In this document: in pieces, positions 1-64,000 of the stretch | How positions within the stretch are numbered: position 1 is the stretch's first letter | Layout of the letters: the number at the start of each line of letters is the position of its first letter | The notes under the pieces: model-generated | Databases searched by the model: none | The model's input: the letters and a program-made list of their open reading frames with translations, nothing else | What the model was told of the DNA's origin: nothing | Position numbers and translations under genes: made by a program | Assembly (NCBI GenBank): GCA_028245195.1 | Contig: JAOKCF010000003.1 | Span: 124,001 to 188,000, forward strand | Source: Vicingaceae bacterium | GTDB lineage: Bacteria; Bacteroidota; Bacteroidia; Flavobacteriales_E; Vicingaceae | Direction of reading: 5' to 3' | DNA: 64,000 bases

Positions 1-1
1 T

Positions 2-25
2 CAGGTTACAGAAATTATTGAGTAA
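2..25 (+). CDS. tuf: Elongation factor Tu, C-terminal fragment (partial at window edge)
   Basis: Reads Q-V-T-E-I-I-E-stop, the typical EF-Tu C-terminus, directly upstream of trnW-secE-nusG. Confidence 0.8.
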   Translation, partial: QVTEIIE

Positions 26-47
26 TCAATATATAAAGTAAAGTTAG

Positions 48-80
48 AAAAGGTGTTGGTCTTTAGGTCAACACCTTTTC
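48..80 (+). terminator. Hairpin after tuf
   Basis: AAAAGGTGTTG ... CAACACCTTTT, 11-bp stem with a short loop. Confidence 0.75.
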
Positions 81-96
81 GCGACTTTTAAAATTT

Positions 97-169
97 ACGG
101 GTGTAGCTCAATTGGTAGAGTAGTGGTCTCCAAAACCATTGGCTGGGAGTTCGAGTCTCTCCACCCGTG
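97..169 (+). tRNA. trnW: tRNA-Trp (CCA)
   Basis: Cloverleaf: ACGGGTG/CACCCGT acceptor, GCTC..GAGT D arm, anticodon loop CTCCAAA, GGGAG-TTCGAGT-CTCTC T arm; position between tuf and secE. Confidence 0.95.
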
Positions 170-186
170 CAGAGAATAATAAAATT

Positions 187-378
187 ATGTCGAAGTTAAG
201 AACATACATAGAAGAATCAACTGACGAATTACTGAATAAGGTAAGCTGGCCAACTTGGAGCGAACTTCAAAGTAGTGGAGTTGTAGTGATGATTGCTTCG
301 ATTATCATTTCTCTGATTATTTTTTTGATGGACTCTACTTTTAGTACGTTGATGGAAAAGATCTACGAAATCATTTAA
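187..378 (+). CDS. secE: Preprotein translocase subunit SecE
   Basis: MSKLRTYIEESTDELLNKVSWPTWSELQ, single TM, syntenic with nusG. The supplied ORF start at 139 lies inside the tRNA, so ATG 187 is preferred. Confidence 0.93.
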   Translation: MSKLRTYIEESTDELLNKVSWPTWSELQSSGVVVMIASIIISLIIFLMDSTFSTLMEKIYEII

Positions 379-396
379 GACTGATACGAGATAAAC

Positions 397-951
397 ATGA
401 GCGAGAATAACAACAAAAAGTGGTACGTCGTAAGAGCGATTAGCGGAAAAGAGAAAAAGGTAAAACTTTATATCGAAGACGAAATCAATCGATTGAAATT
501 AGGAGACTATGTTAGTCAAATATTAATTCCAACAGAAAAGGTTTATCAGATTAGAAATGGAAAGAAGGTAAGCAAGGAGAGAAGTTTTTTTCCTGGTTAC
601 ATTCTTATTGAAGCTAATTTAGTTGGAGAAATACCTCACTTAATTCAAAAGACAACCAATGTGATTGGCTTTTTAGGTGCGAAGAAAAGAGGAGAACCGC
701 TTCCCTTAAGACAATCTGAGGTTAATAGAATCTTAGGTAAGGTTGATGAATTGGCAGAAAGTGAGGAAGAAATGAATATACCATTCATTGTTGGAGAATC
801 TATTAAAGTTATAGATGGCCCTTTCAATGGTTTTAATGGTAGTATAGAAGAAATAAACGAAGAGAAGAAAAAGTTAATGGTAATGGTGAAGATTTTCGGA
901 AGAAAGCAGCCATTGGAATTAAGTTTCCTTCAAGTAGAAAAAGAATCATAA
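397..951 (+). CDS. nusG: Transcription termination/antitermination protein NusG
   Basis: KWYVVRAISGKEKKV N-terminus, KOW motif (IDGPFNGFNGSIEEI), synteny. Confidence 0.97.
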   Translation: MSENNNKKWYVVRAISGKEKKVKLYIEDEINRLKLGDYVSQILIPTEKVYQIRNGKKVSKERSFFPGYILIEANLVGEIPHLIQKTTNVIGFLGAKKRGEPLPLRQSEVNRILGKVDELAESEEEMNIPFIVGESIKVIDGPFNGFNGSIEEINEEKKKLMVMVKIFGRKQPLELSFLQVEKES

Positions 952-973
952 CAGACATTATAAATAGCAAGCA

Positions 974-1411
974 ATGGCTAAAGAAATTAGTGGAATAATC
1001 AAATTACAGATCAGAGGTGGAGCAGCAAATCCATCTCCTCCAGTTGGACCTGCATTAGGTGCGAAAGGGGTGAATATTATGGATTTCTGTAAGCAGTTCA
1101 ACGGAAGAACTCAAGATAAAGCTGGTAAGGTTTTACCTGTAGTTATCACTGTATATGGTGATAAGTCTTTTGATTTTGTAATAAAAACTCCTCCTGCAGC
1201 GGTTCAGTTGTTAGAGAAAGCTAAAATTAAGTCTGGTTCACCGGAGTCAAATCGGAAAAAAGTTGCTTCTGTGACTTGGAATCAAATTAAAGAGATAGCA
1301 GAGGATAAAATGGAAGACCTTAATGCTTTTAAAATGTCTTCAGCAATGAGTATGGTTGCAGGAACGGCAAGAAGTATGGGAATTACAGTTAAAGGACCAA
1401 AACCTGAATAG
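974..1411 (+). CDS. rplK: 50S ribosomal protein L11
   Basis: [28 protein letters not shown] motif. Confidence 0.98.
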
Positions 1412-1431
1412 TCAGGTTAAAATAAAGAAAC

Positions 1432-2121
1432 ATGGCAACATTGACTAAAAAGCGTAAAGACGCTGTAGCAAAGATTGAAAAGGATAAATTATATTCTTTA
1501 AAAGAAGCTTCTTCATTAGTGAAGGAGTTAGCAACCACTAAGTTTGATTCATCCGTTGATTTAAGTGTTAGATTGGGAGTTGATCCAAGAAAAGCAAATC
1601 AAATGGTTAGAGGAACTGTTACTTTACCTCATGGTGTAGGTAAAACAGTAACTGTTTTAGCTTTGGTTACTCCAGATAAGGAAGCAGAGGCTAGAGAGGC
1701 CGGAGCTGACTATGTTGGTTTGGATAAATACGTAGATAAAATCAAAGGTGGTTGGACTGACGTTGATGTTATTGTAACTATGCCAAGTGTAATGGGTAAA
1801 GTTGGAGCTTTAGGTCGAGTATTAGGGCCAAGAGGTTTAATGCCTAACCCAAAGTCGGGTACTGTAACTATGGATGTAGGAAAAGCAGTTGCTGATGTAA
1901 AAGGCGGTAAGATAGATTTTAAGGTTGATAAGTATGGAATTATCCACTCATCAGTTGGAAGAGTTTCATTTGATGCTGATCAAATTAAAGAGAATGCTGC
2001 AGAAATGCTTCAAACTATTAACAAGTTAAAGCCAGCAGCTTCAAAAGGAATTTACGTAAAAAGTATTTGTATGTCAGGAACAATGACTCCAGGTATTCAC
2101 GTTGACCCAAAAGACATTTAG
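1432..2121 (+). CDS. rplA: 50S ribosomal protein L1
   Basis: [16 protein letters not shown] motif; synteny. Confidence 0.98.
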
Positions 2122-2156
2122 ACGACTAATTATTCATCATTCTATTCTATTTAGAA

Positions 2157-2678
2157 ATGACAAAACAAGAAAAGCACGAAATCGTAAAGAACTTATTAGC
2201 TAAGTTAAATGAAAATAATATTTTTTATTTAGCTGATATATCTGAATTAGATGCAGAAACTTCTACTAAGCTTAGAAGGATGGCATTTAAAAGAGATGTT
2301 TCTTTAAACGTTGTAAAAAATACATTATTAAGAAAGGCTTTAGAGGCTGCTGAAGGTAGCTACGAAGAATTTTACGATGTATTAAAAGGAAATACATCTA
2401 TTCTATTTTCAGAAGTAGGAAATGCACCGGCAAAACTTATTCAAGAATTTAGGAAGAAAAACAAAAAGCCTATATTAAAAGGAGCTTATATTGAAGAAGC
2501 TATTTTTATTGGTGATGATAAAATTGACACTCTTGCTCAGATTAAATCTAAGGAAGAACTTATCGGCGATATTATTACTCTTCTTCAGTCTCCTGCGAAA
2601 AATGTTCTTTCTGCCCTTCAATCAGGCGGATCTACTATTGCAGGTTTAGTTCAAACACTTTCTGAGAAGAAAGCATAA
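2157..2678 (+). CDS. rplJ: 50S ribosomal protein L10
   Basis: L10 sequence pattern, position between rplA and rplL. Confidence 0.97.
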   Translation: MTKQEKHEIVKNLLAKLNENNIFYLADISELDAETSTKLRRMAFKRDVSLNVVKNTLLRKALEAAEGSYEEFYDVLKGNTSILFSEVGNAPAKLIQEFRKKNKKPILKGAYIEEAIFIGDDKIDTLAQIKSKEELIGDIITLLQSPAKNVLSALQSGGSTIAGLVQTLSEKKA

Positions 2679-2732
2679 ATTGTGTACGCACTCTCAATTC
2701 ATATAAATTAAACAAACAAAAAACAAAATAAA

Positions 2733-3107
2733 ATGGCGGATTTAAAAGCGCTTGCTGAAGAGTTAGTAAACTTGACAGTAAAAGATGTAAACGAATTAGC
2801 AACTATCCTTAAGGATGAGTATGGCATTGAGCCTGCTGCTGCTGCTGTAGCAATGGCTGGTCCTGCTGCTGGTGGCGATTCTGCTGCTGAAGAGAAAACT
2901 GAATTTGATGTGATCTTGAAAGCTGCAGGTGGATCTAAATTGGCAGTTGTCAAATTAGTTAAGGAATTAACTGGTTTAGGTCTTAAAGAAGCAAAAGAAT
3001 TAGTTGACGGAGCACCAAAAGCATTGAAAGAAGGTGTTTCTAAAGACGAAGCAGAAGGTCTTAAATCTCAATTAGAAGAGGCTGGAGCTGAAGTTGAGCT
3101 TAAGTAA
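2733..3107 (+). CDS. rplL: 50S ribosomal protein L7/L12
   Basis: [48 protein letters not shown]. Confidence 0.98.
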
Positions 3108-3132
3108 TAAAAGCTTCAACTAGTAATGTTTA

Positions 3133-3176
3133 GGTTTAGATCTCACCCCGATTATTATCGGGGTGAGGACTAAACC
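3133..3176 (+). terminator. Strong two-tier hairpin between rplL and rpoB (attenuator/partial terminator or processing site)
   Basis: Outer GGTTTAG/CTAAACC and inner CTCACCCCGAT-TATT-ATCGGGGTGAG, with only a small internal mismatch. Confidence 0.6.
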
Positions 3177-3217
3177 CTTTTATGTTTATATCTAAGTACT
3201 AATAAACACTCCTTCAG

Positions 3218-6200
3218 ATGGCTAAAGCATCATTATCAAAATTGCAAAATAGAGTAAGTTTTGCATCCATAAAAAATAAATTAGAGTATCCTGATTTTCT
3301 AGATATACAATTACAGTCTTTTCAGGATTTCTTCCAATTAGATACTTCTCCTGAGTTTAGAGACACAGAAGGTCTATATAGAGTTTTTAGTGAAAACTTC
3401 CCAATTACTGATGCTAGAAATCAGTTTGTTTTGGAGTTTTTAGATTATTTTGTTGATCCTCCAAGATATAGCATTGAAGAATGTATTGATAGAGGACTAA
3501 CATACAGTGTACCACTAAAAGCAAAGCTGAAGTTATATTGTACAGATCCGGAGCACGAGGATTTTGAGACAATTGTACAAGATGTTTACTTAGGAACTAT
3601 TCCTTACATGACTCCAAAAGGAACATTCCTTGTGAATGGCGCTGAAAGAGTTATTGTTTCTCAATTGCACAGGTCGCCGGGAGTATTTTTTGGCCAATCT
3701 CGACATGCTAACGGAACTAAATTATATTCTGCTAGGGTAATCCCTTTCAAGGGTTCTTGGATCGAATTTGCTACAGACATTAATAATGTTATGTATGCTT
3801 ACATCGATAGAAAGAAAAAACTTCCCGTTACTACTTTACTTAGAGCTATAGGCTATGAGTTTGATAAGGATATATTAGATATTTTTAACTTAGCTGACGA
3901 AATTAAAGTAAGTAAGGCTGCAGTAAAAAGAGTTCAAGGAAGAAAGTTAGCTGCAAGAGTTCTTAGAACTTGGGTAGAGGATTTTGTTGATGAGGATACT
4001 GGAGAAGTTGTTTCAATCGAGCGGAATGAGGTAGTTATCGATCGTGAGACAATTATAGAAAAGGAACATATAGATGCAATATTGGAGTCTGGGACTAAAA
4101 CAATCATCCTGCACAAGGAAGATGTTAATTCTGCTGATTTTGCAATTATTTACAATACATTACAGAAAGATCCTTCGAATTCGGAGAAAGAAGCTGTAGA
4201 ACATATCTATCGTCAACTTAGAAATTCTGAGCCACCAGATGAGGAAACTGCAAGGGGAGTAATTGATAAATTATTTTTCTCTGAGACTCGTTATGACTTA
4301 GGTGAAGTTGGACGTTATAGAATAAATAAAAAATTGGGCTTAAACATTGAGCCTACAACAAAAATCTTAACAAGAGAGGATATCATCTCTATCATTAAGT
4401 ATTTAATTGAGCTAATCAATTCAAAGGCTGATGTTGATGATATCGATCACTTGTCAAACAGAAGAGTAAGAACTGTAGGGGAGCAATTATACAATCAGTT
4501 TGGAGTTGGTTTGGCTAGAATGGCTAGAACGATAAGAGAGCGAATGAACGTTAGAGATAACGAGGTATTTACTCCTGCCGATTTAATTAACGCTAAAACA
4601 CTTTCTGCTGTAATTAATTCTTTCTTTGGAACGAATCAATTATCTCAGTTCATGGATCAAACGAATCCACTCTCTGAAGTTACTCATAAACGAAGAATGT
4701 CGGCACTAGGACCCGGCGGTCTTTCAAGAGAAAGAGCTGGTTTTGAAGTACGTGATGTTCACTATACTCACTACGGAAGACTTTGTCCAATTGAAACACC
4801 TGAAGGACCAAACATTGGTTTGATTTCTTCATTATGTGTGTATGCTAAAGTAAATAGACTAGGGTTTATTGAAACTCCTTACAGAAAGGTAGCTAATAGC
4901 ACTGTTGGATTAAGCGACAAAGAAGTTATTTATTTAAGTGCTGAAGAAGAGGACAAACAAACCATTGCTCAAGCTAATGCAATAATTGGTGACAATGGAA
5001 AATTCCAAACCGAAGTAGTTAAAGCGAGATATGAAGGTGACTTTCCATTAGCGAAGCCAGAGAATGTAACCTTAATGGATGTATCTCCAAACCAAATTGC
5101 ATCTATAGCAGCTTCTTTAATTCCTTTCCTAGAGCATGATGATGCAAACAGGGCCTTAATGGGATCCAACATGCAGCGTCAAGCAGTACCATTATTGCAG
5201 CCAAGTGCTCCAATTGTTGGAACTGGATTGGAAAAACAAGTTGCGATTGATTCACGAGTATTAATTAATGCTGAAGGCACCGGTTTTGTAGAATATGTTG
5301 ATGCAAACAAAATCATTGTTACTTACGAAAGAACTGATGAAGAAGAATTGGTTTCATTTACTGAGCCTACTAAAACATACGTTCTAACAAAGTACAAGAA
5401 AACGAATCAGAGTACAACAATCAACTTGAATCCTATTGTGATGAAGGGAGATAAGGTAACCAAGGGCCAAGTGCTTTGTGAAGGTTATGCTACTCAAGGT
5501 GGTGAGCTTGCTTTAGGTAGAAACTTGAAAGTGGCATTTATGCCATGGAAAGGTTACAATTTTGAGGATGCAATTGTAATTTCTGAGAAAGTTGTTTCTG
5601 AAGATTTATTTACATCTGTTCACGTAGATGAGTTTACACTTGAAGTTAGAGATACGAAAAGAGGCGTTGAAGAATTAACTGCGGATATTCCAAACGTAAG
5701 TGAAGAAGCTACAGCAGATTTAGATGAAAACGGATTGATTAGAATTGGAGCTAAAGTTAAAGAAGGTGACATTCTAATTGGTAAGATTACTCCTAAAGGA
5801 GAGTCTGATCCTACTCCTGAAGAGAAGTTGTTGAGAGCAATTTTTGGTGATAAAGCTGGAGACGTAAAAGATGCTTCATTAAAAGTTCCACCATCAACAA
5901 AAGGTGTTGTTGTAGGTAAGAAGCTTTTTGAAAGAGCAGTGAAAGATAGAAAGTCTAGAGCTGATGAGAAAAACTTAATTGTAAAGTTAGACGAAGAGCA
6001 GAATAAAGAAATTGCTCAGTTGAAAGAAAGATTAGTAGAGAAGTTATATTCTGTGGTAAATGGAAAGACAGCTCAAGGAATTCAGAATTATTACAACGAA
6101 GAATTAATTCCGAAAGGAACTAAATTCACTCAAAAAGTTCTTCAAAGAATAGACGATTTTGCTTTTATTGATTACAAAAACTGGACGACATCTGATGAAT

Positions 6201-7063
6201 TAAACCAGACGATCAAGACAATGTTGCACAATCATAACATGAAAGCAACTGAAATTCAAGGTAAATATAAGCGTAAGAAATATGCGTTAACTGTTGGAGA
6301 TGAGCTTCCTGTTGGAATTATGAAATTGGCTAAAGTGTATTTAGCTAAAAAACGTAAATTGAAAGTAGGTGATAAGATGGCAGGACGTCACGGTAACAAA
6401 GGTATTGTTGCACGAATAGTTCGTCATGAAGATATGCCTTTCTTAGATGATGGAACTCCGGTTGATATAGTATTGAACCCACTTGGTGTACCTTCTCGTA
6501 TGAACCTTGGACAGATTTACGAAACTGTGTTAGGATGGGCAGGTGAAAAGCTAGGTGTTAACTTTGCAACTCCAATTTTTGATGGAGCAACTGCAGACGA
6601 GATTAATACCTATACAGACAGAGCGGGTGTGCCAAGATCAGGAAGAACATTCTTGAAAGATGGTGGAACAGGCGAGCCATTTGATCAGCCGGCTACAGTA
6701 GGTATTATTTACATGTTGAAATTAGGCCACATGGTTGAAGATAAGATGCACGCTAGATCTATCGGACCGTACTCATTAATTACTCAGCAGCCACTTGGTG
6801 GTAAGGCTCAGTTTGGTGGTCAGCGTTTTGGAGAGATGGAAGTTTGGGCATTAGAGGCATTTGGTGCAGCTAATATCCTACAAGAAATCTTGACAATTAA
6901 GTCTGATGACGTTATGGGTAGAGCAAAAGCTTATGAAGCAATTGTGAAAGGTGAAAGTATGCCAGTTCCTGGTATTCCAGAATCATTCAACGTCTTACTT
7001 CATGAACTAAGAGGTCTATGTTTGAACATTACATTGTCTGACAAAGACAAAGTAAGCGTTTAA
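3218..7063 (+). CDS. rpoB: DNA-directed RNA polymerase subunit beta
   Basis: Full-length; [38 protein letters not shown] motif. Confidence 0.99.
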
Positions 7064-7103
7064 TTCAACAATTTAAAGAGATTATTAACATAATAATATA
7101 ATT

Positions 7104-10100
7104 ATGGCTTTTAGAAGAGATAATAAGGAAACAAGTAGATTCTCTATGATTACAATAAGCCTTGCTTCTCCAGAAATGATTTTAGAGAAATCAAATGGAG
7201 AAGTATTGAAGCCGGAGACGATCAACTACAGAACATACAAACCAGAAAGAGATGGTTTATTCTGTGAAAGAATCTTTGGTCCAGTAAAAGATTACGAATG
7301 TCATTGTGGTAAATACAAAAGAATCCGTTACAAGGGAATCGTTTGTGACCGTTGTGGTGTTGAAGTAACAGAGAAGAAGGTACGTAGAGAGAGAATGGGA
7401 CACATTTCATTGGTTGTTCCTGTTGCTCACATTTGGTACTTCAAATCGTTACCAAACAAAATTGGTTACCTTTTAGGATTGCCTACTAAGAAATTAGATA
7501 CTATCATTTATTACGAGCGATATGTTGTAATTAATGCAGGTAAGGCTAAAGATGCCGAAGGCGAGCCAGTGCAATATTTAGATTTCTTAACGGAAGAAGA
7601 ATACTTGGATATTTTGGATACAATGCCAAAAGAAAACATGTATTTAGACGAGAATGATCCAAACAAATTCATCGCAAAGATGGGTGCTGAAGCACTTTTC
7701 GAATTGTTGAAGAGATTGGATTTAGATTCTCTTTCTTACGATTTAAGACACAAAGCGAATACAGAAACTTCTCAGCAAAGAAAGAATGAAGCCTTGAAAA
7801 GACTTCAGGTTGTTGAGGCCTTCAGAGCTGCAAATGGTCATATTGAAAATAGACCTGAGTGGATGATTGTTAAGATTGTTCCTGTTATACCACCAGAATT
7901 ACGTCCATTAGTGCCATTAGATGGTGGTCGTTTCGCAACTTCTGATTTGAATGATTTATATAGAAGAGTAATTATTAGAAACAATCGTTTGAAAAGATTG
8001 ATGGAGATTAAAGCTCCTGAAGTTATATTAAGAAACGAAAAGAGAATGTTGCAGGAAGCTGTGGATTCTTTGTTTGATAACTCAAGAAAATCTTCTGCTG
8101 TTAAAACAGATTCTAACAGAGCGTTAAAATCGTTATCTGATAGTTTAAAAGGAAAATCAGGTCGTTTCAGACAAAACTTACTGGGTAAGAGGGTTGATTA
8201 CTCTGCTCGTTCGGTAATTGTTGTTGGACCAGACTTAAAATTGCATGAATGTGGCATGCCAAAAGATATGGCTGCTGAGCTTTACAAGCCTTTTGTGATT
8301 CGTAAGTTGATTGAAAGAGGTATTGTTAAAACGGTTAAGTCTGCAAAGAAAATCGTTGACAAGAAAGAACCTATCGTTTGGGATATTCTAGAAAATGTAT
8401 TGAAAGGTCACCCAATTCTATTGAACAGGGCTCCTACGCTCCACAGATTAGGTATTCAGGCTTTCCAGCCAAAACTTATTGAAGGAAAAGCAATTCGACT
8501 TCATCCATTAGTTTGTACTGCATTTAACGCGGATTTTGATGGTGATCAGATGGCGGTTCACTTACCTTTAGGTAACGCTGCAATCTTAGAAGCTCAATTG
8601 TTAATGTTAGCTTCTCACAATATTCTTAACCCTGCCAATGGTTCTCCGATTACGGTGCCATCTCAGGATATGGTATTAGGTCTTTATTATTTGACCAAAG
8701 AAAGAGTTACTGACGAAATAAAAACCATTAAAGGTGAAGGCAAGTTTTTCTACTCTCCTGAAGAAGTTATTATCGCTAATAACGAAGGGCGATTAGATAT
8801 TCATGCTAAAATCAAAGTAAACATTACCAAGAACGGCGAAACAAAATTAATTGATACCACTTGTGGTAGAGTTATTTTTAATGAGCATGTTCCAGCAGAG
8901 GTCCCGTATATCAATGATTTATTGACGAAGAAATCGTTAAGAGATATTATTGGAGATATTCTGAAAGTAGCAGGTACTGCAAAAACAGCGAACTTCCTAG
9001 ATGAGATTAAGACCCTAGGGTATAATATGTCATTTAAAGGTGGTCTATCATTTAATTTGGAGGATGTAATTGTTCCACCAGAGAAAGAAGAAATGATGGA
9101 AAAGGCAAATCAACAAGTAAAAGAGGTTTGGGATAATTATAACATGGGATTCATTACGAATAACGAGCGTTATAACCAAATCATTGATATTTGGACACAT
9201 ACAAATACTAGATTGACCAATACGGTTATGAGTCGTTTGAAAAACGATAACCAAGGTTTCAATTCAGTTTATATGATGTTTGATTCTGGTGCGAGGGGTT
9301 CTAAAGAGCAAATTCGTCAGCTTTCGGGAATGAGGGGATTGATGGCTAAGCCACAGAAATCCGGGTCTACAGGTCAAGAAATTATTGAAAATCCAATTCT
9401 TTCTAACTTTAAAGAAGGTCTTTCTATTCTTGAGTACTTTATTTCTACTCACGGTGCACGTAAAGGTTTGGCCGATACAGCATTGAAAACGGCAGATGCG
9501 GGTTACTTAACAAGAAGATTGGTAGATGTTTCTCAGGATGTTGTTATTTCAGAGGTAGATTGTGGAACCTTAAGAGGTGTTACAATTTCTGCTTTAATGA
9601 AGAACGATGACGAGGTAGAATCACTTTACGATAGAATCCTTGGTCGAGTTACTGTTCACGATGTATATCATCCTAATTCTGGTGATTTAATTATCGGATC
9701 TGGAGAAGAAGTTACAGAAGAAGTTGCTAGAATAATAGAAGACTCTCCAATTGATGAAGTTGAAATGAGATCTGTACTTTCATGTGAATTGAAAAGAGGA
9801 GTTTGTTCAAAGTGTTATGGTAGAAGTTTGGCGACAGGCCGAATGACTCAAAAAGGGGAATCTGTTGGTGTTATTGCTGCTCAGTCTATTGGTGAGCCGG
9901 GTACACAGTTAACACTTCGTACATTCCACGTTGGGGGTACTGCTTCTAAAATTGCTGATGACTCTAGAGTTGAAGCAAAATATGATGGTATCTTAGAGAT
10001 AGATGAACTTAGAACAGTTGCAGGTGAAGATAGAGATGGAAAGAAGATTTCTATTGTTGTTGGACGTTCAGCTGAAGCAAGAATTTTAGATCCAAAGACT

Positions 10101-11423
10101 AATATTGCCTTAATGACTGCTGTAATTCCTTACGGTTCTGTGTTAGTGGCTAAAGAAGGTGCTAAGGTGAAAAAAGGAGAATTGATTTGTTATTGGGATC
10201 CATATAACGCATTGATTATTGCGGAAGTTCCCGGAACAATTTCTTTTGAAAACTTAGTAGATAGCATTACTTACAAAGAAGAATCGGATGAGCAAACTGG
10301 TTTTACAGAGAAGGTAATTATTGAATCTAGGGATAAGAAATTAATTCCAGAAATTAAGTTGTTGAACTCTAAAAAGGAAGTAATTAAAACATATAACTTA
10401 CCGGTAGGAGCTCACATCGTAGTTAAGGAAGGAGATAAAATTGAAAGTGGTAGAACATTAGTAAAAATTCCTAGAACTTCAGGTAAATCAGGTGATATTA
10501 CAGGGGGACTTCCAAGGGTAACCGAATTATTTGAAGCAAGAAATCCTTCGAATCCTGCAGTTGTTTCTGAAATTGATGGTATTGTTTCTTTTGGTAAGAT
10601 TAAGAGAGGTAACAGAGAAGTTATTATAGAGTCAAGAACTGGAGAGGTTAAGAAATATCTGATTAACCTATCTAAGCATATCTTAGTGCAGGAGAATGAT
10701 TTCGTTAGAGCGGGAGTTCCATTGTCAGATGGAGCAATTACTCCTGCTGATATATTAGCGATTAAAGGACCTACACAAGTTCAAGAATACTTAGTAAACG
10801 AAGTTCAGGAAGTTTACCGATTACAAGGGGTGAAGATCAATGATAAGCACTTTGAAGTAATCGTGAGACAAATGATGCGTAAAGTAATCATTGAAGATCC
10901 GGGCGATACAAGATTCTTAGAGAAGCAGATTGCAAACAAGTCTGATTTCGCAGTTGAAAATGATTGGATTTTTGGTAAGAAGATTGTTGTTGAGCCAGGT
11001 GAATCTGAAGGTTTAAAAGCAGGACAAATCATCTCTCCACGCAAATTGAGAGAAGAGAACTCTATGTTAAAGCGTCAAGATAAGAAGACGGTTGATGCTA
11101 GAGATGCTGTTCCGGCGACATCAAATTCAGTTCTTCAAGGAATAACAAGAGCATCTTTACAAACTGATAGTTTCATTTCAGCAGCATCTTTCCAGGAAAC
11201 TACGAAAGTATTGAATGAAGCAGCTGTAAATGGTAAGCAAGATACATTAATGGGCTTGAAAGAGAACGTTATTGTTGGTCACTTGATTCCTGCAGGAACA
11301 GGATTGGATGACTACCAAGAGTATGTTGTTGGTTCTAACGAAGAGTATGAAATGCTAAAATCTAGAAAAGAAGAAGTAGCTGAGGCAGAAGTTGAAATTG
11401 ACGAAGTAGAAAACGCAGAATAA
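7104..11423 (+). CDS. rpoC: DNA-directed RNA polymerase subunit beta'
   Basis: NADFDGDQM active-site motif, N-terminal Zn-binding [24 protein letters not shown]. Confidence 0.99.
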
Positions 11424-11424
11424 G

Positions 11425-11751
11425 ATGGCTGACGATACTAACAATCCTCAAATGAAGGATGGCAAATTAAACATTGAATTGACAGAAGAAGTGGCTGAAG
11501 GAACATATTCCAACTTAGCTATTATCAGTCACTCAAGTTCTGAGTTTGTTTTGGATTTTATTAAAGTTATGCCGGGTTTACCAAAAGCAAAAGTGAAATC
11601 AAGAATTATGATGACACCGCAGCATGCAAAACGTTTGGTTAGAGCTCTACAAGACAATATTCAAAAATTTGAGCAACTGAATGGAGCAATCAAAGAAAGT
11701 GATCAACCTCACTTTCCAATGAACTTCGGAGGTCCTCAAGGAGAAGCTTAA
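11425..11751 (+). CDS. DUF3467-family protein
   Basis: 108 aa, YSNLAIISHSSSEFVLDFIKVMPGLPKAKVKSRIMMTPQHAKRLVRAL; common downstream of rpoC in Bacteroidetes. Confidence 0.8.
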   Translation: MADDTNNPQMKDGKLNIELTEEVAEGTYSNLAIISHSSSEFVLDFIKVMPGLPKAKVKSRIMMTPQHAKRLVRALQDNIQKFEQLNGAIKESDQPHFPMNFGGPQGEA

Positions 11752-11773
11752 TTCTGATTTGAATTAAAATACA

Positions 11774-11804
11774 AAGCCACGCTGAGAAGCGTGGCTTTTT
11801 TTTC
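11774..11804 (+). terminator. Rho-independent terminator after the rpoBC operon
   Basis: AAGCCACGC-TGAGAA-GCGTGGCTT followed by T8. Confidence 0.93.
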
Positions 11805-11878
11805 AAATTTATAAAACCACATGATATTCGGAATGAAAAGTATTATGGATTTATAATTAGGATATTGGGCAGTGTAAT

Positions 11879-14800
11879 TTAAATCAAATCTGTTTCTTGA
11901 ATTTGAACTAAAATAGATTGAATTTTACCTGATCGCTTGAAAACGTCTTTCGATTCTAGAAAACTCAAAGTATTTTTAGGAATAGCATTATTTGTTCCAT
12001 CAGAATAATTGACAATTAGTTTTCTTTTAGAGGCAATTTCATAAATTATTGGAATCTGACAATAGGTAAAAGCAATCGCATTAACAGGAACCTCAATTTT
12101 ACATGCATCTCCATCGTGATTATAGTACGATAAGGTATCAGATTGATCAATGAATTCTAATTTTCTTAAAATGAAAGGTTCAAAAGTTAAACAACCATCT
12201 ACCACTTGAATCCCTAATTCAGCCCACCGATTAATAATATCTTCTTTTACTTGACCAGTCATGCCAGGCTGCTTAGCACCTGCGTACTTAGGGGTATGAG
12301 AATATGCATCTGTTGGGAATGCTCCATAAAGCTCTGGGGATTTATTTACACCAATACCGGCTCTTATTTCATAATAGTGCTCTATTAATCTGCCAACTGT
12401 ACCTTCAGAAGAATTGGTCTTCTTTGCAGCGTAAATATTTTCTTGGATGGCTAATAATAGTTTCGATACCATGTGCCAATAGATACTTCCTAAGCCTTCA
12501 TAACCATAGAATGCACCAGAACGACCGGTAAAAGCTTTGTGGTCAAAAACAGCTTCAAAAGCAGTTAGAAATTGTTTTGTTTCCTTTTTTGCAATTCGTT
12601 TCAACTCAAAGTCCTTAATAGAGAGTAGCGCTTTTTTTAAATCGGCCACGTTATGGAAATTTCCATTGAAATGAAGTTTTCCATCTAAATCTCGTTCAAT
12701 AATTTCAGTATTTCCTTTTGACACTAGCTTTTCAAGTAATTGAGATCCTTTTAAAAATTCTGGGTCAATTATATTCTTAGCTAAGAAAGGGGATAACTCT
12801 CGATCAGGATAAAGCATATAACTGTACTGATCCGGTCTAAACATCTCGCTGTTTCGAAGTGAATCTAGTACTTTTAATGCTTCTTCAGGGGTTAAGTAAT
12901 TGGCACTTAATGCAGAAACTTGACCTTCTAACATTTCATACAGGTGAATGTAGCTTGCTTTTCCTTCAGACAACTCTACCAGGTTATAAGCGTGGTAGAG
13001 GCCATCTTCTCTAACGTTTTTATCAATCGTGTCTTCTAAGAATTTTAGCGAAAGGGCGTAGAAATCCAACATGTCTTGATGTTTTAACTTCCTTTTTTCC
13101 CCGGTAAATCCTGCATATGCCGTGGTTCTATAATGTTCACCTGCCACACCAAAATCATCCATAAATTGACGTCGCTGTTTGTCATTAAAAGGTTTGCCAA
13201 GATTGTCACTATGGAATAAGAATCCTCTTCTTAAGGCTTCCATTAGATCAACAACAGGTTTATTCACTTCCGTTACTAGCACTTCTTGGTCTTTATAGAT
13301 ATCACTTGCAAAGCTCAACAGTCTTCTTAAGTAATAGAGTGTAACCATCGAAGCTCCATTACCTACCAAGGCATTATTTGCATCATTCCATTCAGGTCTT
13401 TGTGTATTTAACCAAATTCCGACATCAGGTATGAAATTGTACAGTTTAGTAAGTACCACTACCAAAATCTTCTCAGTAAGGTTCACTCTTTTTAATTGGT
13501 TGTGTTTGTTCCATACTAACTTACCATCCGAACCAACTTTATCTACCTTTTCTTTTATTGATGCTTCAAGTTCATGATCAAAATCAATAGTATCTTTTGG
13601 ATTAATTGCTATTGCGTCGTAACCTTTGATTTTATAAGGCACATTGGCATAGGTAAAAATCTTATTATTCAACATGCTTTTTAAACGCTCAGGCTGATAA
13701 TGCAGAGAAATTTCTAATAATTTACACAAGTAGATCACTTGATGGTCTCCCCAATAGCCTATGTGCGACCATGGGTCATTTGGTTCAACAATCTCCCAAT
13801 CAATTCCATCCCTTGAAATTCTGTATGGATTATACCCATCTATGGTGGAGGCATTCACAAATTTAGCTACCATGCCTAGTGCAAATTCTGGATAACTGAA
13901 TGCCAATGCTTCCCAATTTTGAAAGATATCGCGCCAATTGCCTTCAAAATTTCTCAGTTTATTACCAAACTCATCTTTCGTTTCAATAGAAAAGTGATTC
14001 CAAGGTCTACTTGGATCTCCATGCCTTCTGCTAAACGAGAGTGGCAAATACTCCAAGTAATACCGCATCGTATGCAAGTGTTTAGAAGCTACCAAGAAAT
14101 GCCTTAGTTGGTGATAGGATATTTGATCTGGAATGGCTTGTAATACTGGTTTTAAACGCTGATAATCTTGCATGTTCATCTGCTTGATGTGCAATAGAAA
14201 ATCTGCAGTTTCAATTTCATACTGATCGTCAAAAGTACCACCACGCATAATGTTGAATAAAACATTGGAGAAATGTCGGCCAGTTGAGAGTCGATCTTTA
14301 GAAAGCTGAATGCCGTCGGTTAAACCAATTTTCTTGCGTAAGTCTTGTTTGTTTTTATCTATGTCATCCTGCACAACTTTTAGCATACTTTCTTGGCTTG
14401 AAAGCTCAGTTTGTAGTTTTGCAATTTTGGTTACGGACTGATTTACCTCAGCAACTGTTGCCCACGTCGCAGATTCTTTTGCTGCAATGCTTTGTTTAGA
14501 GGTTATAAAAAACGCTCCTTTTTCGGCTTTAATATCTGTTTCCGAAGTTGTTCCGTATCCATTTCTAAAATTTTTTAATTGCAAAGAAGAAAGAAGAATT
14601 GAATCTGTCTTAATGCCAACCGACCAAACAGTTGTAGCCTTTAATGCTTCACTTGGTTCAGCTTTGTCAACAATCATGGAGCTCAATGAATAAATCCCAA
14701 GGTTTGAATTTGGATCTAGTTCACATCTTTTGTAAGCATCTACTAGAGTACTTCTAATATCTTGCAGCGCGCTGCTTACCCCATATGGTAGAATGTTTCG

Positions 14801-15343
14801 AATGCCATCTAATATTTCTGTATCAATGTTTTTAGCTGTTAGATTGGTAAGTTGTGATTTCTTTACAATGCCATATTTTTCAGAAAACATCCATCCATAA
14901 CGAAATGAAAGCCCTAAATCGTGGTTCGTTTCCTCAAAGATAATTTTGCTCCCTTCACGGTTTTTATAAAGGTTTGAGGTGGTGTTGTAAATACCCTCAA
15001 AAGCCTCATTAAAGGGTTCCCAAAGTTTTATTCCATCTGCTGTTTTTACTCGTATCATCGTCTTTGATCCGGTGTCACTTGTGGAACTGATAATTTTATC
15101 ATCTGAATAGTAAGGAAATAAAGATTGTTCCGGGTTCTTCCTTCCTGCAGAAAGCCCACCGTTGCTAGCAATGAATAACCAGTGATCGTTTGCACTTACG
15201 ATAGTCATGAAAAAGGGTCGCATTTTAGTATAATTCTCAATTACGAACAAATCTTCGCCATCAATTACAGCGTATTTCCCATTTACTTCTTTCTTGCCAT
15301 AGTTCAGCTTGGCATCCCCAAAAAATATTGAATCCTTTCCCAT
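11879..15343 (-). CDS. Large GH94-clan phosphorylase, probable beta-1,3-glucan phosphorylase (GH149-like)
   Basis: 1154 aa with no signal peptide. Contains DPWSHIGYWGDHQVIYL and YEGLGSIYWHMVSKLLLAIQE..PTDAYSHTPKYAGAKQPGMTGQVKEDI, resembling large phosphorylases. Last gene of a glucan operon. Confidence 0.7.
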   Translation of the reverse strand: MGKDSIFFGDAKLNYGKKEVNGKYAVIDGEDLFVIENYTKMRPFFMTIVSANDHWLFIASNGGLSAGRKNPEQSLFPYYSDDKIISSTSDTGSKTMIRVKTADGIKLWEPFNEAFEGIYNTTSNLYKNREGSKIIFEETNHDLGLSFRYGWMFSEKYGIVKKSQLTNLTAKNIDTEILDGIRNILPYGVSSALQDIRSTLVDAYKRCELDPNSNLGIYSLSSMIVDKAEPSEALKATTVWSVGIKTDSILLSSLQLKNFRNGYGTTSETDIKAEKGAFFITSKQSIAAKESATWATVAEVNQSVTKIAKLQTELSSQESMLKVVQDDIDKNKQDLRKKIGLTDGIQLSKDRLSTGRHFSNVLFNIMRGGTFDDQYEIETADFLLHIKQMNMQDYQRLKPVLQAIPDQISYHQLRHFLVASKHLHTMRYYLEYLPLSFSRRHGDPSRPWNHFSIETKDEFGNKLRNFEGNWRDIFQNWEALAFSYPEFALGMVAKFVNASTIDGYNPYRISRDGIDWEIVEPNDPWSHIGYWGDHQVIYLCKLLEISLHYQPERLKSMLNNKIFTYANVPYKIKGYDAIAINPKDTIDFDHELEASIKEKVDKVGSDGKLVWNKHNQLKRVNLTEKILVVVLTKLYNFIPDVGIWLNTQRPEWNDANNALVGNGASMVTLYYLRRLLSFASDIYKDQEVLVTEVNKPVVDLMEALRRGFLFHSDNLGKPFNDKQRRQFMDDFGVAGEHYRTTAYAGFTGEKRKLKHQDMLDFYALSLKFLEDTIDKNVREDGLYHAYNLVELSEGKASYIHLYEMLEGQVSALSANYLTPEEALKVLDSLRNSEMFRPDQYSYMLYPDRELSPFLAKNIIDPEFLKGSQLLEKLVSKGNTEIIERDLDGKLHFNGNFHNVADLKKALLSIKDFELKRIAKKETKQFLTAFEAVFDHKAFTGRSGAFYGYEGLGSIYWHMVSKLLLAIQENIYAAKKTNSSEGTVGRLIEHYYEIRAGIGVNKSPELYGAFPTDAYSHTPKYAGAKQPGMTGQVKEDIINRWAELGIQVVDGCLTFEPFILRKLEFIDQSDTLSYYNHDGDACKIEVPVNAIAFTYCQIPIIYEIASKRKLIVNYSDGTNNAIPKNTLSFLESKDVFKRSGKIQSILVQIQETDLI

Positions 15344-15350
15344 ATTACTT

Positions 15351-16850
15351 CTAAATATTTTCTTCCTTTATTAAAATTGTTAGTAATCCTTGTCCGACTG
15401 TCTGAATATTTTCTTGTCGATTGTTAAACTGTAACACAAAACTTCGTGTTTCATTCGTCATATTTAATACAACTATTACAATGCTCCCATTTTCGTTAAG
15501 TACAGCTGTAGCTAAGAGATTTTCGTCTGTTAACTTATAGTCAATGCGTTTAGCACCAGGCCTAATGAACTTGCTAAAGTGCATCATTGTATAGTATAGT
15601 GGAGTGTAATACACTTCGTCTTTCTCCACATCTACAATTACTGGAGCAATGCACCAGTTTTTTGCCAAATTAGGTCCTCCTTGTCGGTCTAAAACCATGT
15701 TCCAGTCTACCCATCCTTCTGCCCAGTTGTTTAAGCAACCAATCATATCCCTTGCATATCTGTAAACCGGCACGTATTTCGGGTGGTCTTTTTTATCTTC
15801 TTCAAGAGCCCAATCGTATCCCCAGTCAGTAGCTTCTTTGCTCCAATACCACGCATCTTCCTTCCAATGAGGAATTTCAGAGTCAATACACCCCTCCGTT
15901 TGAATGATTGATTTTGATGGAGCTAAATTGTGTGTGTAATTTAAAGACTCTTCCATTACATCATTTGTACTGGTGTACCAATGAACAGCAGTCCCGTAAA
16001 TGTATTTATCTAAGCTCTTGTCTGTAAGCAGAATATCTGCCCATTCTTTTAATTCTTTTCCTCGATTTTGGTCGTAAACTAATATTTTTTGGTTCAGATT
16101 GTCCGTTTCAAATTGAGGTCCTAGGTGATTTTTTACAAAGTCACCCATTTCTTTAGGAGTGTAATGCATGCTTTCCCAATTAGAATCATTCCCTAAAGGT
16201 TCATTTTCAACCGTAACAGCCCAAATGTTAATTCCTTCTTTTTTATAGGCTGAAATATATTTCGAAAAATAGTTAGCCCAAGTTGGGAAATATTCTTTTT
16301 TTAATTGACCCCCATTCCAAGTGTTGTTAGTTTTCATCCAAGGAGGAGCAGTCCATGGCGAAGCGATGATTTTGAAGCCATTTGGTGAAATTTCTTGGGC
16401 TTCTAGAATCATTGGAATTAAAACAGACTGATCTCTTTTTATAGAAAAATGTTCTAAGAGGGTATCGTCGGCTACTTCTGAATAAGAGTAATTACTTAGC
16501 GAAAAGTCACAGGAGTTAATGTGGGTTCTTGTTAATGAATAATTTGCACCGTCTTCAGCGAAATAGGCATCGAGAATTTCTTTTCTTTTCGCTTTGCTCA
16601 TTTGGTCCAATAAGGAAGCTGAAGCTTCAGTAAATGCACCTCCAAAACCTGTTATTTTTTGAAATGTTCGCGCAGGATAAAGGATTAATGTATCCATATT
16701 CCGAACTTTTTGAGAGTTTAGCTCCTTTGCTTCAAACTGATCTCCTTGCGCAGAAGTCTGGAATACTTGCACTGTCAATTTCTCTTGTTCTTTTTTGTTA
16801 CACAAAACAGCCGCTAAAAGAATAATTATGATGGTGATTTTGATGTTCAT
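15351..16850 (-). CDS. GH30 family glycoside hydrolase (likely beta-1,6-glucosidase/glucanase)
   Basis: KITGFGGAFTEASA N-terminus, acid/base AVTVENEP, nucleophile region IIQTEGCID; signal-like N-terminus. Confidence 0.87.
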   Translation of the reverse strand: MNIKITIIIILLAAVLCNKKEQEKLTVQVFQTSAQGDQFEAKELNSQKVRNMDTLILYPARTFQKITGFGGAFTEASASLLDQMSKAKRKEILDAYFAEDGANYSLTRTHINSCDFSLSNYSYSEVADDTLLEHFSIKRDQSVLIPMILEAQEISPNGFKIIASPWTAPPWMKTNNTWNGGQLKKEYFPTWANYFSKYISAYKKEGINIWAVTVENEPLGNDSNWESMHYTPKEMGDFVKNHLGPQFETDNLNQKILVYDQNRGKELKEWADILLTDKSLDKYIYGTAVHWYTSTNDVMEESLNYTHNLAPSKSIIQTEGCIDSEIPHWKEDAWYWSKEATDWGYDWALEEDKKDHPKYVPVYRYARDMIGCLNNWAEGWVDWNMVLDRQGGPNLAKNWCIAPVIVDVEKDEVYYTPLYYTMMHFSKFIRPGAKRIDYKLTDENLLATAVLNENGSIVIVVLNMTNETRSFVLQFNNRQENIQTVGQGLLTILIKEENI

Positions 16851-18037
16851 TTTTTCTCGTAGACTCTAACGTAATCTAGAATATATTGATGGGAAGTATA
16901 GCTGCTGTCAATTCCTTTTTTACCTCCCCAACCTCCACCAATAGCAAGGTTTATTATAATATTTTGGGGTTGATTAAATGGCCATTCAAGTGAGTCTGCA
17001 TTCTTATCGTATGTGTAATACAGTTCACCGTCTAAATACCCTTCAATTTTAGTAGGATACCATTCTACAGCATACGTATGAAACTTATTATGCATGCTGT
17101 CCACTTCAATTTCACTGCCAATTTGATTGCCTTGTTTAAAATAATAAGCTCTGGTGTGGCAAGTAGCATGGTTTATTCCATATCCTGTAGTATCATTAAT
17201 TTCATAGCCAACGCACTCGAGCACGTCAATCTCACCACAATATGGCCAAGAGAGTTCATCTTGGTATGTATCTCCTAATAACCATCCTGCAGCCCATGTT
17301 CCTCTTCCCGCTGGAACCTTTGCTCTGAATTCAATTCTCCCATATTTAAAAGAGACTTTGCTTTGCGTAGTTAATCGTGCAGAAGACCAATATTTATCTT
17401 TTTCATTTTTATGAGCTTCAATAATTAATGACCCATTTTCTTGCCGGGCATTTTTCAAATCTGCTGAGGTGTAATATTGTAATTCATTATTTCCCCAGCC
17501 CCAATTCCCGACGTTGTAAATCCATTTTGAATCATCAGCTAGGCCAGCTCCATTAAATTCGTCAGACCACACGAGCGACCACCCTGAACCACTCATGTTT
17601 TGAACTAAAGCACTATCTGTTTCTAGATGGTGCTGAATTAAGTCGAAACGTATGCTATCAATAGTGCTTTCACCTTCGCTATGGAGCTTCATTTGATGTT
17701 CTCCTTTGGCTAATGGAGAACCATCGATTACTCCTTTTCCTACTTCATTTAAAATTATTGAACCCGTAATGTTGTATGTTCTCTCATCTTTATTGTTAAT
17801 GTAATCTTCAATCCATACGGCAGTTGAGTCATCTAAATTTCCCCAAATGCTTACCTGGTAGCGACCTGTTTGAGGTACGTTTAATAAAAATTCAGGCGAA
17901 TTTAAACGAACCAAAATGGATTCCGTTTCGATTGATTTGATTTCTTCGTTTTCTGCAACTTCAAATTTTGAATGAGCAAAAAAGGATGATTGAACAAATA
18001 AGGTTGTGATAAATAGAATAAGAATAATTTTTTTCAT
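16847..18037 (-). CDS. GH16 family endo-beta-1,3-glucanase (laminarinase) with N-terminal beta-rich domain
   Basis: LVWSDEFNG, catalytic GEIDVLE, WPFNQPQNIIINLAIGGGWGG; signal peptide. Confidence 0.9.
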   Translation of the reverse strand: MKKIILILFITTLFVQSSFFAHSKFEVAENEEIKSIETESILVRLNSPEFLLNVPQTGRYQVSIWGNLDDSTAVWIEDYINNKDERTYNITGSIILNEVGKGVIDGSPLAKGEHQMKLHSEGESTIDSIRFDLIQHHLETDSALVQNMSGSGWSLVWSDEFNGAGLADDSKWIYNVGNWGWGNNELQYYTSADLKNARQENGSLIIEAHKNEKDKYWSSARLTTQSKVSFKYGRIEFRAKVPAGRGTWAAGWLLGDTYQDELSWPYCGEIDVLECVGYEINDTTGYGINHATCHTRAYYFKQGNQIGSEIEVDSMHNKFHTYAVEWYPTKIEGYLDGELYYTYDKNADSLEWPFNQPQNIIINLAIGGGWGGKKGIDSSYTSHQYILDYVRVYEKK

Positions 18038-18042
18038 TGTGA

Positions 18043-19581
18043 TTACTTTACATATTTTGCTTCAATTTCTTCAAGAGACTTGCCTTTGGTTTCCGGTAAA
18101 ATTTTCAATAAGACAATAAATCCGGCAAGGGCTATCAATCCAAAGATTAAAAAACTTAATGAATTACCTAAATTGGAAAGCTCCCAAGGGAAAACCTGCT
18201 GAACTACCCAGCTCGTAAAAGAATTTACAAAACCAATTGCCCCAATCGCTAAGCCTCGATATTTAATTGGGTACAATTCTGAAAGCAGAACCCACATCAC
18301 AGGTCCAAGTGAAAAGGCGAAGCAGGCGATGAATCCAAGAATTCCAAACAGTATTAGAGTTGCATTAATATTTGTTGCATATTCAAGAATTACGCCTTCA
18401 TTTTTAGCATAAAGCTGTGTTCCTAGGGATGCTTTCATTTCATTTTTGAAATCCAAATCATTGTCATATACCTTGTCAACAGCAAATGACAATTGACTGG
18501 CCTCCATACCAGATAACTCTATTTTTTGAAGGTCTTGCTCTGTTAATTTATAAGTTGCTTCATTGAAACCGTATGCGCAAAGTATCAAACTTATTGATAT
18601 CCCTGCTATTCCAATTAACAATAAGGGTCTTCTGCCCATTCTATCAATCAAAAAGATAGCAACGAAGGTGAATAAAACAGTAATAAAACTGAGAAGTACT
18701 CCGGAAGAAAATGCAGCGTCGGTCCCAATACCTGTTTGTTTAAATATAGAAGTAGCGTAAAAGTAGACGGCATTTATACCTGTAATTTGTTGTAAAACTC
18801 CAATTACCAAACCAACTAAGAGAATGAACCTTAAAGAAGGTTTGAGCAAGGATAAAAGTGAAACCTTTGAATCGTCTTTCGATTTTGATGCGTTTTCAAT
18901 TGCTTTAATTTCTTCAGAAGCTACTTCAGTTCCATAAATTCTATTTAGAACCCCTTTAGCCTCTTCGACCATATTTTTAGTGTACAACCATCTAGGGCTT
19001 TTAGGAACAAAAAACATGATTATGAAATAAAAGATAGCAGGAATAAACTCTATGCCTAACATCCATCTCCAAACAGTTTCGTCATTGAACAAATCAGTTC
19101 CGGCGGTATTGATTTTGTTTAAATAATAATTACTTAAAAATGCCGCAAAGAAACCGAGTACAATGTTTAGCTGTTGTAATGAAACAAGCTTACCTCTATT
19201 TTTTGCGGAAGATATTTCGGCGATATACGTAGGTGCTAAAATTAAAGCTGCCCCAAACCCTATGCCTCCTATCATTCTTGCGATGTAAAGCATTTCATAA
19301 GAGGTGGCAAAGGCCGAAAATAAGGCAGATACAGCATACAAAAAGGCGACTACAATCAATATTTTTTTACGCCCAATAATATCACTTAACCTACCGGCAA
19401 GTAACATGGCAATCATAGCCGCAAAAGAAGGAGAACTTACTACCCATCCCGATTGCCAGTCGTTTAAATCAAATTCAGGCCCTGCATATGACATAACACC
19501 CGAAATAATGCCGGCGTCAAAACCGAATAAAAAGCCTCCTAACGAAACTACAAATGCAATTAATATTACTTTTCTACTCAT
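18043..19581 (-). CDS. MFS sugar porter family transporter
   Basis: GFDAGIISG, GRLSDIIGRKK, PESPRWL-like (PKSPRWL), PETKGKSLEEIE signatures. Confidence 0.92.
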   Translation of the reverse strand: MSRKVILIAFVVSLGGFLFGFDAGIISGVMSYAGPEFDLNDWQSGWVVSSPSFAAMIAMLLAGRLSDIIGRKKILIVVAFLYAVSALFSAFATSYEMLYIARMIGGIGFGAALILAPTYIAEISSAKNRGKLVSLQQLNIVLGFFAAFLSNYYLNKINTAGTDLFNDETVWRWMLGIEFIPAIFYFIIMFFVPKSPRWLYTKNMVEEAKGVLNRIYGTEVASEEIKAIENASKSKDDSKVSLLSLLKPSLRFILLVGLVIGVLQQITGINAVYFYATSIFKQTGIGTDAAFSSGVLLSFITVLFTFVAIFLIDRMGRRPLLLIGIAGISISLILCAYGFNEATYKLTEQDLQKIELSGMEASQLSFAVDKVYDNDLDFKNEMKASLGTQLYAKNEGVILEYATNINATLILFGILGFIACFAFSLGPVMWVLLSELYPIKYRGLAIGAIGFVNSFTSWVVQQVFPWELSNLGNSLSFLIFGLIALAGFIVLLKILPETKGKSLEEIEAKYVK

Positions 19582-20863
19582 AACTTTTTGTTTTGGTTTG
19601 AACGACAGGAGCTAGTATGCTTTGAAGTAATGCCTCCTCATTGCCTCCATATGTTTTTGAAATAGGATTTCCATTTCTAGTAATACCTTCAAATTGTCCG
19701 GAATCAACTAAACTCCACAAGGTATATTTGACTTCATTTTTAATATTTATCAGGCCAAAGTGATTTTCTGAGGCACGTACATCGTTTGTATCCTTCCAAG
19801 GTTCATCAAAAGCTTCAAAGAAGAAGCAAGCTAACCCTTCTGCAGAGGACCATTCTCTCATGTAATTGTAATACAATTTTTGTTTGAATTCATCGGCCGC
19901 ATGAGATCCGTTAACTCCATAGTTTGAAAAAGCGGAAGTTGCCCAACCCGTTTCGCCAATATGAATGGGCTTATCGGGTGAAATAGAGTGAATGTATTTT
20001 CTGGTAGACTCATATTGAGCAACTGCATAGTTCTTAGCTTTTAACATGCCCTCTTTCGCTAATTCGATTTTGCTTTTTGATAAATCCGTTGAATCAATTT
20101 GCCAAAAATCAGGGTTGTAATGTGTGTCGTGAAAAGGGTAGGTGTGCATTGAAACATAATCAACTGCTTTAATTAATTCGTCCAACTCTTTAGAGAGATA
20201 GTCAGTTGATCCACCACCCCAAGAAGCAAAATTATCTGAGCTGGTAATCCATAAATCGGAACTCAATTCCCCTTGCTCCTTTACTTTTTGAAGTTGCTCA
20301 ACGTAGTTTAATATAACCCTAGGGGAAACAGAATACATTTCAGCCCAATGCACCATAGACTCATTCCCAACTGCAATAATTTTAATGATGTCAGGATACT
20401 TTTTTGCTAGTTCAACTGCTCTTTTTATCTCAGCCCGATTTTCTTTGATGTTTTCTTTCGAATGATTCCTCGAAGAGGTATATGCTTGTTCGCATTCAAT
20501 CCATGCACCCAACATGACATACATTTCAAAAGAAGGATTCTCCTGCTTTAATTCATTAATCGCTTGCAATACTCTTTCAGCGTGAGGAAACTTTTGTGTG
20601 TAGTATGTCCGAATAATTCTAATATCAATCGCTGATAAAACTTTCATGTCCTCCTTTAACTCTTCAACAGAAGGGCACATCTTTCTCGTCTTTTCTCTAT
20701 ATCCGCCAAATGAGATTGCCTGGAAGTTTGGGTTTCCTAAAATATGTTCTGCAGTAATAATTTCTTTTGCTGTTGTGCTATCCACACTGGTGGAGCATGA
20801 AAATACAGCCAAAATTATAATGGGAATTGATATTTTAACGAAATGTTTCATCTTAAGCTTCAA
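19574..20863 (-). CDS. GH17-like beta-1,3-glucanase lipoprotein
   Basis: Lipobox-like AVFSC; IIAVGNES and HIGETGWAT catalytic-type motifs; located in the glucan operon. Confidence 0.8.
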   Translation of the reverse strand: MKLKMKHFVKISIPIIILAVFSCSTSVDSTTAKEIITAEHILGNPNFQAISFGGYREKTRKMCPSVEELKEDMKVLSAIDIRIIRTYYTQKFPHAERVLQAINELKQENPSFEMYVMLGAWIECEQAYTSSRNHSKENIKENRAEIKRAVELAKKYPDIIKIIAVGNESMVHWAEMYSVSPRVILNYVEQLQKVKEQGELSSDLWITSSDNFASWGGGSTDYLSKELDELIKAVDYVSMHTYPFHDTHYNPDFWQIDSTDLSKSKIELAKEGMLKAKNYAVAQYESTRKYIHSISPDKPIHIGETGWATSAFSNYGVNGSHAADEFKQKLYYNYMREWSSAEGLACFFFEAFDEPWKDTNDVRASENHFGLINIKNEVKYTLWSLVDSGQFEGITRNGNPISKTYGGNEEALLQSILAPVVQTKTKSYE

Positions 20864-21758
20864 ATCTTTGATGACTTTTTAATTTTGTGTTCGTGGCATC
20901 CGATAAAATATTCAAGTAATTACGATGATAATTTACTAATTCATTAATTGGGCTCTTTATTATTTTACCTGCTTTATATCCTTGTTTTTTTAATTCTTCA
21001 ATGAGTATGTCTTTGAAAATAAATGCGAGACTACCTACGAAACCAACTTGCTTAGACTTGTATTCTGAAAAACAGCCTACATGTATTTCAATAAATTTGG
21101 CAAAACCATGACGTAACATGTCCATAATGTATTGTTCCTGTTTATGTTTTGCAATAAAAGGCATGAACGATGCTAGATATACATTGGCATGTATATTACC
21201 ATAAATCTTTTCTCTAGCCTCTCCCCATGTTAATTGATAGGTTGCTTCAAAATCTTCTTGAATGACTGTCGGCATGCGTTTATAGAAAAAGTCAGATAAA
21301 AGTTGTTTGCCGAAGTATCCACCTCCTGCTTCGTCTCCCATAACGAAACCTAACGCTGGAATTTTTTCAATTAGATTCTCTCCGTCAAAGTAACATGAGT
21401 TAGATCCAGTTCCTATTATGCAACTAATTAAAGGTTGATCTTCATATAAAGAATATGCTGCAGCAAGAAGGTCGTGATCAACAACGATTTCTGCATTTCT
21501 AAATACTTGTACTAAACCATTAATAATTCGCTGCTTTAATTTTGGACTAGAACAGCTAGCACCGTAAAAGTAAACGTTGTTTACTTTATCTTTCGAAGCA
21601 AATAAATCGACACACTGACTGAGTGTTTCAGCCACGTATTCAGTGCTATGGAAGTCTGGGTTAAATCCTTGTGTTTTAAAATTGCTTTCTACCAAGCCTT
21701 CATCGTTTAAGATAACCCATTCACATTTAGTTGAGCCGCTTTCTGCTATTGCTATCAT
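20853..21758 (-). CDS. BadF/BadG/BcrA/BcrD-type ATPase, putative glucokinase/N-acetylglucosamine kinase
   Basis: MIAIAESGSTKCEWVI (phosphate 1), CIIGTGSNSCYFDG, GDEAGGGYFGK. Confidence 0.83.
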   Translation of the reverse strand: MIAIAESGSTKCEWVILNDEGLVESNFKTQGFNPDFHSTEYVAETLSQCVDLFASKDKVNNVYFYGASCSSPKLKQRIINGLVQVFRNAEIVVDHDLLAAAYSLYEDQPLISCIIGTGSNSCYFDGENLIEKIPALGFVMGDEAGGGYFGKQLLSDFFYKRMPTVIQEDFEATYQLTWGEAREKIYGNIHANVYLASFMPFIAKHKQEQYIMDMLRHGFAKFIEIHVGCFSEYKSKQVGFVGSLAFIFKDILIEELKKQGYKAGKIIKSPINELVNYHRNYLNILSDATNTKLKSHQRFEA

Positions 21759-21760
21759 CG

Positions 21761-22339
21761 TTATTTTGTTTTATAGTTTTTTTGAAACCAAGATCCACCA
21801 ACTGCAATTACATTGCTTAGTGCCAAATAATCTTGACTTGTTGCTTCTGTTATTCCTCCGGTAGGGCAAAATTTAAGCGTTGGGAATAACCGTCCAAACA
21901 TCTTTAACGCATCAACTCCACCATAAAGGTTAGCCGGAAAAAATTTAAGGTATTCTAAACCTAATTCTTGAGCCTGTATTATTTCGCTCGGAGTAGCAAC
22001 CCCCGGCAGGAATGGGATTTTTGACTTAGTCATGTATTCAAATAAGTTAACAGTTAAACCCGGGCTTACAATAAAATCAGCTCCGATTGATTTCAACTGA
22101 TCTACTTGAAGGGAAGAGATAACTGTTCCTGCGCCTACTTGAATTGTGTCACTGAATTTCTTCTTTAACAATTCAATGGCTTTCAAGCCATATGGTGTTC
22201 GCAAAGTAATTTCAACACAAAAAACATTACCCTTAATTAAATAATCCATAAATGCTTCAGGGTCATCTTCTTTTTGAAAAGTAACAACCGGAACCAGCGG
22301 GTTATTTTTTAAAATTTTATTTATTGATTGATTTCCCAT
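21761..22339 (-). CDS. eda: 2-keto-3-deoxy-6-phosphogluconate aldolase
   Basis: VEITLRTPYGLKAIELL, VGAGTV, FFPANLYGG, FCPTGGI; adjacent to edd. Confidence 0.93.
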   Translation of the reverse strand: MGNQSINKILKNNPLVPVVTFQKEDDPEAFMDYLIKGNVFCVEITLRTPYGLKAIELLKKKFSDTIQVGAGTVISSLQVDQLKSIGADFIVSPGLTVNLFEYMTKSKIPFLPGVATPSEIIQAQELGLEYLKFFPANLYGGVDALKMFGRLFPTLKFCPTGGITEATSQDYLALSNVIAVGGSWFQKNYKTK

Positions 22340-22342
22340 TTC

Positions 22343-24145
22343 TTAAATTATAAAAGATGCTCCTTCTTCGCTTTCGCTCACTAAGGTTTTTAATTGGTTG
22401 AATAACTCTCTGCCAACTCCATAAGACTTATGATCATCAGTAGTTAAATTCTCTCGTGCTTGAACTTCTTCAATATTCAAGCAGTTTAATATTCCATTTT
22501 CAGGGTCTAATTCAATCAGGTCCCCGGTTTGTAATTTGGCAATCATTCCGCCTTTTGCCGCTTCAGGACTTAAGTGAATTGCTGCAGGAACTTTACCTGA
22601 CGCACCTGACATTCTTCCATCTGTTACTAGCGCTACTCTGTGTCCGGCAAACTGAAGTAAACTAAGGGTAGGGGTTAATTTATGAAGCTCAGGCATTCCA
22701 ATGCTGTGAGCTCCTTGATTTTTTACAACTACTACTACATCCTTATTTAATTCTTTTCTTTTAAACGCAGAAATTACTTCGTCTTGATCGTCAAAAACAA
22801 CCGCCTTAGCCTTCACATACCTGTGTTCGGGTTTAACCGCTGAAATTTTAATTACAGAACGTCCAAGGTTGCCTTTTAAAACTTTCAGTCCTCCTGTGCT
22901 AGCAAAAGGGTTACTAACGGGTCTTAAAATATTTTCATCGAGTGAGTTTTTTGGTACAGGCCTCCATTTCAATTCTCCATTCTCAATAAATGGTTCGTTA
23001 AAATAATGATCTAAACCAGTACCCATATTTGTTTTTACATTGCTGTTTAAGAAACCTCCATCGCTTAATGTCTTCATAAGGAAACCCATTCCTCCGCAAG
23101 CTTGAAAGTGATTAATATCTGCAGTGCCATTCGGGTATACTTTAGTAATGGATGGAACTACATCAGAAACATCGTTAAAGTCGTCCCAATTCACTATTAT
23201 TCCTGCACTTTTAGCAATGGCGATAATATGAATGGTGAGATTAGTGCTGCCTCCAGTAGCAACTAAACCAACTAATGCATTTACAATGCTTTCAGGACTA
23301 ATTATTTCGTAAAGGGGTGTGTATCCTTCTTTCTGAGGAGTTATTTCCAACAATCGTTTGACAGCGTAGTCGTTTAATTTTTCTCTTAACTCAGTTCCGG
23401 GGGTAATAAATGACGCGCCTGGGAGGTGCACTCCCATTATTTCCATTAACATTTGATTGCTGTTCGCAGTTCCGTAAAACGTGCAAGTTCCTGCAGAATG
23501 ATATGATGCGGACTCAGCTTCTAACAACTCTGCTCTTCCGATCTTTCCATCGGCATAATCTCTTCTAAATTCGGCTTTTTCATCATTTGTGATTCCTGAT
23601 TCCATGGGACCACCTGGGATAAAAATGTAAGGTAAATGACCAAATCGAAGAGCGCCCATCATCATTCCCGGAACAATCTTATCACAAATGCCCAAGCACA
23701 ATCCTCCATCAAACATTTGATGTGACATTCCAACTGCTGTTGACAATGCTATAACATCTCTACTAAAAAGAGAAAGCTCCATTCCTGCTTGTCCTTGCGT
23801 TACACCATCGCACATTGCTGGAACTCCAGAGGCAACTTGAGCAACACCACCGTATTTTTTAGCAGAAGCTTTTAATTTTGGTGGATAGTCTTCATAGGTT
23901 TTATGGGCGCTTAGCATGTCATTGTATGCAGTTATGATAGCTAAGTTCGATTTTACTTCTGCACTTAGATCTACCTTTTCGTCATCTGCACATGCGGCAA
24001 ATGCATGAGCTAAATTTCCACAAGCTAAATCTGCTCTTGTTACTTTGTTGTTATGAACAGTTCTCATCAAGTCTAAGTACTCTTTTCTTGATACTTTAGA
24101 GCGTTCCTTTATTCGTTTTGTTATTTCTATTATCGTTTTATTCAT
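22343..24145 (-). CDS. edd: 6-phosphogluconate dehydratase
   Basis: 600 aa IlvD/Edd family; CDGVTQGQAGMELSLFSRD, TDGRMSGASGKVPAAIHLSPEA. Confidence 0.95.
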   Translation of the reverse strand: MNKTIIEITKRIKERSKVSRKEYLDLMRTVHNNKVTRADLACGNLAHAFAACADDEKVDLSAEVKSNLAIITAYNDMLSAHKTYEDYPPKLKASAKKYGGVAQVASGVPAMCDGVTQGQAGMELSLFSRDVIALSTAVGMSHQMFDGGLCLGICDKIVPGMMMGALRFGHLPYIFIPGGPMESGITNDEKAEFRRDYADGKIGRAELLEAESASYHSAGTCTFYGTANSNQMLMEIMGVHLPGASFITPGTELREKLNDYAVKRLLEITPQKEGYTPLYEIISPESIVNALVGLVATGGSTNLTIHIIAIAKSAGIIVNWDDFNDVSDVVPSITKVYPNGTADINHFQACGGMGFLMKTLSDGGFLNSNVKTNMGTGLDHYFNEPFIENGELKWRPVPKNSLDENILRPVSNPFASTGGLKVLKGNLGRSVIKISAVKPEHRYVKAKAVVFDDQDEVISAFKRKELNKDVVVVVKNQGAHSIGMPELHKLTPTLSLLQFAGHRVALVTDGRMSGASGKVPAAIHLSPEAAKGGMIAKLQTGDLIELDPENGILNCLNIEEVQARENLTTDDHKSYGVGRELFNQLKTLVSESEEGASFII

Positions 24146-24149
24146 AATG

Positions 24150-24824
24150 TCATTTACTCCAGAATATTTCTGGTTTAATATAATTTTGATCGATAAATAC
24201 TTTGATAGGATACTTTTTTTCTGTGTTCACATCCAATGCATCTAATATTTGTTTTTTTTCTTCTCCATAACAGTGAAGGTATAAATTTTCAGTATTCAAA
24301 AGCGCTTTTCTGGTAAAAGAGATGCGCTGATAAGGAGCGGTTGTAGGATTAGTGATAATTAGACTAGCAGTATTTTGCAAATCTAGTCCAAGATGTAATT
24401 CTTTGCAGCTTGGAAAAAGTGATGCAGTATGCCCATCTGTGCCCATTCCTAAAATAACAACTGTAAATGGGCGAGTTATCTTCTTGATTGCGCTTTCCAC
24501 TAATTGTAAGTTTAAGTGAGCATCTGTTGAATTTACAATCAAAGGAATGAAATTAGCATTTCGGGTATTATTAACAAGTAAATGTTGCTTTATTAATGTG
24601 CCATTTTGATCGGGATGTCCATCCGGCAAAAATCGATCATCCACAGGTATGACAGTAACTTTTTCCCAGTCAATGTCTTTGTTCGAAAGTAGGTCGAACA
24701 ACTTAACAGGGGTAGAACCTCCGGATACTAATAAAGAAGCCTTACCATTATTATTAATTGACTTTTCTAATTTTTGACAAATTAAAGTTGAAAGCTCTTT
24801 TTCTATAAGAGATCTAGTCTTCAT
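24150..24824 (-). CDS. pgl: 6-phosphogluconolactonase
   Basis: LLVSGGSTPVKLF, VDDRFLP, LGMGTDGHTASLFP; between zwf and edd. Confidence 0.93.
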   Translation of the reverse strand: MKTRSLIEKELSTLICQKLEKSINNNGKASLLVSGGSTPVKLFDLLSNKDIDWEKVTVIPVDDRFLPDGHPDQNGTLIKQHLLVNNTRNANFIPLIVNSTDAHLNLQLVESAIKKITRPFTVVILGMGTDGHTASLFPSCKELHLGLDLQNTASLIITNPTTAPYQRISFTRKALLNTENLYLHCYGEEKKQILDALDVNTEKKYPIKVFIDQNYIKPEIFWSK

Positions 24825-26313
24825 CTGTTTTTCTTTCTTGAACCTTAAGAATATGCCGAGACTTTACCCAGGCTCTAGCTTCATCCATGATTAAATCTCC
24901 TGGTCCTTTCGTTCCTGCCTCATACAATATATTTGGAACTTTTTCTGATTTCCAGTTTTTTAAAATAGACTCAACCCACTCCCAAGAAGCCTTTACTTCG
25001 TCTCTTCTCATAAAAAGCGTTTGGTTTCCTCGAACTACATCCATCAAAAGCCGTTCATATGCATCAGGGAAACGGTCGTTAAAGTGGTCTGCATAGTCTA
25101 ATTCTAAAGAAAATGGTTTGTAACGGTAGCCTCCTGGTCCAGGGATTTTTACCATCTGTTGTAGTTCAATTCTTTCTTCTGGTTGTAAACGAATTGTCAA
25201 CTTATTATTATCGATTTCCTTTTTCTCTGGAAATATATTGTGGGGAACGTGCTTGAAATTGATAACAATTTCAGAAAATCGATGAGGCATTCTTTTGCCT
25301 GTCCTCAAATAAATTGGGACACCACTCCATCTCCAATTATCGATGTATGTTTTTAACGCTACAAAAGTTTCAGTGCTAGAGTCATATTTATCGATATCTT
25401 CTAGATAGGAGGGAAGATGACCTTCCTTAGTTTTGCCTCTAGTATATTGACCTCTAACGGTATCTGTAGAAATTGTTTCTTTTGTAAAGGGTCTTAAAGC
25501 TTTTAAAACCTTTAACTTTTCATCTCTCACTTGATCCGCGTCCAGTGTGATAGGAGGCTCCATAGCTATCAAGCAAAGAAGCTGTAATAGGTGGTTTTGA
25601 ACCATATCCTTTAATGCACCGTACTTATCATAGAAGTTCCCTCTTGTTCCAACACCTAATGACTCAGCTACAGTAATTTGTATGTTGTCAATCTCTTGAG
25701 CATTCCAAGAGCGTTCAAAAATATTATTTGCAAACCTCAAAACCATTAGATTCTGGACAGTTTCCTTACCCAAATAATGGTCAATTCTATATATCTGACT
25801 TTCTTTAAAATATTGAGCAACTTTATCGTTTATTTCTTCAGAACTTATTAAGTCTGTACCTAAAGGCTTTTCCAATACGACCCGAGAGTTGTCGTTAATT
25901 AAACCAAGTTGACCTAGAAAAGAAGAAATCTGACCAAAAATACTTGCAGGAGTAGCCAAATAAAAGGCACGCACTCTATCTCCTTTCTTTTCAAAATACT
26001 TTTTAATGCCCGTTGCTTCTTTCGAATTATTTATGTCAACAACCTTATAGGTAATGATTGACAATAAATTGGCTAAAATTTTCTCGTCTAGACTTTCAAT
26101 GTGCTTACTTAACTCCGCTTTCAAAACAGCTCCAAACTCTTCGTTTGTTAGCTTTTTTCTTGCTAAAGCCAATATTCGATCCTCTGTACTAATTTGCTTT
26201 TCAAGCAATCTGTAGTACAGGGCAGGATAAATTTTTCTGAACGACAAATCTCCGTCTCCACCAAATATGACGAGATCGAAGTGTGTTTTTATTTCTGAGG
26301 CAAGGTTTTTCAT
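24814..26313 (-). CDS. zwf: Glucose-6-phosphate 1-dehydrogenase
   Basis: FGGDGDLSFRKIYPALY (nucleotide binding), RIDHYLGKETVQN active site. Internal ATG (MKNLASEIKTHFDL) preferred to the longer supplied ORF start. Confidence 0.95.
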   Translation of the reverse strand: MKNLASEIKTHFDLVIFGGDGDLSFRKIYPALYYRLLEKQISTEDRILALARKKLTNEEFGAVLKAELSKHIESLDEKILANLLSIITYKVVDINNSKEATGIKKYFEKKGDRVRAFYLATPASIFGQISSFLGQLGLINDNSRVVLEKPLGTDLISSEEINDKVAQYFKESQIYRIDHYLGKETVQNLMVLRFANNIFERSWNAQEIDNIQITVAESLGVGTRGNFYDKYGALKDMVQNHLLQLLCLIAMEPPITLDADQVRDEKLKVLKALRPFTKETISTDTVRGQYTRGKTKEGHLPSYLEDIDKYDSSTETFVALKTYIDNWRWSGVPIYLRTGKRMPHRFSEIVINFKHVPHNIFPEKKEIDNNKLTIRLQPEERIELQQMVKIPGPGGYRYKPFSLELDYADHFNDRFPDAYERLLMDVVRGNQTLFMRRDEVKASWEWVESILKNWKSEKVPNILYEAGTKGPGDLIMDEARAWVKSRHILKVQERKTDED

Positions 26314-26437
26314 CAGAAACAAATATAAGATACTTAAAGTAATATTTACAATAAGGGTTTTTGAATTGACATATCTAATAATTTTCAGCAATAAAGAGAA
26401 CTAGCTGTGATTGATAAACTCCCTTATTTAAAGGAAT

Positions 26438-27190
26438 TTACATCTCAAAGCTAAATCCTTTTTCTAACAAGCTCTCGTATTTGTCTTTATCGAAAGAAAA
26501 TAATTTTGCAGGTCTATGAGACACTTTAGTTTGAAATTCCTTCGTGTCTTGTAACAAGTTCATGCTTAATATTTTTTTCCTAAAGTTGGCTTTATCAAAG
26601 GATGTATTAAGTATAGCTTCATAAAGTTCTTGTAATTGTCCAAGAGTAAATTTTTTTGGAAGAAGCTCAAATCCTATTGGCTGCAATCGGACACGTTCGC
26701 GGAGTGTCGAAAGTACTTGGTTAACAATCTCGTTGTGATCGAAGGCAAGTTGAGGTAATCCTTTTACATCGACCCATACCACGTTAGATGCCCATGAGCT
26801 GGCAAGTGGCTGATACCTATCTACACTTATTAAGGAGTAATAGCCTACTGTAACAACTCTACCTATTGGGTGTCGATCTACTTGACCATATGATTTCGAT
26901 TGGGTCAAGTATACATCTTCTAAACCAGTTAAATCCTTTAAAACTCTATCAGCAGCCAATTCCATATCTTCTGTTGGGTAAACTAAATCTCCAGGCAAGG
27001 CTTTTTTGCCTTTATGAGGCTCAGTTCCTCTTTCAATCACAAGAAGCTTTAAGCCATTCTCATGGTAACCTAAAATCACACAATCAACGGAAAGTGCAAA
27101 TTGAAAGAAATTTTCTATTGGAATTTTATAAAAGGCACCAAATTGGTGTCCTAAAATATCCTCTGTCACAGAAGACCTTTTCTTGTTCAT
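26438..27190 (-). CDS. Nudix-domain transcriptional regulator (NrtR/AraR-like) with C-terminal winged-helix
   Basis: Degenerate Nudix box ALPGDLVYPTEDMELAADRVLKDLTGL plus wHTH-like C-terminus FTLGQLQELYEAILNTSFDKANFRKKIL; divergent from susC. Confidence 0.83.
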   Translation of the reverse strand: MNKKRSSVTEDILGHQFGAFYKIPIENFFQFALSVDCVILGYHENGLKLLVIERGTEPHKGKKALPGDLVYPTEDMELAADRVLKDLTGLEDVYLTQSKSYGQVDRHPIGRVVTVGYYSLISVDRYQPLASSWASNVVWVDVKGLPQLAFDHNEIVNQVLSTLRERVRLQPIGFELLPKKFTLGQLQELYEAILNTSFDKANFRKKILSMNLLQDTKEFQTKVSHRPAKLFSFDKDKYESLLEKGFSFEM

Positions 27191-27483
27191 AAATCGAATT
27201 TCTCAAATTAATTCATTTGCAAAGATACATTTCTTACTTTATTTTAAAAAAGCCCGGATTGTCTCAATTTCATTGAGTAGTATAAATTTATTGCTTAGAA
27301 AGGAATCAATTTAATTATTTATCATTAAATTTTTTAAGGCTCTCTTGTTGATTTTCTATGCAACTTTTACCATTTATTTTTTTCAAGTATTAAGCATTTC
27401 TCAAATAAAGTTGTTATCATTGTTATAGTTAAATGAACTAAAAGTCTCTTTATTTTAATTTAACTACTCAAAACCAAAAAGTT

Positions 27484-30400
27484 ATGATGAAATACTTATT
27501 TTTATTTGCTTCGTTTATTCTAATCGGGAGTAATACTTTTGCTCAAGATTCTACAATTACGGGTCAAGTAAAAGGTGAAGACGGCCTGACAATTCCGGGT
27601 GCAAGCGTTGTTGTAAATGGGACTGCAAATGGAGTTGCCACAGATATTGATGGTAATTTCTCTATTAGGATAGCTAATTTAAAAACAGCAATTTTAAAAT
27701 TTTCCTATCTGGGTTATGCGACTCAAGAAATTGCTGTTGCTGGAAGACAAAAAATTAACATTGTTTTAAAGGAGTCAGCCAAGAAAATTGATGAGGTAGT
27801 TGTTGTTGGGTATGGAACTTCCACAAAGAAAACATTAACCGGAGCTACAAGTCAGGTTGGTGGAGAAGATGTTCAAAAATTAAATGTTGCCCGTGTTGAT
27901 CAAGCATTACAGGGTCAAGTTTCTGGTGTTGCAATTAATACGAACTCAGGCTCACCAGGTGGAGGGTCAAGCATCAGAATACGTGGTCTTTCTACTTTTG
28001 GAGATAACGACCCTCTTATTTTAGTGGATGGAGTAGTTTATGATTCTGAAGGATTAAATGCTTTGAATCCTAATGATATCGCATCTGTTAACGTATTAAA
28101 AGATGCGACGGCAGGTATTTATGGAGTGAGAGCAGCCAACGGTGTAATTATAATTGAAACAAAAAAAGGAGCACTTAATTCTGCGCCTCAAGTTGAGTTT
28201 AGCTCTTATTTAGGAGTGCAGAATACGGCTAGAAGATTAGATTTATTGAATGCAACCGAGTATGCAGTTATCAAAAATGAAATGTTTGGATCAGCCGGAG
28301 ATGCAATTCCATTTAACAATACATCCATAGGGGAAGGAACCGATTGGCAAGATGAAGTCTTTCAATCTGCTTTAATTCAGAATTACAATTTTTCAGTTTT
28401 AGGTGGTAATAAAAACTCTACATACTCGGCAGGTGCGTCTTATTTCACACAAGATGGAATCGTAGGTGGCGATAAATCTAACTTTGAACGGATTAATGCT
28501 CGCTTGAATTTGGGAAATCAATTAAATGACAAAGTGAAGTTGAATTCAGTTATTTTGTATACCAACGAAAAAAGACGAGCGCTGCCAGAAAATGGAATTG
28601 GCTCTGTTTTATATAATACGATAAATGCATTCCCAAATGAACCTGTGAAAACAGCAGACGGGAATTACTCTTATTTAGAGGAGGTGAGTGATATAATTAA
28701 TCCATTAGCACAAATAGAGAACAGCCAAAACTTAGCAATTGTAAATAAAATTGTTGGGAAAGAGGAATTAGTATTTGAAATTAACGACAATTTCACGTTT
28801 ACTAATCGTATAAATTATAATTACGCTTCTGTAGATTTTAAATCATTTTCTCCTTTGGTTTGGTACGGTCAAGGGAAAGCGCAGAACACGGCATTGAACG
28901 ATAATTTAGATCCTACTCGTGTAGAAATTGCTGACAGTGTTTTCATAGAACGAGGGGCAAGTGTGTTTGAATCTCGGTCTACTTATGTAGACTTAAACGG
29001 AGAAAGTTATTTGAACTATAACCGAATTTTTAACGAAGACCATTCTGTGAAAGGAACCATTGGTGTTTCAGTATTCCAGAGAAGTGGTAGTCAGTTAAAT
29101 GGATCGGCTTTCAATATCCCGGGCAACTCTGTAGAATATGCAGATATTTCTGCAAACCTTGCACCCGGGGGTTTCTTGAATAATACTGGCTCTTTCGAAT
29201 TCGAAGAGCGTTTATTGTCAACGTTTTTTAGAGGAGAGTACGGTTTTAAAGGAAAATACTTGGCTTCGTTGATTATAAGAAGGGACGGTTCTTCAAAATT
29301 TGGTCCGAACAATAGATTTGGTACCTTCCCAACTATATCAGCTGCATGGTTGATTTCGGAGGAAGAGTTCTTCGATTTCAAAAAAATAACCTTTGCGAAA
29401 CTACGTGCCAGTTATGGAATTTCAGGAAATGATCAAATTCAAAACTTTGCCTACAGAGCTCAGTTGGATGGAGAAGGTGTATACGTATTTGATGACGTGA
29501 TTGTCCAAGGTGTCGCTATTGGTAGAGCCTCTAATCCTGATTTAAGGTGGGAAAGCACCAGGCAGTTCAATTTGGGTTTAGATCTTGTTATTGGTGACAA
29601 CTTCAACATTACAACAAACTATTTTATTAAGAATACAAAAGATTTATTATTCCAACCAGAAGTGTCTGCCGTGCTCGGAACAAATGGCCCTGGAGGTCAA
29701 TCTCCTATTGTAAATGCAGGAGATGTATCCAATAAAGGTATTGAGCTTGAGCTTGCCTATTATTCAGACCGTAATAAGAAACTACAATATGCAATTAACT
29801 TCAATACGACTTACCTTCGCAACGAAGTTCTTAAAACGCCTGAAGGTGTTGAATTTATTCCGGGTGCTGCATTTGGAGTTGGAGGTGGAGTAGCAACTCG
29901 ATTCGAGGAAGGTTTTGCTATTGGATATTTTCATGGATTTGAAACGGATGGAATTTTCCAGTCTCAAGAAGAAATTGATAATGCTACAGTGATTCAGGAA
30001 GGCGCAAAACCAGGAGATATCAGATACGTTGACCAGAACGGAGACGGTGTGATTAGCTTTAATGATGACTCAGATCGAAAAGAGCTTGGCTCTGCTATAC
30101 CTGACTTTACGTTTGGCTTGAATTTAAGTGCCTCTTATAGAAACTTCGACTTTTCAATGAATATTTTCTCAGCAGTAGGGCAAGAAATTATACGGAACTA
30201 CGAACGTCAGCAACCATATGCAAACCAATTAGATTATGTAATCGATCGTTGGGTAGGAGCAGGAACATCTGATGAGAATCCAAGATTAACAACTGAAGCA
30301 AATCGAAATGGAGAGTTTTCGGATTATTATGTCGAAAACGGAGCTTTTATGAGGATTAAAAACATGCAAATTGGTTACACACTTCCCAAAGAGCTAATTA

Positions 30401-30582
30401 AAAAATTGAAATCGAAGTCAATTCGCATATATGTCTCTGTAAATAATCTTTTAACGGTTACACAATACAGAGGATTTGATCCGGAGATTGGATCTGTTGG
30501 AGGAGCTCTTGCAGCAGGTGTTGACTACGGCTTTTATCCTCAAGCTAGAACAGTAATGGGTGGGTTTAATTTTAAATTTTAA
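27484..30582 (+). CDS. susC: SusC/RagA-type TonB-linked outer membrane transporter
   Basis: Signal peptide, carboxypeptidase-regulatory-like domain, VVVGYGTSTKKTLTGA plug start, beta-barrel C-terminus ending in F. Confidence 0.96.
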   Translation: MMKYLFLFASFILIGSNTFAQDSTITGQVKGEDGLTIPGASVVVNGTANGVATDIDGNFSIRIANLKTAILKFSYLGYATQEIAVAGRQKINIVLKESAKKIDEVVVVGYGTSTKKTLTGATSQVGGEDVQKLNVARVDQALQGQVSGVAINTNSGSPGGGSSIRIRGLSTFGDNDPLILVDGVVYDSEGLNALNPNDIASVNVLKDATAGIYGVRAANGVIIIETKKGALNSAPQVEFSSYLGVQNTARRLDLLNATEYAVIKNEMFGSAGDAIPFNNTSIGEGTDWQDEVFQSALIQNYNFSVLGGNKNSTYSAGASYFTQDGIVGGDKSNFERINARLNLGNQLNDKVKLNSVILYTNEKRRALPENGIGSVLYNTINAFPNEPVKTADGNYSYLEEVSDIINPLAQIENSQNLAIVNKIVGKEELVFEINDNFTFTNRINYNYASVDFKSFSPLVWYGQGKAQNTALNDNLDPTRVEIADSVFIERGASVFESRSTYVDLNGESYLNYNRIFNEDHSVKGTIGVSVFQRSGSQLNGSAFNIPGNSVEYADISANLAPGGFLNNTGSFEFEERLLSTFFRGEYGFKGKYLASLIIRRDGSSKFGPNNRFGTFPTISAAWLISEEEFFDFKKITFAKLRASYGISGNDQIQNFAYRAQLDGEGVYVFDDVIVQGVAIGRASNPDLRWESTRQFNLGLDLVIGDNFNITTNYFIKNTKDLLFQPEVSAVLGTNGPGGQSPIVNAGDVSNKGIELELAYYSDRNKKLQYAINFNTTYLRNEVLKTPEGVEFIPGAAFGVGGGVATRFEEGFAIGYFHGFETDGIFQSQEEIDNATVIQEGAKPGDIRYVDQNGDGVISFNDDSDRKELGSAIPDFTFGLNLSASYRNFDFSMNIFSAVGQEIIRNYERQQPYANQLDYVIDRWVGAGTSDENPRLTTEANRNGEFSDYYVENGAFMRIKNMQIGYTLPKELIKKLKSKSIRIYVSVNNLLTVTQYRGFDPEIGSVGGALAAGVDYGFYPQARTVMGGFNFKF

Positions 30583-30587
30583 GAAAG

Positions 30588-32069
30588 ATGAAAAAAATTA
30601 ATTACAAGAATTTTGGAATAGTTTTAATAGCAATCTTATTCTCCTTAACAGCTTGTGAGAAGTTCTTGGACTTAGAGCCTCCATTTAGCCAAGATGCAGA
30701 TAATTATTTTACGGAGCCTTCTCATTACGAACTAGCATTGATAGGAGCGTATGATTTGCTTCAAGGGTCATTTATTAATTTATGGATTGGAGAAATCGCT
30801 TCTGACAACTCAATTGCAGGTGGAGAAAGTGTTACAGATACTCAAGGCTTGCATGAAATAGAATCAATGACTCATGGGGCTGTAAATAGAGAATTGAGAA
30901 GTGTATTTCAATGGAATTATGCTGGGATTAGTAGAGCTAATTTCATTTTAGAAAATAAAAATAACATTCAATTCGAAGGTAAACAACAAATTATTGCTGA
31001 GGCAACATTTTTGAGAGGCTACTATTATTTTCAATTAGTAAAATATTTTGGTGATGTTCCATTAGTTATTGATAAGAGATTAGGAGCAGATGAGGTGACG
31101 GAGATTGAAAGAAGTAGTAAGGAAGATGTTTATGCCCAAATTGAAGCAGATTTAAGTTTTGCTGCCTCCAATTTAAATCCGGTGAATCCTGTAAAAGGAA
31201 GAGTTAATAAATGGGCAGCGTTAGCTTTACTAGGTAAGGTTCAATTGTATCAAAATAAGTTTTCTGAAAGCGCAGTAAGTTTAGACCAAGTGATTAACTC
31301 TATGCAGTATCAGTTGATAAGAGACTATAGAAATTTATTTTTAGTTGGAAACGAAGGCCACTCAGAGGCTGTTTTTGATGTTCAATATAGTGGTTTAGAA
31401 GGTGGAGGATATGGTTGTTTAATTTGCCTTGAAGGAAATGCGGCCCCGGGATTTCATGGTATCCGTCAATACGATGGACCTATTTATGGAGATGGTAATA
31501 GTTACAATCTTCCAACTCAAGACTTGTACGCTTCTTTTGAGTTAGCCGATGACATTCGAAGAAACGCCACAGTTTTAGATATTGATTCGTTTATTGGGCA
31601 GCAAGCGAACCCGGCAAATATTTCTTATGCCATCGGCGGTGGCGGGCACACCGGACTATACAATAATAAGTACATTAAAAAGCTAGGTGAAATAGGACTT
31701 CCAGATAATGATTTAACAAGCCCTGTAAATAATACAGTAATCAGGTATGCCGATGTGCTTTTAATGGCAGCAGAAGCGCATAATCGATCCAACAATGATG
31801 GACAAGCGTTGTTATATTTAAACGAGGTACGAGCTAGAGTTAACTTAACTGGAGTAAGCGCTGCAGGACAAGCGTTAACAGACGCTATATGGGATGAAAG
31901 ACGATTTGAGTTATCAGGTGAAGGTCATCGTTTTTTCGATTTGGTAAGAACCGGACAGGCAGCGTCAAGAATAAATGGATTTCAAGTAGGGAAACATGAA
32001 CTATTTGCAATACCACAAATTGAAATTTCTTTAGCCGGTGGAAATTGGAATCAAAATTCGGGATATTAA
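30588..32069 (+). CDS. susD: SusD/RagB-type outer membrane glycan-binding lipoprotein
   Basis: Lipobox LTACEKFLDLEPP, RGYYYFQLVKYFGDVPLV, WDERRFELSGEGHRFFDLVRTG. Confidence 0.96.
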   Translation: MKKINYKNFGIVLIAILFSLTACEKFLDLEPPFSQDADNYFTEPSHYELALIGAYDLLQGSFINLWIGEIASDNSIAGGESVTDTQGLHEIESMTHGAVNRELRSVFQWNYAGISRANFILENKNNIQFEGKQQIIAEATFLRGYYYFQLVKYFGDVPLVIDKRLGADEVTEIERSSKEDVYAQIEADLSFAASNLNPVNPVKGRVNKWAALALLGKVQLYQNKFSESAVSLDQVINSMQYQLIRDYRNLFLVGNEGHSEAVFDVQYSGLEGGGYGCLICLEGNAAPGFHGIRQYDGPIYGDGNSYNLPTQDLYASFELADDIRRNATVLDIDSFIGQQANPANISYAIGGGGHTGLYNNKYIKKLGEIGLPDNDLTSPVNNTVIRYADVLLMAAEAHNRSNNDGQALLYLNEVRARVNLTGVSAAGQALTDAIWDERRFELSGEGHRFFDLVRTGQAASRINGFQVGKHELFAIPQIEISLAGGNWNQNSGY

Positions 32070-32082
32070 AAACTAAAAAACG

Positions 32083-33435
32083 ATGACAAAAAATATTTTA
32101 ATTCTACTCGCAATTTCCCTTTTGGGTTTTTCATCTTGTAAAGACGATGAGCCTGAGTTAGGGCCTGCGCCAACGGCAGCAGATGCGGCATTCACTTATA
32201 CAGAGTCTTCAACAAGTCCTAATATTCTTCAATTCAAGGCAGCTAGAACGGATGTAGTAGCAGTTTGGGATTTTGGTAATGGAACATCTGCTGAAGGACC
32301 ATCCGGAATAGGAACGTATCCAAATAAGGGAACGTATGCAGTTACGTTAACGATTTTTACTAAAGGGGGTAGTGCTACTCGAACAGATAGTGTTGTAATA
32401 GCTGCTGATGATTTTGCATTGCTGAACGATCCGTTGTTCAGACTTCTTTCTGGCGGTATAGACAGTGTGAATGGTAAAACTTGGGTTTTAGATTCTGCAA
32501 ATGCCGGCCATTTTGGGGTTACATATAGTTCAACAGGAGATTTTGGTTACTTACCTAATGACTACAGCGCAGCAGCAAATAACCATGGTGGTTTTGGTAT
32601 GTACGATGATCGGTATAATTTTAGTTTGCAAGGTTATCAATTCAACATGATTACAAACGGCAATGTTTTTATCGACAATTTACAAGCTGGAAATTTTCCT
32701 GGATCAACTCAGATCAGTGGCTCAGAAGATTATATTGCACCTTTAGCGAATCAAATTGGCGAGAACTGGTCCATATCAAAGGGTGTGGATACTACCCTTA
32801 CTGTTTCAGGTAGGTCATTTATGGGGTTTTACACTGGAGTTAAGGTATATAAAATTCTTAATCTCACTGAAAATGAATTATACCTTAGGTATGCAGACGC
32901 GAGTAATGCAAATTTGCAATGGTACATTCGATTAATCCCTGAAGGTTACGTTCCAGGTTCTGGTGGAGGTGGAAGCACTGGTGTTGAGTTGCCTATAGAT
33001 TTTGAGGGAACAGATCCGGGTTTTTCAAGTTTTAATGGTAGTACTGCGAGCGTGGTTAGTAATCCAAATCCAACTGGTGACAATACAAGTGCAAACGTAC
33101 TTCAAACCATAAAAGGTGGCTCTAACGACGCAGGTATTTACGTTGACTTAGGGTCTGAATTGGATTTGTCAACAAACACCAAAATTGCCTTTAAACTATT
33201 TAATTCTACCAATCCATTCGTTGGTGGAACGTGCAGAGTTAAATTAGAAGACCAGTCTAACCCTCAAAATAGTGTTGAAGTTGATGTAACACTTGTAGCA
33301 ACTCCCGCGTGGATTCAATATGAGGCTGATTTTGCAGGGTCTGCATCTGGGCAATATGATAGAATTGTGTTTTTCCCAGGTTGGGCAACCACTGGAACAG
33401 ACACATATAATTTGGATGACATAGAACAAAAATAA
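32083..33435 (+). CDS. PKD-domain surface lipoprotein (SusE-position glycan-binding protein)
   Basis: Lipobox GFSSCKDDE, PKD VWDFGNGTSAEG, C-terminal module resembling those in the downstream T9SS protein. Confidence 0.82.
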   Translation: MTKNILILLAISLLGFSSCKDDEPELGPAPTAADAAFTYTESSTSPNILQFKAARTDVVAVWDFGNGTSAEGPSGIGTYPNKGTYAVTLTIFTKGGSATRTDSVVIAADDFALLNDPLFRLLSGGIDSVNGKTWVLDSANAGHFGVTYSSTGDFGYLPNDYSAAANNHGGFGMYDDRYNFSLQGYQFNMITNGNVFIDNLQAGNFPGSTQISGSEDYIAPLANQIGENWSISKGVDTTLTVSGRSFMGFYTGVKVYKILNLTENELYLRYADASNANLQWYIRLIPEGYVPGSGGGGSTGVELPIDFEGTDPGFSSFNGSTASVVSNPNPTGDNTSANVLQTIKGGSNDAGIYVDLGSELDLSTNTKIAFKLFNSTNPFVGGTCRVKLEDQSNPQNSVEVDVTLVATPAWIQYEADFAGSASGQYDRIVFFPGWATTGTDTYNLDDIEQK

Positions 33436-33436
33436 T

Positions 33437-34567
33437 ATGACTTCATTTAGATTAGCTTTAGTACTTTGTTTAGCATCGATAATTGTTTACTCAGGCTGCA
33501 AGGTAGATGAAGGTTCAGACTTCTCTGTAACGCAACCCTCTAATTTAGAAGTGGTTGTGACCGTAGACTCAGTCGTGGAAGGTCAAGTAAGTGTGACGGC
33601 AAATGCAAGTAATGCAAATAATTACATTATTACGTTTTACGAGCAAGGTGGAGTTACTTCGGAAGAATCGAAAAATGGAGAAGCAACATATCAGTACAGT
33701 TCTTCTGGTTCATACACCATCAATGTTAAAGCTAATACTACCCCAACAGACTTTATCGAGACTAACGTAAATGTTATTCCATATTTTCGTTTAGGTCCTC
33801 CAACAAATGATGGGATGCCACCAACAGACGGATACAGCAGTCCTATATCATATCCTGGCTACAATTTAGTTTGGAATGATGAATTCGACGGAACATCTCT
33901 TTCTACAATAGATTGGAATTATGAAATAGGAACAGGAAATGGCGGTTGGGGAAATAATGAACTGCAATATTATCGTCAAGAGAATGCTTCTGTCAGTAAT
34001 GGAATATTAACGATTCAAGCGAAAAAGGAATTTTTCAATACCAGTGCTTATACCTCTTCTCGAATAACCACGCAAAATAAACATAGCTTTCAATACGGAC
34101 GAATTGATGTAAGGGCTGCACTTCCTTTCGGACAAGGCCTGTGGCCTGCCTTATGGATGTTGGGTGACAATATTTCTGCTGTGGGTTGGCCATCTTGTGG
34201 CGAAATTGATATTGTGGAGTTAGTTGGAGGGAATAATAGGGATAACGAAGTGCATGGAACCGCACACTGGGAGTTGAACGGTTCACGCGTTCAGGCTGGC
34301 GGAAGCAATAGGTTGCAAAATGGTGCTTTTGCTCACGAGTTCCATGTGTTTTCCATCGTTTGGGATAGTCAAAAAATAGAATGGTATAGAGATGATGTCA
34401 AATATCAAACATTAGACATCACACCTGCGGACTTACGTGAATTTCAAAACAAGTTTTTCTTAATCTTTAATGTAGCCGTTGGAGGTGATTGGCCAGGCTC
34501 ACCAAATGCTTCGACCCAATTTCCTCAGTACATGTTTGTTGATTATGTAAGAGTATTTCAGAGGTAA
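33437..34567 (+). CDS. GH16 family laminarinase lipoprotein with N-terminal PKD-like domain
   Basis: Lipobox VYSGCK, LVWNDEFDGTSL, GEIDIVELVG. Confidence 0.92.
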   Translation: MTSFRLALVLCLASIIVYSGCKVDEGSDFSVTQPSNLEVVVTVDSVVEGQVSVTANASNANNYIITFYEQGGVTSEESKNGEATYQYSSSGSYTINVKANTTPTDFIETNVNVIPYFRLGPPTNDGMPPTDGYSSPISYPGYNLVWNDEFDGTSLSTIDWNYEIGTGNGGWGNNELQYYRQENASVSNGILTIQAKKEFFNTSAYTSSRITTQNKHSFQYGRIDVRAALPFGQGLWPALWMLGDNISAVGWPSCGEIDIVELVGGNNRDNEVHGTAHWELNGSRVQAGGSNRLQNGAFAHEFHVFSIVWDSQKIEWYRDDVKYQTLDITPADLREFQNKFFLIFNVAVGGDWPGSPNASTQFPQYMFVDYVRVFQR

Positions 34568-34724
34568 CGGGTAACTGGGTTAAAATTTAGTTTTAGTTAA
34601 GGAGAGCGCTTTGCATTTACTATAGAGCGTTTTTTATGGAGATTAAAATAAACTAGTTAGAAGAGTTATAGTTTATTTTACTATTTCTTCGTATACTTGT
34701 TTAAATTATTTAAACTTATACAAA

Positions 34725-36578
34725 ATGAAAAAAATAGTACTTTCTTTTATTCTCTCATCGGTTTGTCTTCTAGGGATGAGTCAAAAATCACAGATAGACT
34801 TACCAATTACATGGGATGATACTGCTAACGTTGATTACTCTGTTATTGGCTTTGGAAATGATACGGCAAATTTGGCTGTAGATCCGACCAGTGCCTCTAA
34901 CATTGTTCTCGGAATTGTTAAGCCTTCTGGTGGTGGAACTCAAATATGGGCTGGAGTTGTTTTAGGTAATGATTCATTAGCCTCTGCAATTCCTTTCTCA
35001 GCAGGAAATACAACCATTATTGCACGAGTTTATTCTTCAGCGATTGGGATTCCAATGAGATTAAAGGTTGAAAACGAGTCTAATGCAGCAATTGCCTCAG
35101 AAACTGAGGTTAATACTACTGTTGTTGGTTGGGATACACTATCATTTGATTTTTCAACTCCTGTAACTGGTACTCCGGGACTAGTATTTACGAACACGTA
35201 TGATAAAATGGCATTTTTTCCAAATTTTGGAACAGTTCCAGCAACAGATGAAACATACTATATCGATTATGTTGCATTTATAGGCGGTAGTTCAGGGCCA
35301 TCTAAAGCGCAGATTGATTTGCCAATTAACTGGGACGATACAGCGAATGTGAACTATGCAGTAATCGATTTTGGAGGAAACGTATCTTCTTCAGTTGTTG
35401 ATCCAACAAATGCTTCTAACCTAGTTTTAAAAACAGAAAAACCTTCAACAGCGCAAGGATGGGCAGGAACTACTTTAGGTTCTGCATTAGCAACTGCAAT
35501 ACCTTTTTCCGCTTCAAATACAACAATGGAAGCTATAATATGGTCTGCAGCAAGCGGAATACCTGTATTAATGAAAGTTGAAGATCAAACAAATGCTGGA
35601 ATTTTTGTTGAAACGTTAGCTAGCACTAGCCGAGTTGGTTGGGATACCTTAACCTTTGATTTTGCAAACCCTAGTCCTAACGCTCAAGCGTTAAACTTTG
35701 CAAATACATATGACAAAGTTTCTTTGTTTTTTAACTTTAATGTTGTCCCATCAGCGACTGAAACGTATTATACTGATGATGTATGGTTTGGAGGAGCTTC
35801 TTCAGGTCCATCAAAGGCTCAAATTGATTTGCCAATCAATTGGGATGATACTTCAAATGTAAGCTACAGTATAACTCCTTTCGGTGGAAATATTTCTACT
35901 GTAGTTACTGATCCAACGAACGCTTCCAATTTGGTATTGCAAATTGACAAACCAGCTACAGCTCAATCTTGGGCAGGAACTACCTTAGGTAGTTCAGCAT
36001 TAGCAACAGCTATCCCTTTTGCAACAACTAGAACAGTGTTGCAGGCTAAAGTATGGTCAGCAGCAAGTGGAATACCTATATTATTGAAAGTAGAAGATCA
36101 AACAAACGCAGGAATATTTGTTGAAACGTTAGCATCTACAAGTAAAGTTGGTTGGGATACATTAACTTTCGATTTTTCAAATCCCGGGCCAAATGCTCAA
36201 GCTCTGAATTTTTCAAATACTTATGATGTTATATCTATCTTTTTTAACTTCAACGTAGTTCCTTCAGCTCTTGAAACGTACTATTTAGATAACATATCTT
36301 TTGGTCAATTGATTACAGGGATTTCAGAATATAAGTCTAATCCAACATTCTCTGTTTACCCTAATCCGGCGAATGATGTTGTTACAATTGATGCTACTTT
36401 ATTGAATAAAGTGAATCAAGTAATAGTAAAAAATGCTGTAGGACAGATTGTATTACAAAAGAATGTTTCAGCGATTGATAACAAGTTGAACGTATCAAAC
36501 TTTGAGAATGGAGTTTATTTTATGATTCTATCTTCTGAATTAGGAACGAAGACTTCTAAATTCATGGTTACGAAATAA
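34725..36578 (+). CDS. Secreted T9SS protein with three tandem ~170-aa beta-sandwich-like modules, candidate glycan-binding protein
   Basis: Signal peptide; repeats starting SQIDLPITWDDTANVDYSV / AQIDLPINWDDTANVNYAV / AQIDLPINWDDTSNVSYSI; C-terminal SVYPNPANDVVTI..KFMVTK sorting domain. Confidence 0.82.
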   Translation: MKKIVLSFILSSVCLLGMSQKSQIDLPITWDDTANVDYSVIGFGNDTANLAVDPTSASNIVLGIVKPSGGGTQIWAGVVLGNDSLASAIPFSAGNTTIIARVYSSAIGIPMRLKVENESNAAIASETEVNTTVVGWDTLSFDFSTPVTGTPGLVFTNTYDKMAFFPNFGTVPATDETYYIDYVAFIGGSSGPSKAQIDLPINWDDTANVNYAVIDFGGNVSSSVVDPTNASNLVLKTEKPSTAQGWAGTTLGSALATAIPFSASNTTMEAIIWSAASGIPVLMKVEDQTNAGIFVETLASTSRVGWDTLTFDFANPSPNAQALNFANTYDKVSLFFNFNVVPSATETYYTDDVWFGGASSGPSKAQIDLPINWDDTSNVSYSITPFGGNISTVVTDPTNASNLVLQIDKPATAQSWAGTTLGSSALATAIPFATTRTVLQAKVWSAASGIPILLKVEDQTNAGIFVETLASTSKVGWDTLTFDFSNPGPNAQALNFSNTYDVISIFFNFNVVPSALETYYLDNISFGQLITGISEYKSNPTFSVYPNPANDVVTIDATLLNKVNQVIVKNAVGQIVLQKNVSAIDNKLNVSNFENGVYFMILSSELGTKTSKFMVTK

Positions 36579-36605
36579 GAATTAACATACAGTTATTTCA
36601 ACGGA

Positions 36606-36640
36606 AAGAAGCCTGTATCGAAAGATGTGGGCTTCTTTTT
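36606..36640 (+). terminator. Terminator downstream of the glucan locus
   Basis: AAGAAGCC ... GGCTTCTT followed by a T-run. Confidence 0.75.
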
Positions 36641-36706
36641 TGCTGTTAATGAAAAAGAGTTATTTCTATAAAAACAAAACTAACTATTGTCGATTTTTGT
36701 AAGTAG

Positions 36707-38812
36707 ATGAGTCAACTTCTATCTACATCCATCGAGTATCTTAAAGGCGTTGGGCCAAAACGCGCAGAAATTCTAGCTGCGGAATTGGGCATTCGCACTT
36801 ATGGAGAGTTATTACATCACTTTCCATTTCGCTATGAAGATAGGACCAAGTTTTATAAAGTTTCGGAGGTAAATGGAAATTTACCTTACGTTCAATTGGT
36901 AGGCGAAATTGTTCATGTTGAAGAGATAGGGGTTAAGTTTAAAAAACGGCTGGTCGCTAAACTGAGAGATGAAACCGGAACGATGGAGTTGGTCTGGTTT
37001 AAAGGTGTCGCTTATTTTGCCAAGAATTTAAAGGTTGGTGAGAAGTACGTTGTCTTTGCAAAACCAAACGAGTACAATCGTAAAGTAAATTTAGTTCACC
37101 CCGAAGTAGAGACATTAATTGAATTTAAAAACTCTGTTCAGTCCAAACTTCAAGCAGTGTATCCTTCTACAGAAAAGCTTTCGAAGTTTGCTTTGGGATC
37201 TAAAAATATTTCCAGACTATTAAAAACGCTATTACCTCAATTAAAATACAAGCTAGAAGAGAATGTCCCGGCTTCGGTTGTAGAAAATAATATACTGTTG
37301 GATCGAGAATCTGCCATGTTTAACATTCATTTTCCCACCTCGGTTGAGTTGCTGAAACGATCAATTAGACGAATTAAATTCGAGGAGTTATTCATGATTC
37401 AGTTAGAATTACTGAAACTTAAATTAGTGAACTTAGAGAAGTCTCAAGGATTTGTTTTTGGTGAGATTGGCGAAAAGTTCAATGGTTTTTATTCTAACAA
37501 CTTACCCTTCGATTTAACCGGTGCGCAGAAACGGGTATTAAAAGAGATTCGAATCGATTTGAAACGAGGTAAACAAATGAATCGCCTGTTACAAGGTGAT
37601 GTTGGCAGTGGCAAGACGATAGTTGCTTTAATGACTATTTTGATCGGGCTTGATAATGGATTTCAAGCTGCGTTAATGGCGCCAACTGAGATTTTAGCTA
37701 CTCAACATTACGAAGGTCTTAAAGAGCTTTTAAAAGGTATGGATGTTGAAGTGGAATTGCTAACTGGATCTGTTAGAGCCAAAAAGCGACGAGAAATTCA
37801 CGACAAGTTAGAAAATGGAGCACTTCATATTTTAATTGGAACTCACGCTTTAATAGAAGATAAAGTGAAGTTTAAGAACTTGGGCATTGCTGTTATTGAT
37901 GAACAACATCGCTTTGGAGTAGCTCAAAGAGCGAAACTATATAAAAAGAATACAGTACCTCCTCACGTTTTGATTATGACCGCAACTCCTATTCCAAGAA
38001 CTTTGGCGATGACGTTGTACGGTGACTTGGATGTTTCCGTGATTGACGAGCTACCTCCGGGTCGAAAGGAGATTCAAACGTTGCATTGGTATGAGAATAA
38101 GCGGTTGCGCTTGTTTGGCTTTATGGAGGGGGAAATTGCAAAAGGTCGACAGGTTTACATTGTTTATCCATTAATTGAAGAGTCTGAGAAGTTAGACTAT
38201 GCTACTTTGGAGGAAGGGTATCAACATATCTTTAAACGATTTCCGGCACCAAAGTACAAGGTGAGCATTGTGCATGGAAAAATGAAAGCTGATGTGAAGC
38301 AGTTTGAAATGAATCGGTTCGTGAATGGAGAGACAGATATTATGGTTTCAACAACTGTTATCGAAGTAGGAGTGAACGTGCCAAATGCATCGGTTATGAT
38401 TATTGAAAGTGCTGAGCGTTTTGGATTGTCTCAATTGCACCAATTACGAGGCAGAGTAGGACGAGGAGCAGAGCAGTCGTATTGTTTATTGATGACAGGG
38501 AATAAGCTTTCAAGCGATGGCCGCCTTCGAATGAAAACCATGACGGGAACCAATGACGGTTTTCAAATTGCCGAGGTTGATTTAAAGTTGAGAGGCCCGG
38601 GCGATATGCGAGGAACACAGCAAAGTGGAACCCCCATTAATTTGAAATTAGCAAATTTAGCAACCGATGGTGAGTTGATAGAGAAAGCACGAGGAGCAGC
38701 AAAAAATATCTTAGAAAGAGATCCAGATTTGACTTTTCCGGAGAATAGAGGGCTTTTTTCTTATTTAACTGAAAGAAATAGAGGTAAAGCAAACTGGAGT
38801 AAAATATCATAA
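36707..38812 (+). CDS. recG: ATP-dependent DNA helicase RecG
   Basis: LLQGDVGSGKTIVA, DEQHRFGVAQR, TATPIPRTLAMT, QLRGRVGRG. Confidence 0.97.
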   Translation: MSQLLSTSIEYLKGVGPKRAEILAAELGIRTYGELLHHFPFRYEDRTKFYKVSEVNGNLPYVQLVGEIVHVEEIGVKFKKRLVAKLRDETGTMELVWFKGVAYFAKNLKVGEKYVVFAKPNEYNRKVNLVHPEVETLIEFKNSVQSKLQAVYPSTEKLSKFALGSKNISRLLKTLLPQLKYKLEENVPASVVENNILLDRESAMFNIHFPTSVELLKRSIRRIKFEELFMIQLELLKLKLVNLEKSQGFVFGEIGEKFNGFYSNNLPFDLTGAQKRVLKEIRIDLKRGKQMNRLLQGDVGSGKTIVALMTILIGLDNGFQAALMAPTEILATQHYEGLKELLKGMDVEVELLTGSVRAKKRREIHDKLENGALHILIGTHALIEDKVKFKNLGIAVIDEQHRFGVAQRAKLYKKNTVPPHVLIMTATPIPRTLAMTLYGDLDVSVIDELPPGRKEIQTLHWYENKRLRLFGFMEGEIAKGRQVYIVYPLIEESEKLDYATLEEGYQHIFKRFPAPKYKVSIVHGKMKADVKQFEMNRFVNGETDIMVSTTVIEVGVNVPNASVMIIESAERFGLSQLHQLRGRVGRGAEQSYCLLMTGNKLSSDGRLRMKTMTGTNDGFQIAEVDLKLRGPGDMRGTQQSGTPINLKLANLATDGELIEKARGAAKNILERDPDLTFPENRGLFSYLTERNRGKANWSKIS

Positions 38813-39708
38813 TGGAGTTTAGTCAGAAAGGAAATTTAAGTGAACACAAAGCTGCCATTTATGCTCTATGCGAAGGAGAGGGTGATCATATTTGTTACTC
38901 GGGTGGTTCCGACCGTTTTGTAATTAAGTGGAATCTGAAACTTATGAAAGCTGAGAAGTTAGTTTCAAAGTCACCTACAACTATTGTTAGTTTATGTTAC
39001 TTGAAAGCACAAAACATTTTGCTCATTGGTCAAATTGAAGGAGGTGTTCATGTAATTGACTTAACTCAAAACAAGGAGATAAAATACCTTAAAGTGCACA
39101 AAGGATATACTTTCGACATTCAGTTTATTAAAGAAAAGAATGAACTTGTATTTTCTTCAGGTGATGGAAGCATTAGCATTTGGTCAGCAATTGATTTTAA
39201 GCTGTTATTTCAAACGCAAATAGGAAAAGGAAAAAATAGAAAAGTTGCGTATTCTGCTGAAAGGAATGAACTTGCTGTTGCATCGGCAGATGGTTTTGTG
39301 AAGGTATTGAATACGGAAGATTGGTGTGAAAAATTTGTAATAAGCGGTCTAGAATCAGGCGCCAACAGTTTGTGTTATTTAAAAGAAAAATTAATCATTG
39401 GTACTAAAAATGCACACTTACATCAATTTGATTTAAAGACAAATATAAAAGAAGAAGGTATAGCTGCTCATAATTGGGCCGTTTATGATTTAGTTTACAA
39501 TGAAAACTTAGACTTGCTCGCTTCAGTAAGCCGTGATAAGACAGTAAAAGTATGGAACCCAAATACCTTAGAAGTTCTAAAGCGTTTTGAAGGATTTAAA
39601 GATAGAGGTCACACACATTCTGTAAATGCGGCACTTTGGTCAAGCTATAATAATTACTTAATTACGGCTGGAGACGATAAGGTAATTCGAATATGGGAAG
39701 TCAATTAA
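38812..39708 (+). CDS. WD40 repeat protein
   Basis: Multiple WD-type repeats (VIKWNL, ISIWSA, VKVWNP, IRIWEV). Confidence 0.88.
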   Translation: MEFSQKGNLSEHKAAIYALCEGEGDHICYSGGSDRFVIKWNLKLMKAEKLVSKSPTTIVSLCYLKAQNILLIGQIEGGVHVIDLTQNKEIKYLKVHKGYTFDIQFIKEKNELVFSSGDGSISIWSAIDFKLLFQTQIGKGKNRKVAYSAERNELAVASADGFVKVLNTEDWCEKFVISGLESGANSLCYLKEKLIIGTKNAHLHQFDLKTNIKEEGIAAHNWAVYDLVYNENLDLLASVSRDKTVKVWNPNTLEVLKRFEGFKDRGHTHSVNAALWSSYNNYLITAGDDKVIRIWEVN

Positions 39709-39790
39709 GGATTACGAGTTATAGAATTACGGATGTTTTAATTGGTATTCGGTAATTGAAGTTTAACTTCGCAGATCAAAATATTACCGC

Positions 39791-42196
39791 ATGAAAATTT
39801 CTTACAACTGGCTACAGAATTACATCCAAACAGATTTAACCATTGATGAGATATCGACCATTTTGACTGACATAGGTCTTGAAGTTGAAGGGATTTCTGA
39901 GGTAGAGTCTGTAAAAGGCGGATTGAAAGGGTTAGTTGTTGGAGAAGTAATGACTTGCGAACAGCATGAAAATGCAGACAAGTTGAAGAAAACAACTGTT
40001 AACATTGGAGCAGAAGATTTGTTAGAGATTGTTTGTGGCGCGCCAAATGTAGCTGCAGGTCAGAAAGTAATTGTGGCAACTGTGGGTGCAGTTTTGTATG
40101 ATGGAGACGATTCTTTTAAGATTAAAAAATCAAAAATAAGAGGCGAAGTTTCTGAAGGAATGATTTGCGCTGAAGATGAGATTGGTTTGGGAGCTTCTCA
40201 CGATGGGATAATGGTATTAGATAATAGTGCTATAATTGGAACTGTTGCATCCGAGTTTTTTAATTTAACTTCTGATACGGTTTTTGAAATTGGATTGACG
40301 CCAAATAGAATTGATGCTGCATCGCATTATGGAGTGGCAAGAGATTTAACTGCCTATTTGAATTTATCAAGTAAGCACGAACTAATTTTACCCGATGTGT
40401 CTAAATTTAAAGAGGGTTCATCAAATTCAATTACTGTAGAAGTGGAAGATTCTGTTCTTGCACCTAGATATTGTGGGTTAGAAATTAAGAATGTGAAGGT
40501 TGAAGCTTCTCCTGATTGGTTGCAAAATAATTTGAATGCTATCGGATTGAAGCCAATTAATAATGTGGTAGACATAACCAACTTTGTGTTGCACGAATTA
40601 GCACAGCCATTACATGCATTTGATTTAGACAAAATTTCTGGAGATAAAGTAGTTGTTAAATGTGTGAAAGAGGCTATTAAATTCACAACACTTGATGGAG
40701 TAGAAAGACAATTGTTGAATCAAGATTTGATGATTTGCGACGGAGAAAAGCCTATGTGTATTGCAGGTGTTTTCGGTGGAGCCTCTTCAGGTGTATCAGA
40801 AGGTACAACCTCAGTTTTTTTAGAGTCGGCTTATTTTAATCCGGTAAGTGTTCGAAAAACTGCAAAACGACATGGATTAAACACAGACGCTTCTTTTCGT
40901 TTTGAAAGAGGAATTGATCCAAATATCACAGTATTTGCTTTAAAAAGAGCTGCACTATTAATTCAAGAAATTGCAGGCGGAGAAATTTCATCAAAGATTA
41001 CGGACTTATACCCTCAACCAATAGAAGATGTTACGGTTGAATTGACCTATAAAAAGGTAAATAGTGTTATTGGTAATGTTTTACCAAAAAGCGTAGTAAA
41101 CGAAATTCTTGGAAACTTAGATATAAAAACTTTAAAGGCGGAAGGCGATTACTTAACACTTCAGGTGCCTTCTTACCGAGTAGATGTTCAGCGAGATGTT
41201 GATGTTGTCGAGGAGATTCTGCGAATTTACGGATACAACAATGTTGTTTTACCGAGTTTTATGAAGTCTAATTTGACTCCTAACCCTACGATTATTCCGC
41301 ATAAGGTAGAGAACACCGTTGCTGATTTTTTGAGCAGCGTAGGTTTTGCCGAAATATTTAATAATTCCTTAACCAATCCTTCCTATTATGCTGACGATGC
41401 TGAACTAGTAAGCATGGTAAATCCTTTGAGCAAAGAAACAGAGGTAATGAGAGGCTCAATGCTTTACGGTGGTTTGGAAGCCATTGTGTACAATCAAAAG
41501 AGAATGCGAAAAAACCTTAAATTCTATGAGTTTGGTTCAACGTACAAAGCATTGAGAAATTCAAAATTTGAAGAAACCAAAAGATTGGCTTTATGGCTTA
41601 GCGGGAATGTCGAAGAGGAGAGTTGGGAGGAAAAGTCAGAATCGACGAGCTACTACGACTTAAAGCAACGAATAGAAGCTATTATGCAGCGAGTGGGCAT
41701 TGAAAAGTATAAGTTGGAAACTAACGAAGACTCCAAGTTTGAATATTCGAAATCCTTCGCAAAAGGGAAGTTCAATTTAGTGACTTTTGGAAAAGTAGCG
41801 ACTTCAGAAATATCCAAATTTGGTGGTAAAAATGAAGTATTCTTTGCAACGTTCAATTGGACTACTATATTGAAGTTAATGAGTGGAAAAGATGTCCAGT
41901 ATAAACCCGTAACTAAGTTTCCTGCAGTGCGCAGAGATTTAGCCTTATTAATAGATGAATCTGTTGGTTTTGATGAGATTAAAAATATCGCGAAAAAAGT
42001 AGAACAACGATTGCTAAAAGAAGTCAATTTGTTTGACGTTTATGAAGGAAAAAAACTGACATCTGGTAAAAAATCCTACGCAGTTAGCTTTACTTTTCAA
42101 GATGAACAGAAAACACTAACAGATAATTACATTGATAAAATTATGGACAAAATGATTTCATCTCTGAAAACTCAATTAGGAGCAGAATTGAGGTAG
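39791..42196 (+). CDS. pheT: Phenylalanine--tRNA ligase subunit beta
   Basis: MKISYNWLQNYI, tRNA-binding domain, ELAQPLHAFDLDKI, C-terminal FDX-ACB domain. Confidence 0.97.
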   Translation: MKISYNWLQNYIQTDLTIDEISTILTDIGLEVEGISEVESVKGGLKGLVVGEVMTCEQHENADKLKKTTVNIGAEDLLEIVCGAPNVAAGQKVIVATVGAVLYDGDDSFKIKKSKIRGEVSEGMICAEDEIGLGASHDGIMVLDNSAIIGTVASEFFNLTSDTVFEIGLTPNRIDAASHYGVARDLTAYLNLSSKHELILPDVSKFKEGSSNSITVEVEDSVLAPRYCGLEIKNVKVEASPDWLQNNLNAIGLKPINNVVDITNFVLHELAQPLHAFDLDKISGDKVVVKCVKEAIKFTTLDGVERQLLNQDLMICDGEKPMCIAGVFGGASSGVSEGTTSVFLESAYFNPVSVRKTAKRHGLNTDASFRFERGIDPNITVFALKRAALLIQEIAGGEISSKITDLYPQPIEDVTVELTYKKVNSVIGNVLPKSVVNEILGNLDIKTLKAEGDYLTLQVPSYRVDVQRDVDVVEEILRIYGYNNVVLPSFMKSNLTPNPTIIPHKVENTVADFLSSVGFAEIFNNSLTNPSYYADDAELVSMVNPLSKETEVMRGSMLYGGLEAIVYNQKRMRKNLKFYEFGSTYKALRNSKFEETKRLALWLSGNVEEESWEEKSESTSYYDLKQRIEAIMQRVGIEKYKLETNEDSKFEYSKSFAKGKFNLVTFGKVATSEISKFGGKNEVFFATFNWTTILKLMSGKDVQYKPVTKFPAVRRDLALLIDESVGFDEIKNIAKKVEQRLLKEVNLFDVYEGKKLTSGKKSYAVSFTFQDEQKTLTDNYIDKIMDKMISSLKTQLGAELR

Positions 42197-42199
42197 GAT

Positions 42200-42439
42200 T
42201 TAAGTTACTACTGCAGTAATTTTTTCTGCCAAGGCTCTATCTTTCGCGGTAATCGTGTTGCATTCATCGTGCGTTGTTAGCCAAATTTCAACAGTATTGT
42301 AAACATTTTTCCAATCAGGATGGTGATTTGCTTTTTCTGCTAATAATGCGACCTTGCTCATAAAAGCCCAAGCTTCAATAAAATTTTTGAATTTAAATTT
42401 TTGGTAAAGGGTGTTGTCTTGTTCTTCCCAGTTTTTCAT
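42200..42439 (-). CDS. 4a-hydroxytetrahydrobiopterin (pterin-4a-carbinolamine) dehydratase
   Basis: 79 aa; EKANHHPDWKNVYNTVEIWLTTHD motif. Confidence 0.93.
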   Translation of the reverse strand: MKNWEEQDNTLYQKFKFKNFIEAWAFMSKVALLAEKANHHPDWKNVYNTVEIWLTTHDECNTITAKDRALAEKITAVVT

Positions 42440-42667
42440 AAAAAATGTTTAGTTAGAGTATCAGTTTTTTAAAACTTAATGTTTTAGTCGTAAACTATTA
42501 GTTTCGAGACATACGATTTCCCTTTGCCAATTAGTTCAACATTATAATACCCTGCAGCGGTCTGTAAATTTCTATTTTTTTTGAATTAGTCTGAAGTAAT
42601 ATTTTCCCCATTTTTTTAAATGTAATTATTTTTTTTCTATTCCCGCCAAATTGTCATTTCAAAGCCA

Positions 42668-42684
42668 TTGGCACATCATTTGGA
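42668..42684 (+). promoter_or_regulatory. Possible sigma-54-like -24/-12 promoter upstream of htpG
   Basis: TTGGCAC-ATCAT-TTGGA vs consensus TGGCAC-N5-TTGCA (one mismatch in the -12 element), 44 nt upstream of ATG. Confidence 0.4.
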
Positions 42685-42727
42685 AATAGGATTATTGTAA
42701 AAAATAACATTCAAAAATTAATACATT

Positions 42728-44632
42728 ATGGCAAAAGGACAGATTAACGTTCAAACGGAGAATATCTTTCCAATTATCAAGCAATTTTTATATTCTGATC
42801 AGGAGATATTCTTGAGAGAGTTGGTTTCGAATGCAACTGACGCAACTCAGAAATTGAAAACATTGAGCAATATTGGTGAAGTGAAAGGCGACATCGGTGA
42901 AACGCAAATGGAAGTAAAGATTGACGAAAAAGCTAAAACGCTTACTTTTTCAGACCGAGGAATTGGAATGACTGAAGAAGAAGTTGAGAAATACATTAAT
43001 CAGATCGCTTTTTCAGGCGCAGAAGAATTTGTAGAAAAGTACAAAGACAAAGCAAGTGTAATTGGTCACTTTGGACTTGGGTTCTATTCTTCTTTTATGG
43101 TAGCGGATAAAGTTGAGATTTTTTCAAAATCATATAAAAAAGGTAGCACGGCAGTGAAGTGGGAATGTGACGGGAGTCCGAACTTTACGCTTGTAGAAGA
43201 TGATACCAGAAAAGATCGTGGAACTGACATTGTGCTGCATATTTCTGATGATTCAAAGGAGTATTTAGGCGAGTATAAGATCAAAGAGCTACTTGACAAG
43301 TATTGTAAGTTTATGGCGGTTCCAATTAAGTTTGGCACTAAAGAAGTTAATGACCCTGAACACGAGCCAAAAACTACTGCTGACAAAGATGGTAAGGAAA
43401 CGACTGAAGACCATAAGAAGATTACAATTGATAATGTAATTAACAACCCAACTCCTGCATGGACAAAAGCTCCTGCTGATTTAACGGAAGAGGAATACAA
43501 GAATTTCTACAGAGAGTTGTATCCAATGAACTTTGAGGAATCTTTGTTTCACATTCATTTGAATGTAGATTACCCGTTTAATTTAACTGGTATTTTATAC
43601 TTTCCTAAGTTAAAGAAGAACTTAGAAGTTCAAAAAGACAAAATTCAGTTGTACAGCAATCAGGTTTTTGTAACTGATTCTGTTGAAGGAATTGTTCCCG
43701 ACTTCCTAACGTTACTTCACGGTGTAATTGACTCTCCAGACATTCCCTTAAACGTTTCAAGATCCTACTTGCAAGCGGATAGTAATGTGAAGAAAATTTC
43801 TAACTATATCTCCAAAAAAGTGGCTGATAAGTTAGAGGAATTATTTAAAAAAGATAGAAAAGCATTTGAGTCGAAGTGGGACGATATCAAAATTTTCATT
43901 GAGTACGGAATTCTCTCCGATGAGAAATTTGCGAAGAAAGCGGAGAAATTTATGTTGTACAAGAATGTAGATGGGAAATACTTCACGGCAGATGAGTACA
44001 AAACAAAAATTGAAGTAAATCAAACGGATAAAAATTCGAAGGTTGTGTACTTGTATACTTCTGACAAAGACGCACAATACAGTTACATTGATGCTGCAAA
44101 AAGCAAAGGGTACGATGTATTGTTAATGGATTCTCCTTTAACCGCACACTTGGTTGGAAAGTTAGAGCAAGCTGACACGAATACAACTTTTACAAGAGTT
44201 GATGGGGATACAATTGACAAGTTAATTGAGAAAGACGCAGAGATTACTTCTAAATTAACTGAAGGAGATCAAAATGTGTTGAAGCCCGTGATAGAGGAGG
44301 TAGTCGATAAGAATACTTTCACTGTGAACTTTGTTAGCCTCAGCGAATCTGATGCTCCAATGACCGTCACGCAAGCTGAGTTTATGAGAAGAATGAAGGA
44401 TATGAGTGCCATGGGTGGTGGCGGAATGATGGGTATGGGCAACATGCCTGACATGTATAACTTGTCTGTAAATTCAAATCATCCGTTGATTAGTAAAATC
44501 TTAGGTGAGAAGGATGAAGCCAAACAAAAAGACATGGCTAAACAAGCTGCTGATTTAGCTTTGCTGTCTCAAAACCTTTTAAAAGGAGAAGAGCTGAGCA
44601 AGTTTATTAAAAGAAGTGTTTCTCTTATTTAG
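42728..44632 (+). CDS. htpG: Molecular chaperone HtpG (Hsp90)
   Basis: FLRELVSNATDATQKL, DRGIGMTEEE, GHFGLGFYSSFMVA. Confidence 0.97.
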   Translation: MAKGQINVQTENIFPIIKQFLYSDQEIFLRELVSNATDATQKLKTLSNIGEVKGDIGETQMEVKIDEKAKTLTFSDRGIGMTEEEVEKYINQIAFSGAEEFVEKYKDKASVIGHFGLGFYSSFMVADKVEIFSKSYKKGSTAVKWECDGSPNFTLVEDDTRKDRGTDIVLHISDDSKEYLGEYKIKELLDKYCKFMAVPIKFGTKEVNDPEHEPKTTADKDGKETTEDHKKITIDNVINNPTPAWTKAPADLTEEEYKNFYRELYPMNFEESLFHIHLNVDYPFNLTGILYFPKLKKNLEVQKDKIQLYSNQVFVTDSVEGIVPDFLTLLHGVIDSPDIPLNVSRSYLQADSNVKKISNYISKKVADKLEELFKKDRKAFESKWDDIKIFIEYGILSDEKFAKKAEKFMLYKNVDGKYFTADEYKTKIEVNQTDKNSKVVYLYTSDKDAQYSYIDAAKSKGYDVLLMDSPLTAHLVGKLEQADTNTTFTRVDGDTIDKLIEKDAEITSKLTEGDQNVLKPVIEEVVDKNTFTVNFVSLSESDAPMTVTQAEFMRRMKDMSAMGGGGMMGMGNMPDMYNLSVNSNHPLISKILGEKDEAKQKDMAKQAADLALLSQNLLKGEELSKFIKRSVSLI

Positions 44633-44678
44633 AATTCGTTTCGAGTAATTGAAGAAGTGAAATTATTTCATAAAAAAG

Positions 44679-44725
44679 AATCCTCATTCTTTAATCTGTT
44701 TTTTAGATTTGGTTGAGGATTTTTT
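44679..44725 (+). terminator. Terminator after htpG
   Basis: AATCCTCA ... TGAGGATT followed by T-run. Confidence 0.65.
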
Positions 44726-44813
44726 ATACCTTTTGACAAACATTTTTACCGCTCATAAATTCTGAAAACGAAAGAGTAGAATTGTCATTAACTTAACAAC
44801 GAATAAAACCAAA

Positions 44814-45392
44814 ATGAAAAAATTTAAATATATTATAGTAGCATTTTTTGCTGTTGCAACATTAAGTTCTTGTGGATACAATGACATGGTCGCTAAGCAA
44901 GAAAGTGTTGGAGGGCAATGGGCTCAAGTTGAGACATCTTATCAAAGGAGAGCGGATTTGATACCAAATTTAGTCTCAACCGTAAAAGGGTATGCCGAGT
45001 TTGAGAAATCAACCTTTGTTGAGGTAACTGAAGCTCGCTCAAAAGCAACTTCGATGAACATAAATGTAGAAGATTTGACGCCTGAAAATATGGCTAAATT
45101 TCAAAATGCGCAGAGCCAGTTGAGTGGATCATTATCTAGATTGATGGCAACTTTTGAACGTTATCCTGACTTAAAAGCTAATCAGAATTTTTTAGAGTTA
45201 CAAGCTCAACTAGAAGGAACAGAGAATAGAATCTCAGTGGAACGCAGAAAGTTCAATGAAGTAACGAGAGACTATAATACATACATTAAGCAGTTTCCAA
45301 GAAACATTTATGCTGGTTGGTTTGACTTTGAGAAGAAAGGTTATTTTGAAGCAGAGGAAGGATCAGAAAAGGCACCAAAAGTAGAATTTTAA
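44814..45392 (+). CDS. LemA family protein
   Basis: SCGYNDMVAKQESV, QVETSYQRRADLIPNLVSTVKGYAEFE. Confidence 0.95.
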   Translation: MKKFKYIIVAFFAVATLSSCGYNDMVAKQESVGGQWAQVETSYQRRADLIPNLVSTVKGYAEFEKSTFVEVTEARSKATSMNINVEDLTPENMAKFQNAQSQLSGSLSRLMATFERYPDLKANQNFLELQAQLEGTENRISVERRKFNEVTRDYNTYIKQFPRNIYAGWFDFEKKGYFEAEEGSEKAPKVEF

Positions 45393-45393
45393 G

Positions 45394-45831
45394 ATGGCAA
45401 AAGATTTATTTACAGAAGCTCAACAGCAGCAGGTTAGAGAGGCTATTCAAGAAGCCGAATTAAACACTTCTGGTGAAGTAAAAATTCACATTGAGCGCAA
45501 GCTCAAAGAAGATGTAATGGACAGAGCTTCTCATGTTTTTGAGCAATTAGAATTGCACAAAACGAAACTCAGAAACGGAGTGCTAATTTACTTGGCTATT
45601 GAATCTAAAGAGTTTGCCATTTTAGGTGATGTTGGAATTAATCAAAAAGTATCTGAAGGTTTCTGGGATTCTACTTCTTTAACGATGTTAGAATTGTTCA
45701 AGAAAGGTGATTTTGTCGGTGGTTTAATTGCCGGATCAAAAGAAGCAGGGTTGCAGCTAAAAGCACATTTCCCTTATCAAAAAGGCGATATTAACGAATT
45801 GTCTGACGACATATCATTTGGAAAAAATTAG
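45394..45831 (+). CDS. TPM domain-containing protein
   Basis: TSGEVKIHIERKLKEDVMDRA, GVLIYLAIESKEFAILGDVGIN; adjacent to LemA. Confidence 0.85.
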   Translation: MAKDLFTEAQQQQVREAIQEAELNTSGEVKIHIERKLKEDVMDRASHVFEQLELHKTKLRNGVLIYLAIESKEFAILGDVGINQKVSEGFWDSTSLTMLELFKKGDFVGGLIAGSKEAGLQLKAHFPYQKGDINELSDDISFGKN

Positions 45832-46623
45832 ATGCTAAAAAAACAATTATTCTCCCTTTTTATATTTTTTGTAGTTGCACTTCATGCTTCTGCCCAAGTT
45901 GGCTGTATTCCTGAAAAGAAGAGCCCACAAAAATTGGTAAACGATTTTGCCAACGTTCTATCATCTTCTTTCGAAGCACAATTAGAAAATTATTTAGTTG
46001 GCTTTAATGACACTACTTCAACACAAATTACATTGGTAACAGTTGCCGACTTATGCGGAGAGGAACCTTCCTTTTTTGCATTTGACTTAGGTGAAAAGTG
46101 GGGAGTAGGTGATGCAAAGTTCGATAATGGTATAGTGGTTCTATTTAAACCCAAACAAGCATTATCGAAAGGAGAGGTATTTATAGCTGCTGGTTATGGT
46201 TTGGAAGGTATTTTACCAGATGCTATTAGTAAAAGGATAGTTGAGAATGAAATGATACCTTACTTCAAAAGTGGTCAAACAGAGCAAGGTTTGCTTCAAG
46301 GTATTCAAACCATCATAGAGATTATTGGAGGAGAGTATTCTGCCGAAAATTATAACTCTAAAGTTAGGGGAGGTAAGAAGGGATCAATATTTCCTGTGAT
46401 ATTTATAATCATATTTATAATCATCATGTTTGCCGGAACTTTTGGCAGAGCAAGAGGGTATGCGAATAGAAACAATACTTCCCTGTGGTTAGCTTTAATG
46501 TTAATGGGGTCTTCTAACGGGAGACATTCAGGTTCTTTTGGGAATTTCACAGGAGGTAGAGGTGGCTTCGGTGGTTTTGGCGGTGGTTCTTTTGGAGGCG
46601 GTGGTGCAGGAGGGAGCTGGTAA
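45832..46623 (+). CDS. TPM domain-containing membrane protein with Gly-rich tail
   Basis: VNDFANVLSS.., GYGLEGILPDA, one TM and FGGFGGGSFGGGGAGGSW C-terminus. Confidence 0.9.
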   Translation: MLKKQLFSLFIFFVVALHASAQVGCIPEKKSPQKLVNDFANVLSSSFEAQLENYLVGFNDTTSTQITLVTVADLCGEEPSFFAFDLGEKWGVGDAKFDNGIVVLFKPKQALSKGEVFIAAGYGLEGILPDAISKRIVENEMIPYFKSGQTEQGLLQGIQTIIEIIGGEYSAENYNSKVRGGKKGSIFPVIFIIIFIIIMFAGTFGRARGYANRNNTSLWLALMLMGSSNGRHSGSFGNFTGGRGGFGGFGGGSFGGGGAGGSW

Positions 46624-46720
46624 AGTGATTATGATTTACGAATATGGCAATTACGAATGCTGAGATATGAAATAGATCACCAGTCGGTATGATATTCAAT
46701 TTAAAATAAGAACATAAAAA

Positions 46721-46746
46721 AACCGCCTCGAGTAATCGAGGCGGTT
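46721..46746. terminator. Bidirectional terminator between TPM cluster and rpoD
   Basis: AACCGCCTCGA-GTAA-TCGAGGCGGTT flanked by an A-run. Confidence 0.9.
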
Positions 46747-46768
46747 GTGTTTCTAGTAAAGTAAAGTT

Positions 46769-47632
46769 TTACAAGTACGTTTGAAGATTCGTTTGATTCG
46801 AAACTCTTCTTAGCCTTCTTAAACCTCTTTCTTTAATTTGACGAATTCGTTCTCTTGTTAAGCCAAAAGTATTTCCAATTTCTTCTAACGTCATCTCACT
46901 TGCTCCACCTAAACCGTAGAATAAACGAATAACTTCAGCTTCCATTCCTTTCAAATACGCCAATGTTCTTTCTAAATCTTGAGAAAGTGACTCTTGTAAA
47001 AGGTTGTCTGCTGGGTCAGGAGTATCCGAATTTTGAAGAACACTCACCAAACTATTGTTGTCATCATCGTTACTCATAGGAGCATCAATAGAAACTTGCT
47101 TCTTAGACATTTTCAAAGACATTTCTACCTTTGCTACATCCATCTCTGTCAAGTCTGACAATTCGTCTGCTGTTGGAGTTCTTTCATTCTTTTGCTCAAA
47201 TTCATTTGAAGCTTTACTGATTTTTTGAATCTCACCCAATCGGTTGTGTGGTAAACGAATGGTTCTAGAGTTATCAGCTGCGGCTTTCAAAATACTTTGA
47301 CGAATCCACCATACTGCATAAGAGATAAACTTAAACCCCTTTGTATGGTCGTACCTTTTTGCCGCTTCAATTAATCCTAAGTTTCCTTCATTAATCAAAT
47401 CTTCTAAAGTCAGACCGGTATTTTGGTATTGTTTTGCAACAGAAATTACGAAACGCAAATTAGCTCTTACCAAACTGTTCAACGCTCTTTCATCGCCACT
47501 CTGAATTTTAATTGCCAACTCTACCTCTTCTTCGGCCGTAATCATCTCTTCCTTCGAAACATCTTGAAGATATTTCTCTAAAGACTTACTTTCTCGTTTG
47601 GTAATCTGCTGACTAATTTTTAGTTGTCTCAT
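46769..47632 (-). CDS. rpoD: RNA polymerase primary sigma factor RpoD/SigA (Bacteroidetes short type)
   Basis: MRQLKISQQITKRESKSLEKYLQDVSKEEMI; region 2 DLINEGNLGLIEAAKRYD..YAVWWIRQSI; ERIRQIKERGLRRLRR. Start moved to the conserved internal Met. Confidence 0.94.
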   Translation of the reverse strand: MRQLKISQQITKRESKSLEKYLQDVSKEEMITAEEEVELAIKIQSGDERALNSLVRANLRFVISVAKQYQNTGLTLEDLINEGNLGLIEAAKRYDHTKGFKFISYAVWWIRQSILKAAADNSRTIRLPHNRLGEIQKISKASNEFEQKNERTPTADELSDLTEMDVAKVEMSLKMSKKQVSIDAPMSNDDDNNSLVSVLQNSDTPDPADNLLQESLSQDLERTLAYLKGMEAEVIRLFYGLGGASEMTLEEIGNTFGLTRERIRQIKERGLRRLRRVSNQTNLQTYL

Positions 47633-47679
47633 ATTTTTCTTTTTCTTTTTACAAAACTTTCTACCTAGCAAAAATCATG

Positions 47680-47991
47680 CTAAGTATTAGTGCTATTTTT
47701 TGGCACCACACTTTTACTATGCTCATGCTTTATAATCCAGTCTTCACCAAATATATTTGGTAAGTAACGGTTGTAAAGCATTAATCTAACTCTTCCTTCT
47801 TTGTCAATTTCTTTTTCTGTTGGTTCTCCTGTAAACTCATAGCAGTTAATATGTGGATGCAACTGTATGTAACGTTGCACGATTTTTACTATGGTAGACA
47901 TTACTCTATAAACCTCAAACTTATTGGTCATGCTATATTCTTCGCCATCAAACTCCTCATTCAATACTCCAAAAACAATGGAGGTACTCAA
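47680..47991 (-). CDS. Hypothetical protein
   Basis: 103-aa ORF upstream of rpoD with balanced composition and no recognised family. Confidence 0.6.
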   Translation of the reverse strand: MSTSIVFGVLNEEFDGEEYSMTNKFEVYRVMSTIVKIVQRYIQLHPHINCYEFTGEPTEKEIDKEGRVRLMLYNRYLPNIFGEDWIIKHEHSKSVVPKNSTNT

Positions 47992-48000
47992 AATGTTATG

Positions 48001-48107
48001 TTGGTTTCAACCAAACCTTAATTCTTACTGTATGCCGCTATCTGTCGCGAAATAGTAAGCGGATCCACTCTCGATTAGTGGAGGTTTAACGTTATATGTT
48101 GGTTGAA
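48001..48107. other. Multi-stem inverted-repeat element (candidate structured RNA or mobile relic)
   Basis: Outer TTCAACCAA/TTGGTTGAA, nested AAACC/GGTTT, and two internal hairpins CCGCTAT..ATAGTAAGCGG and CCACT-CTCGATT-AGTGG. Confidence 0.45.
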
Positions 48108-48226
48108 GAACGCGCAAATCCAATGGGCAAAATTAGTTAATAAAAAGCAGATTTTAAATATTATTAAACGACATCTTAAGGAACATCAATTTCCTAATTT
48201 TATTGCTTCTTAAACGTTAAAATATT

Positions 48227-48982
48227 ATGAAAGGTTGGGCAAAATGGATTGGGGCGTTAATTGGGTTTTCATTTTTTAAATTTCCGGGTGCAATTTTGGG
48301 CTTTATCATTGGCAGTCTATTCGATCGAAGAGGTTCTGTAGAGTGGGATGAGCGTTTTTCGGGAGATCGGTACACAGGACAGCAAGCGTATCAAAGAACC
48401 GCAACAGGTGACTTCCCTGCAAGTCTTTTATTACTTACAGCGGCTGTAATGAAAGCTGATGGGAAGGTTTTAAAATCTGAGTTGGAATATGTCAAGCGTT
48501 TTTATACGCAGCAATTCGGAGAGGCGCAAACAAAAGAGCAAATGCGAGCCTTACGAGATTTATTAAAAAGTCCTATTGATGCTCGAACGGTTGGTCATCA
48601 AATTCGATATCAAATGCAATACGCAAGTCGATTGCAATTGTTGCACTACATGTTTGGTATTGCAAAAGCAGATGGGCACATAAGTGAAAGTGAAGTTTTG
48701 ACTATTCAGCGAATAGCGGGGTTTTTAGGCATTAATTCAGCAGATTTCCAGTCGATAAAAGCGATGTTTGTTAGACAAACTGGCAGCGACTTTAAGATTT
48801 TAGAAGTCACGCAAGATGCAACTGACGATGAGGTGAAGAAGGCTTATCGCAAAATGGCGATGAAGTACCATCCGGATAAAGTGAATCACTTAGGTGAAGA
48901 AGTTAAGGTTCAAGCAGAAGATAAATTTAGAAAAGTTCAAGAAGCCTATGAGAACATAAAAAAGGTGAGGGGCTTCTCTTGA
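48227..48982 (+). CDS. DjlA-like TerB + J-domain membrane protein
   Basis: N-terminal TM, TerB-like middle, C-terminal J domain with HPD ([19 protein letters not shown]). Confidence 0.92.
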
Positions 48983-49011
48983 TGATAAACGGTTTCGAAT
49001 TTTTGAGATAT

Positions 49012-49236
49012 TCACTTTATTAGTTCTTCACTTGTCTTGGTAGAGTCATTCTCTTGTTTCTTTGGAAGGGGTTTAACGAATTTGAATAAACTAAAATCAT
49101 AGCGCTCTACTTTCTTTTTTTGAGTAGGATTTTCTTCTTTTTGATGGTTATCTAATTGAATTTCAATTTTATTGGTGGCAAAGCCAAAAACACAAAATCC
49201 AATGGTAAAAACAGCGGAGAGAACTAACTTTTTCAT
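49012..49236 (-). CDS. Small secreted hypothetical protein
   Basis: 74 aa with N-terminal signal-like hydrophobic segment and a charged C-terminus. Confidence 0.5.
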   Translation of the reverse strand: MKKLVLSAVFTIGFCVFGFATNKIEIQLDNHQKEENPTQKKKVERYDFSLFKFVKPLPKKQENDSTKTSEELIK

Positions 49237-49355
49237 ATGCTTAATTTTAGTTACTTGAAAATAATAAAATCTGCCGAAATGACAAAGGCTAATTATTTGT
49301 ATGGTACAATTTTAAGAAATATTTGGCAAGTAGTAGATTAATTTAAAAAAATTGA

Positions 49356-50078
49356 ATGGACAGTTTCGAAAAGAAGAAATTTATTTATAGTGCACTGTTT
49401 CCATTCATTTTTGTGCTGCTAATTGTTTTAGTTAAAACAATTGAATTGTACTTTGATACTTCATTTGTTAGATTCGGAATACTGCCAAGAGCGTTTTCTG
49501 GGCTTAAAGGAGTTCTGCTTGCACCTTTTATTCATGGGGATTGGAATCATGTCTTTAACAATTCAGTTCCACTCCTTATTCTTGGTTGGGCCATGTTCTA
49601 CTTTTATAGATCGCTTGCACCAAAAGTTATTTTGCTTTCTTTCTTATTAGCTGGATTATATACTTGGATTTCCGCGAGAACAGCCTATCATATTGGCGCC
49701 AGTGGTTTGGTATATGCTTTATTTGGTTTTTTATTTATCAGTGGCTTTCTTAGAAAGTACATTCCGTTGGTTGCACTTTCTTTTTTAGTTGCGTTTTTAT
49801 ATGGTAGTTTAATTTGGGGAATTCTACCATGGGATAAAAGCATTAGTTGGGAGGGCCATTTTTGGGGATTATTGATTGGCCTTGTTTTAGCTGTTGTTTA
49901 CCGCAAACAAGGCCCTCAGCGTAAAATGTTCGTTTGGCCTGACGAGGAAGAAAACGAGGAAGTCCTTGGTGATTATATCGAATTTAAAGAGGAGGTAGAA
50001 AAGCCTGAGGATTCAAATTATAATCAACCGGATGTGGTCTATCATTATGTGCCGAAGGGAAAAGAGCCTAAACCGTAA
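49356..50078 (+). CDS. Rhomboid family intramembrane serine protease
   Basis: Catalytic HIGASGLVYALFG and GHFWG histidine motif; HGDWNHVFNN. Confidence 0.9.
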   Translation: MDSFEKKKFIYSALFPFIFVLLIVLVKTIELYFDTSFVRFGILPRAFSGLKGVLLAPFIHGDWNHVFNNSVPLLILGWAMFYFYRSLAPKVILLSFLLAGLYTWISARTAYHIGASGLVYALFGFLFISGFLRKYIPLVALSFLVAFLYGSLIWGILPWDKSISWEGHFWGLLIGLVLAVVYRKQGPQRKMFVWPDEEENEEVLGDYIEFKEEVEKPEDSNYNQPDVVYHYVPKGKEPKP

Positions 50079-50098
50079 TTTAAAGTATCTTTAAAATT

Positions 50099-50491
50099 AT
50101 GGTTGCTGAGTTGGCAAAGTGGACAGTTATAATTTTCGGAGTCTTTATTATATTTATAGGTCTTGTTATGCTTTTCTGGCCTACAAAAGCGAGAGAAATA
50201 CTGCGAAAAGCAGGTTCTACTAATCTTATCAATTACACAGAAATTACAATTCGGTTAATTCCGGCAATTACATTGGTGATTTGCGCTGATTATAGTAAAT
50301 ATCCACCTGCCTTTTTAATCTTTGGGTGGTTTATGATTGCTACCTCTTTAGTATTATATCTCGTAACAAGAAGAGTACTTCGCAGTTTTCCAATGAAAAG
50401 TGCCGATTTATTAAAACCGTTGTATTTCCAAATTATATCTCCTTTTGCATTTTTGTTTGGAGTGCTAATTATTTGTAATGTAATTTTTTAG
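50099..50491 (+). CDS. Hypothetical membrane protein
   Basis: 130 aa, four hydrophobic segments, short gap after the rhomboid gene. Confidence 0.7.
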   Translation: MVAELAKWTVIIFGVFIIFIGLVMLFWPTKAREILRKAGSTNLINYTEITIRLIPAITLVICADYSKYPPAFLIFGWFMIATSLVLYLVTRRVLRSFPMKSADLLKPLYFQIISPFAFLFGVLIICNVIF

Positions 50492-50524
50492 ACTACTTCA
50501 CTTAGTCTACAGCTATCTCAGCAC

Positions 50525-51454
50525 TTACTTCCCACTAGCCTTAAATAGAATCTCCTTTTCTTTTTTACTCAGTGAATCGTAACCTGAGCGAGAAATTTTA
50601 TCAAGAATAGCATCCACTACTGACTGTTCTTCTTTTTTACGGTCGTTGTGCTCGTAATCAGATGCAGATGGCCTTTTGTATTTTACCTTCATCTTGCCTT
50701 TTTTACTTGGTTTTACCAAAGCCAGTAAAAAATTTGTGGTTGAACTTACCCATGCCGTAATGTCTTTTCCCTTCGCCCACTGCTTCGCGAATAAGAATCC
50801 TAAAGCTGCTCCGCCAATGTGAGCAATATGACCACCCGAGTTAGAGTTTGAAATACTAAGTACATCAATAACGAAAGAGAAAATTGCAATGTATTTTAGC
50901 TTTACATCGCCTAAAAATAATAGACGGATCGCGTAATTAGGTGAATAGGTTCCAATACCAACAACAATAGCCATTACTGATGCAGAAGCACCTAAAGCAA
51001 TAGCACTGCTGTTTACATTTTCAAATACTGGGAAAATATTAAAAAATAGCACATATAAAAGCGCACCCGCAATACCTCCTGCAATGTAAACTGTGTATAG
51101 TTTACGTTCGCCTAAAAATTGGACAAACAAGGTGCCTAAGAAATACAACCAGAGCATATTACTAAACAAATGCCATAGACCTAGATGCAAAAACATATAG
51201 GTAATAATTGTCCATGGTTTAAAGATAAGTTTACTTGGGTCTGAAGGCACAGCTAACCATTCCAATGCCCATTGATTAGGTGAGCCATTTGCAACAAATA
51301 GCCAAAAGAACAAGTACAGTAATTTTATGGCAACAAAAAGTACTAAGTTGGCATAAATCAACTTTACCAACATGCTATTCTGCAAGAAGTTGTTGCTGAA
51401 GTTATTTTGATTTCCGAATCGCATTAATAGAAGTTGTTTGTGTTTGTTTTCCAA
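50525..51454 (-). CDS. Rhomboid family intramembrane protease
   Basis: FLHLGLWHLFSNMLWLYFLG, ALGASASVMAIVVG, GHIAHIGG. Start may be the internal Met (MRFGNQNN). Confidence 0.88.
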   Translation of the reverse strand: MENKHKQLLLMRFGNQNNFSNNFLQNSMLVKLIYANLVLFVAIKLLYLFFWLFVANGSPNQWALEWLAVPSDPSKLIFKPWTIITYMFLHLGLWHLFSNMLWLYFLGTLFVQFLGERKLYTVYIAGGIAGALLYVLFFNIFPVFENVNSSAIALGASASVMAIVVGIGTYSPNYAIRLLFLGDVKLKYIAIFSFVIDVLSISNSNSGGHIAHIGGAALGFLFAKQWAKGKDITAWVSSTTNFLLALVKPSKKGKMKVKYKRPSASDYEHNDRKKEEQSVVDAILDKISRSGYDSLSKKEKEILFKASGK

Positions 51455-52170
51455 AACTTAATCAACGCAAAACCGAAAAGCATTCCGCCCAAGTGAGCAA
51501 AGTGCGCAACATTGTCGTTCGGGTTGCTAGCTATCCCTTGATACAGCTCAATTGCTCCGTAAATCAATACAAAATACTTTGCTTTTATTGGAATTGGAGG
51601 GATAATGAGTAGTAGCTGAGTATTCGGAAAAAGCATTCCAAACGCCAATAGAATTCCAAAAACAGCACCTGATGCACCGACGGTAGAGATGTTAATTAAA
51701 TTGTTGATTTCAGCTGCGACAGTGTCAACGTAATTTTTTCCCATCTGTCGTATGGAAAGTCCTTCGTCTAAAATTTGCTGATACATGGCTGGATCAATTT
51801 CACTAATTAGTGATTGAATACGAAGTTCAGTTACGAGTAATTGAATAATTCCTGCTCCAATTCCTGTAACCATGTAATAGATTAGAAACCGTTTTGGACC
51901 CCAGACTTGTTCCAATATTTTACCAAACATGTATAGTGCAAACATGTTGAAAAACAAATGGGCAATACCGCCATGCATGAACATGTATGTTATCAATTGG
52001 TGCGGCCGAAACAAGTCACTAGACCAATGATGCAAGCCTAATATCTGCGCTAAATCAATTCCTGCAGACGAACTTGCGAAAGTTGCTAGAAGCATCAGCA
52101 CATTAAGAATTAGCAAGTTTTTTACAACTAATGGAAGGTCTGCAAAAGGATTTCTAGATCCGAAATTCAT
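51424..52170 (-). CDS. Rhomboid family intramembrane protease
   Basis: FMHGGIAHLFFNMFALYMFG, VGASGAVFGILLAFG, AHFAHLGG. Confidence 0.92.
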   Translation of the reverse strand: MNFGSRNPFADLPLVVKNLLILNVLMLLATFASSSAGIDLAQILGLHHWSSDLFRPHQLITYMFMHGGIAHLFFNMFALYMFGKILEQVWGPKRFLIYYMVTGIGAGIIQLLVTELRIQSLISEIDPAMYQQILDEGLSIRQMGKNYVDTVAAEINNLINISTVGASGAVFGILLAFGMLFPNTQLLLIIPPIPIKAKYFVLIYGAIELYQGIASNPNDNVAHFAHLGGMLFGFALIKFWKTNTNNFY

Positions 52171-53990
52171 CGTTTGTTAAATTGTATTTCCAAATCTTCC
52201 AAAGAGTAATTGATTACAATCGGTTTTCCATTGGGTAAACTATAAGGCATTTCGCATGCAAAAAGTTCATCTATTAAATGAATCATTTCTTCCTGACTCA
52301 TTGTTTTCTCATTTCCAATACTCATGCTTTGTGCCAAAGAGCGAATCATGTTTTCTTTCGGACTATTTTTCAGTTTCGACAAGTTTTGTTTAAACTCTTC
52401 CAATAGACTTTCAATTAATTCGCCGCCATTTTGACCGTTAGCTTCTGCAGGTATTCCATGAATTATAAAATGATTTTTACCAAAAGGTCGCATGTCAAAA
52501 CCCAATTCATTTAGTTCGTCAAGCAAACTTAAAATTAAAGTGCTGTCTTCTGCATTTAATACCAGGTCTTCAGGGAATAGCAGCTGTTGACTGCTAGATT
52601 TTTGATTTTCTAATTGAAGCGTTAATCGATCTATTAAAACTCTTTCGTGTGCTCGTTTTTGATGAACTACAACAAACCCTGAGCGAATGTGGCTTAAGAT
52701 GTACTTGTTGTGTAATTGAAACACCTTTTTTCCTTCAGTAAGAGGTTCAGCTTTCGTTGGCGCCTCCTCTGTATTCCCTTCGAAGTTAGTAGAGGGTTGG
52801 TAAATTTTTTCCCAGTTCGGGTTTGGTTTTTCGTCTCGTTTAAATGGGAAGGAGATGGAGTTTTGGGTTTGTTCCTTTTTCCTCTCAAAAGGATTGAAAT
52901 TGATGTCCACCTCTATGCTTGGTAGTGGAATACTTTGCCCTTTTTTAAGCATAGGAATGTTAAAGCTTGATTCTTGCTCAAAATCAATACTAGGCGCAAT
53001 GTTAAATTTCCCTAGCGCTTGCTTTACTGCTGTTCTAATAATGGCGTAAATTGCTCTTTCCTCTTCAAACTTGATCTCTGTCTTAGTTGGGTGAATGTTA
53101 ATGTCAATCTTAGCTGGGTCAATTTCTAGTTTTAAGAAATAAGAAGGGAATTGATCCTTGGGAAGCAGTTCGTCAAATGCCGCTTGAATTGCGTGATTTA
53201 AGTAGGCGCTCTTAATAAACCGCTCATTAACAAAAAAGTACTGCTCTCCCCTTGTTTTTTTCGCGAACTCTGGTTTTCCAACAAAGCCTGTAATGGCAAC
53301 AATATCTGTTGTTTCATTTACTGGCACTAAACGCTGATCGTATCTACTTCCGAAAATATTGACAATTCGTTGCCTGAAATTTCCACTGGGTAAGCGATAT
53401 ACTTCGTTATTATCACTCGTCATATTCATCACAACTTCAGGATGAATCATTGCAACTCGTAAAAATTCTTCAATGATGTGTCTGGTTTCAACGGGATTGC
53501 TTTTTAGAAAGTTTCTTCGAGCAGGTATATTGAAAAAGAGGTTCTTAATTAAAAGATTCGTTCCTTTAGGACATTGGGCTGCTTCTTGACTCGTAACTTC
53601 ACTTCCTTCTAAAATTAAATGAGTACCAAGTTCTACACCTTCTGGTTTAGATTTAATCTCCATTTGCGAAACCGCCGCGATAGAAGATACTGCTTCACCT
53701 CGGAAACCCATTGTTCGTAAGGCAAATAAATCTTCTACTTTTTTAATTTTTGAAGTGGCATGGCGCTCTAAACATAATCGTGCGTCTTTAGGAGTCATCC
53801 CAAAACCGTTATCAATGACTTGAATTAAGGTTTTTCCAGCATTTTTTACAATTAGGTTAACTTCAGTTGCTTTGGCGTCAATGGCATTTTCCAGTAATTC
53901 TTTAACAGCAGAAGCTGGTCGCTGAACTACCTCGCCTGCTGCAATTTGATTCGCTACTGAATCTGGTAAAAGTTGAATAATATCGGGCAT
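52167..53990 (-). CDS. mutL: DNA mismatch repair endonuclease MutL
   Basis: IAAGEVVQRPASAVKELLENAIDA, GFRGEAVSSIAAVS. Confidence 0.97.
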   Translation of the reverse strand: MPDIIQLLPDSVANQIAAGEVVQRPASAVKELLENAIDAKATEVNLIVKNAGKTLIQVIDNGFGMTPKDARLCLERHATSKIKKVEDLFALRTMGFRGEAVSSIAAVSQMEIKSKPEGVELGTHLILEGSEVTSQEAAQCPKGTNLLIKNLFFNIPARRNFLKSNPVETRHIIEEFLRVAMIHPEVVMNMTSDNNEVYRLPSGNFRQRIVNIFGSRYDQRLVPVNETTDIVAITGFVGKPEFAKKTRGEQYFFVNERFIKSAYLNHAIQAAFDELLPKDQFPSYFLKLEIDPAKIDINIHPTKTEIKFEEERAIYAIIRTAVKQALGKFNIAPSIDFEQESSFNIPMLKKGQSIPLPSIEVDINFNPFERKKEQTQNSISFPFKRDEKPNPNWEKIYQPSTNFEGNTEEAPTKAEPLTEGKKVFQLHNKYILSHIRSGFVVVHQKRAHERVLIDRLTLQLENQKSSSQQLLFPEDLVLNAEDSTLILSLLDELNELGFDMRPFGKNHFIIHGIPAEANGQNGGELIESLLEEFKQNLSKLKNSPKENMIRSLAQSMSIGNEKTMSQEEMIHLIDELFACEMPYSLPNGKPIVINYSLEDLEIQFNKR

Positions 53991-54057
53991 TTAGAAAGCT
54001 TAATTTCGAGAACAAAGGTAATCCTAATGCAGCGAAGGAGAAAGTAAAAAATTGCTT

Positions 54058-54336
54058 TTAACTAAATAAAACCAAATAGCACAAGCCAACTAAAACTGAT
54101 GCGATAAAAGCCAAGCGAATGTTCGACTTTTTTTTAAAATTGGTTGTGTTTTTATTGCGTTTCCATTTGTCTTTAAGTCCTCCAATTGCAATTCCGCCTT
54201 GCACACGTTTGCCTGTAATTCGAGCCTCTATATCAGCGCGGCGAGCATCGAACTCCTCTTTTTGCTGATTATAATATCTTGGAGTAAAAGAAAATTGTTT
54301 TGCTTTTCGAGTTGTTGTGATGGAACTAATTTTCAT
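54058..54336 (-). CDS. Small membrane protein with conserved-looking basic N-terminus (riboflavin-synthase-subunit-beta mislabelled type in many annotations)
   Basis: MKISSITTTRKAKQFSFTPRYYNQQKEEFDARRADIEARI.., C-terminal TM. Start moved to the internal Met, which gives a clean divergent promoter region. Confidence 0.65.
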   Translation of the reverse strand: MKISSITTTRKAKQFSFTPRYYNQQKEEFDARRADIEARITGKRVQGGIAIGGLKDKWKRNKNTTNFKKKSNIRLAFIASVLVGLCYLVLFS

Positions 54337-54430
54337 AATCTCAAATTTAGGGCTTTCTGATAGAAATAACGAGGAGGCAAACCAATTTATTGTAGTTTGT
54401 TTCGTTAACCGTGCGGTGTTCAAAAGTAGC

Positions 54431-57400
54431 ATGAATTCTAATTTTGGCACTGTTTTGTATAGGTACATTTATAGATTAAACCGTAAAAGTCTAAAATCAT
54501 TGAAAAAAATTTTCTTTTTGTTGTTGAGTGCTGCGCTAATTAGCGTTTCGCTGGGGGTGCATGTGGTTGATATTCCGCAAGAGGCTATTTTAAAAGAAAA
54601 GGTGCCTTTCAATGTAATTCCTGCTCCCTGGGCAGATTCTATTTTTCAAACCATGAGTTTGGAAGAAAAGATTGGACAGTTGTTTAGTATAGCGGCGTAT
54701 TCAAATAAAGACGAAACACATAAAAAAGAGGTGCTTGAGTTAATTGAAAAGCATTATGTTGGAGGATTGACCTTTTTTCAAGGAGGGCCAGTTCGCCAAG
54801 CCATGCTGACAAACGACTACCAACAAGCCACGAAAATTCCCCTGATGATTTCCATTGATGGGGAGTGGGGATTATCTATGCGTTTAGATAGCACTGTTAA
54901 ATATCCGTGGCAGATGACTCTTGGAGCTATTCAAAATGATACGCTCATTTACGAAATGGGTTTGCAAGTAGCTGAGCAATTTAGGAGATTGGGTATTCAC
55001 GTAAACTTTGCCCCTGTTGTAGATGTAAATAACAATCCAAATAACCCTGTAATTTTTGCTCGTTCATTCGGAGAAGATAAGTACAGCGTTGCGAAGAAAG
55101 GAATAGCCTATATGAAAGGTATGCAAGCAGGAGGTTTGTTAGCAAATGCCAAACACTTTCCGGGGCATGGAGATACCGACAAAGATTCGCATAAAACTTT
55201 GCCAGTTGTTAATTACGATAGGGCAAGAATAGATTTTATAGAACTGTACCCGTTTAAGGAAATTATAAAAAGTGGCATTGGAAGTATTATGACTGCCCAC
55301 CTTTACTTACCGAAGTTGACTGCTGATAAAAAGGCCTCCTCGTTAACCAAAGAAATTGTAGATACCATGTTGCAGCAGCAATTAGGCTTTGAAGGCTTAA
55401 TTTTTACAGATGGATTAAATATGGGGGGAGTAGCAAAATATCAACTTTCAGAAGAAATTGATTTACAAGCTCTAATCGCTGGTAATGACGTATTGTTGCT
55501 TTCTCAAGATGTGCCTAAAGCCATTGAATTGATAAAAGTGGCGTTAAGCGATGGTCGACTATCACAAGAGTCTATTGATAAATCAGTCATGAAGGTTTTG
55601 AGGGCAAAAGAATGGCTAAAAATTCATCATGGGGATTCAGTAGATCTAAAAAATCTCTTCGAAGATTTAAATCAACCGAAGTACGACTACCTGAATCGGC
55701 AGCTTTCTGAGGCAAGCTTAACGGTTGTTCGCAATAAAGAAAACAGAATTCCATTTAGAGAATTAGCAAAGAAGCGAATTGTTTCTTTAGCGTTTACAGA
55801 TAAAGAGGTCGATTTTAGCGCTTTCCAGGAGGGCTTAAACCTATACACTAGAGTTGATCGTTTGAGTTATACTAGCTTGCCAGTTTCTGATCAGAAAGCT
55901 TTAATGGATACTTTGTTAACTTATGATGAGGTAATCGTTAGTATCCATAAGTCGAACAAGCATCCTTGGATTAAGGCGAAGGTAAATACTCAATTTAAGA
56001 ATTTTCTAAACATTCTTCGATTGAAAAAGAAAGTTAGTTTAGTGTTGTTTGGCAACGCTTATTGTTTGCAAGACTTTTTAGCTGCTGAGTTTACCGATGT
56101 ATTAGTAGTTGCGTATCAAAATTCTGAAACGGCTCAAAATTTGACTGCTCAATTGTTCTTTGGTGGTGTTAAAGCAAATGGCCGATTACCAGTTTCTGTT
56201 TCCAGCAGAATGAAAGCCGGCATGGGGTTAGAAACGGCTCAGACCTTTCGAATGAAATATACTAATCCTGAAGAGGTGGGACTCCATACTGATGATTTAG
56301 CACAAATCGATTCGATTGTTGAAGAGGGAATGAGCGAAAATGCTTTTCCAGGTGCACAAGTGTACATTGCCAAAGAAGGTAAAGTGATTTTTCATAAGAG
56401 TTATGGAAAGCATATCTACGAAGGTTCTCAGAAAGTGCAGAATACTGATTTGTATGACATCGCTTCTGTTACTAAAATTACATCCACCTTGTTGGCCTTA
56501 ATGGATTTAGAAGGTAGGGGGAAGCTATCTTTGGACGATGATTTAGGAAAACATTTAAAAATTACCAGAGGAACGCCTTATGAAAAGTTAGTTCTAAGGG
56601 ATATTTTAGCACATCAAGCTGGCTTAGCTGCTTGGATTCCGTTTTACAATAAAACGGTTACAAAAGGCCAACCTAAGCCTGAGTTTTACAGCAAAGACTC
56701 TTCTGCCATTTATTCAACGAGGGTTACGGCAAATCTGTATATCAAATCAAGTTATCAAGACACTATTTTTTGGCGAATTCTAAACCGTGCGCAATTGAGC
56801 GATAAAAGAGAATACAATTACAGTGATGTGGGTTATTACTTTATGAAAGAGATTGTTGAGAAAATAACAAAAGAACCTATTGAACGGTATAATTTGGAAA
56901 ATTTTTACGCTCCACTTGGAATGAGTCGGACAAGCTTTAGACCAACTTATACCTTTCCTTTAGCTGAAATTGTTCCAACTGAACGAGATAAATATTTCAG
57001 GCAAGAGTTGATTCACGGCGATGTTCATGATCCGGGAGCTGCTATGTTAGGCGGAGTTGGAGGGCATGCAGGTTTATTTGCAGACGCAAATGATTTGGGA
57101 AAATTGATGCAAATGTATTTGGATGATGGGGTTTTCGCAGGAGAACGTTATTTACAACAAGGTGTGGTCGCGACTTATGCCAAGTGTCAATTTTGTGCAG
57201 ATAGTATTCCCAAGGATGGAGAAGAAAATCGAAGAGCAGCTGGCTTTGATAAGCCACAGTATCATGGGAATCCTGGTCCAACTTGCGAATGTGTTTCAAT
57301 GAACAGTTTTGGCCATTCTGGTTTCACAGGTACTTTAGCTTGGGCTGATCCAGATGAGCAAATTGTTTACATTTTCTTGAGTAATCGAATTTATCCGGAT

Positions 57401-57511
57401 GCTAACAATAAGAAATTATTGTCGCTTAACATACGAACACGCATTCAAGAGGAGATTTATAAGGCGATAAACAATTCTAAAATCCGAAATTCGCAAGCAA
57501 GCATAAATTAA
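54431..57511 (+). CDS. GH3 (NagZ-like beta-N-acetylglucosaminidase) fused to class C beta-lactamase-fold serine hydrolase
   Basis: GH3: KHFPGHGDTDKDSHKTLPVV. Serine hydrolase: SVTK (SxxK), YSD, GHSGFTG. Start at MNSNFG preferred. Confidence 0.9.
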   Translation: MNSNFGTVLYRYIYRLNRKSLKSLKKIFFLLLSAALISVSLGVHVVDIPQEAILKEKVPFNVIPAPWADSIFQTMSLEEKIGQLFSIAAYSNKDETHKKEVLELIEKHYVGGLTFFQGGPVRQAMLTNDYQQATKIPLMISIDGEWGLSMRLDSTVKYPWQMTLGAIQNDTLIYEMGLQVAEQFRRLGIHVNFAPVVDVNNNPNNPVIFARSFGEDKYSVAKKGIAYMKGMQAGGLLANAKHFPGHGDTDKDSHKTLPVVNYDRARIDFIELYPFKEIIKSGIGSIMTAHLYLPKLTADKKASSLTKEIVDTMLQQQLGFEGLIFTDGLNMGGVAKYQLSEEIDLQALIAGNDVLLLSQDVPKAIELIKVALSDGRLSQESIDKSVMKVLRAKEWLKIHHGDSVDLKNLFEDLNQPKYDYLNRQLSEASLTVVRNKENRIPFRELAKKRIVSLAFTDKEVDFSAFQEGLNLYTRVDRLSYTSLPVSDQKALMDTLLTYDEVIVSIHKSNKHPWIKAKVNTQFKNFLNILRLKKKVSLVLFGNAYCLQDFLAAEFTDVLVVAYQNSETAQNLTAQLFFGGVKANGRLPVSVSSRMKAGMGLETAQTFRMKYTNPEEVGLHTDDLAQIDSIVEEGMSENAFPGAQVYIAKEGKVIFHKSYGKHIYEGSQKVQNTDLYDIASVTKITSTLLALMDLEGRGKLSLDDDLGKHLKITRGTPYEKLVLRDILAHQAGLAAWIPFYNKTVTKGQPKPEFYSKDSSAIYSTRVTANLYIKSSYQDTIFWRILNRAQLSDKREYNYSDVGYYFMKEIVEKITKEPIERYNLENFYAPLGMSRTSFRPTYTFPLAEIVPTERDKYFRQELIHGDVHDPGAAMLGGVGGHAGLFADANDLGKLMQMYLDDGVFAGERYLQQGVVATYAKCQFCADSIPKDGEENRRAAGFDKPQYHGNPGPTCECVSMNSFGHSGFTGTLAWADPDEQIVYIFLSNRIYPDANNKKLLSLNIRTRIQEEIYKAINNSKIRNSQASIN

Positions 57512-57517
57512 GTAGAA

Positions 57518-58657
57518 ATGAATATTGGAATTGTTTGTTATCCGACCTTTGGTGGGAGTGGGGTTGTAGCTACTGAGCTAGGCAAGGCTTTAGCGTTAAA
57601 AGGACATCAAATTCATTTTATTTCCTATCAGCAACCGGTTCGTTTAGGTAGTTTTCATGAAAATATCTGGTATCATGAGGTAAACGTTTCCGATTATCCC
57701 CTTTTTGATTACCAGCCATACGAGCTGGTATTAGCTAGTAAGTTAGTGGATGTGGTGAAGTATGAAAAGTTAGACTTACTACACGTTCATTATGCTATCC
57801 CTCATGCTTCAGCAGCATACATGGCGCAGCAAATTTTAAAAACAGAAGGAATTAATATTCCATTTATAACTACACTGCACGGGACGGACATTACATTGGT
57901 GGGAAAAGATTCTTCTTTTGAACCTGTGATTACGTTTGCGATTAATCAAAGTAATGCGGTAACGGCTGTTTCTGAGAGATTAAAGAAAGACACTTTAGAT
58001 CACTTTAAAATCAATAGAGGTATTGAGGTTATTCCAAATTTCATTTGCATTGATGGTTTTAAAACACCAGAAATAGATTTGGAATTGAAGAAAAATATTG
58101 CACCAAATGGAGAGAAGATATTAGCTCATGTTTCTAACTTTAGACCAGTAAAAAAGGTTTGCGATGTGGTTAAAATCTTTGCTAAAGTAAGAGAGGAAAT
58201 GCCTTGTAAATTATTGCTTATTGGCGACGGACCGGATAGGCATGTAGCAGAAACTTTTTGCAGAGAAAGAGGAATTAGTAAAGATTTGATTGTATTGGGA
58301 AAAGTGAAGGACACTCAACATGTTTTAGGTATTGCAGATTTGTTTTTATTGCCTTCTGAATTTGAGAGTTTCGGATTAGCAGCTTTAGAAGCAATGGCAG
58401 TAGGAGTTCCTGTTATATCTTCCAATACGGGTGGAATTCCTGAAGTAAATAAGGAAGGTTTTTCCGGGTTTCTTAGTAATGTAGGAGATGTTGAAGAGAT
58501 GGCGAAAAATGCACTAAGTTTGCTGCAAAACGAGGATAAGTTGACTCAATTCAAAGAACAGGCTTTTGGTCAGGCTAAAAAGTTTGATATCTTGAATGTG
58601 CTTCCCTTGTACGAGAATTTATATCAAAGAGTAGTTGAGCACCCGAGTACTTTTTAA
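57518..58657 (+). CDS. bshA: N-acetyl-alpha-D-glucosaminyl L-malate synthase (bacillithiol biosynthesis)
   Basis: MNIGIVCYPTFGGSGVVATELGKALALKGH, GT4 motif EFESFGLAALEAMAVGVPVISSNTGGIPEV. Confidence 0.93.
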   Translation: MNIGIVCYPTFGGSGVVATELGKALALKGHQIHFISYQQPVRLGSFHENIWYHEVNVSDYPLFDYQPYELVLASKLVDVVKYEKLDLLHVHYAIPHASAAYMAQQILKTEGINIPFITTLHGTDITLVGKDSSFEPVITFAINQSNAVTAVSERLKKDTLDHFKINRGIEVIPNFICIDGFKTPEIDLELKKNIAPNGEKILAHVSNFRPVKKVCDVVKIFAKVREEMPCKLLLIGDGPDRHVAETFCRERGISKDLIVLGKVKDTQHVLGIADLFLLPSEFESFGLAALEAMAVGVPVISSNTGGIPEVNKEGFSGFLSNVGDVEEMAKNALSLLQNEDKLTQFKEQAFGQAKKFDILNVLPLYENLYQRVVEHPSTF

Positions 58658-58983
58658 CCAAATGTTTGGAAGGGAAACCGAGTAAACCTGTTTTATGAGA
58701 CAAGGCATCAAGCAAATTAAGCGCTTAATACTAAGGCGTTCTTTAATGGACTTTTATTCATTTCTGCCGGTGTTATTATGGGTTATCGATTTTTTTACTA
58801 GCCAAAAGAAAGTCACGCTTACTTTACTTTATTAGGATTTTGGATATCGTATTTACCCAAAATTTCAGTCTTGACTTTCCTAAAACTTTTTTACTATTTT
58901 ATCGTATACTTTTTTTAATATTAAATTTGAAGAGGTTTGATTAACGTATTTACCTGACAATGTTTTACACAATCTAAATTCTT

Positions 58984-60753
58984 ATGAAACAAATTCGCTT
59001 TTATTTTACATTTATCAGTTTAATTATTTCATTGCACTATTCTTATTCTCAAACTATACCAAGTTCAAGAACAGTAGATTGGTCAAGCGCAGGTTTAGCT
59101 GCAACCCAAATTGAACCATCTGTAATTATTGACTTTAGAAGCAGAGGCGGTTCTAATAATGGTGTTACAGCAAATGATTCTGTTTTTACTGCTATTCTAA
59201 ACTCCATCAATCAAGGAGATTCTGCAACTATATTTTTTCCAAATGGTAATTATTTATTCAATCAAAGTTTAAACCTTCGAAGTAATGTTTTCATCTCAGG
59301 TGAGTCTACTGATTCTACAATCTTAACTTTTAATTTAAATGGAAGTGGAGACTTAATAAATCTTATCGGAAGCTCAACAAACGATACTTCTTTTATTACC
59401 TCAACGCTGCCAAAAGGCAGTAATTCCCTTTCTGTTAACAATAGTAATTTATTTAATGTTGGTGATTTTATCCGGCTTATTGATATTGATACATCAAAAG
59501 TTACCTCAACATGGGCGACTGGTTCTACAGGACAAATAGTGAGAATTATTGCCATAAATGGCTCAACACTTCAAATAGATAAAAATTTAAGAAGAGCTTA
59601 TACTATTAATAATCAACCATTCATTAGAAGATTAAACATGATTGAAAATAACAAGATTGAAAGCTTAACTATTAATAGAATGGATAGTACAGCGGGAAGT
59701 TTTAGCAATATTAATTTTGTTTACGCATACAATTCTAAAGTTTCTTGTGTAAAAAGTTATGATTGTAATTTTTCGCATATAGAAGCTAATTACAGTAGGA
59801 ACATAGAAATTGAAGGTTCCTATTTTCAGCACAGTTATGGTTACGGTAGTGGCGGAAGGGCATATGGAGTAATGCTACACTTTACAACAAGTGATTGTTT
59901 TGTTTATAACAATAAGTTCAACCATTTGAGGCATTCAATGATTTTACAAGCTGGCTCTAACGGAAATGTATTTGCTTATAATTATTCCATAAATCCATTT
60001 TGGTCAGGAACCTCTCTTCCATCCGATGCTGCTGGTGATTTGGTTTTACATGGAAATTACGTTTATGCCAATCTTTTTGAAGGTAACATCGTTCAAAATT
60101 TGGTAATTGATAATTCACATGGAATAAATGGCCCTCACAATGTATTTTTTAGAAACAGAGTTGATAATTACGGTATAGTAATGAATACAACTGATGTTAC
60201 TGATTCAGCTTGTTTTGTTGGAAATGAAGTAACCAATACCGGTTTTTTCAAAGGAAATTACCTTTTGGCAGGTAATGGCCATTTTGAACATGGAAACAAT
60301 GTGATAGGTACAGTTAGACCGTCTGGTACAAATTCACTTTCAGACAGCAGTTACTATTTCTTTAACGCGCCTTCCTATTATTTTTCAAATTCAATTTGGC
60401 CCCCAATTGGAATTCCTAACGCTATTAATTCAAACACTACAGAAGCGGAAGTCAAATATAATTCTGGAGCATTAACCCAATGCAACTCCGCCATTTCTAG
60501 CCAAATAAAAAAGAATAACAACACTGAAGCTAATATAAAAATATTCCCTAATCCCGTTGAAAATAATTTTAAAATTCAAAGTGACGCTAGTTTAAAAGAA
60601 ATTATCATTTACTCTATATCTGGTAAAGTAATATTTTATTCAATGAAACATTTAAACGATATTGATTTGAGTTCCTTCCCAAAAGGTATTTATCTAATGA
60701 AAGCAATTACAGAAAGAGACGAAATTTATAACCAAAAAATAATAAAAAAATAG
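58984..60753 (+). CDS. Secreted parallel beta-helix (pectate-lyase-3-like) protein with T9SS sorting domain
   Basis: Signal peptide; VIIDFRSRGGSNNGVTANDSVFTAILNSI beta-helix start; C-terminal IFPNPVENNFKI..KGIYLMKA. Confidence 0.78.
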   Translation: MKQIRFYFTFISLIISLHYSYSQTIPSSRTVDWSSAGLAATQIEPSVIIDFRSRGGSNNGVTANDSVFTAILNSINQGDSATIFFPNGNYLFNQSLNLRSNVFISGESTDSTILTFNLNGSGDLINLIGSSTNDTSFITSTLPKGSNSLSVNNSNLFNVGDFIRLIDIDTSKVTSTWATGSTGQIVRIIAINGSTLQIDKNLRRAYTINNQPFIRRLNMIENNKIESLTINRMDSTAGSFSNINFVYAYNSKVSCVKSYDCNFSHIEANYSRNIEIEGSYFQHSYGYGSGGRAYGVMLHFTTSDCFVYNNKFNHLRHSMILQAGSNGNVFAYNYSINPFWSGTSLPSDAAGDLVLHGNYVYANLFEGNIVQNLVIDNSHGINGPHNVFFRNRVDNYGIVMNTTDVTDSACFVGNEVTNTGFFKGNYLLAGNGHFEHGNNVIGTVRPSGTNSLSDSSYYFFNAPSYYFSNSIWPPIGIPNAINSNTTEAEVKYNSGALTQCNSAISSQIKKNNNTEANIKIFPNPVENNFKIQSDASLKEIIIYSISGKVIFYSMKHLNDIDLSSFPKGIYLMKAITERDEIYNQKIIKK

Positions 60754-60805
60754 TTTTAAATTTTAGCTTTTATCTAGTTAAGATGAGTTCAAACAATAGC
60801 TAAGG

Positions 60806-60915
60806 TGTTTTCTAATTCTCAAATAAAGTGATTTTTAATAGAAATTCGATACAAATACAGAGTGATTTCTAATTGACAAATAGAGTGATTTCTGATAGAA
60901 AATTGTATCGAGATT
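60806..60915. repeat. Two imperfect tandem copies (~55 bp) of GTG(A/T)TTTCTAATT..CAAATA.AGTGATTT..ATAGAAA..GATAC/GTATC
   Basis: Copies begin at about 60806 and 60863; each holds an internal AGTGATTT sub-repeat. Confidence 0.65.
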
Positions 60916-61189
60916 GGCAATTAGAACCGAATTAATATCCTATCTGAATTCAAATTTTACCATATTTCAAATCAAACATTATTTTATACCCTACAGAAGT
61001 AATAATGAAAGGAACCTTATTGCAACTTATCATTTTGGGCGAAGATTAACTAAAAAATGATGAAACCAAATGGTTTTATTGGATTTTAGCTACAAATCAA
61101 AAAATATTAAACCTTTTAATTCTTATTATGAGAATTACCGTTTTGGCAAAACTGCGTTTCAATGCAGTTTAGGTTTCGTTATATTTAGT

Positions 61190-61273
61190 TTATTTCAATT
61201 TCTCTATTATAGATTTAATGCTAGTCTTTAATTCTTCGTATTCTTTTTCGGTCACAAATAATTCTAAAAAGCT
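61190..61273 (-). pseudogene. Possible C-terminal remnant of a lost gene (SFLELFVTEKEYEELKTSIKSIIEKLK-stop)
   Basis: 28-codon frame closed upstream by a stop and lacking an ATG; amphipathic coding-like composition. Confidence 0.3.
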
Positions 61274-61296
61274 CTATGATGGGGAAGATGTGGGGA

Positions 61297-61340
61297 AACA
61301 AAAAAGGCAACCACCTATTATGTAGGTAATTGCCTTCTTT
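61297..61340 (-). terminator. Hairpin terminator downstream of the minus-strand tRNA
   Basis: Minus strand AAGGCAATTACCTACATAATAGGTGGTTGCCTTTTTTG: long stem with T-run. Confidence 0.75.
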
Positions 61341-61345
61341 TATTG

Positions 61346-61419
61346 TGACCTCGGCAAGATTCAAACTTGCAACCTCCACAGCCGTAATGTGGTGCACTAT
61401 TCAGTTATGCTACGAGGCC
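61346..61419 (-). tRNA. Divergent tRNA-Arg (ACG)-like gene
   Basis: Minus-strand cloverleaf: GGCCTCG/CGAGGTC acceptor, GCAT..GTGC D arm, CCACA-TTACGGC-TGTGG anticodon arm (ACG), GCAAG-TTTGAAT-CTTGC T arm. D-loop has TGAA in place of the usual TGGA. Confidence 0.7.
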
Positions 61420-61660
61420 ATTTGATGGCTGCAAAAGTAGAAAAATAGATAGAACTGACCCTTAAAAGCGTAGTTTATTTTTTTATGAGAATTTTAACCC
61501 CTTTTAAATTTAGAACTCACTAATTGATTGGTTGGTATAATTCACGGTGTCGCGAATTGAAATGAATTTACTTTTCTCAATTTACAAACTGAAATAGTTA
61601 ATTTTAGAAAGTTGACTTATGAAGCTTGAATAGCATTCATAAAAGAAAAAATAAACTACC

Positions 61661-63568
61661 ATGAGCAATTATCACATCAAACATTTAGAAGAATATTGGC
61701 AAGTTTACCGCAAGTCGGTTCGGAAACCTGAGAACTTTTGGGAAGAAATCGCAGAGGAACATTTTTTATGGAGAATAAAGTGGGAAAAGGTCTTGGAATG
61801 GGATTTTTCAAAGCCAGAAGTAACGTGGTACAAAGGGGCAAAATTGAATATCACTGAAAATTGTATTGATCGTCATTTGACCACAAGGGCGAATAAAACG
61901 GCAATCCTATTTGAACCAAATGACCCGAAAGAAAAAGCGCAACATATCTCCTACAAAGAGCTACATAAGAGAGTTTGCAAGTTTGCGAATGTGTTAAAGT
62001 CTAAAGGAATTGAAAAAGGAGATCGAGTGTGTATTTATTTACCCATGATACCTGAATTGGCAGTTTCCGTTTTAGCTTGTGCGAGAATTGGTGCTATACA
62101 TTCCGTTGTTTTTGCCGGGTTTAGTGCTTCTGCACTAGCCATAAGAATAAATGATTGTGATTGTAAAATGGTCATTTGTTCCGATGGATCTTATAGAGGT
62201 GCTAAGACCATTGATTTGAAAGTAATAGTTGATCAGGCGTTAGAGACATGTCCTGGAGTTGAAACCAACTTGATGATCAACAGAACGGGTGGAGAGGTAA
62301 CAATGAAAGAAGGCAGAGACACTTGGATTCAGCCTTTATTAGACACCGCTTCTGCAGATTGTGAAGCGACCATTGTTGATGCTGAAGATCCTTTATTCAT
62401 TCTATATACATCTGGTTCAACCGGCAAACCAAAAGGAATGGTGCACACTACGGCAGGCTACATGGTGTATACGGGATATACCTTTAAAAATGTATTTCAA
62501 TATCGTGAAAATGATGTGTATTGGTGCACTGCCGATATTGGATGGATTACAGGGCACAGTTACATTGTGTATGGTCCGCTGGCCAATGGGGCAACAACAG
62601 TTATGTTTGAAGGTGTTCCTTCTTACCCTGATTGTGGTCGTTTTTGGGAAATTGTGGAAAAACATAAAGTAACGCAGTTTTATACCGCTCCCACCGCAAT
62701 TCGCGCATTGGCAAAAGAGAAATTGGACTATGTAGACAAGCACGATTTAAGCAGTCTTAAAGTATTGGGGACTGTTGGAGAACCCATCAACGAGGAAGCT
62801 TGGCACTGGTACAATGATCATGTAGGTAAACGGAAAAGCCCAATTGCAGATACCTGGTGGCAAACTGAGACTGGCGGAATTATGATTAGTCCAATTCCAT
62901 ATTCAACGCCAACTATACCCACCTTTGCAACCTTGCCTTTGCCTGGAATTCAACCTGCATTAATGGATGGACAAGGAAATGAGCTGAAGGAAAATCAAGT
63001 GGAAGGCAGATTGACTATTAAGTTTCCATGGCCCTCAATGGCTAGAACCATTTATGGGAATCACGATCGTTATAGAGAGACCTATTTTAGCACCTTTAAA
63101 AACATGTATTTTACAGGTGATGGCGCTCGCAGAGATGCAGTAGGTTATTATCGAATTACCGGAAGAGTAGATGACGTCATTATTGTAAGTGGGCATAATT
63201 TGGGTACCGCTCCTATTGAAGATGCTATAAATGAACACCCTGCGGTGGCGGAGAGTGCAATTGTTGGATTTCCGCACGACATTAAGGGAAATGCCCTTTA
63301 CGGATACATCACCCTAAAGGAAACTGGCGAAGTAAGAGACCAAGACAATCTAAGAAATGAAATCAATCAATTAATTACGGATAAAATAGGGCCAATAGCA
63401 AAACTGAATAAAATTCAGTTTACCAATGGTTTGCCAAAAACAAGAAGTGGGAAAATTATGCGCAGAATTCTTCGAAAAATAGCGGAGAAGGATACTAGTA
63501 ATTTGGGAGATACAAGTACTTTATTGAACCCTGAAGTAGTTCAAGACATTATGGATAATGCAATCTAG
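61661..63568 (+). CDS. acs: Acetate--CoA ligase (acetyl-CoA synthetase)
   Basis: ILYTSGSTGKPKGMVHTTAGYMVYT, WWQTETGGIMISPIP, GRVDDVIIVSGHNLGTAPIE, PKTRSGKIMRRILRKIA. Confidence 0.97.
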   Translation: MSNYHIKHLEEYWQVYRKSVRKPENFWEEIAEEHFLWRIKWEKVLEWDFSKPEVTWYKGAKLNITENCIDRHLTTRANKTAILFEPNDPKEKAQHISYKELHKRVCKFANVLKSKGIEKGDRVCIYLPMIPELAVSVLACARIGAIHSVVFAGFSASALAIRINDCDCKMVICSDGSYRGAKTIDLKVIVDQALETCPGVETNLMINRTGGEVTMKEGRDTWIQPLLDTASADCEATIVDAEDPLFILYTSGSTGKPKGMVHTTAGYMVYTGYTFKNVFQYRENDVYWCTADIGWITGHSYIVYGPLANGATTVMFEGVPSYPDCGRFWEIVEKHKVTQFYTAPTAIRALAKEKLDYVDKHDLSSLKVLGTVGEPINEEAWHWYNDHVGKRKSPIADTWWQTETGGIMISPIPYSTPTIPTFATLPLPGIQPALMDGQGNELKENQVEGRLTIKFPWPSMARTIYGNHDRYRETYFSTFKNMYFTGDGARRDAVGYYRITGRVDDVIIVSGHNLGTAPIEDAINEHPAVAESAIVGFPHDIKGNALYGYITLKETGEVRDQDNLRNEINQLITDKIGPIAKLNKIQFTNGLPKTRSGKIMRRILRKIAEKDTSNLGDTSTLLNPEVVQDIMDNAI

Positions 63569-63663
63569 TGGTTGAATTCATTTGCCAGAAATTGTAAATA
63601 GGATGAATGATTTAATTTAATTCTACCTTTTCTGTTTCTGCTAACCTGCTAATATCTAATTGC

Positions 63664-63888
63664 ATGTCAACTACAAAAAAGGGAGAAAGTAAAATTGCAG
63701 CATTTCTAAAACAGGGAGCAAGTGTGACAACAACAAGAGCACATGTGCATTGGGTGGTAACAGAATTTGGAGCAGTTAACTTATTTGGGAAAGATTTAGT
63801 GATACGCGCAAATTTGTTAAAATCAATAGCGCACCCAAACCACAGAAAAGAATTAGAACGTTTAATTAAAGAGCGATTTAGGGTTTAG
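63664..63888 (+). CDS. Hypothetical protein
   Basis: 74-aa ORF with coding-like composition; no family recognised. Confidence 0.55.
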   Translation: MSTTKKGESKIAAFLKQGASVTTTRAHVHWVVTEFGAVNLFGKDLVIRANLLKSIAHPNHRKELERLIKERFRV

Positions 63889-63919
63889 GAAATTAAATAG
63901 AGAGGGGTTCAACAAACTT

Positions 63920-64000
63920 CTATTTTATCAGTGAACTATCTACAATATCGTGACTTTCTAAGTTGTTAATCCCCCAATTTTCTAATTCATCTTCCGTCCA
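63920..64000 (-). CDS. Partial CDS C-terminus (WTEDELENWGINNLESHDIVDSSLIK-stop), product unknown
   Basis: Open minus-strand frame from the window edge to TAG at 63920-63922. Confidence 0.5.
   Translation of the reverse strand, partial: WTEDELENWGINNLESHDIVDSSLIK

Follow-up and report, generated by a model that had tools for sequence, protein, structure and literature searches.

The gene downstream of a GH16 lipoprotein in this Vicingaceae genome encodes a protein built almost entirely of tandem modules, raising the question of what those modules are and what they bind. The initial annotation of this DNA, a 64,000-nucleotide stretch hereafter called the window, had proposed a candidate uncharacterised glucan-binding domain and a multivalent laminarin scaffold. 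We found that the surroundings form a complete laminarin locus, containing a SusC/SusD pair, GH16 and further beta-1,3-glucan enzymes. The forward genes run in the order SusC, SusD, SGBP-B homologue with an extra module, GH16 lipoprotein and three-module protein, and a divergent set lies on the opposite strand:

27484–30582, plus strand: SusC-like TonB-dependent transporter (TIGR04056, E=1.2e-247)
30588–32069, plus strand: SusD-like lipoprotein (PF07980, E=5e-29)
32083–33435, plus strand: SGBP-B-like lipoprotein with a PKD domain (Pfam), a core homologous to 7kv5 (BfSGBP-B; phmmer E=7e-36) and a module
32983–33432, plus strand: a fourth, diverged module copy, the C-terminal domain (aa 301-450) of the SGBP-like lipoprotein (E=7e-24; reference profile E=2.6e-14)
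33437–34567, plus strand: GH16 lipoprotein, laminarinase-like (PF00722, E=7.9e-23)
11879–27190, minus strand: divergent part of the laminarin locus (Pfam; 6hq6, E=0)

The N-terminus of the GH16 protein ends in a lipobox (...VYSGC), bearing out the earlier placement of the module gene just downstream of a GH16 lipoprotein. The divergent genes encode a GH149-like beta-1,3-oligoglucan phosphorylase, a GH30, a second GH16, an MFS sugar transporter and a weakly GH17-like protein, together with a BadF-type ATPase-fold protein, KDPG aldolase, Edd, G6PD and an NrtR-like regulator. The putative phosphorylase (11879–15343, minus strand; 1154 aa) has no Pfam match and is a clear homologue of the bacterial beta-1,3-oligosaccharide phosphorylase 6HQ6 (GH149, E=0), which argues for a phosphorolytic branch in the locus. 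We also observed that the Entner-Doudoroff genes (KDPG aldolase, Edd and G6PD; 21761–26391, minus strand) are built into the laminarin locus, where they are adjoined by the NrtR-like Nudix/winged-helix regulator (26438–27190). In the 157-nt gap before the module gene, no terminator was predicted and promoter-like matches occurred at chance level only. The lipoprotein at 32083–33435 is homologous to the BfSGBP-B type (7KV5-7KV7) but has an extra C-terminal module that is absent from the 290-residue 7kv5 chain, whereas the three-module protein lacks the SGBP-B core.

We then resolved the 617-aa protein into the following parts:

34725–36578, plus strand: non-catalytic three-module protein, 617 aa, predicted to be secreted by the T9SS (ORF; PF18962 tail; no catalytic family)
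34725–34784, plus strand: N-terminal signal peptide, approximate, read by eye from the sequence (MKKIVLSFILSSVCLLGMSQ)
34794–35306, plus strand: module 1, aa 24-194, first-position type (profile E=4e-71; groups with congeners' first modules, SH-aLRT 99)
35313–35816, plus strand: module 2, aa 197-364, middle type, amplified in congeners (E=2e-74; AlphaFold pLDDT 95.6; top PDB fold match 8qx6)
35823–36329, plus strand: module 3, aa 367-535, last-position type (E=5e-72; groups with congeners' last modules)
36354–36569, plus strand: T9SS type A sorting domain, aa 544-615 (PF18962, E=3e-12 by Pfam; TIGR04183, E=1.6e-10 by NCBIfam)

The three modules of ~165 aa recognized by profile begin with IDLPI motifs at 34794, 35313 and 35823, within 9-12 nt of the unit starts originally given, and share pairwise identities of 58, 51 and 74%. 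Module 2 used as a query recovered module 3 at E=1.6e-80 and module 1 at E=3.1e-49, which excludes chance as the source of the repeats. Neither Pfam nor NCBIfam returned a catalytic domain in the protein, in keeping with the lack of catalytic motifs and the terminal T9SS domain that had been read from the sequence. The signal peptide and the C-terminal sorting domain together mark the protein as a T9SS type A cargo, and the T9SS core component GldK is present in the genome, above its cut-off (E=5e-174). An AlphaFold model of the full-length protein was poor (pLDDT 59) and was left out of the analysis.

To what family, then, do the modules belong? Pfam and NCBIfam held no real family match for them; a Big_4 match at aa 18-42 fell below the cut-off and was rejected, as were filamin and gamma carbonic anhydrase matches from phmmer, which we regarded as noise. 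A single-sequence search of the PDB already returned 8qx6_A at E=5e-6, and a profile built from 18 modules of the window and of related genomes, searched against all PDB sequences, matched 8qx6 at E=4.6e-20 with the next match at E=1. The alignment spans positions 2-160 of 169, indicating homology over the full length. The AlphaFold model of module 2 (mean pLDDT 95.6) likewise returned 8qx6 as its best Foldseek match in the PDB (E=2e-7, TM 0.78), indicating the same fold, and the PDB record 8QX6, released 2024-09-18, is titled 'Novel laminarin-binding CBM X584'. In the reverse direction, a profile made from 22 8qx6-type modules matched each window module (E~1e-17) and the SGBP C-terminus (E=2.6e-14), and nothing else among the 42 window ORFs and reversed decoys. 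Foldseek matches ranking after 8qx6 included CBM11, CBM30, CBM22 and CBM4 (E 1e-6 to 1e-3); we rejected membership in these families, which share the general beta-sandwich fold but reach a TM of about 0.5-0.6 only, as against 0.78 for 8QX6, and went unmatched at E<=10 when the module profile was searched against PDB sequences. A viral fold library yielded generic beta-sandwich matches only. Collectively, these data demonstrate that the window modules share ancestry and a beta-sandwich fold with the laminarin-binding CBM X584, which makes them probable carbohydrate-binding modules. The domain is thus not new but a distant relative of a laminarin-binding module solved in 2024: the proposed glucan binding is made likely by this homology, while the label 'uncharacterised' falls to a crystallised homologue that is also the top fold match.

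Closer inspection of a tree of 128 modules revealed that the three window modules do not group inside the founding 8qx6 clade. They fall in a clade of 55 rows, apart from the 23-row 8qx6 clade (SH-aLRT 99 each), and are ~30% identical to 8qx6; nearly all SGBP C-terminal copies form a group of their own. Due to this separate placement, we regard the window modules as a subfamily or sister family rather than strict members of CBM X584/CBM102. The initial annotation had held that a clear assignment to an established CBM family would speak against its proposal; the 8QX6 homology goes most of the way to such an assignment, but leaves the modules in a clade of their own. They resemble CBM X584 in their beta-sandwich, their length and their conserved aromatic/K/E/E/W/D positions. 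Position 50 (module numbering) is aromatic in nearly all modules, being W in the window and Y in 8qx6, and K88, E90, E100, W110 and D155 are kept across groups, including all three window modules. The strand pattern would have K88, E90 and E100 facing outward, which suggests that they belong, together with W50, to a putative sugar site. The diverged copy at the C-terminus of the SGBP-like lipoprotein, two genes upstream (separate search, E=1.2e-23), had escaped the initial annotation. It carries D at position 50 in this genus, as opposed to W in most other SGBP-B copies; judged by this residue, binding by the genus's SGBP copy may be altered or lost.

Relatives of 8qx6 at 71-81% identity occur in Gramella, Christiangramia and Gillisia, with one at 53% in Leeuwenhoekiella, and the module is present three or four times at the protein C-terminus. 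Their module protein is encoded after SusC and SusD and ahead of a GH16 with an N-terminus similar to the core of the window's SGBP, and the Christiangramia sediminis protein also has a PKD domain. The closest relatives (81%) occupy the last of four module positions in Christiangramia and Gramella SGBPs, between SusCD and GH16. This matches the arrangement that Zuehlke et al. 2024 (doi 10.1111/1462-2920.16624) reportedly described, with four copies of CBM102 in an SGBP and with CBM103 attached to a GH16_3; we take CBM X584 (8QX6) to be CBM102. Like these SGBPs, the window protein is non-catalytic, carries the module in tandem and belongs to a laminarin locus; it differs in carrying a T9SS signal and in lying downstream of GH16, not in the SusE position.

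The gene order is kept in congeners, with three (G003), four (G002), four (G004) or five (G001) modules, as well as in another genus of the same family (G007, four modules). Among the congeners, the first and last module types do not vary, and every additional copy belongs to the middle type. These extra copies are 91-99% identical to each other, which points to their recent tandem duplication and loss. Four loci of other families (L064, L070, L081 and L084) show this order too, again with a T9SS module protein downstream, and some of them carry CBM48-like repeats.

Across the class, the module was present at E<=1e-5 in 90 of 395 sampled genomes. A laminarinase-like GH16 was found in 75 of these 90 genomes compared to 54 of the 305 others (Fisher p=2e-30, kinship ignored). 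The control PL7 was likewise associated with modules across genomes (p=9e-6), so genome-level co-occurrence reflects in part the lifestyle of polysaccharide specialists. The gene neighbourhood and fusions to GH16 weigh more: among class-level loci fetched for modules, a laminarinase-like GH16 lay within the stretch in 29/60 and a SusCD pair in 19/60, and three proteins (L075, L118 and L120) fuse the module to GH16. Other architectures were also observed. Giant proteins that contain beta-helix, fn3, MAM and in some cases GEVED domains (L020:3-3983, L021:4343-12307 and L023:8044-14286) have one or two module copies; a 2090-aa protein (L086:4219-10488) combines cohesin, dockerin, a laminarin-CBM-like module and a T9SS tail; and at L103:7889-9796 the partners of the module are a calcineurin-like phosphoesterase and a T9SS tail instead of a glucanase, with a similarly placed module at L104.

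This wider distribution bears on the ligand. The modules may be true CBMs for something else, such as an alpha-glucan, an exopolysaccharide made by the cell itself or a glycan of algal walls, with the laminarin genes having recruited a broadly useful sticky protein. PF00722 GH16 is absent from four module-bearing genomes of at least 97% completeness (G182, G293, G322 and G355), and the window's GH17 and GH30 found no match in them, the GH17 query having no positive control there. The modules fetched from three of these genomes lie in large multi-module proteins without GH16 (L079 from G182, L066 from G293 and L067 from G322), and CBM48-like repeats appear in the G322 protein and in the G238 homologue of the G182 protein. 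Modules of the same clade thus occur beside CBM48/AMPK1_CBM-like repeats, GH13 amylase-family genes are present in 6 of 7 tested genomes without a close laminarinase-like GH16, and some CBMs are promiscuous, all of which would suit a different ligand. However, G322 has neither GH16 nor GH13, so an alpha-glucan cannot cover every case, and the CBM48-like matches mostly fail as single stretches. The window gene itself lies in a laminarin locus beside an SGBP with the same domain, and its nearest characterised relative binds laminarin; for the window protein we therefore consider another ligand unlikely. For the clade at large, the presence of modules in GH16-less genomes and in giant proteins means that the ligand may be broader than laminarin.

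Those giant proteins raise a further alternative, namely that the modules fasten cells to the surfaces of algae or detritus, or act as structural repeats, with nutrient capture secondary or absent. Within this genome and this family, giant T9SS proteins that combine MAM, fn3 and beta-helix domains contain close homologues: L020:3-3983 belongs to the window's own genome (C4), complete giant proteins end in a T9SS tail, and no glucanase was seen next to the giant MAM/fn3/beta-helix homologues. Folds similar to the module also occur in many phage tail proteins. An adhesin or spacer does not readily account for functional-looking residues kept in every window module, nor for the synteny with SusCD-SGBP-GH16 conserved in congeners and other families, and we regard this role as very unlikely here.

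We infer that the 617-aa protein is probably secreted by the T9SS, has no catalytic role and binds beta-1,3-glucan multivalently, keeping laminarin close to the GH16 and SusCD at the cell surface. Against this reading we counted the ~30% identity to 8qx6, the separate clade, the GH16-less genomes, the CBM48-like scaffolds and the giant proteins. The multivalent laminarin scaffold envisaged by the initial annotation likewise appears likely from the tandem modules and the laminarin locus, as far as sequence can indicate. The protein would be exported by Sec and then the T9SS, and would be either surface-anchored or released. Through avidity, several modules acting together would keep soluble laminarin beside the locus's own surface GH16, SGBP and SusCD and would thereby raise its local concentration ahead of cleavage and import. 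Having no enzyme of its own, the protein would hand laminarin on to GH16 and SusCD, and tandem duplication of the middle type would tune the module number. More tentatively, the class may possess widespread T9SS-secreted, enzyme-free multi-CBM scaffolds built from a distinct sister family of the laminarin CBM, of variable copy number and with CBM48-like repeats mixed in, that serve extracellular glucan capture with a ligand range of their own and in part independently of laminarinases.

These findings describe a little-explored variation, an enzyme-free, predicted secreted scaffold of modules related to a known type, whose number varies between close species. They also link a domain that Pfam and NCBIfam miss, for all its spread through the sampled class, to a solved laminarin CBM, through which many unannotated proteins could receive names. 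Laminarin ranks among the major carbon stores of the sea; if the proposed function is correct, bacteria would capture it by secreted, multivalent, enzyme-free binders in addition to surface lipoproteins, and would adjust valency between close species by duplicating one module type.
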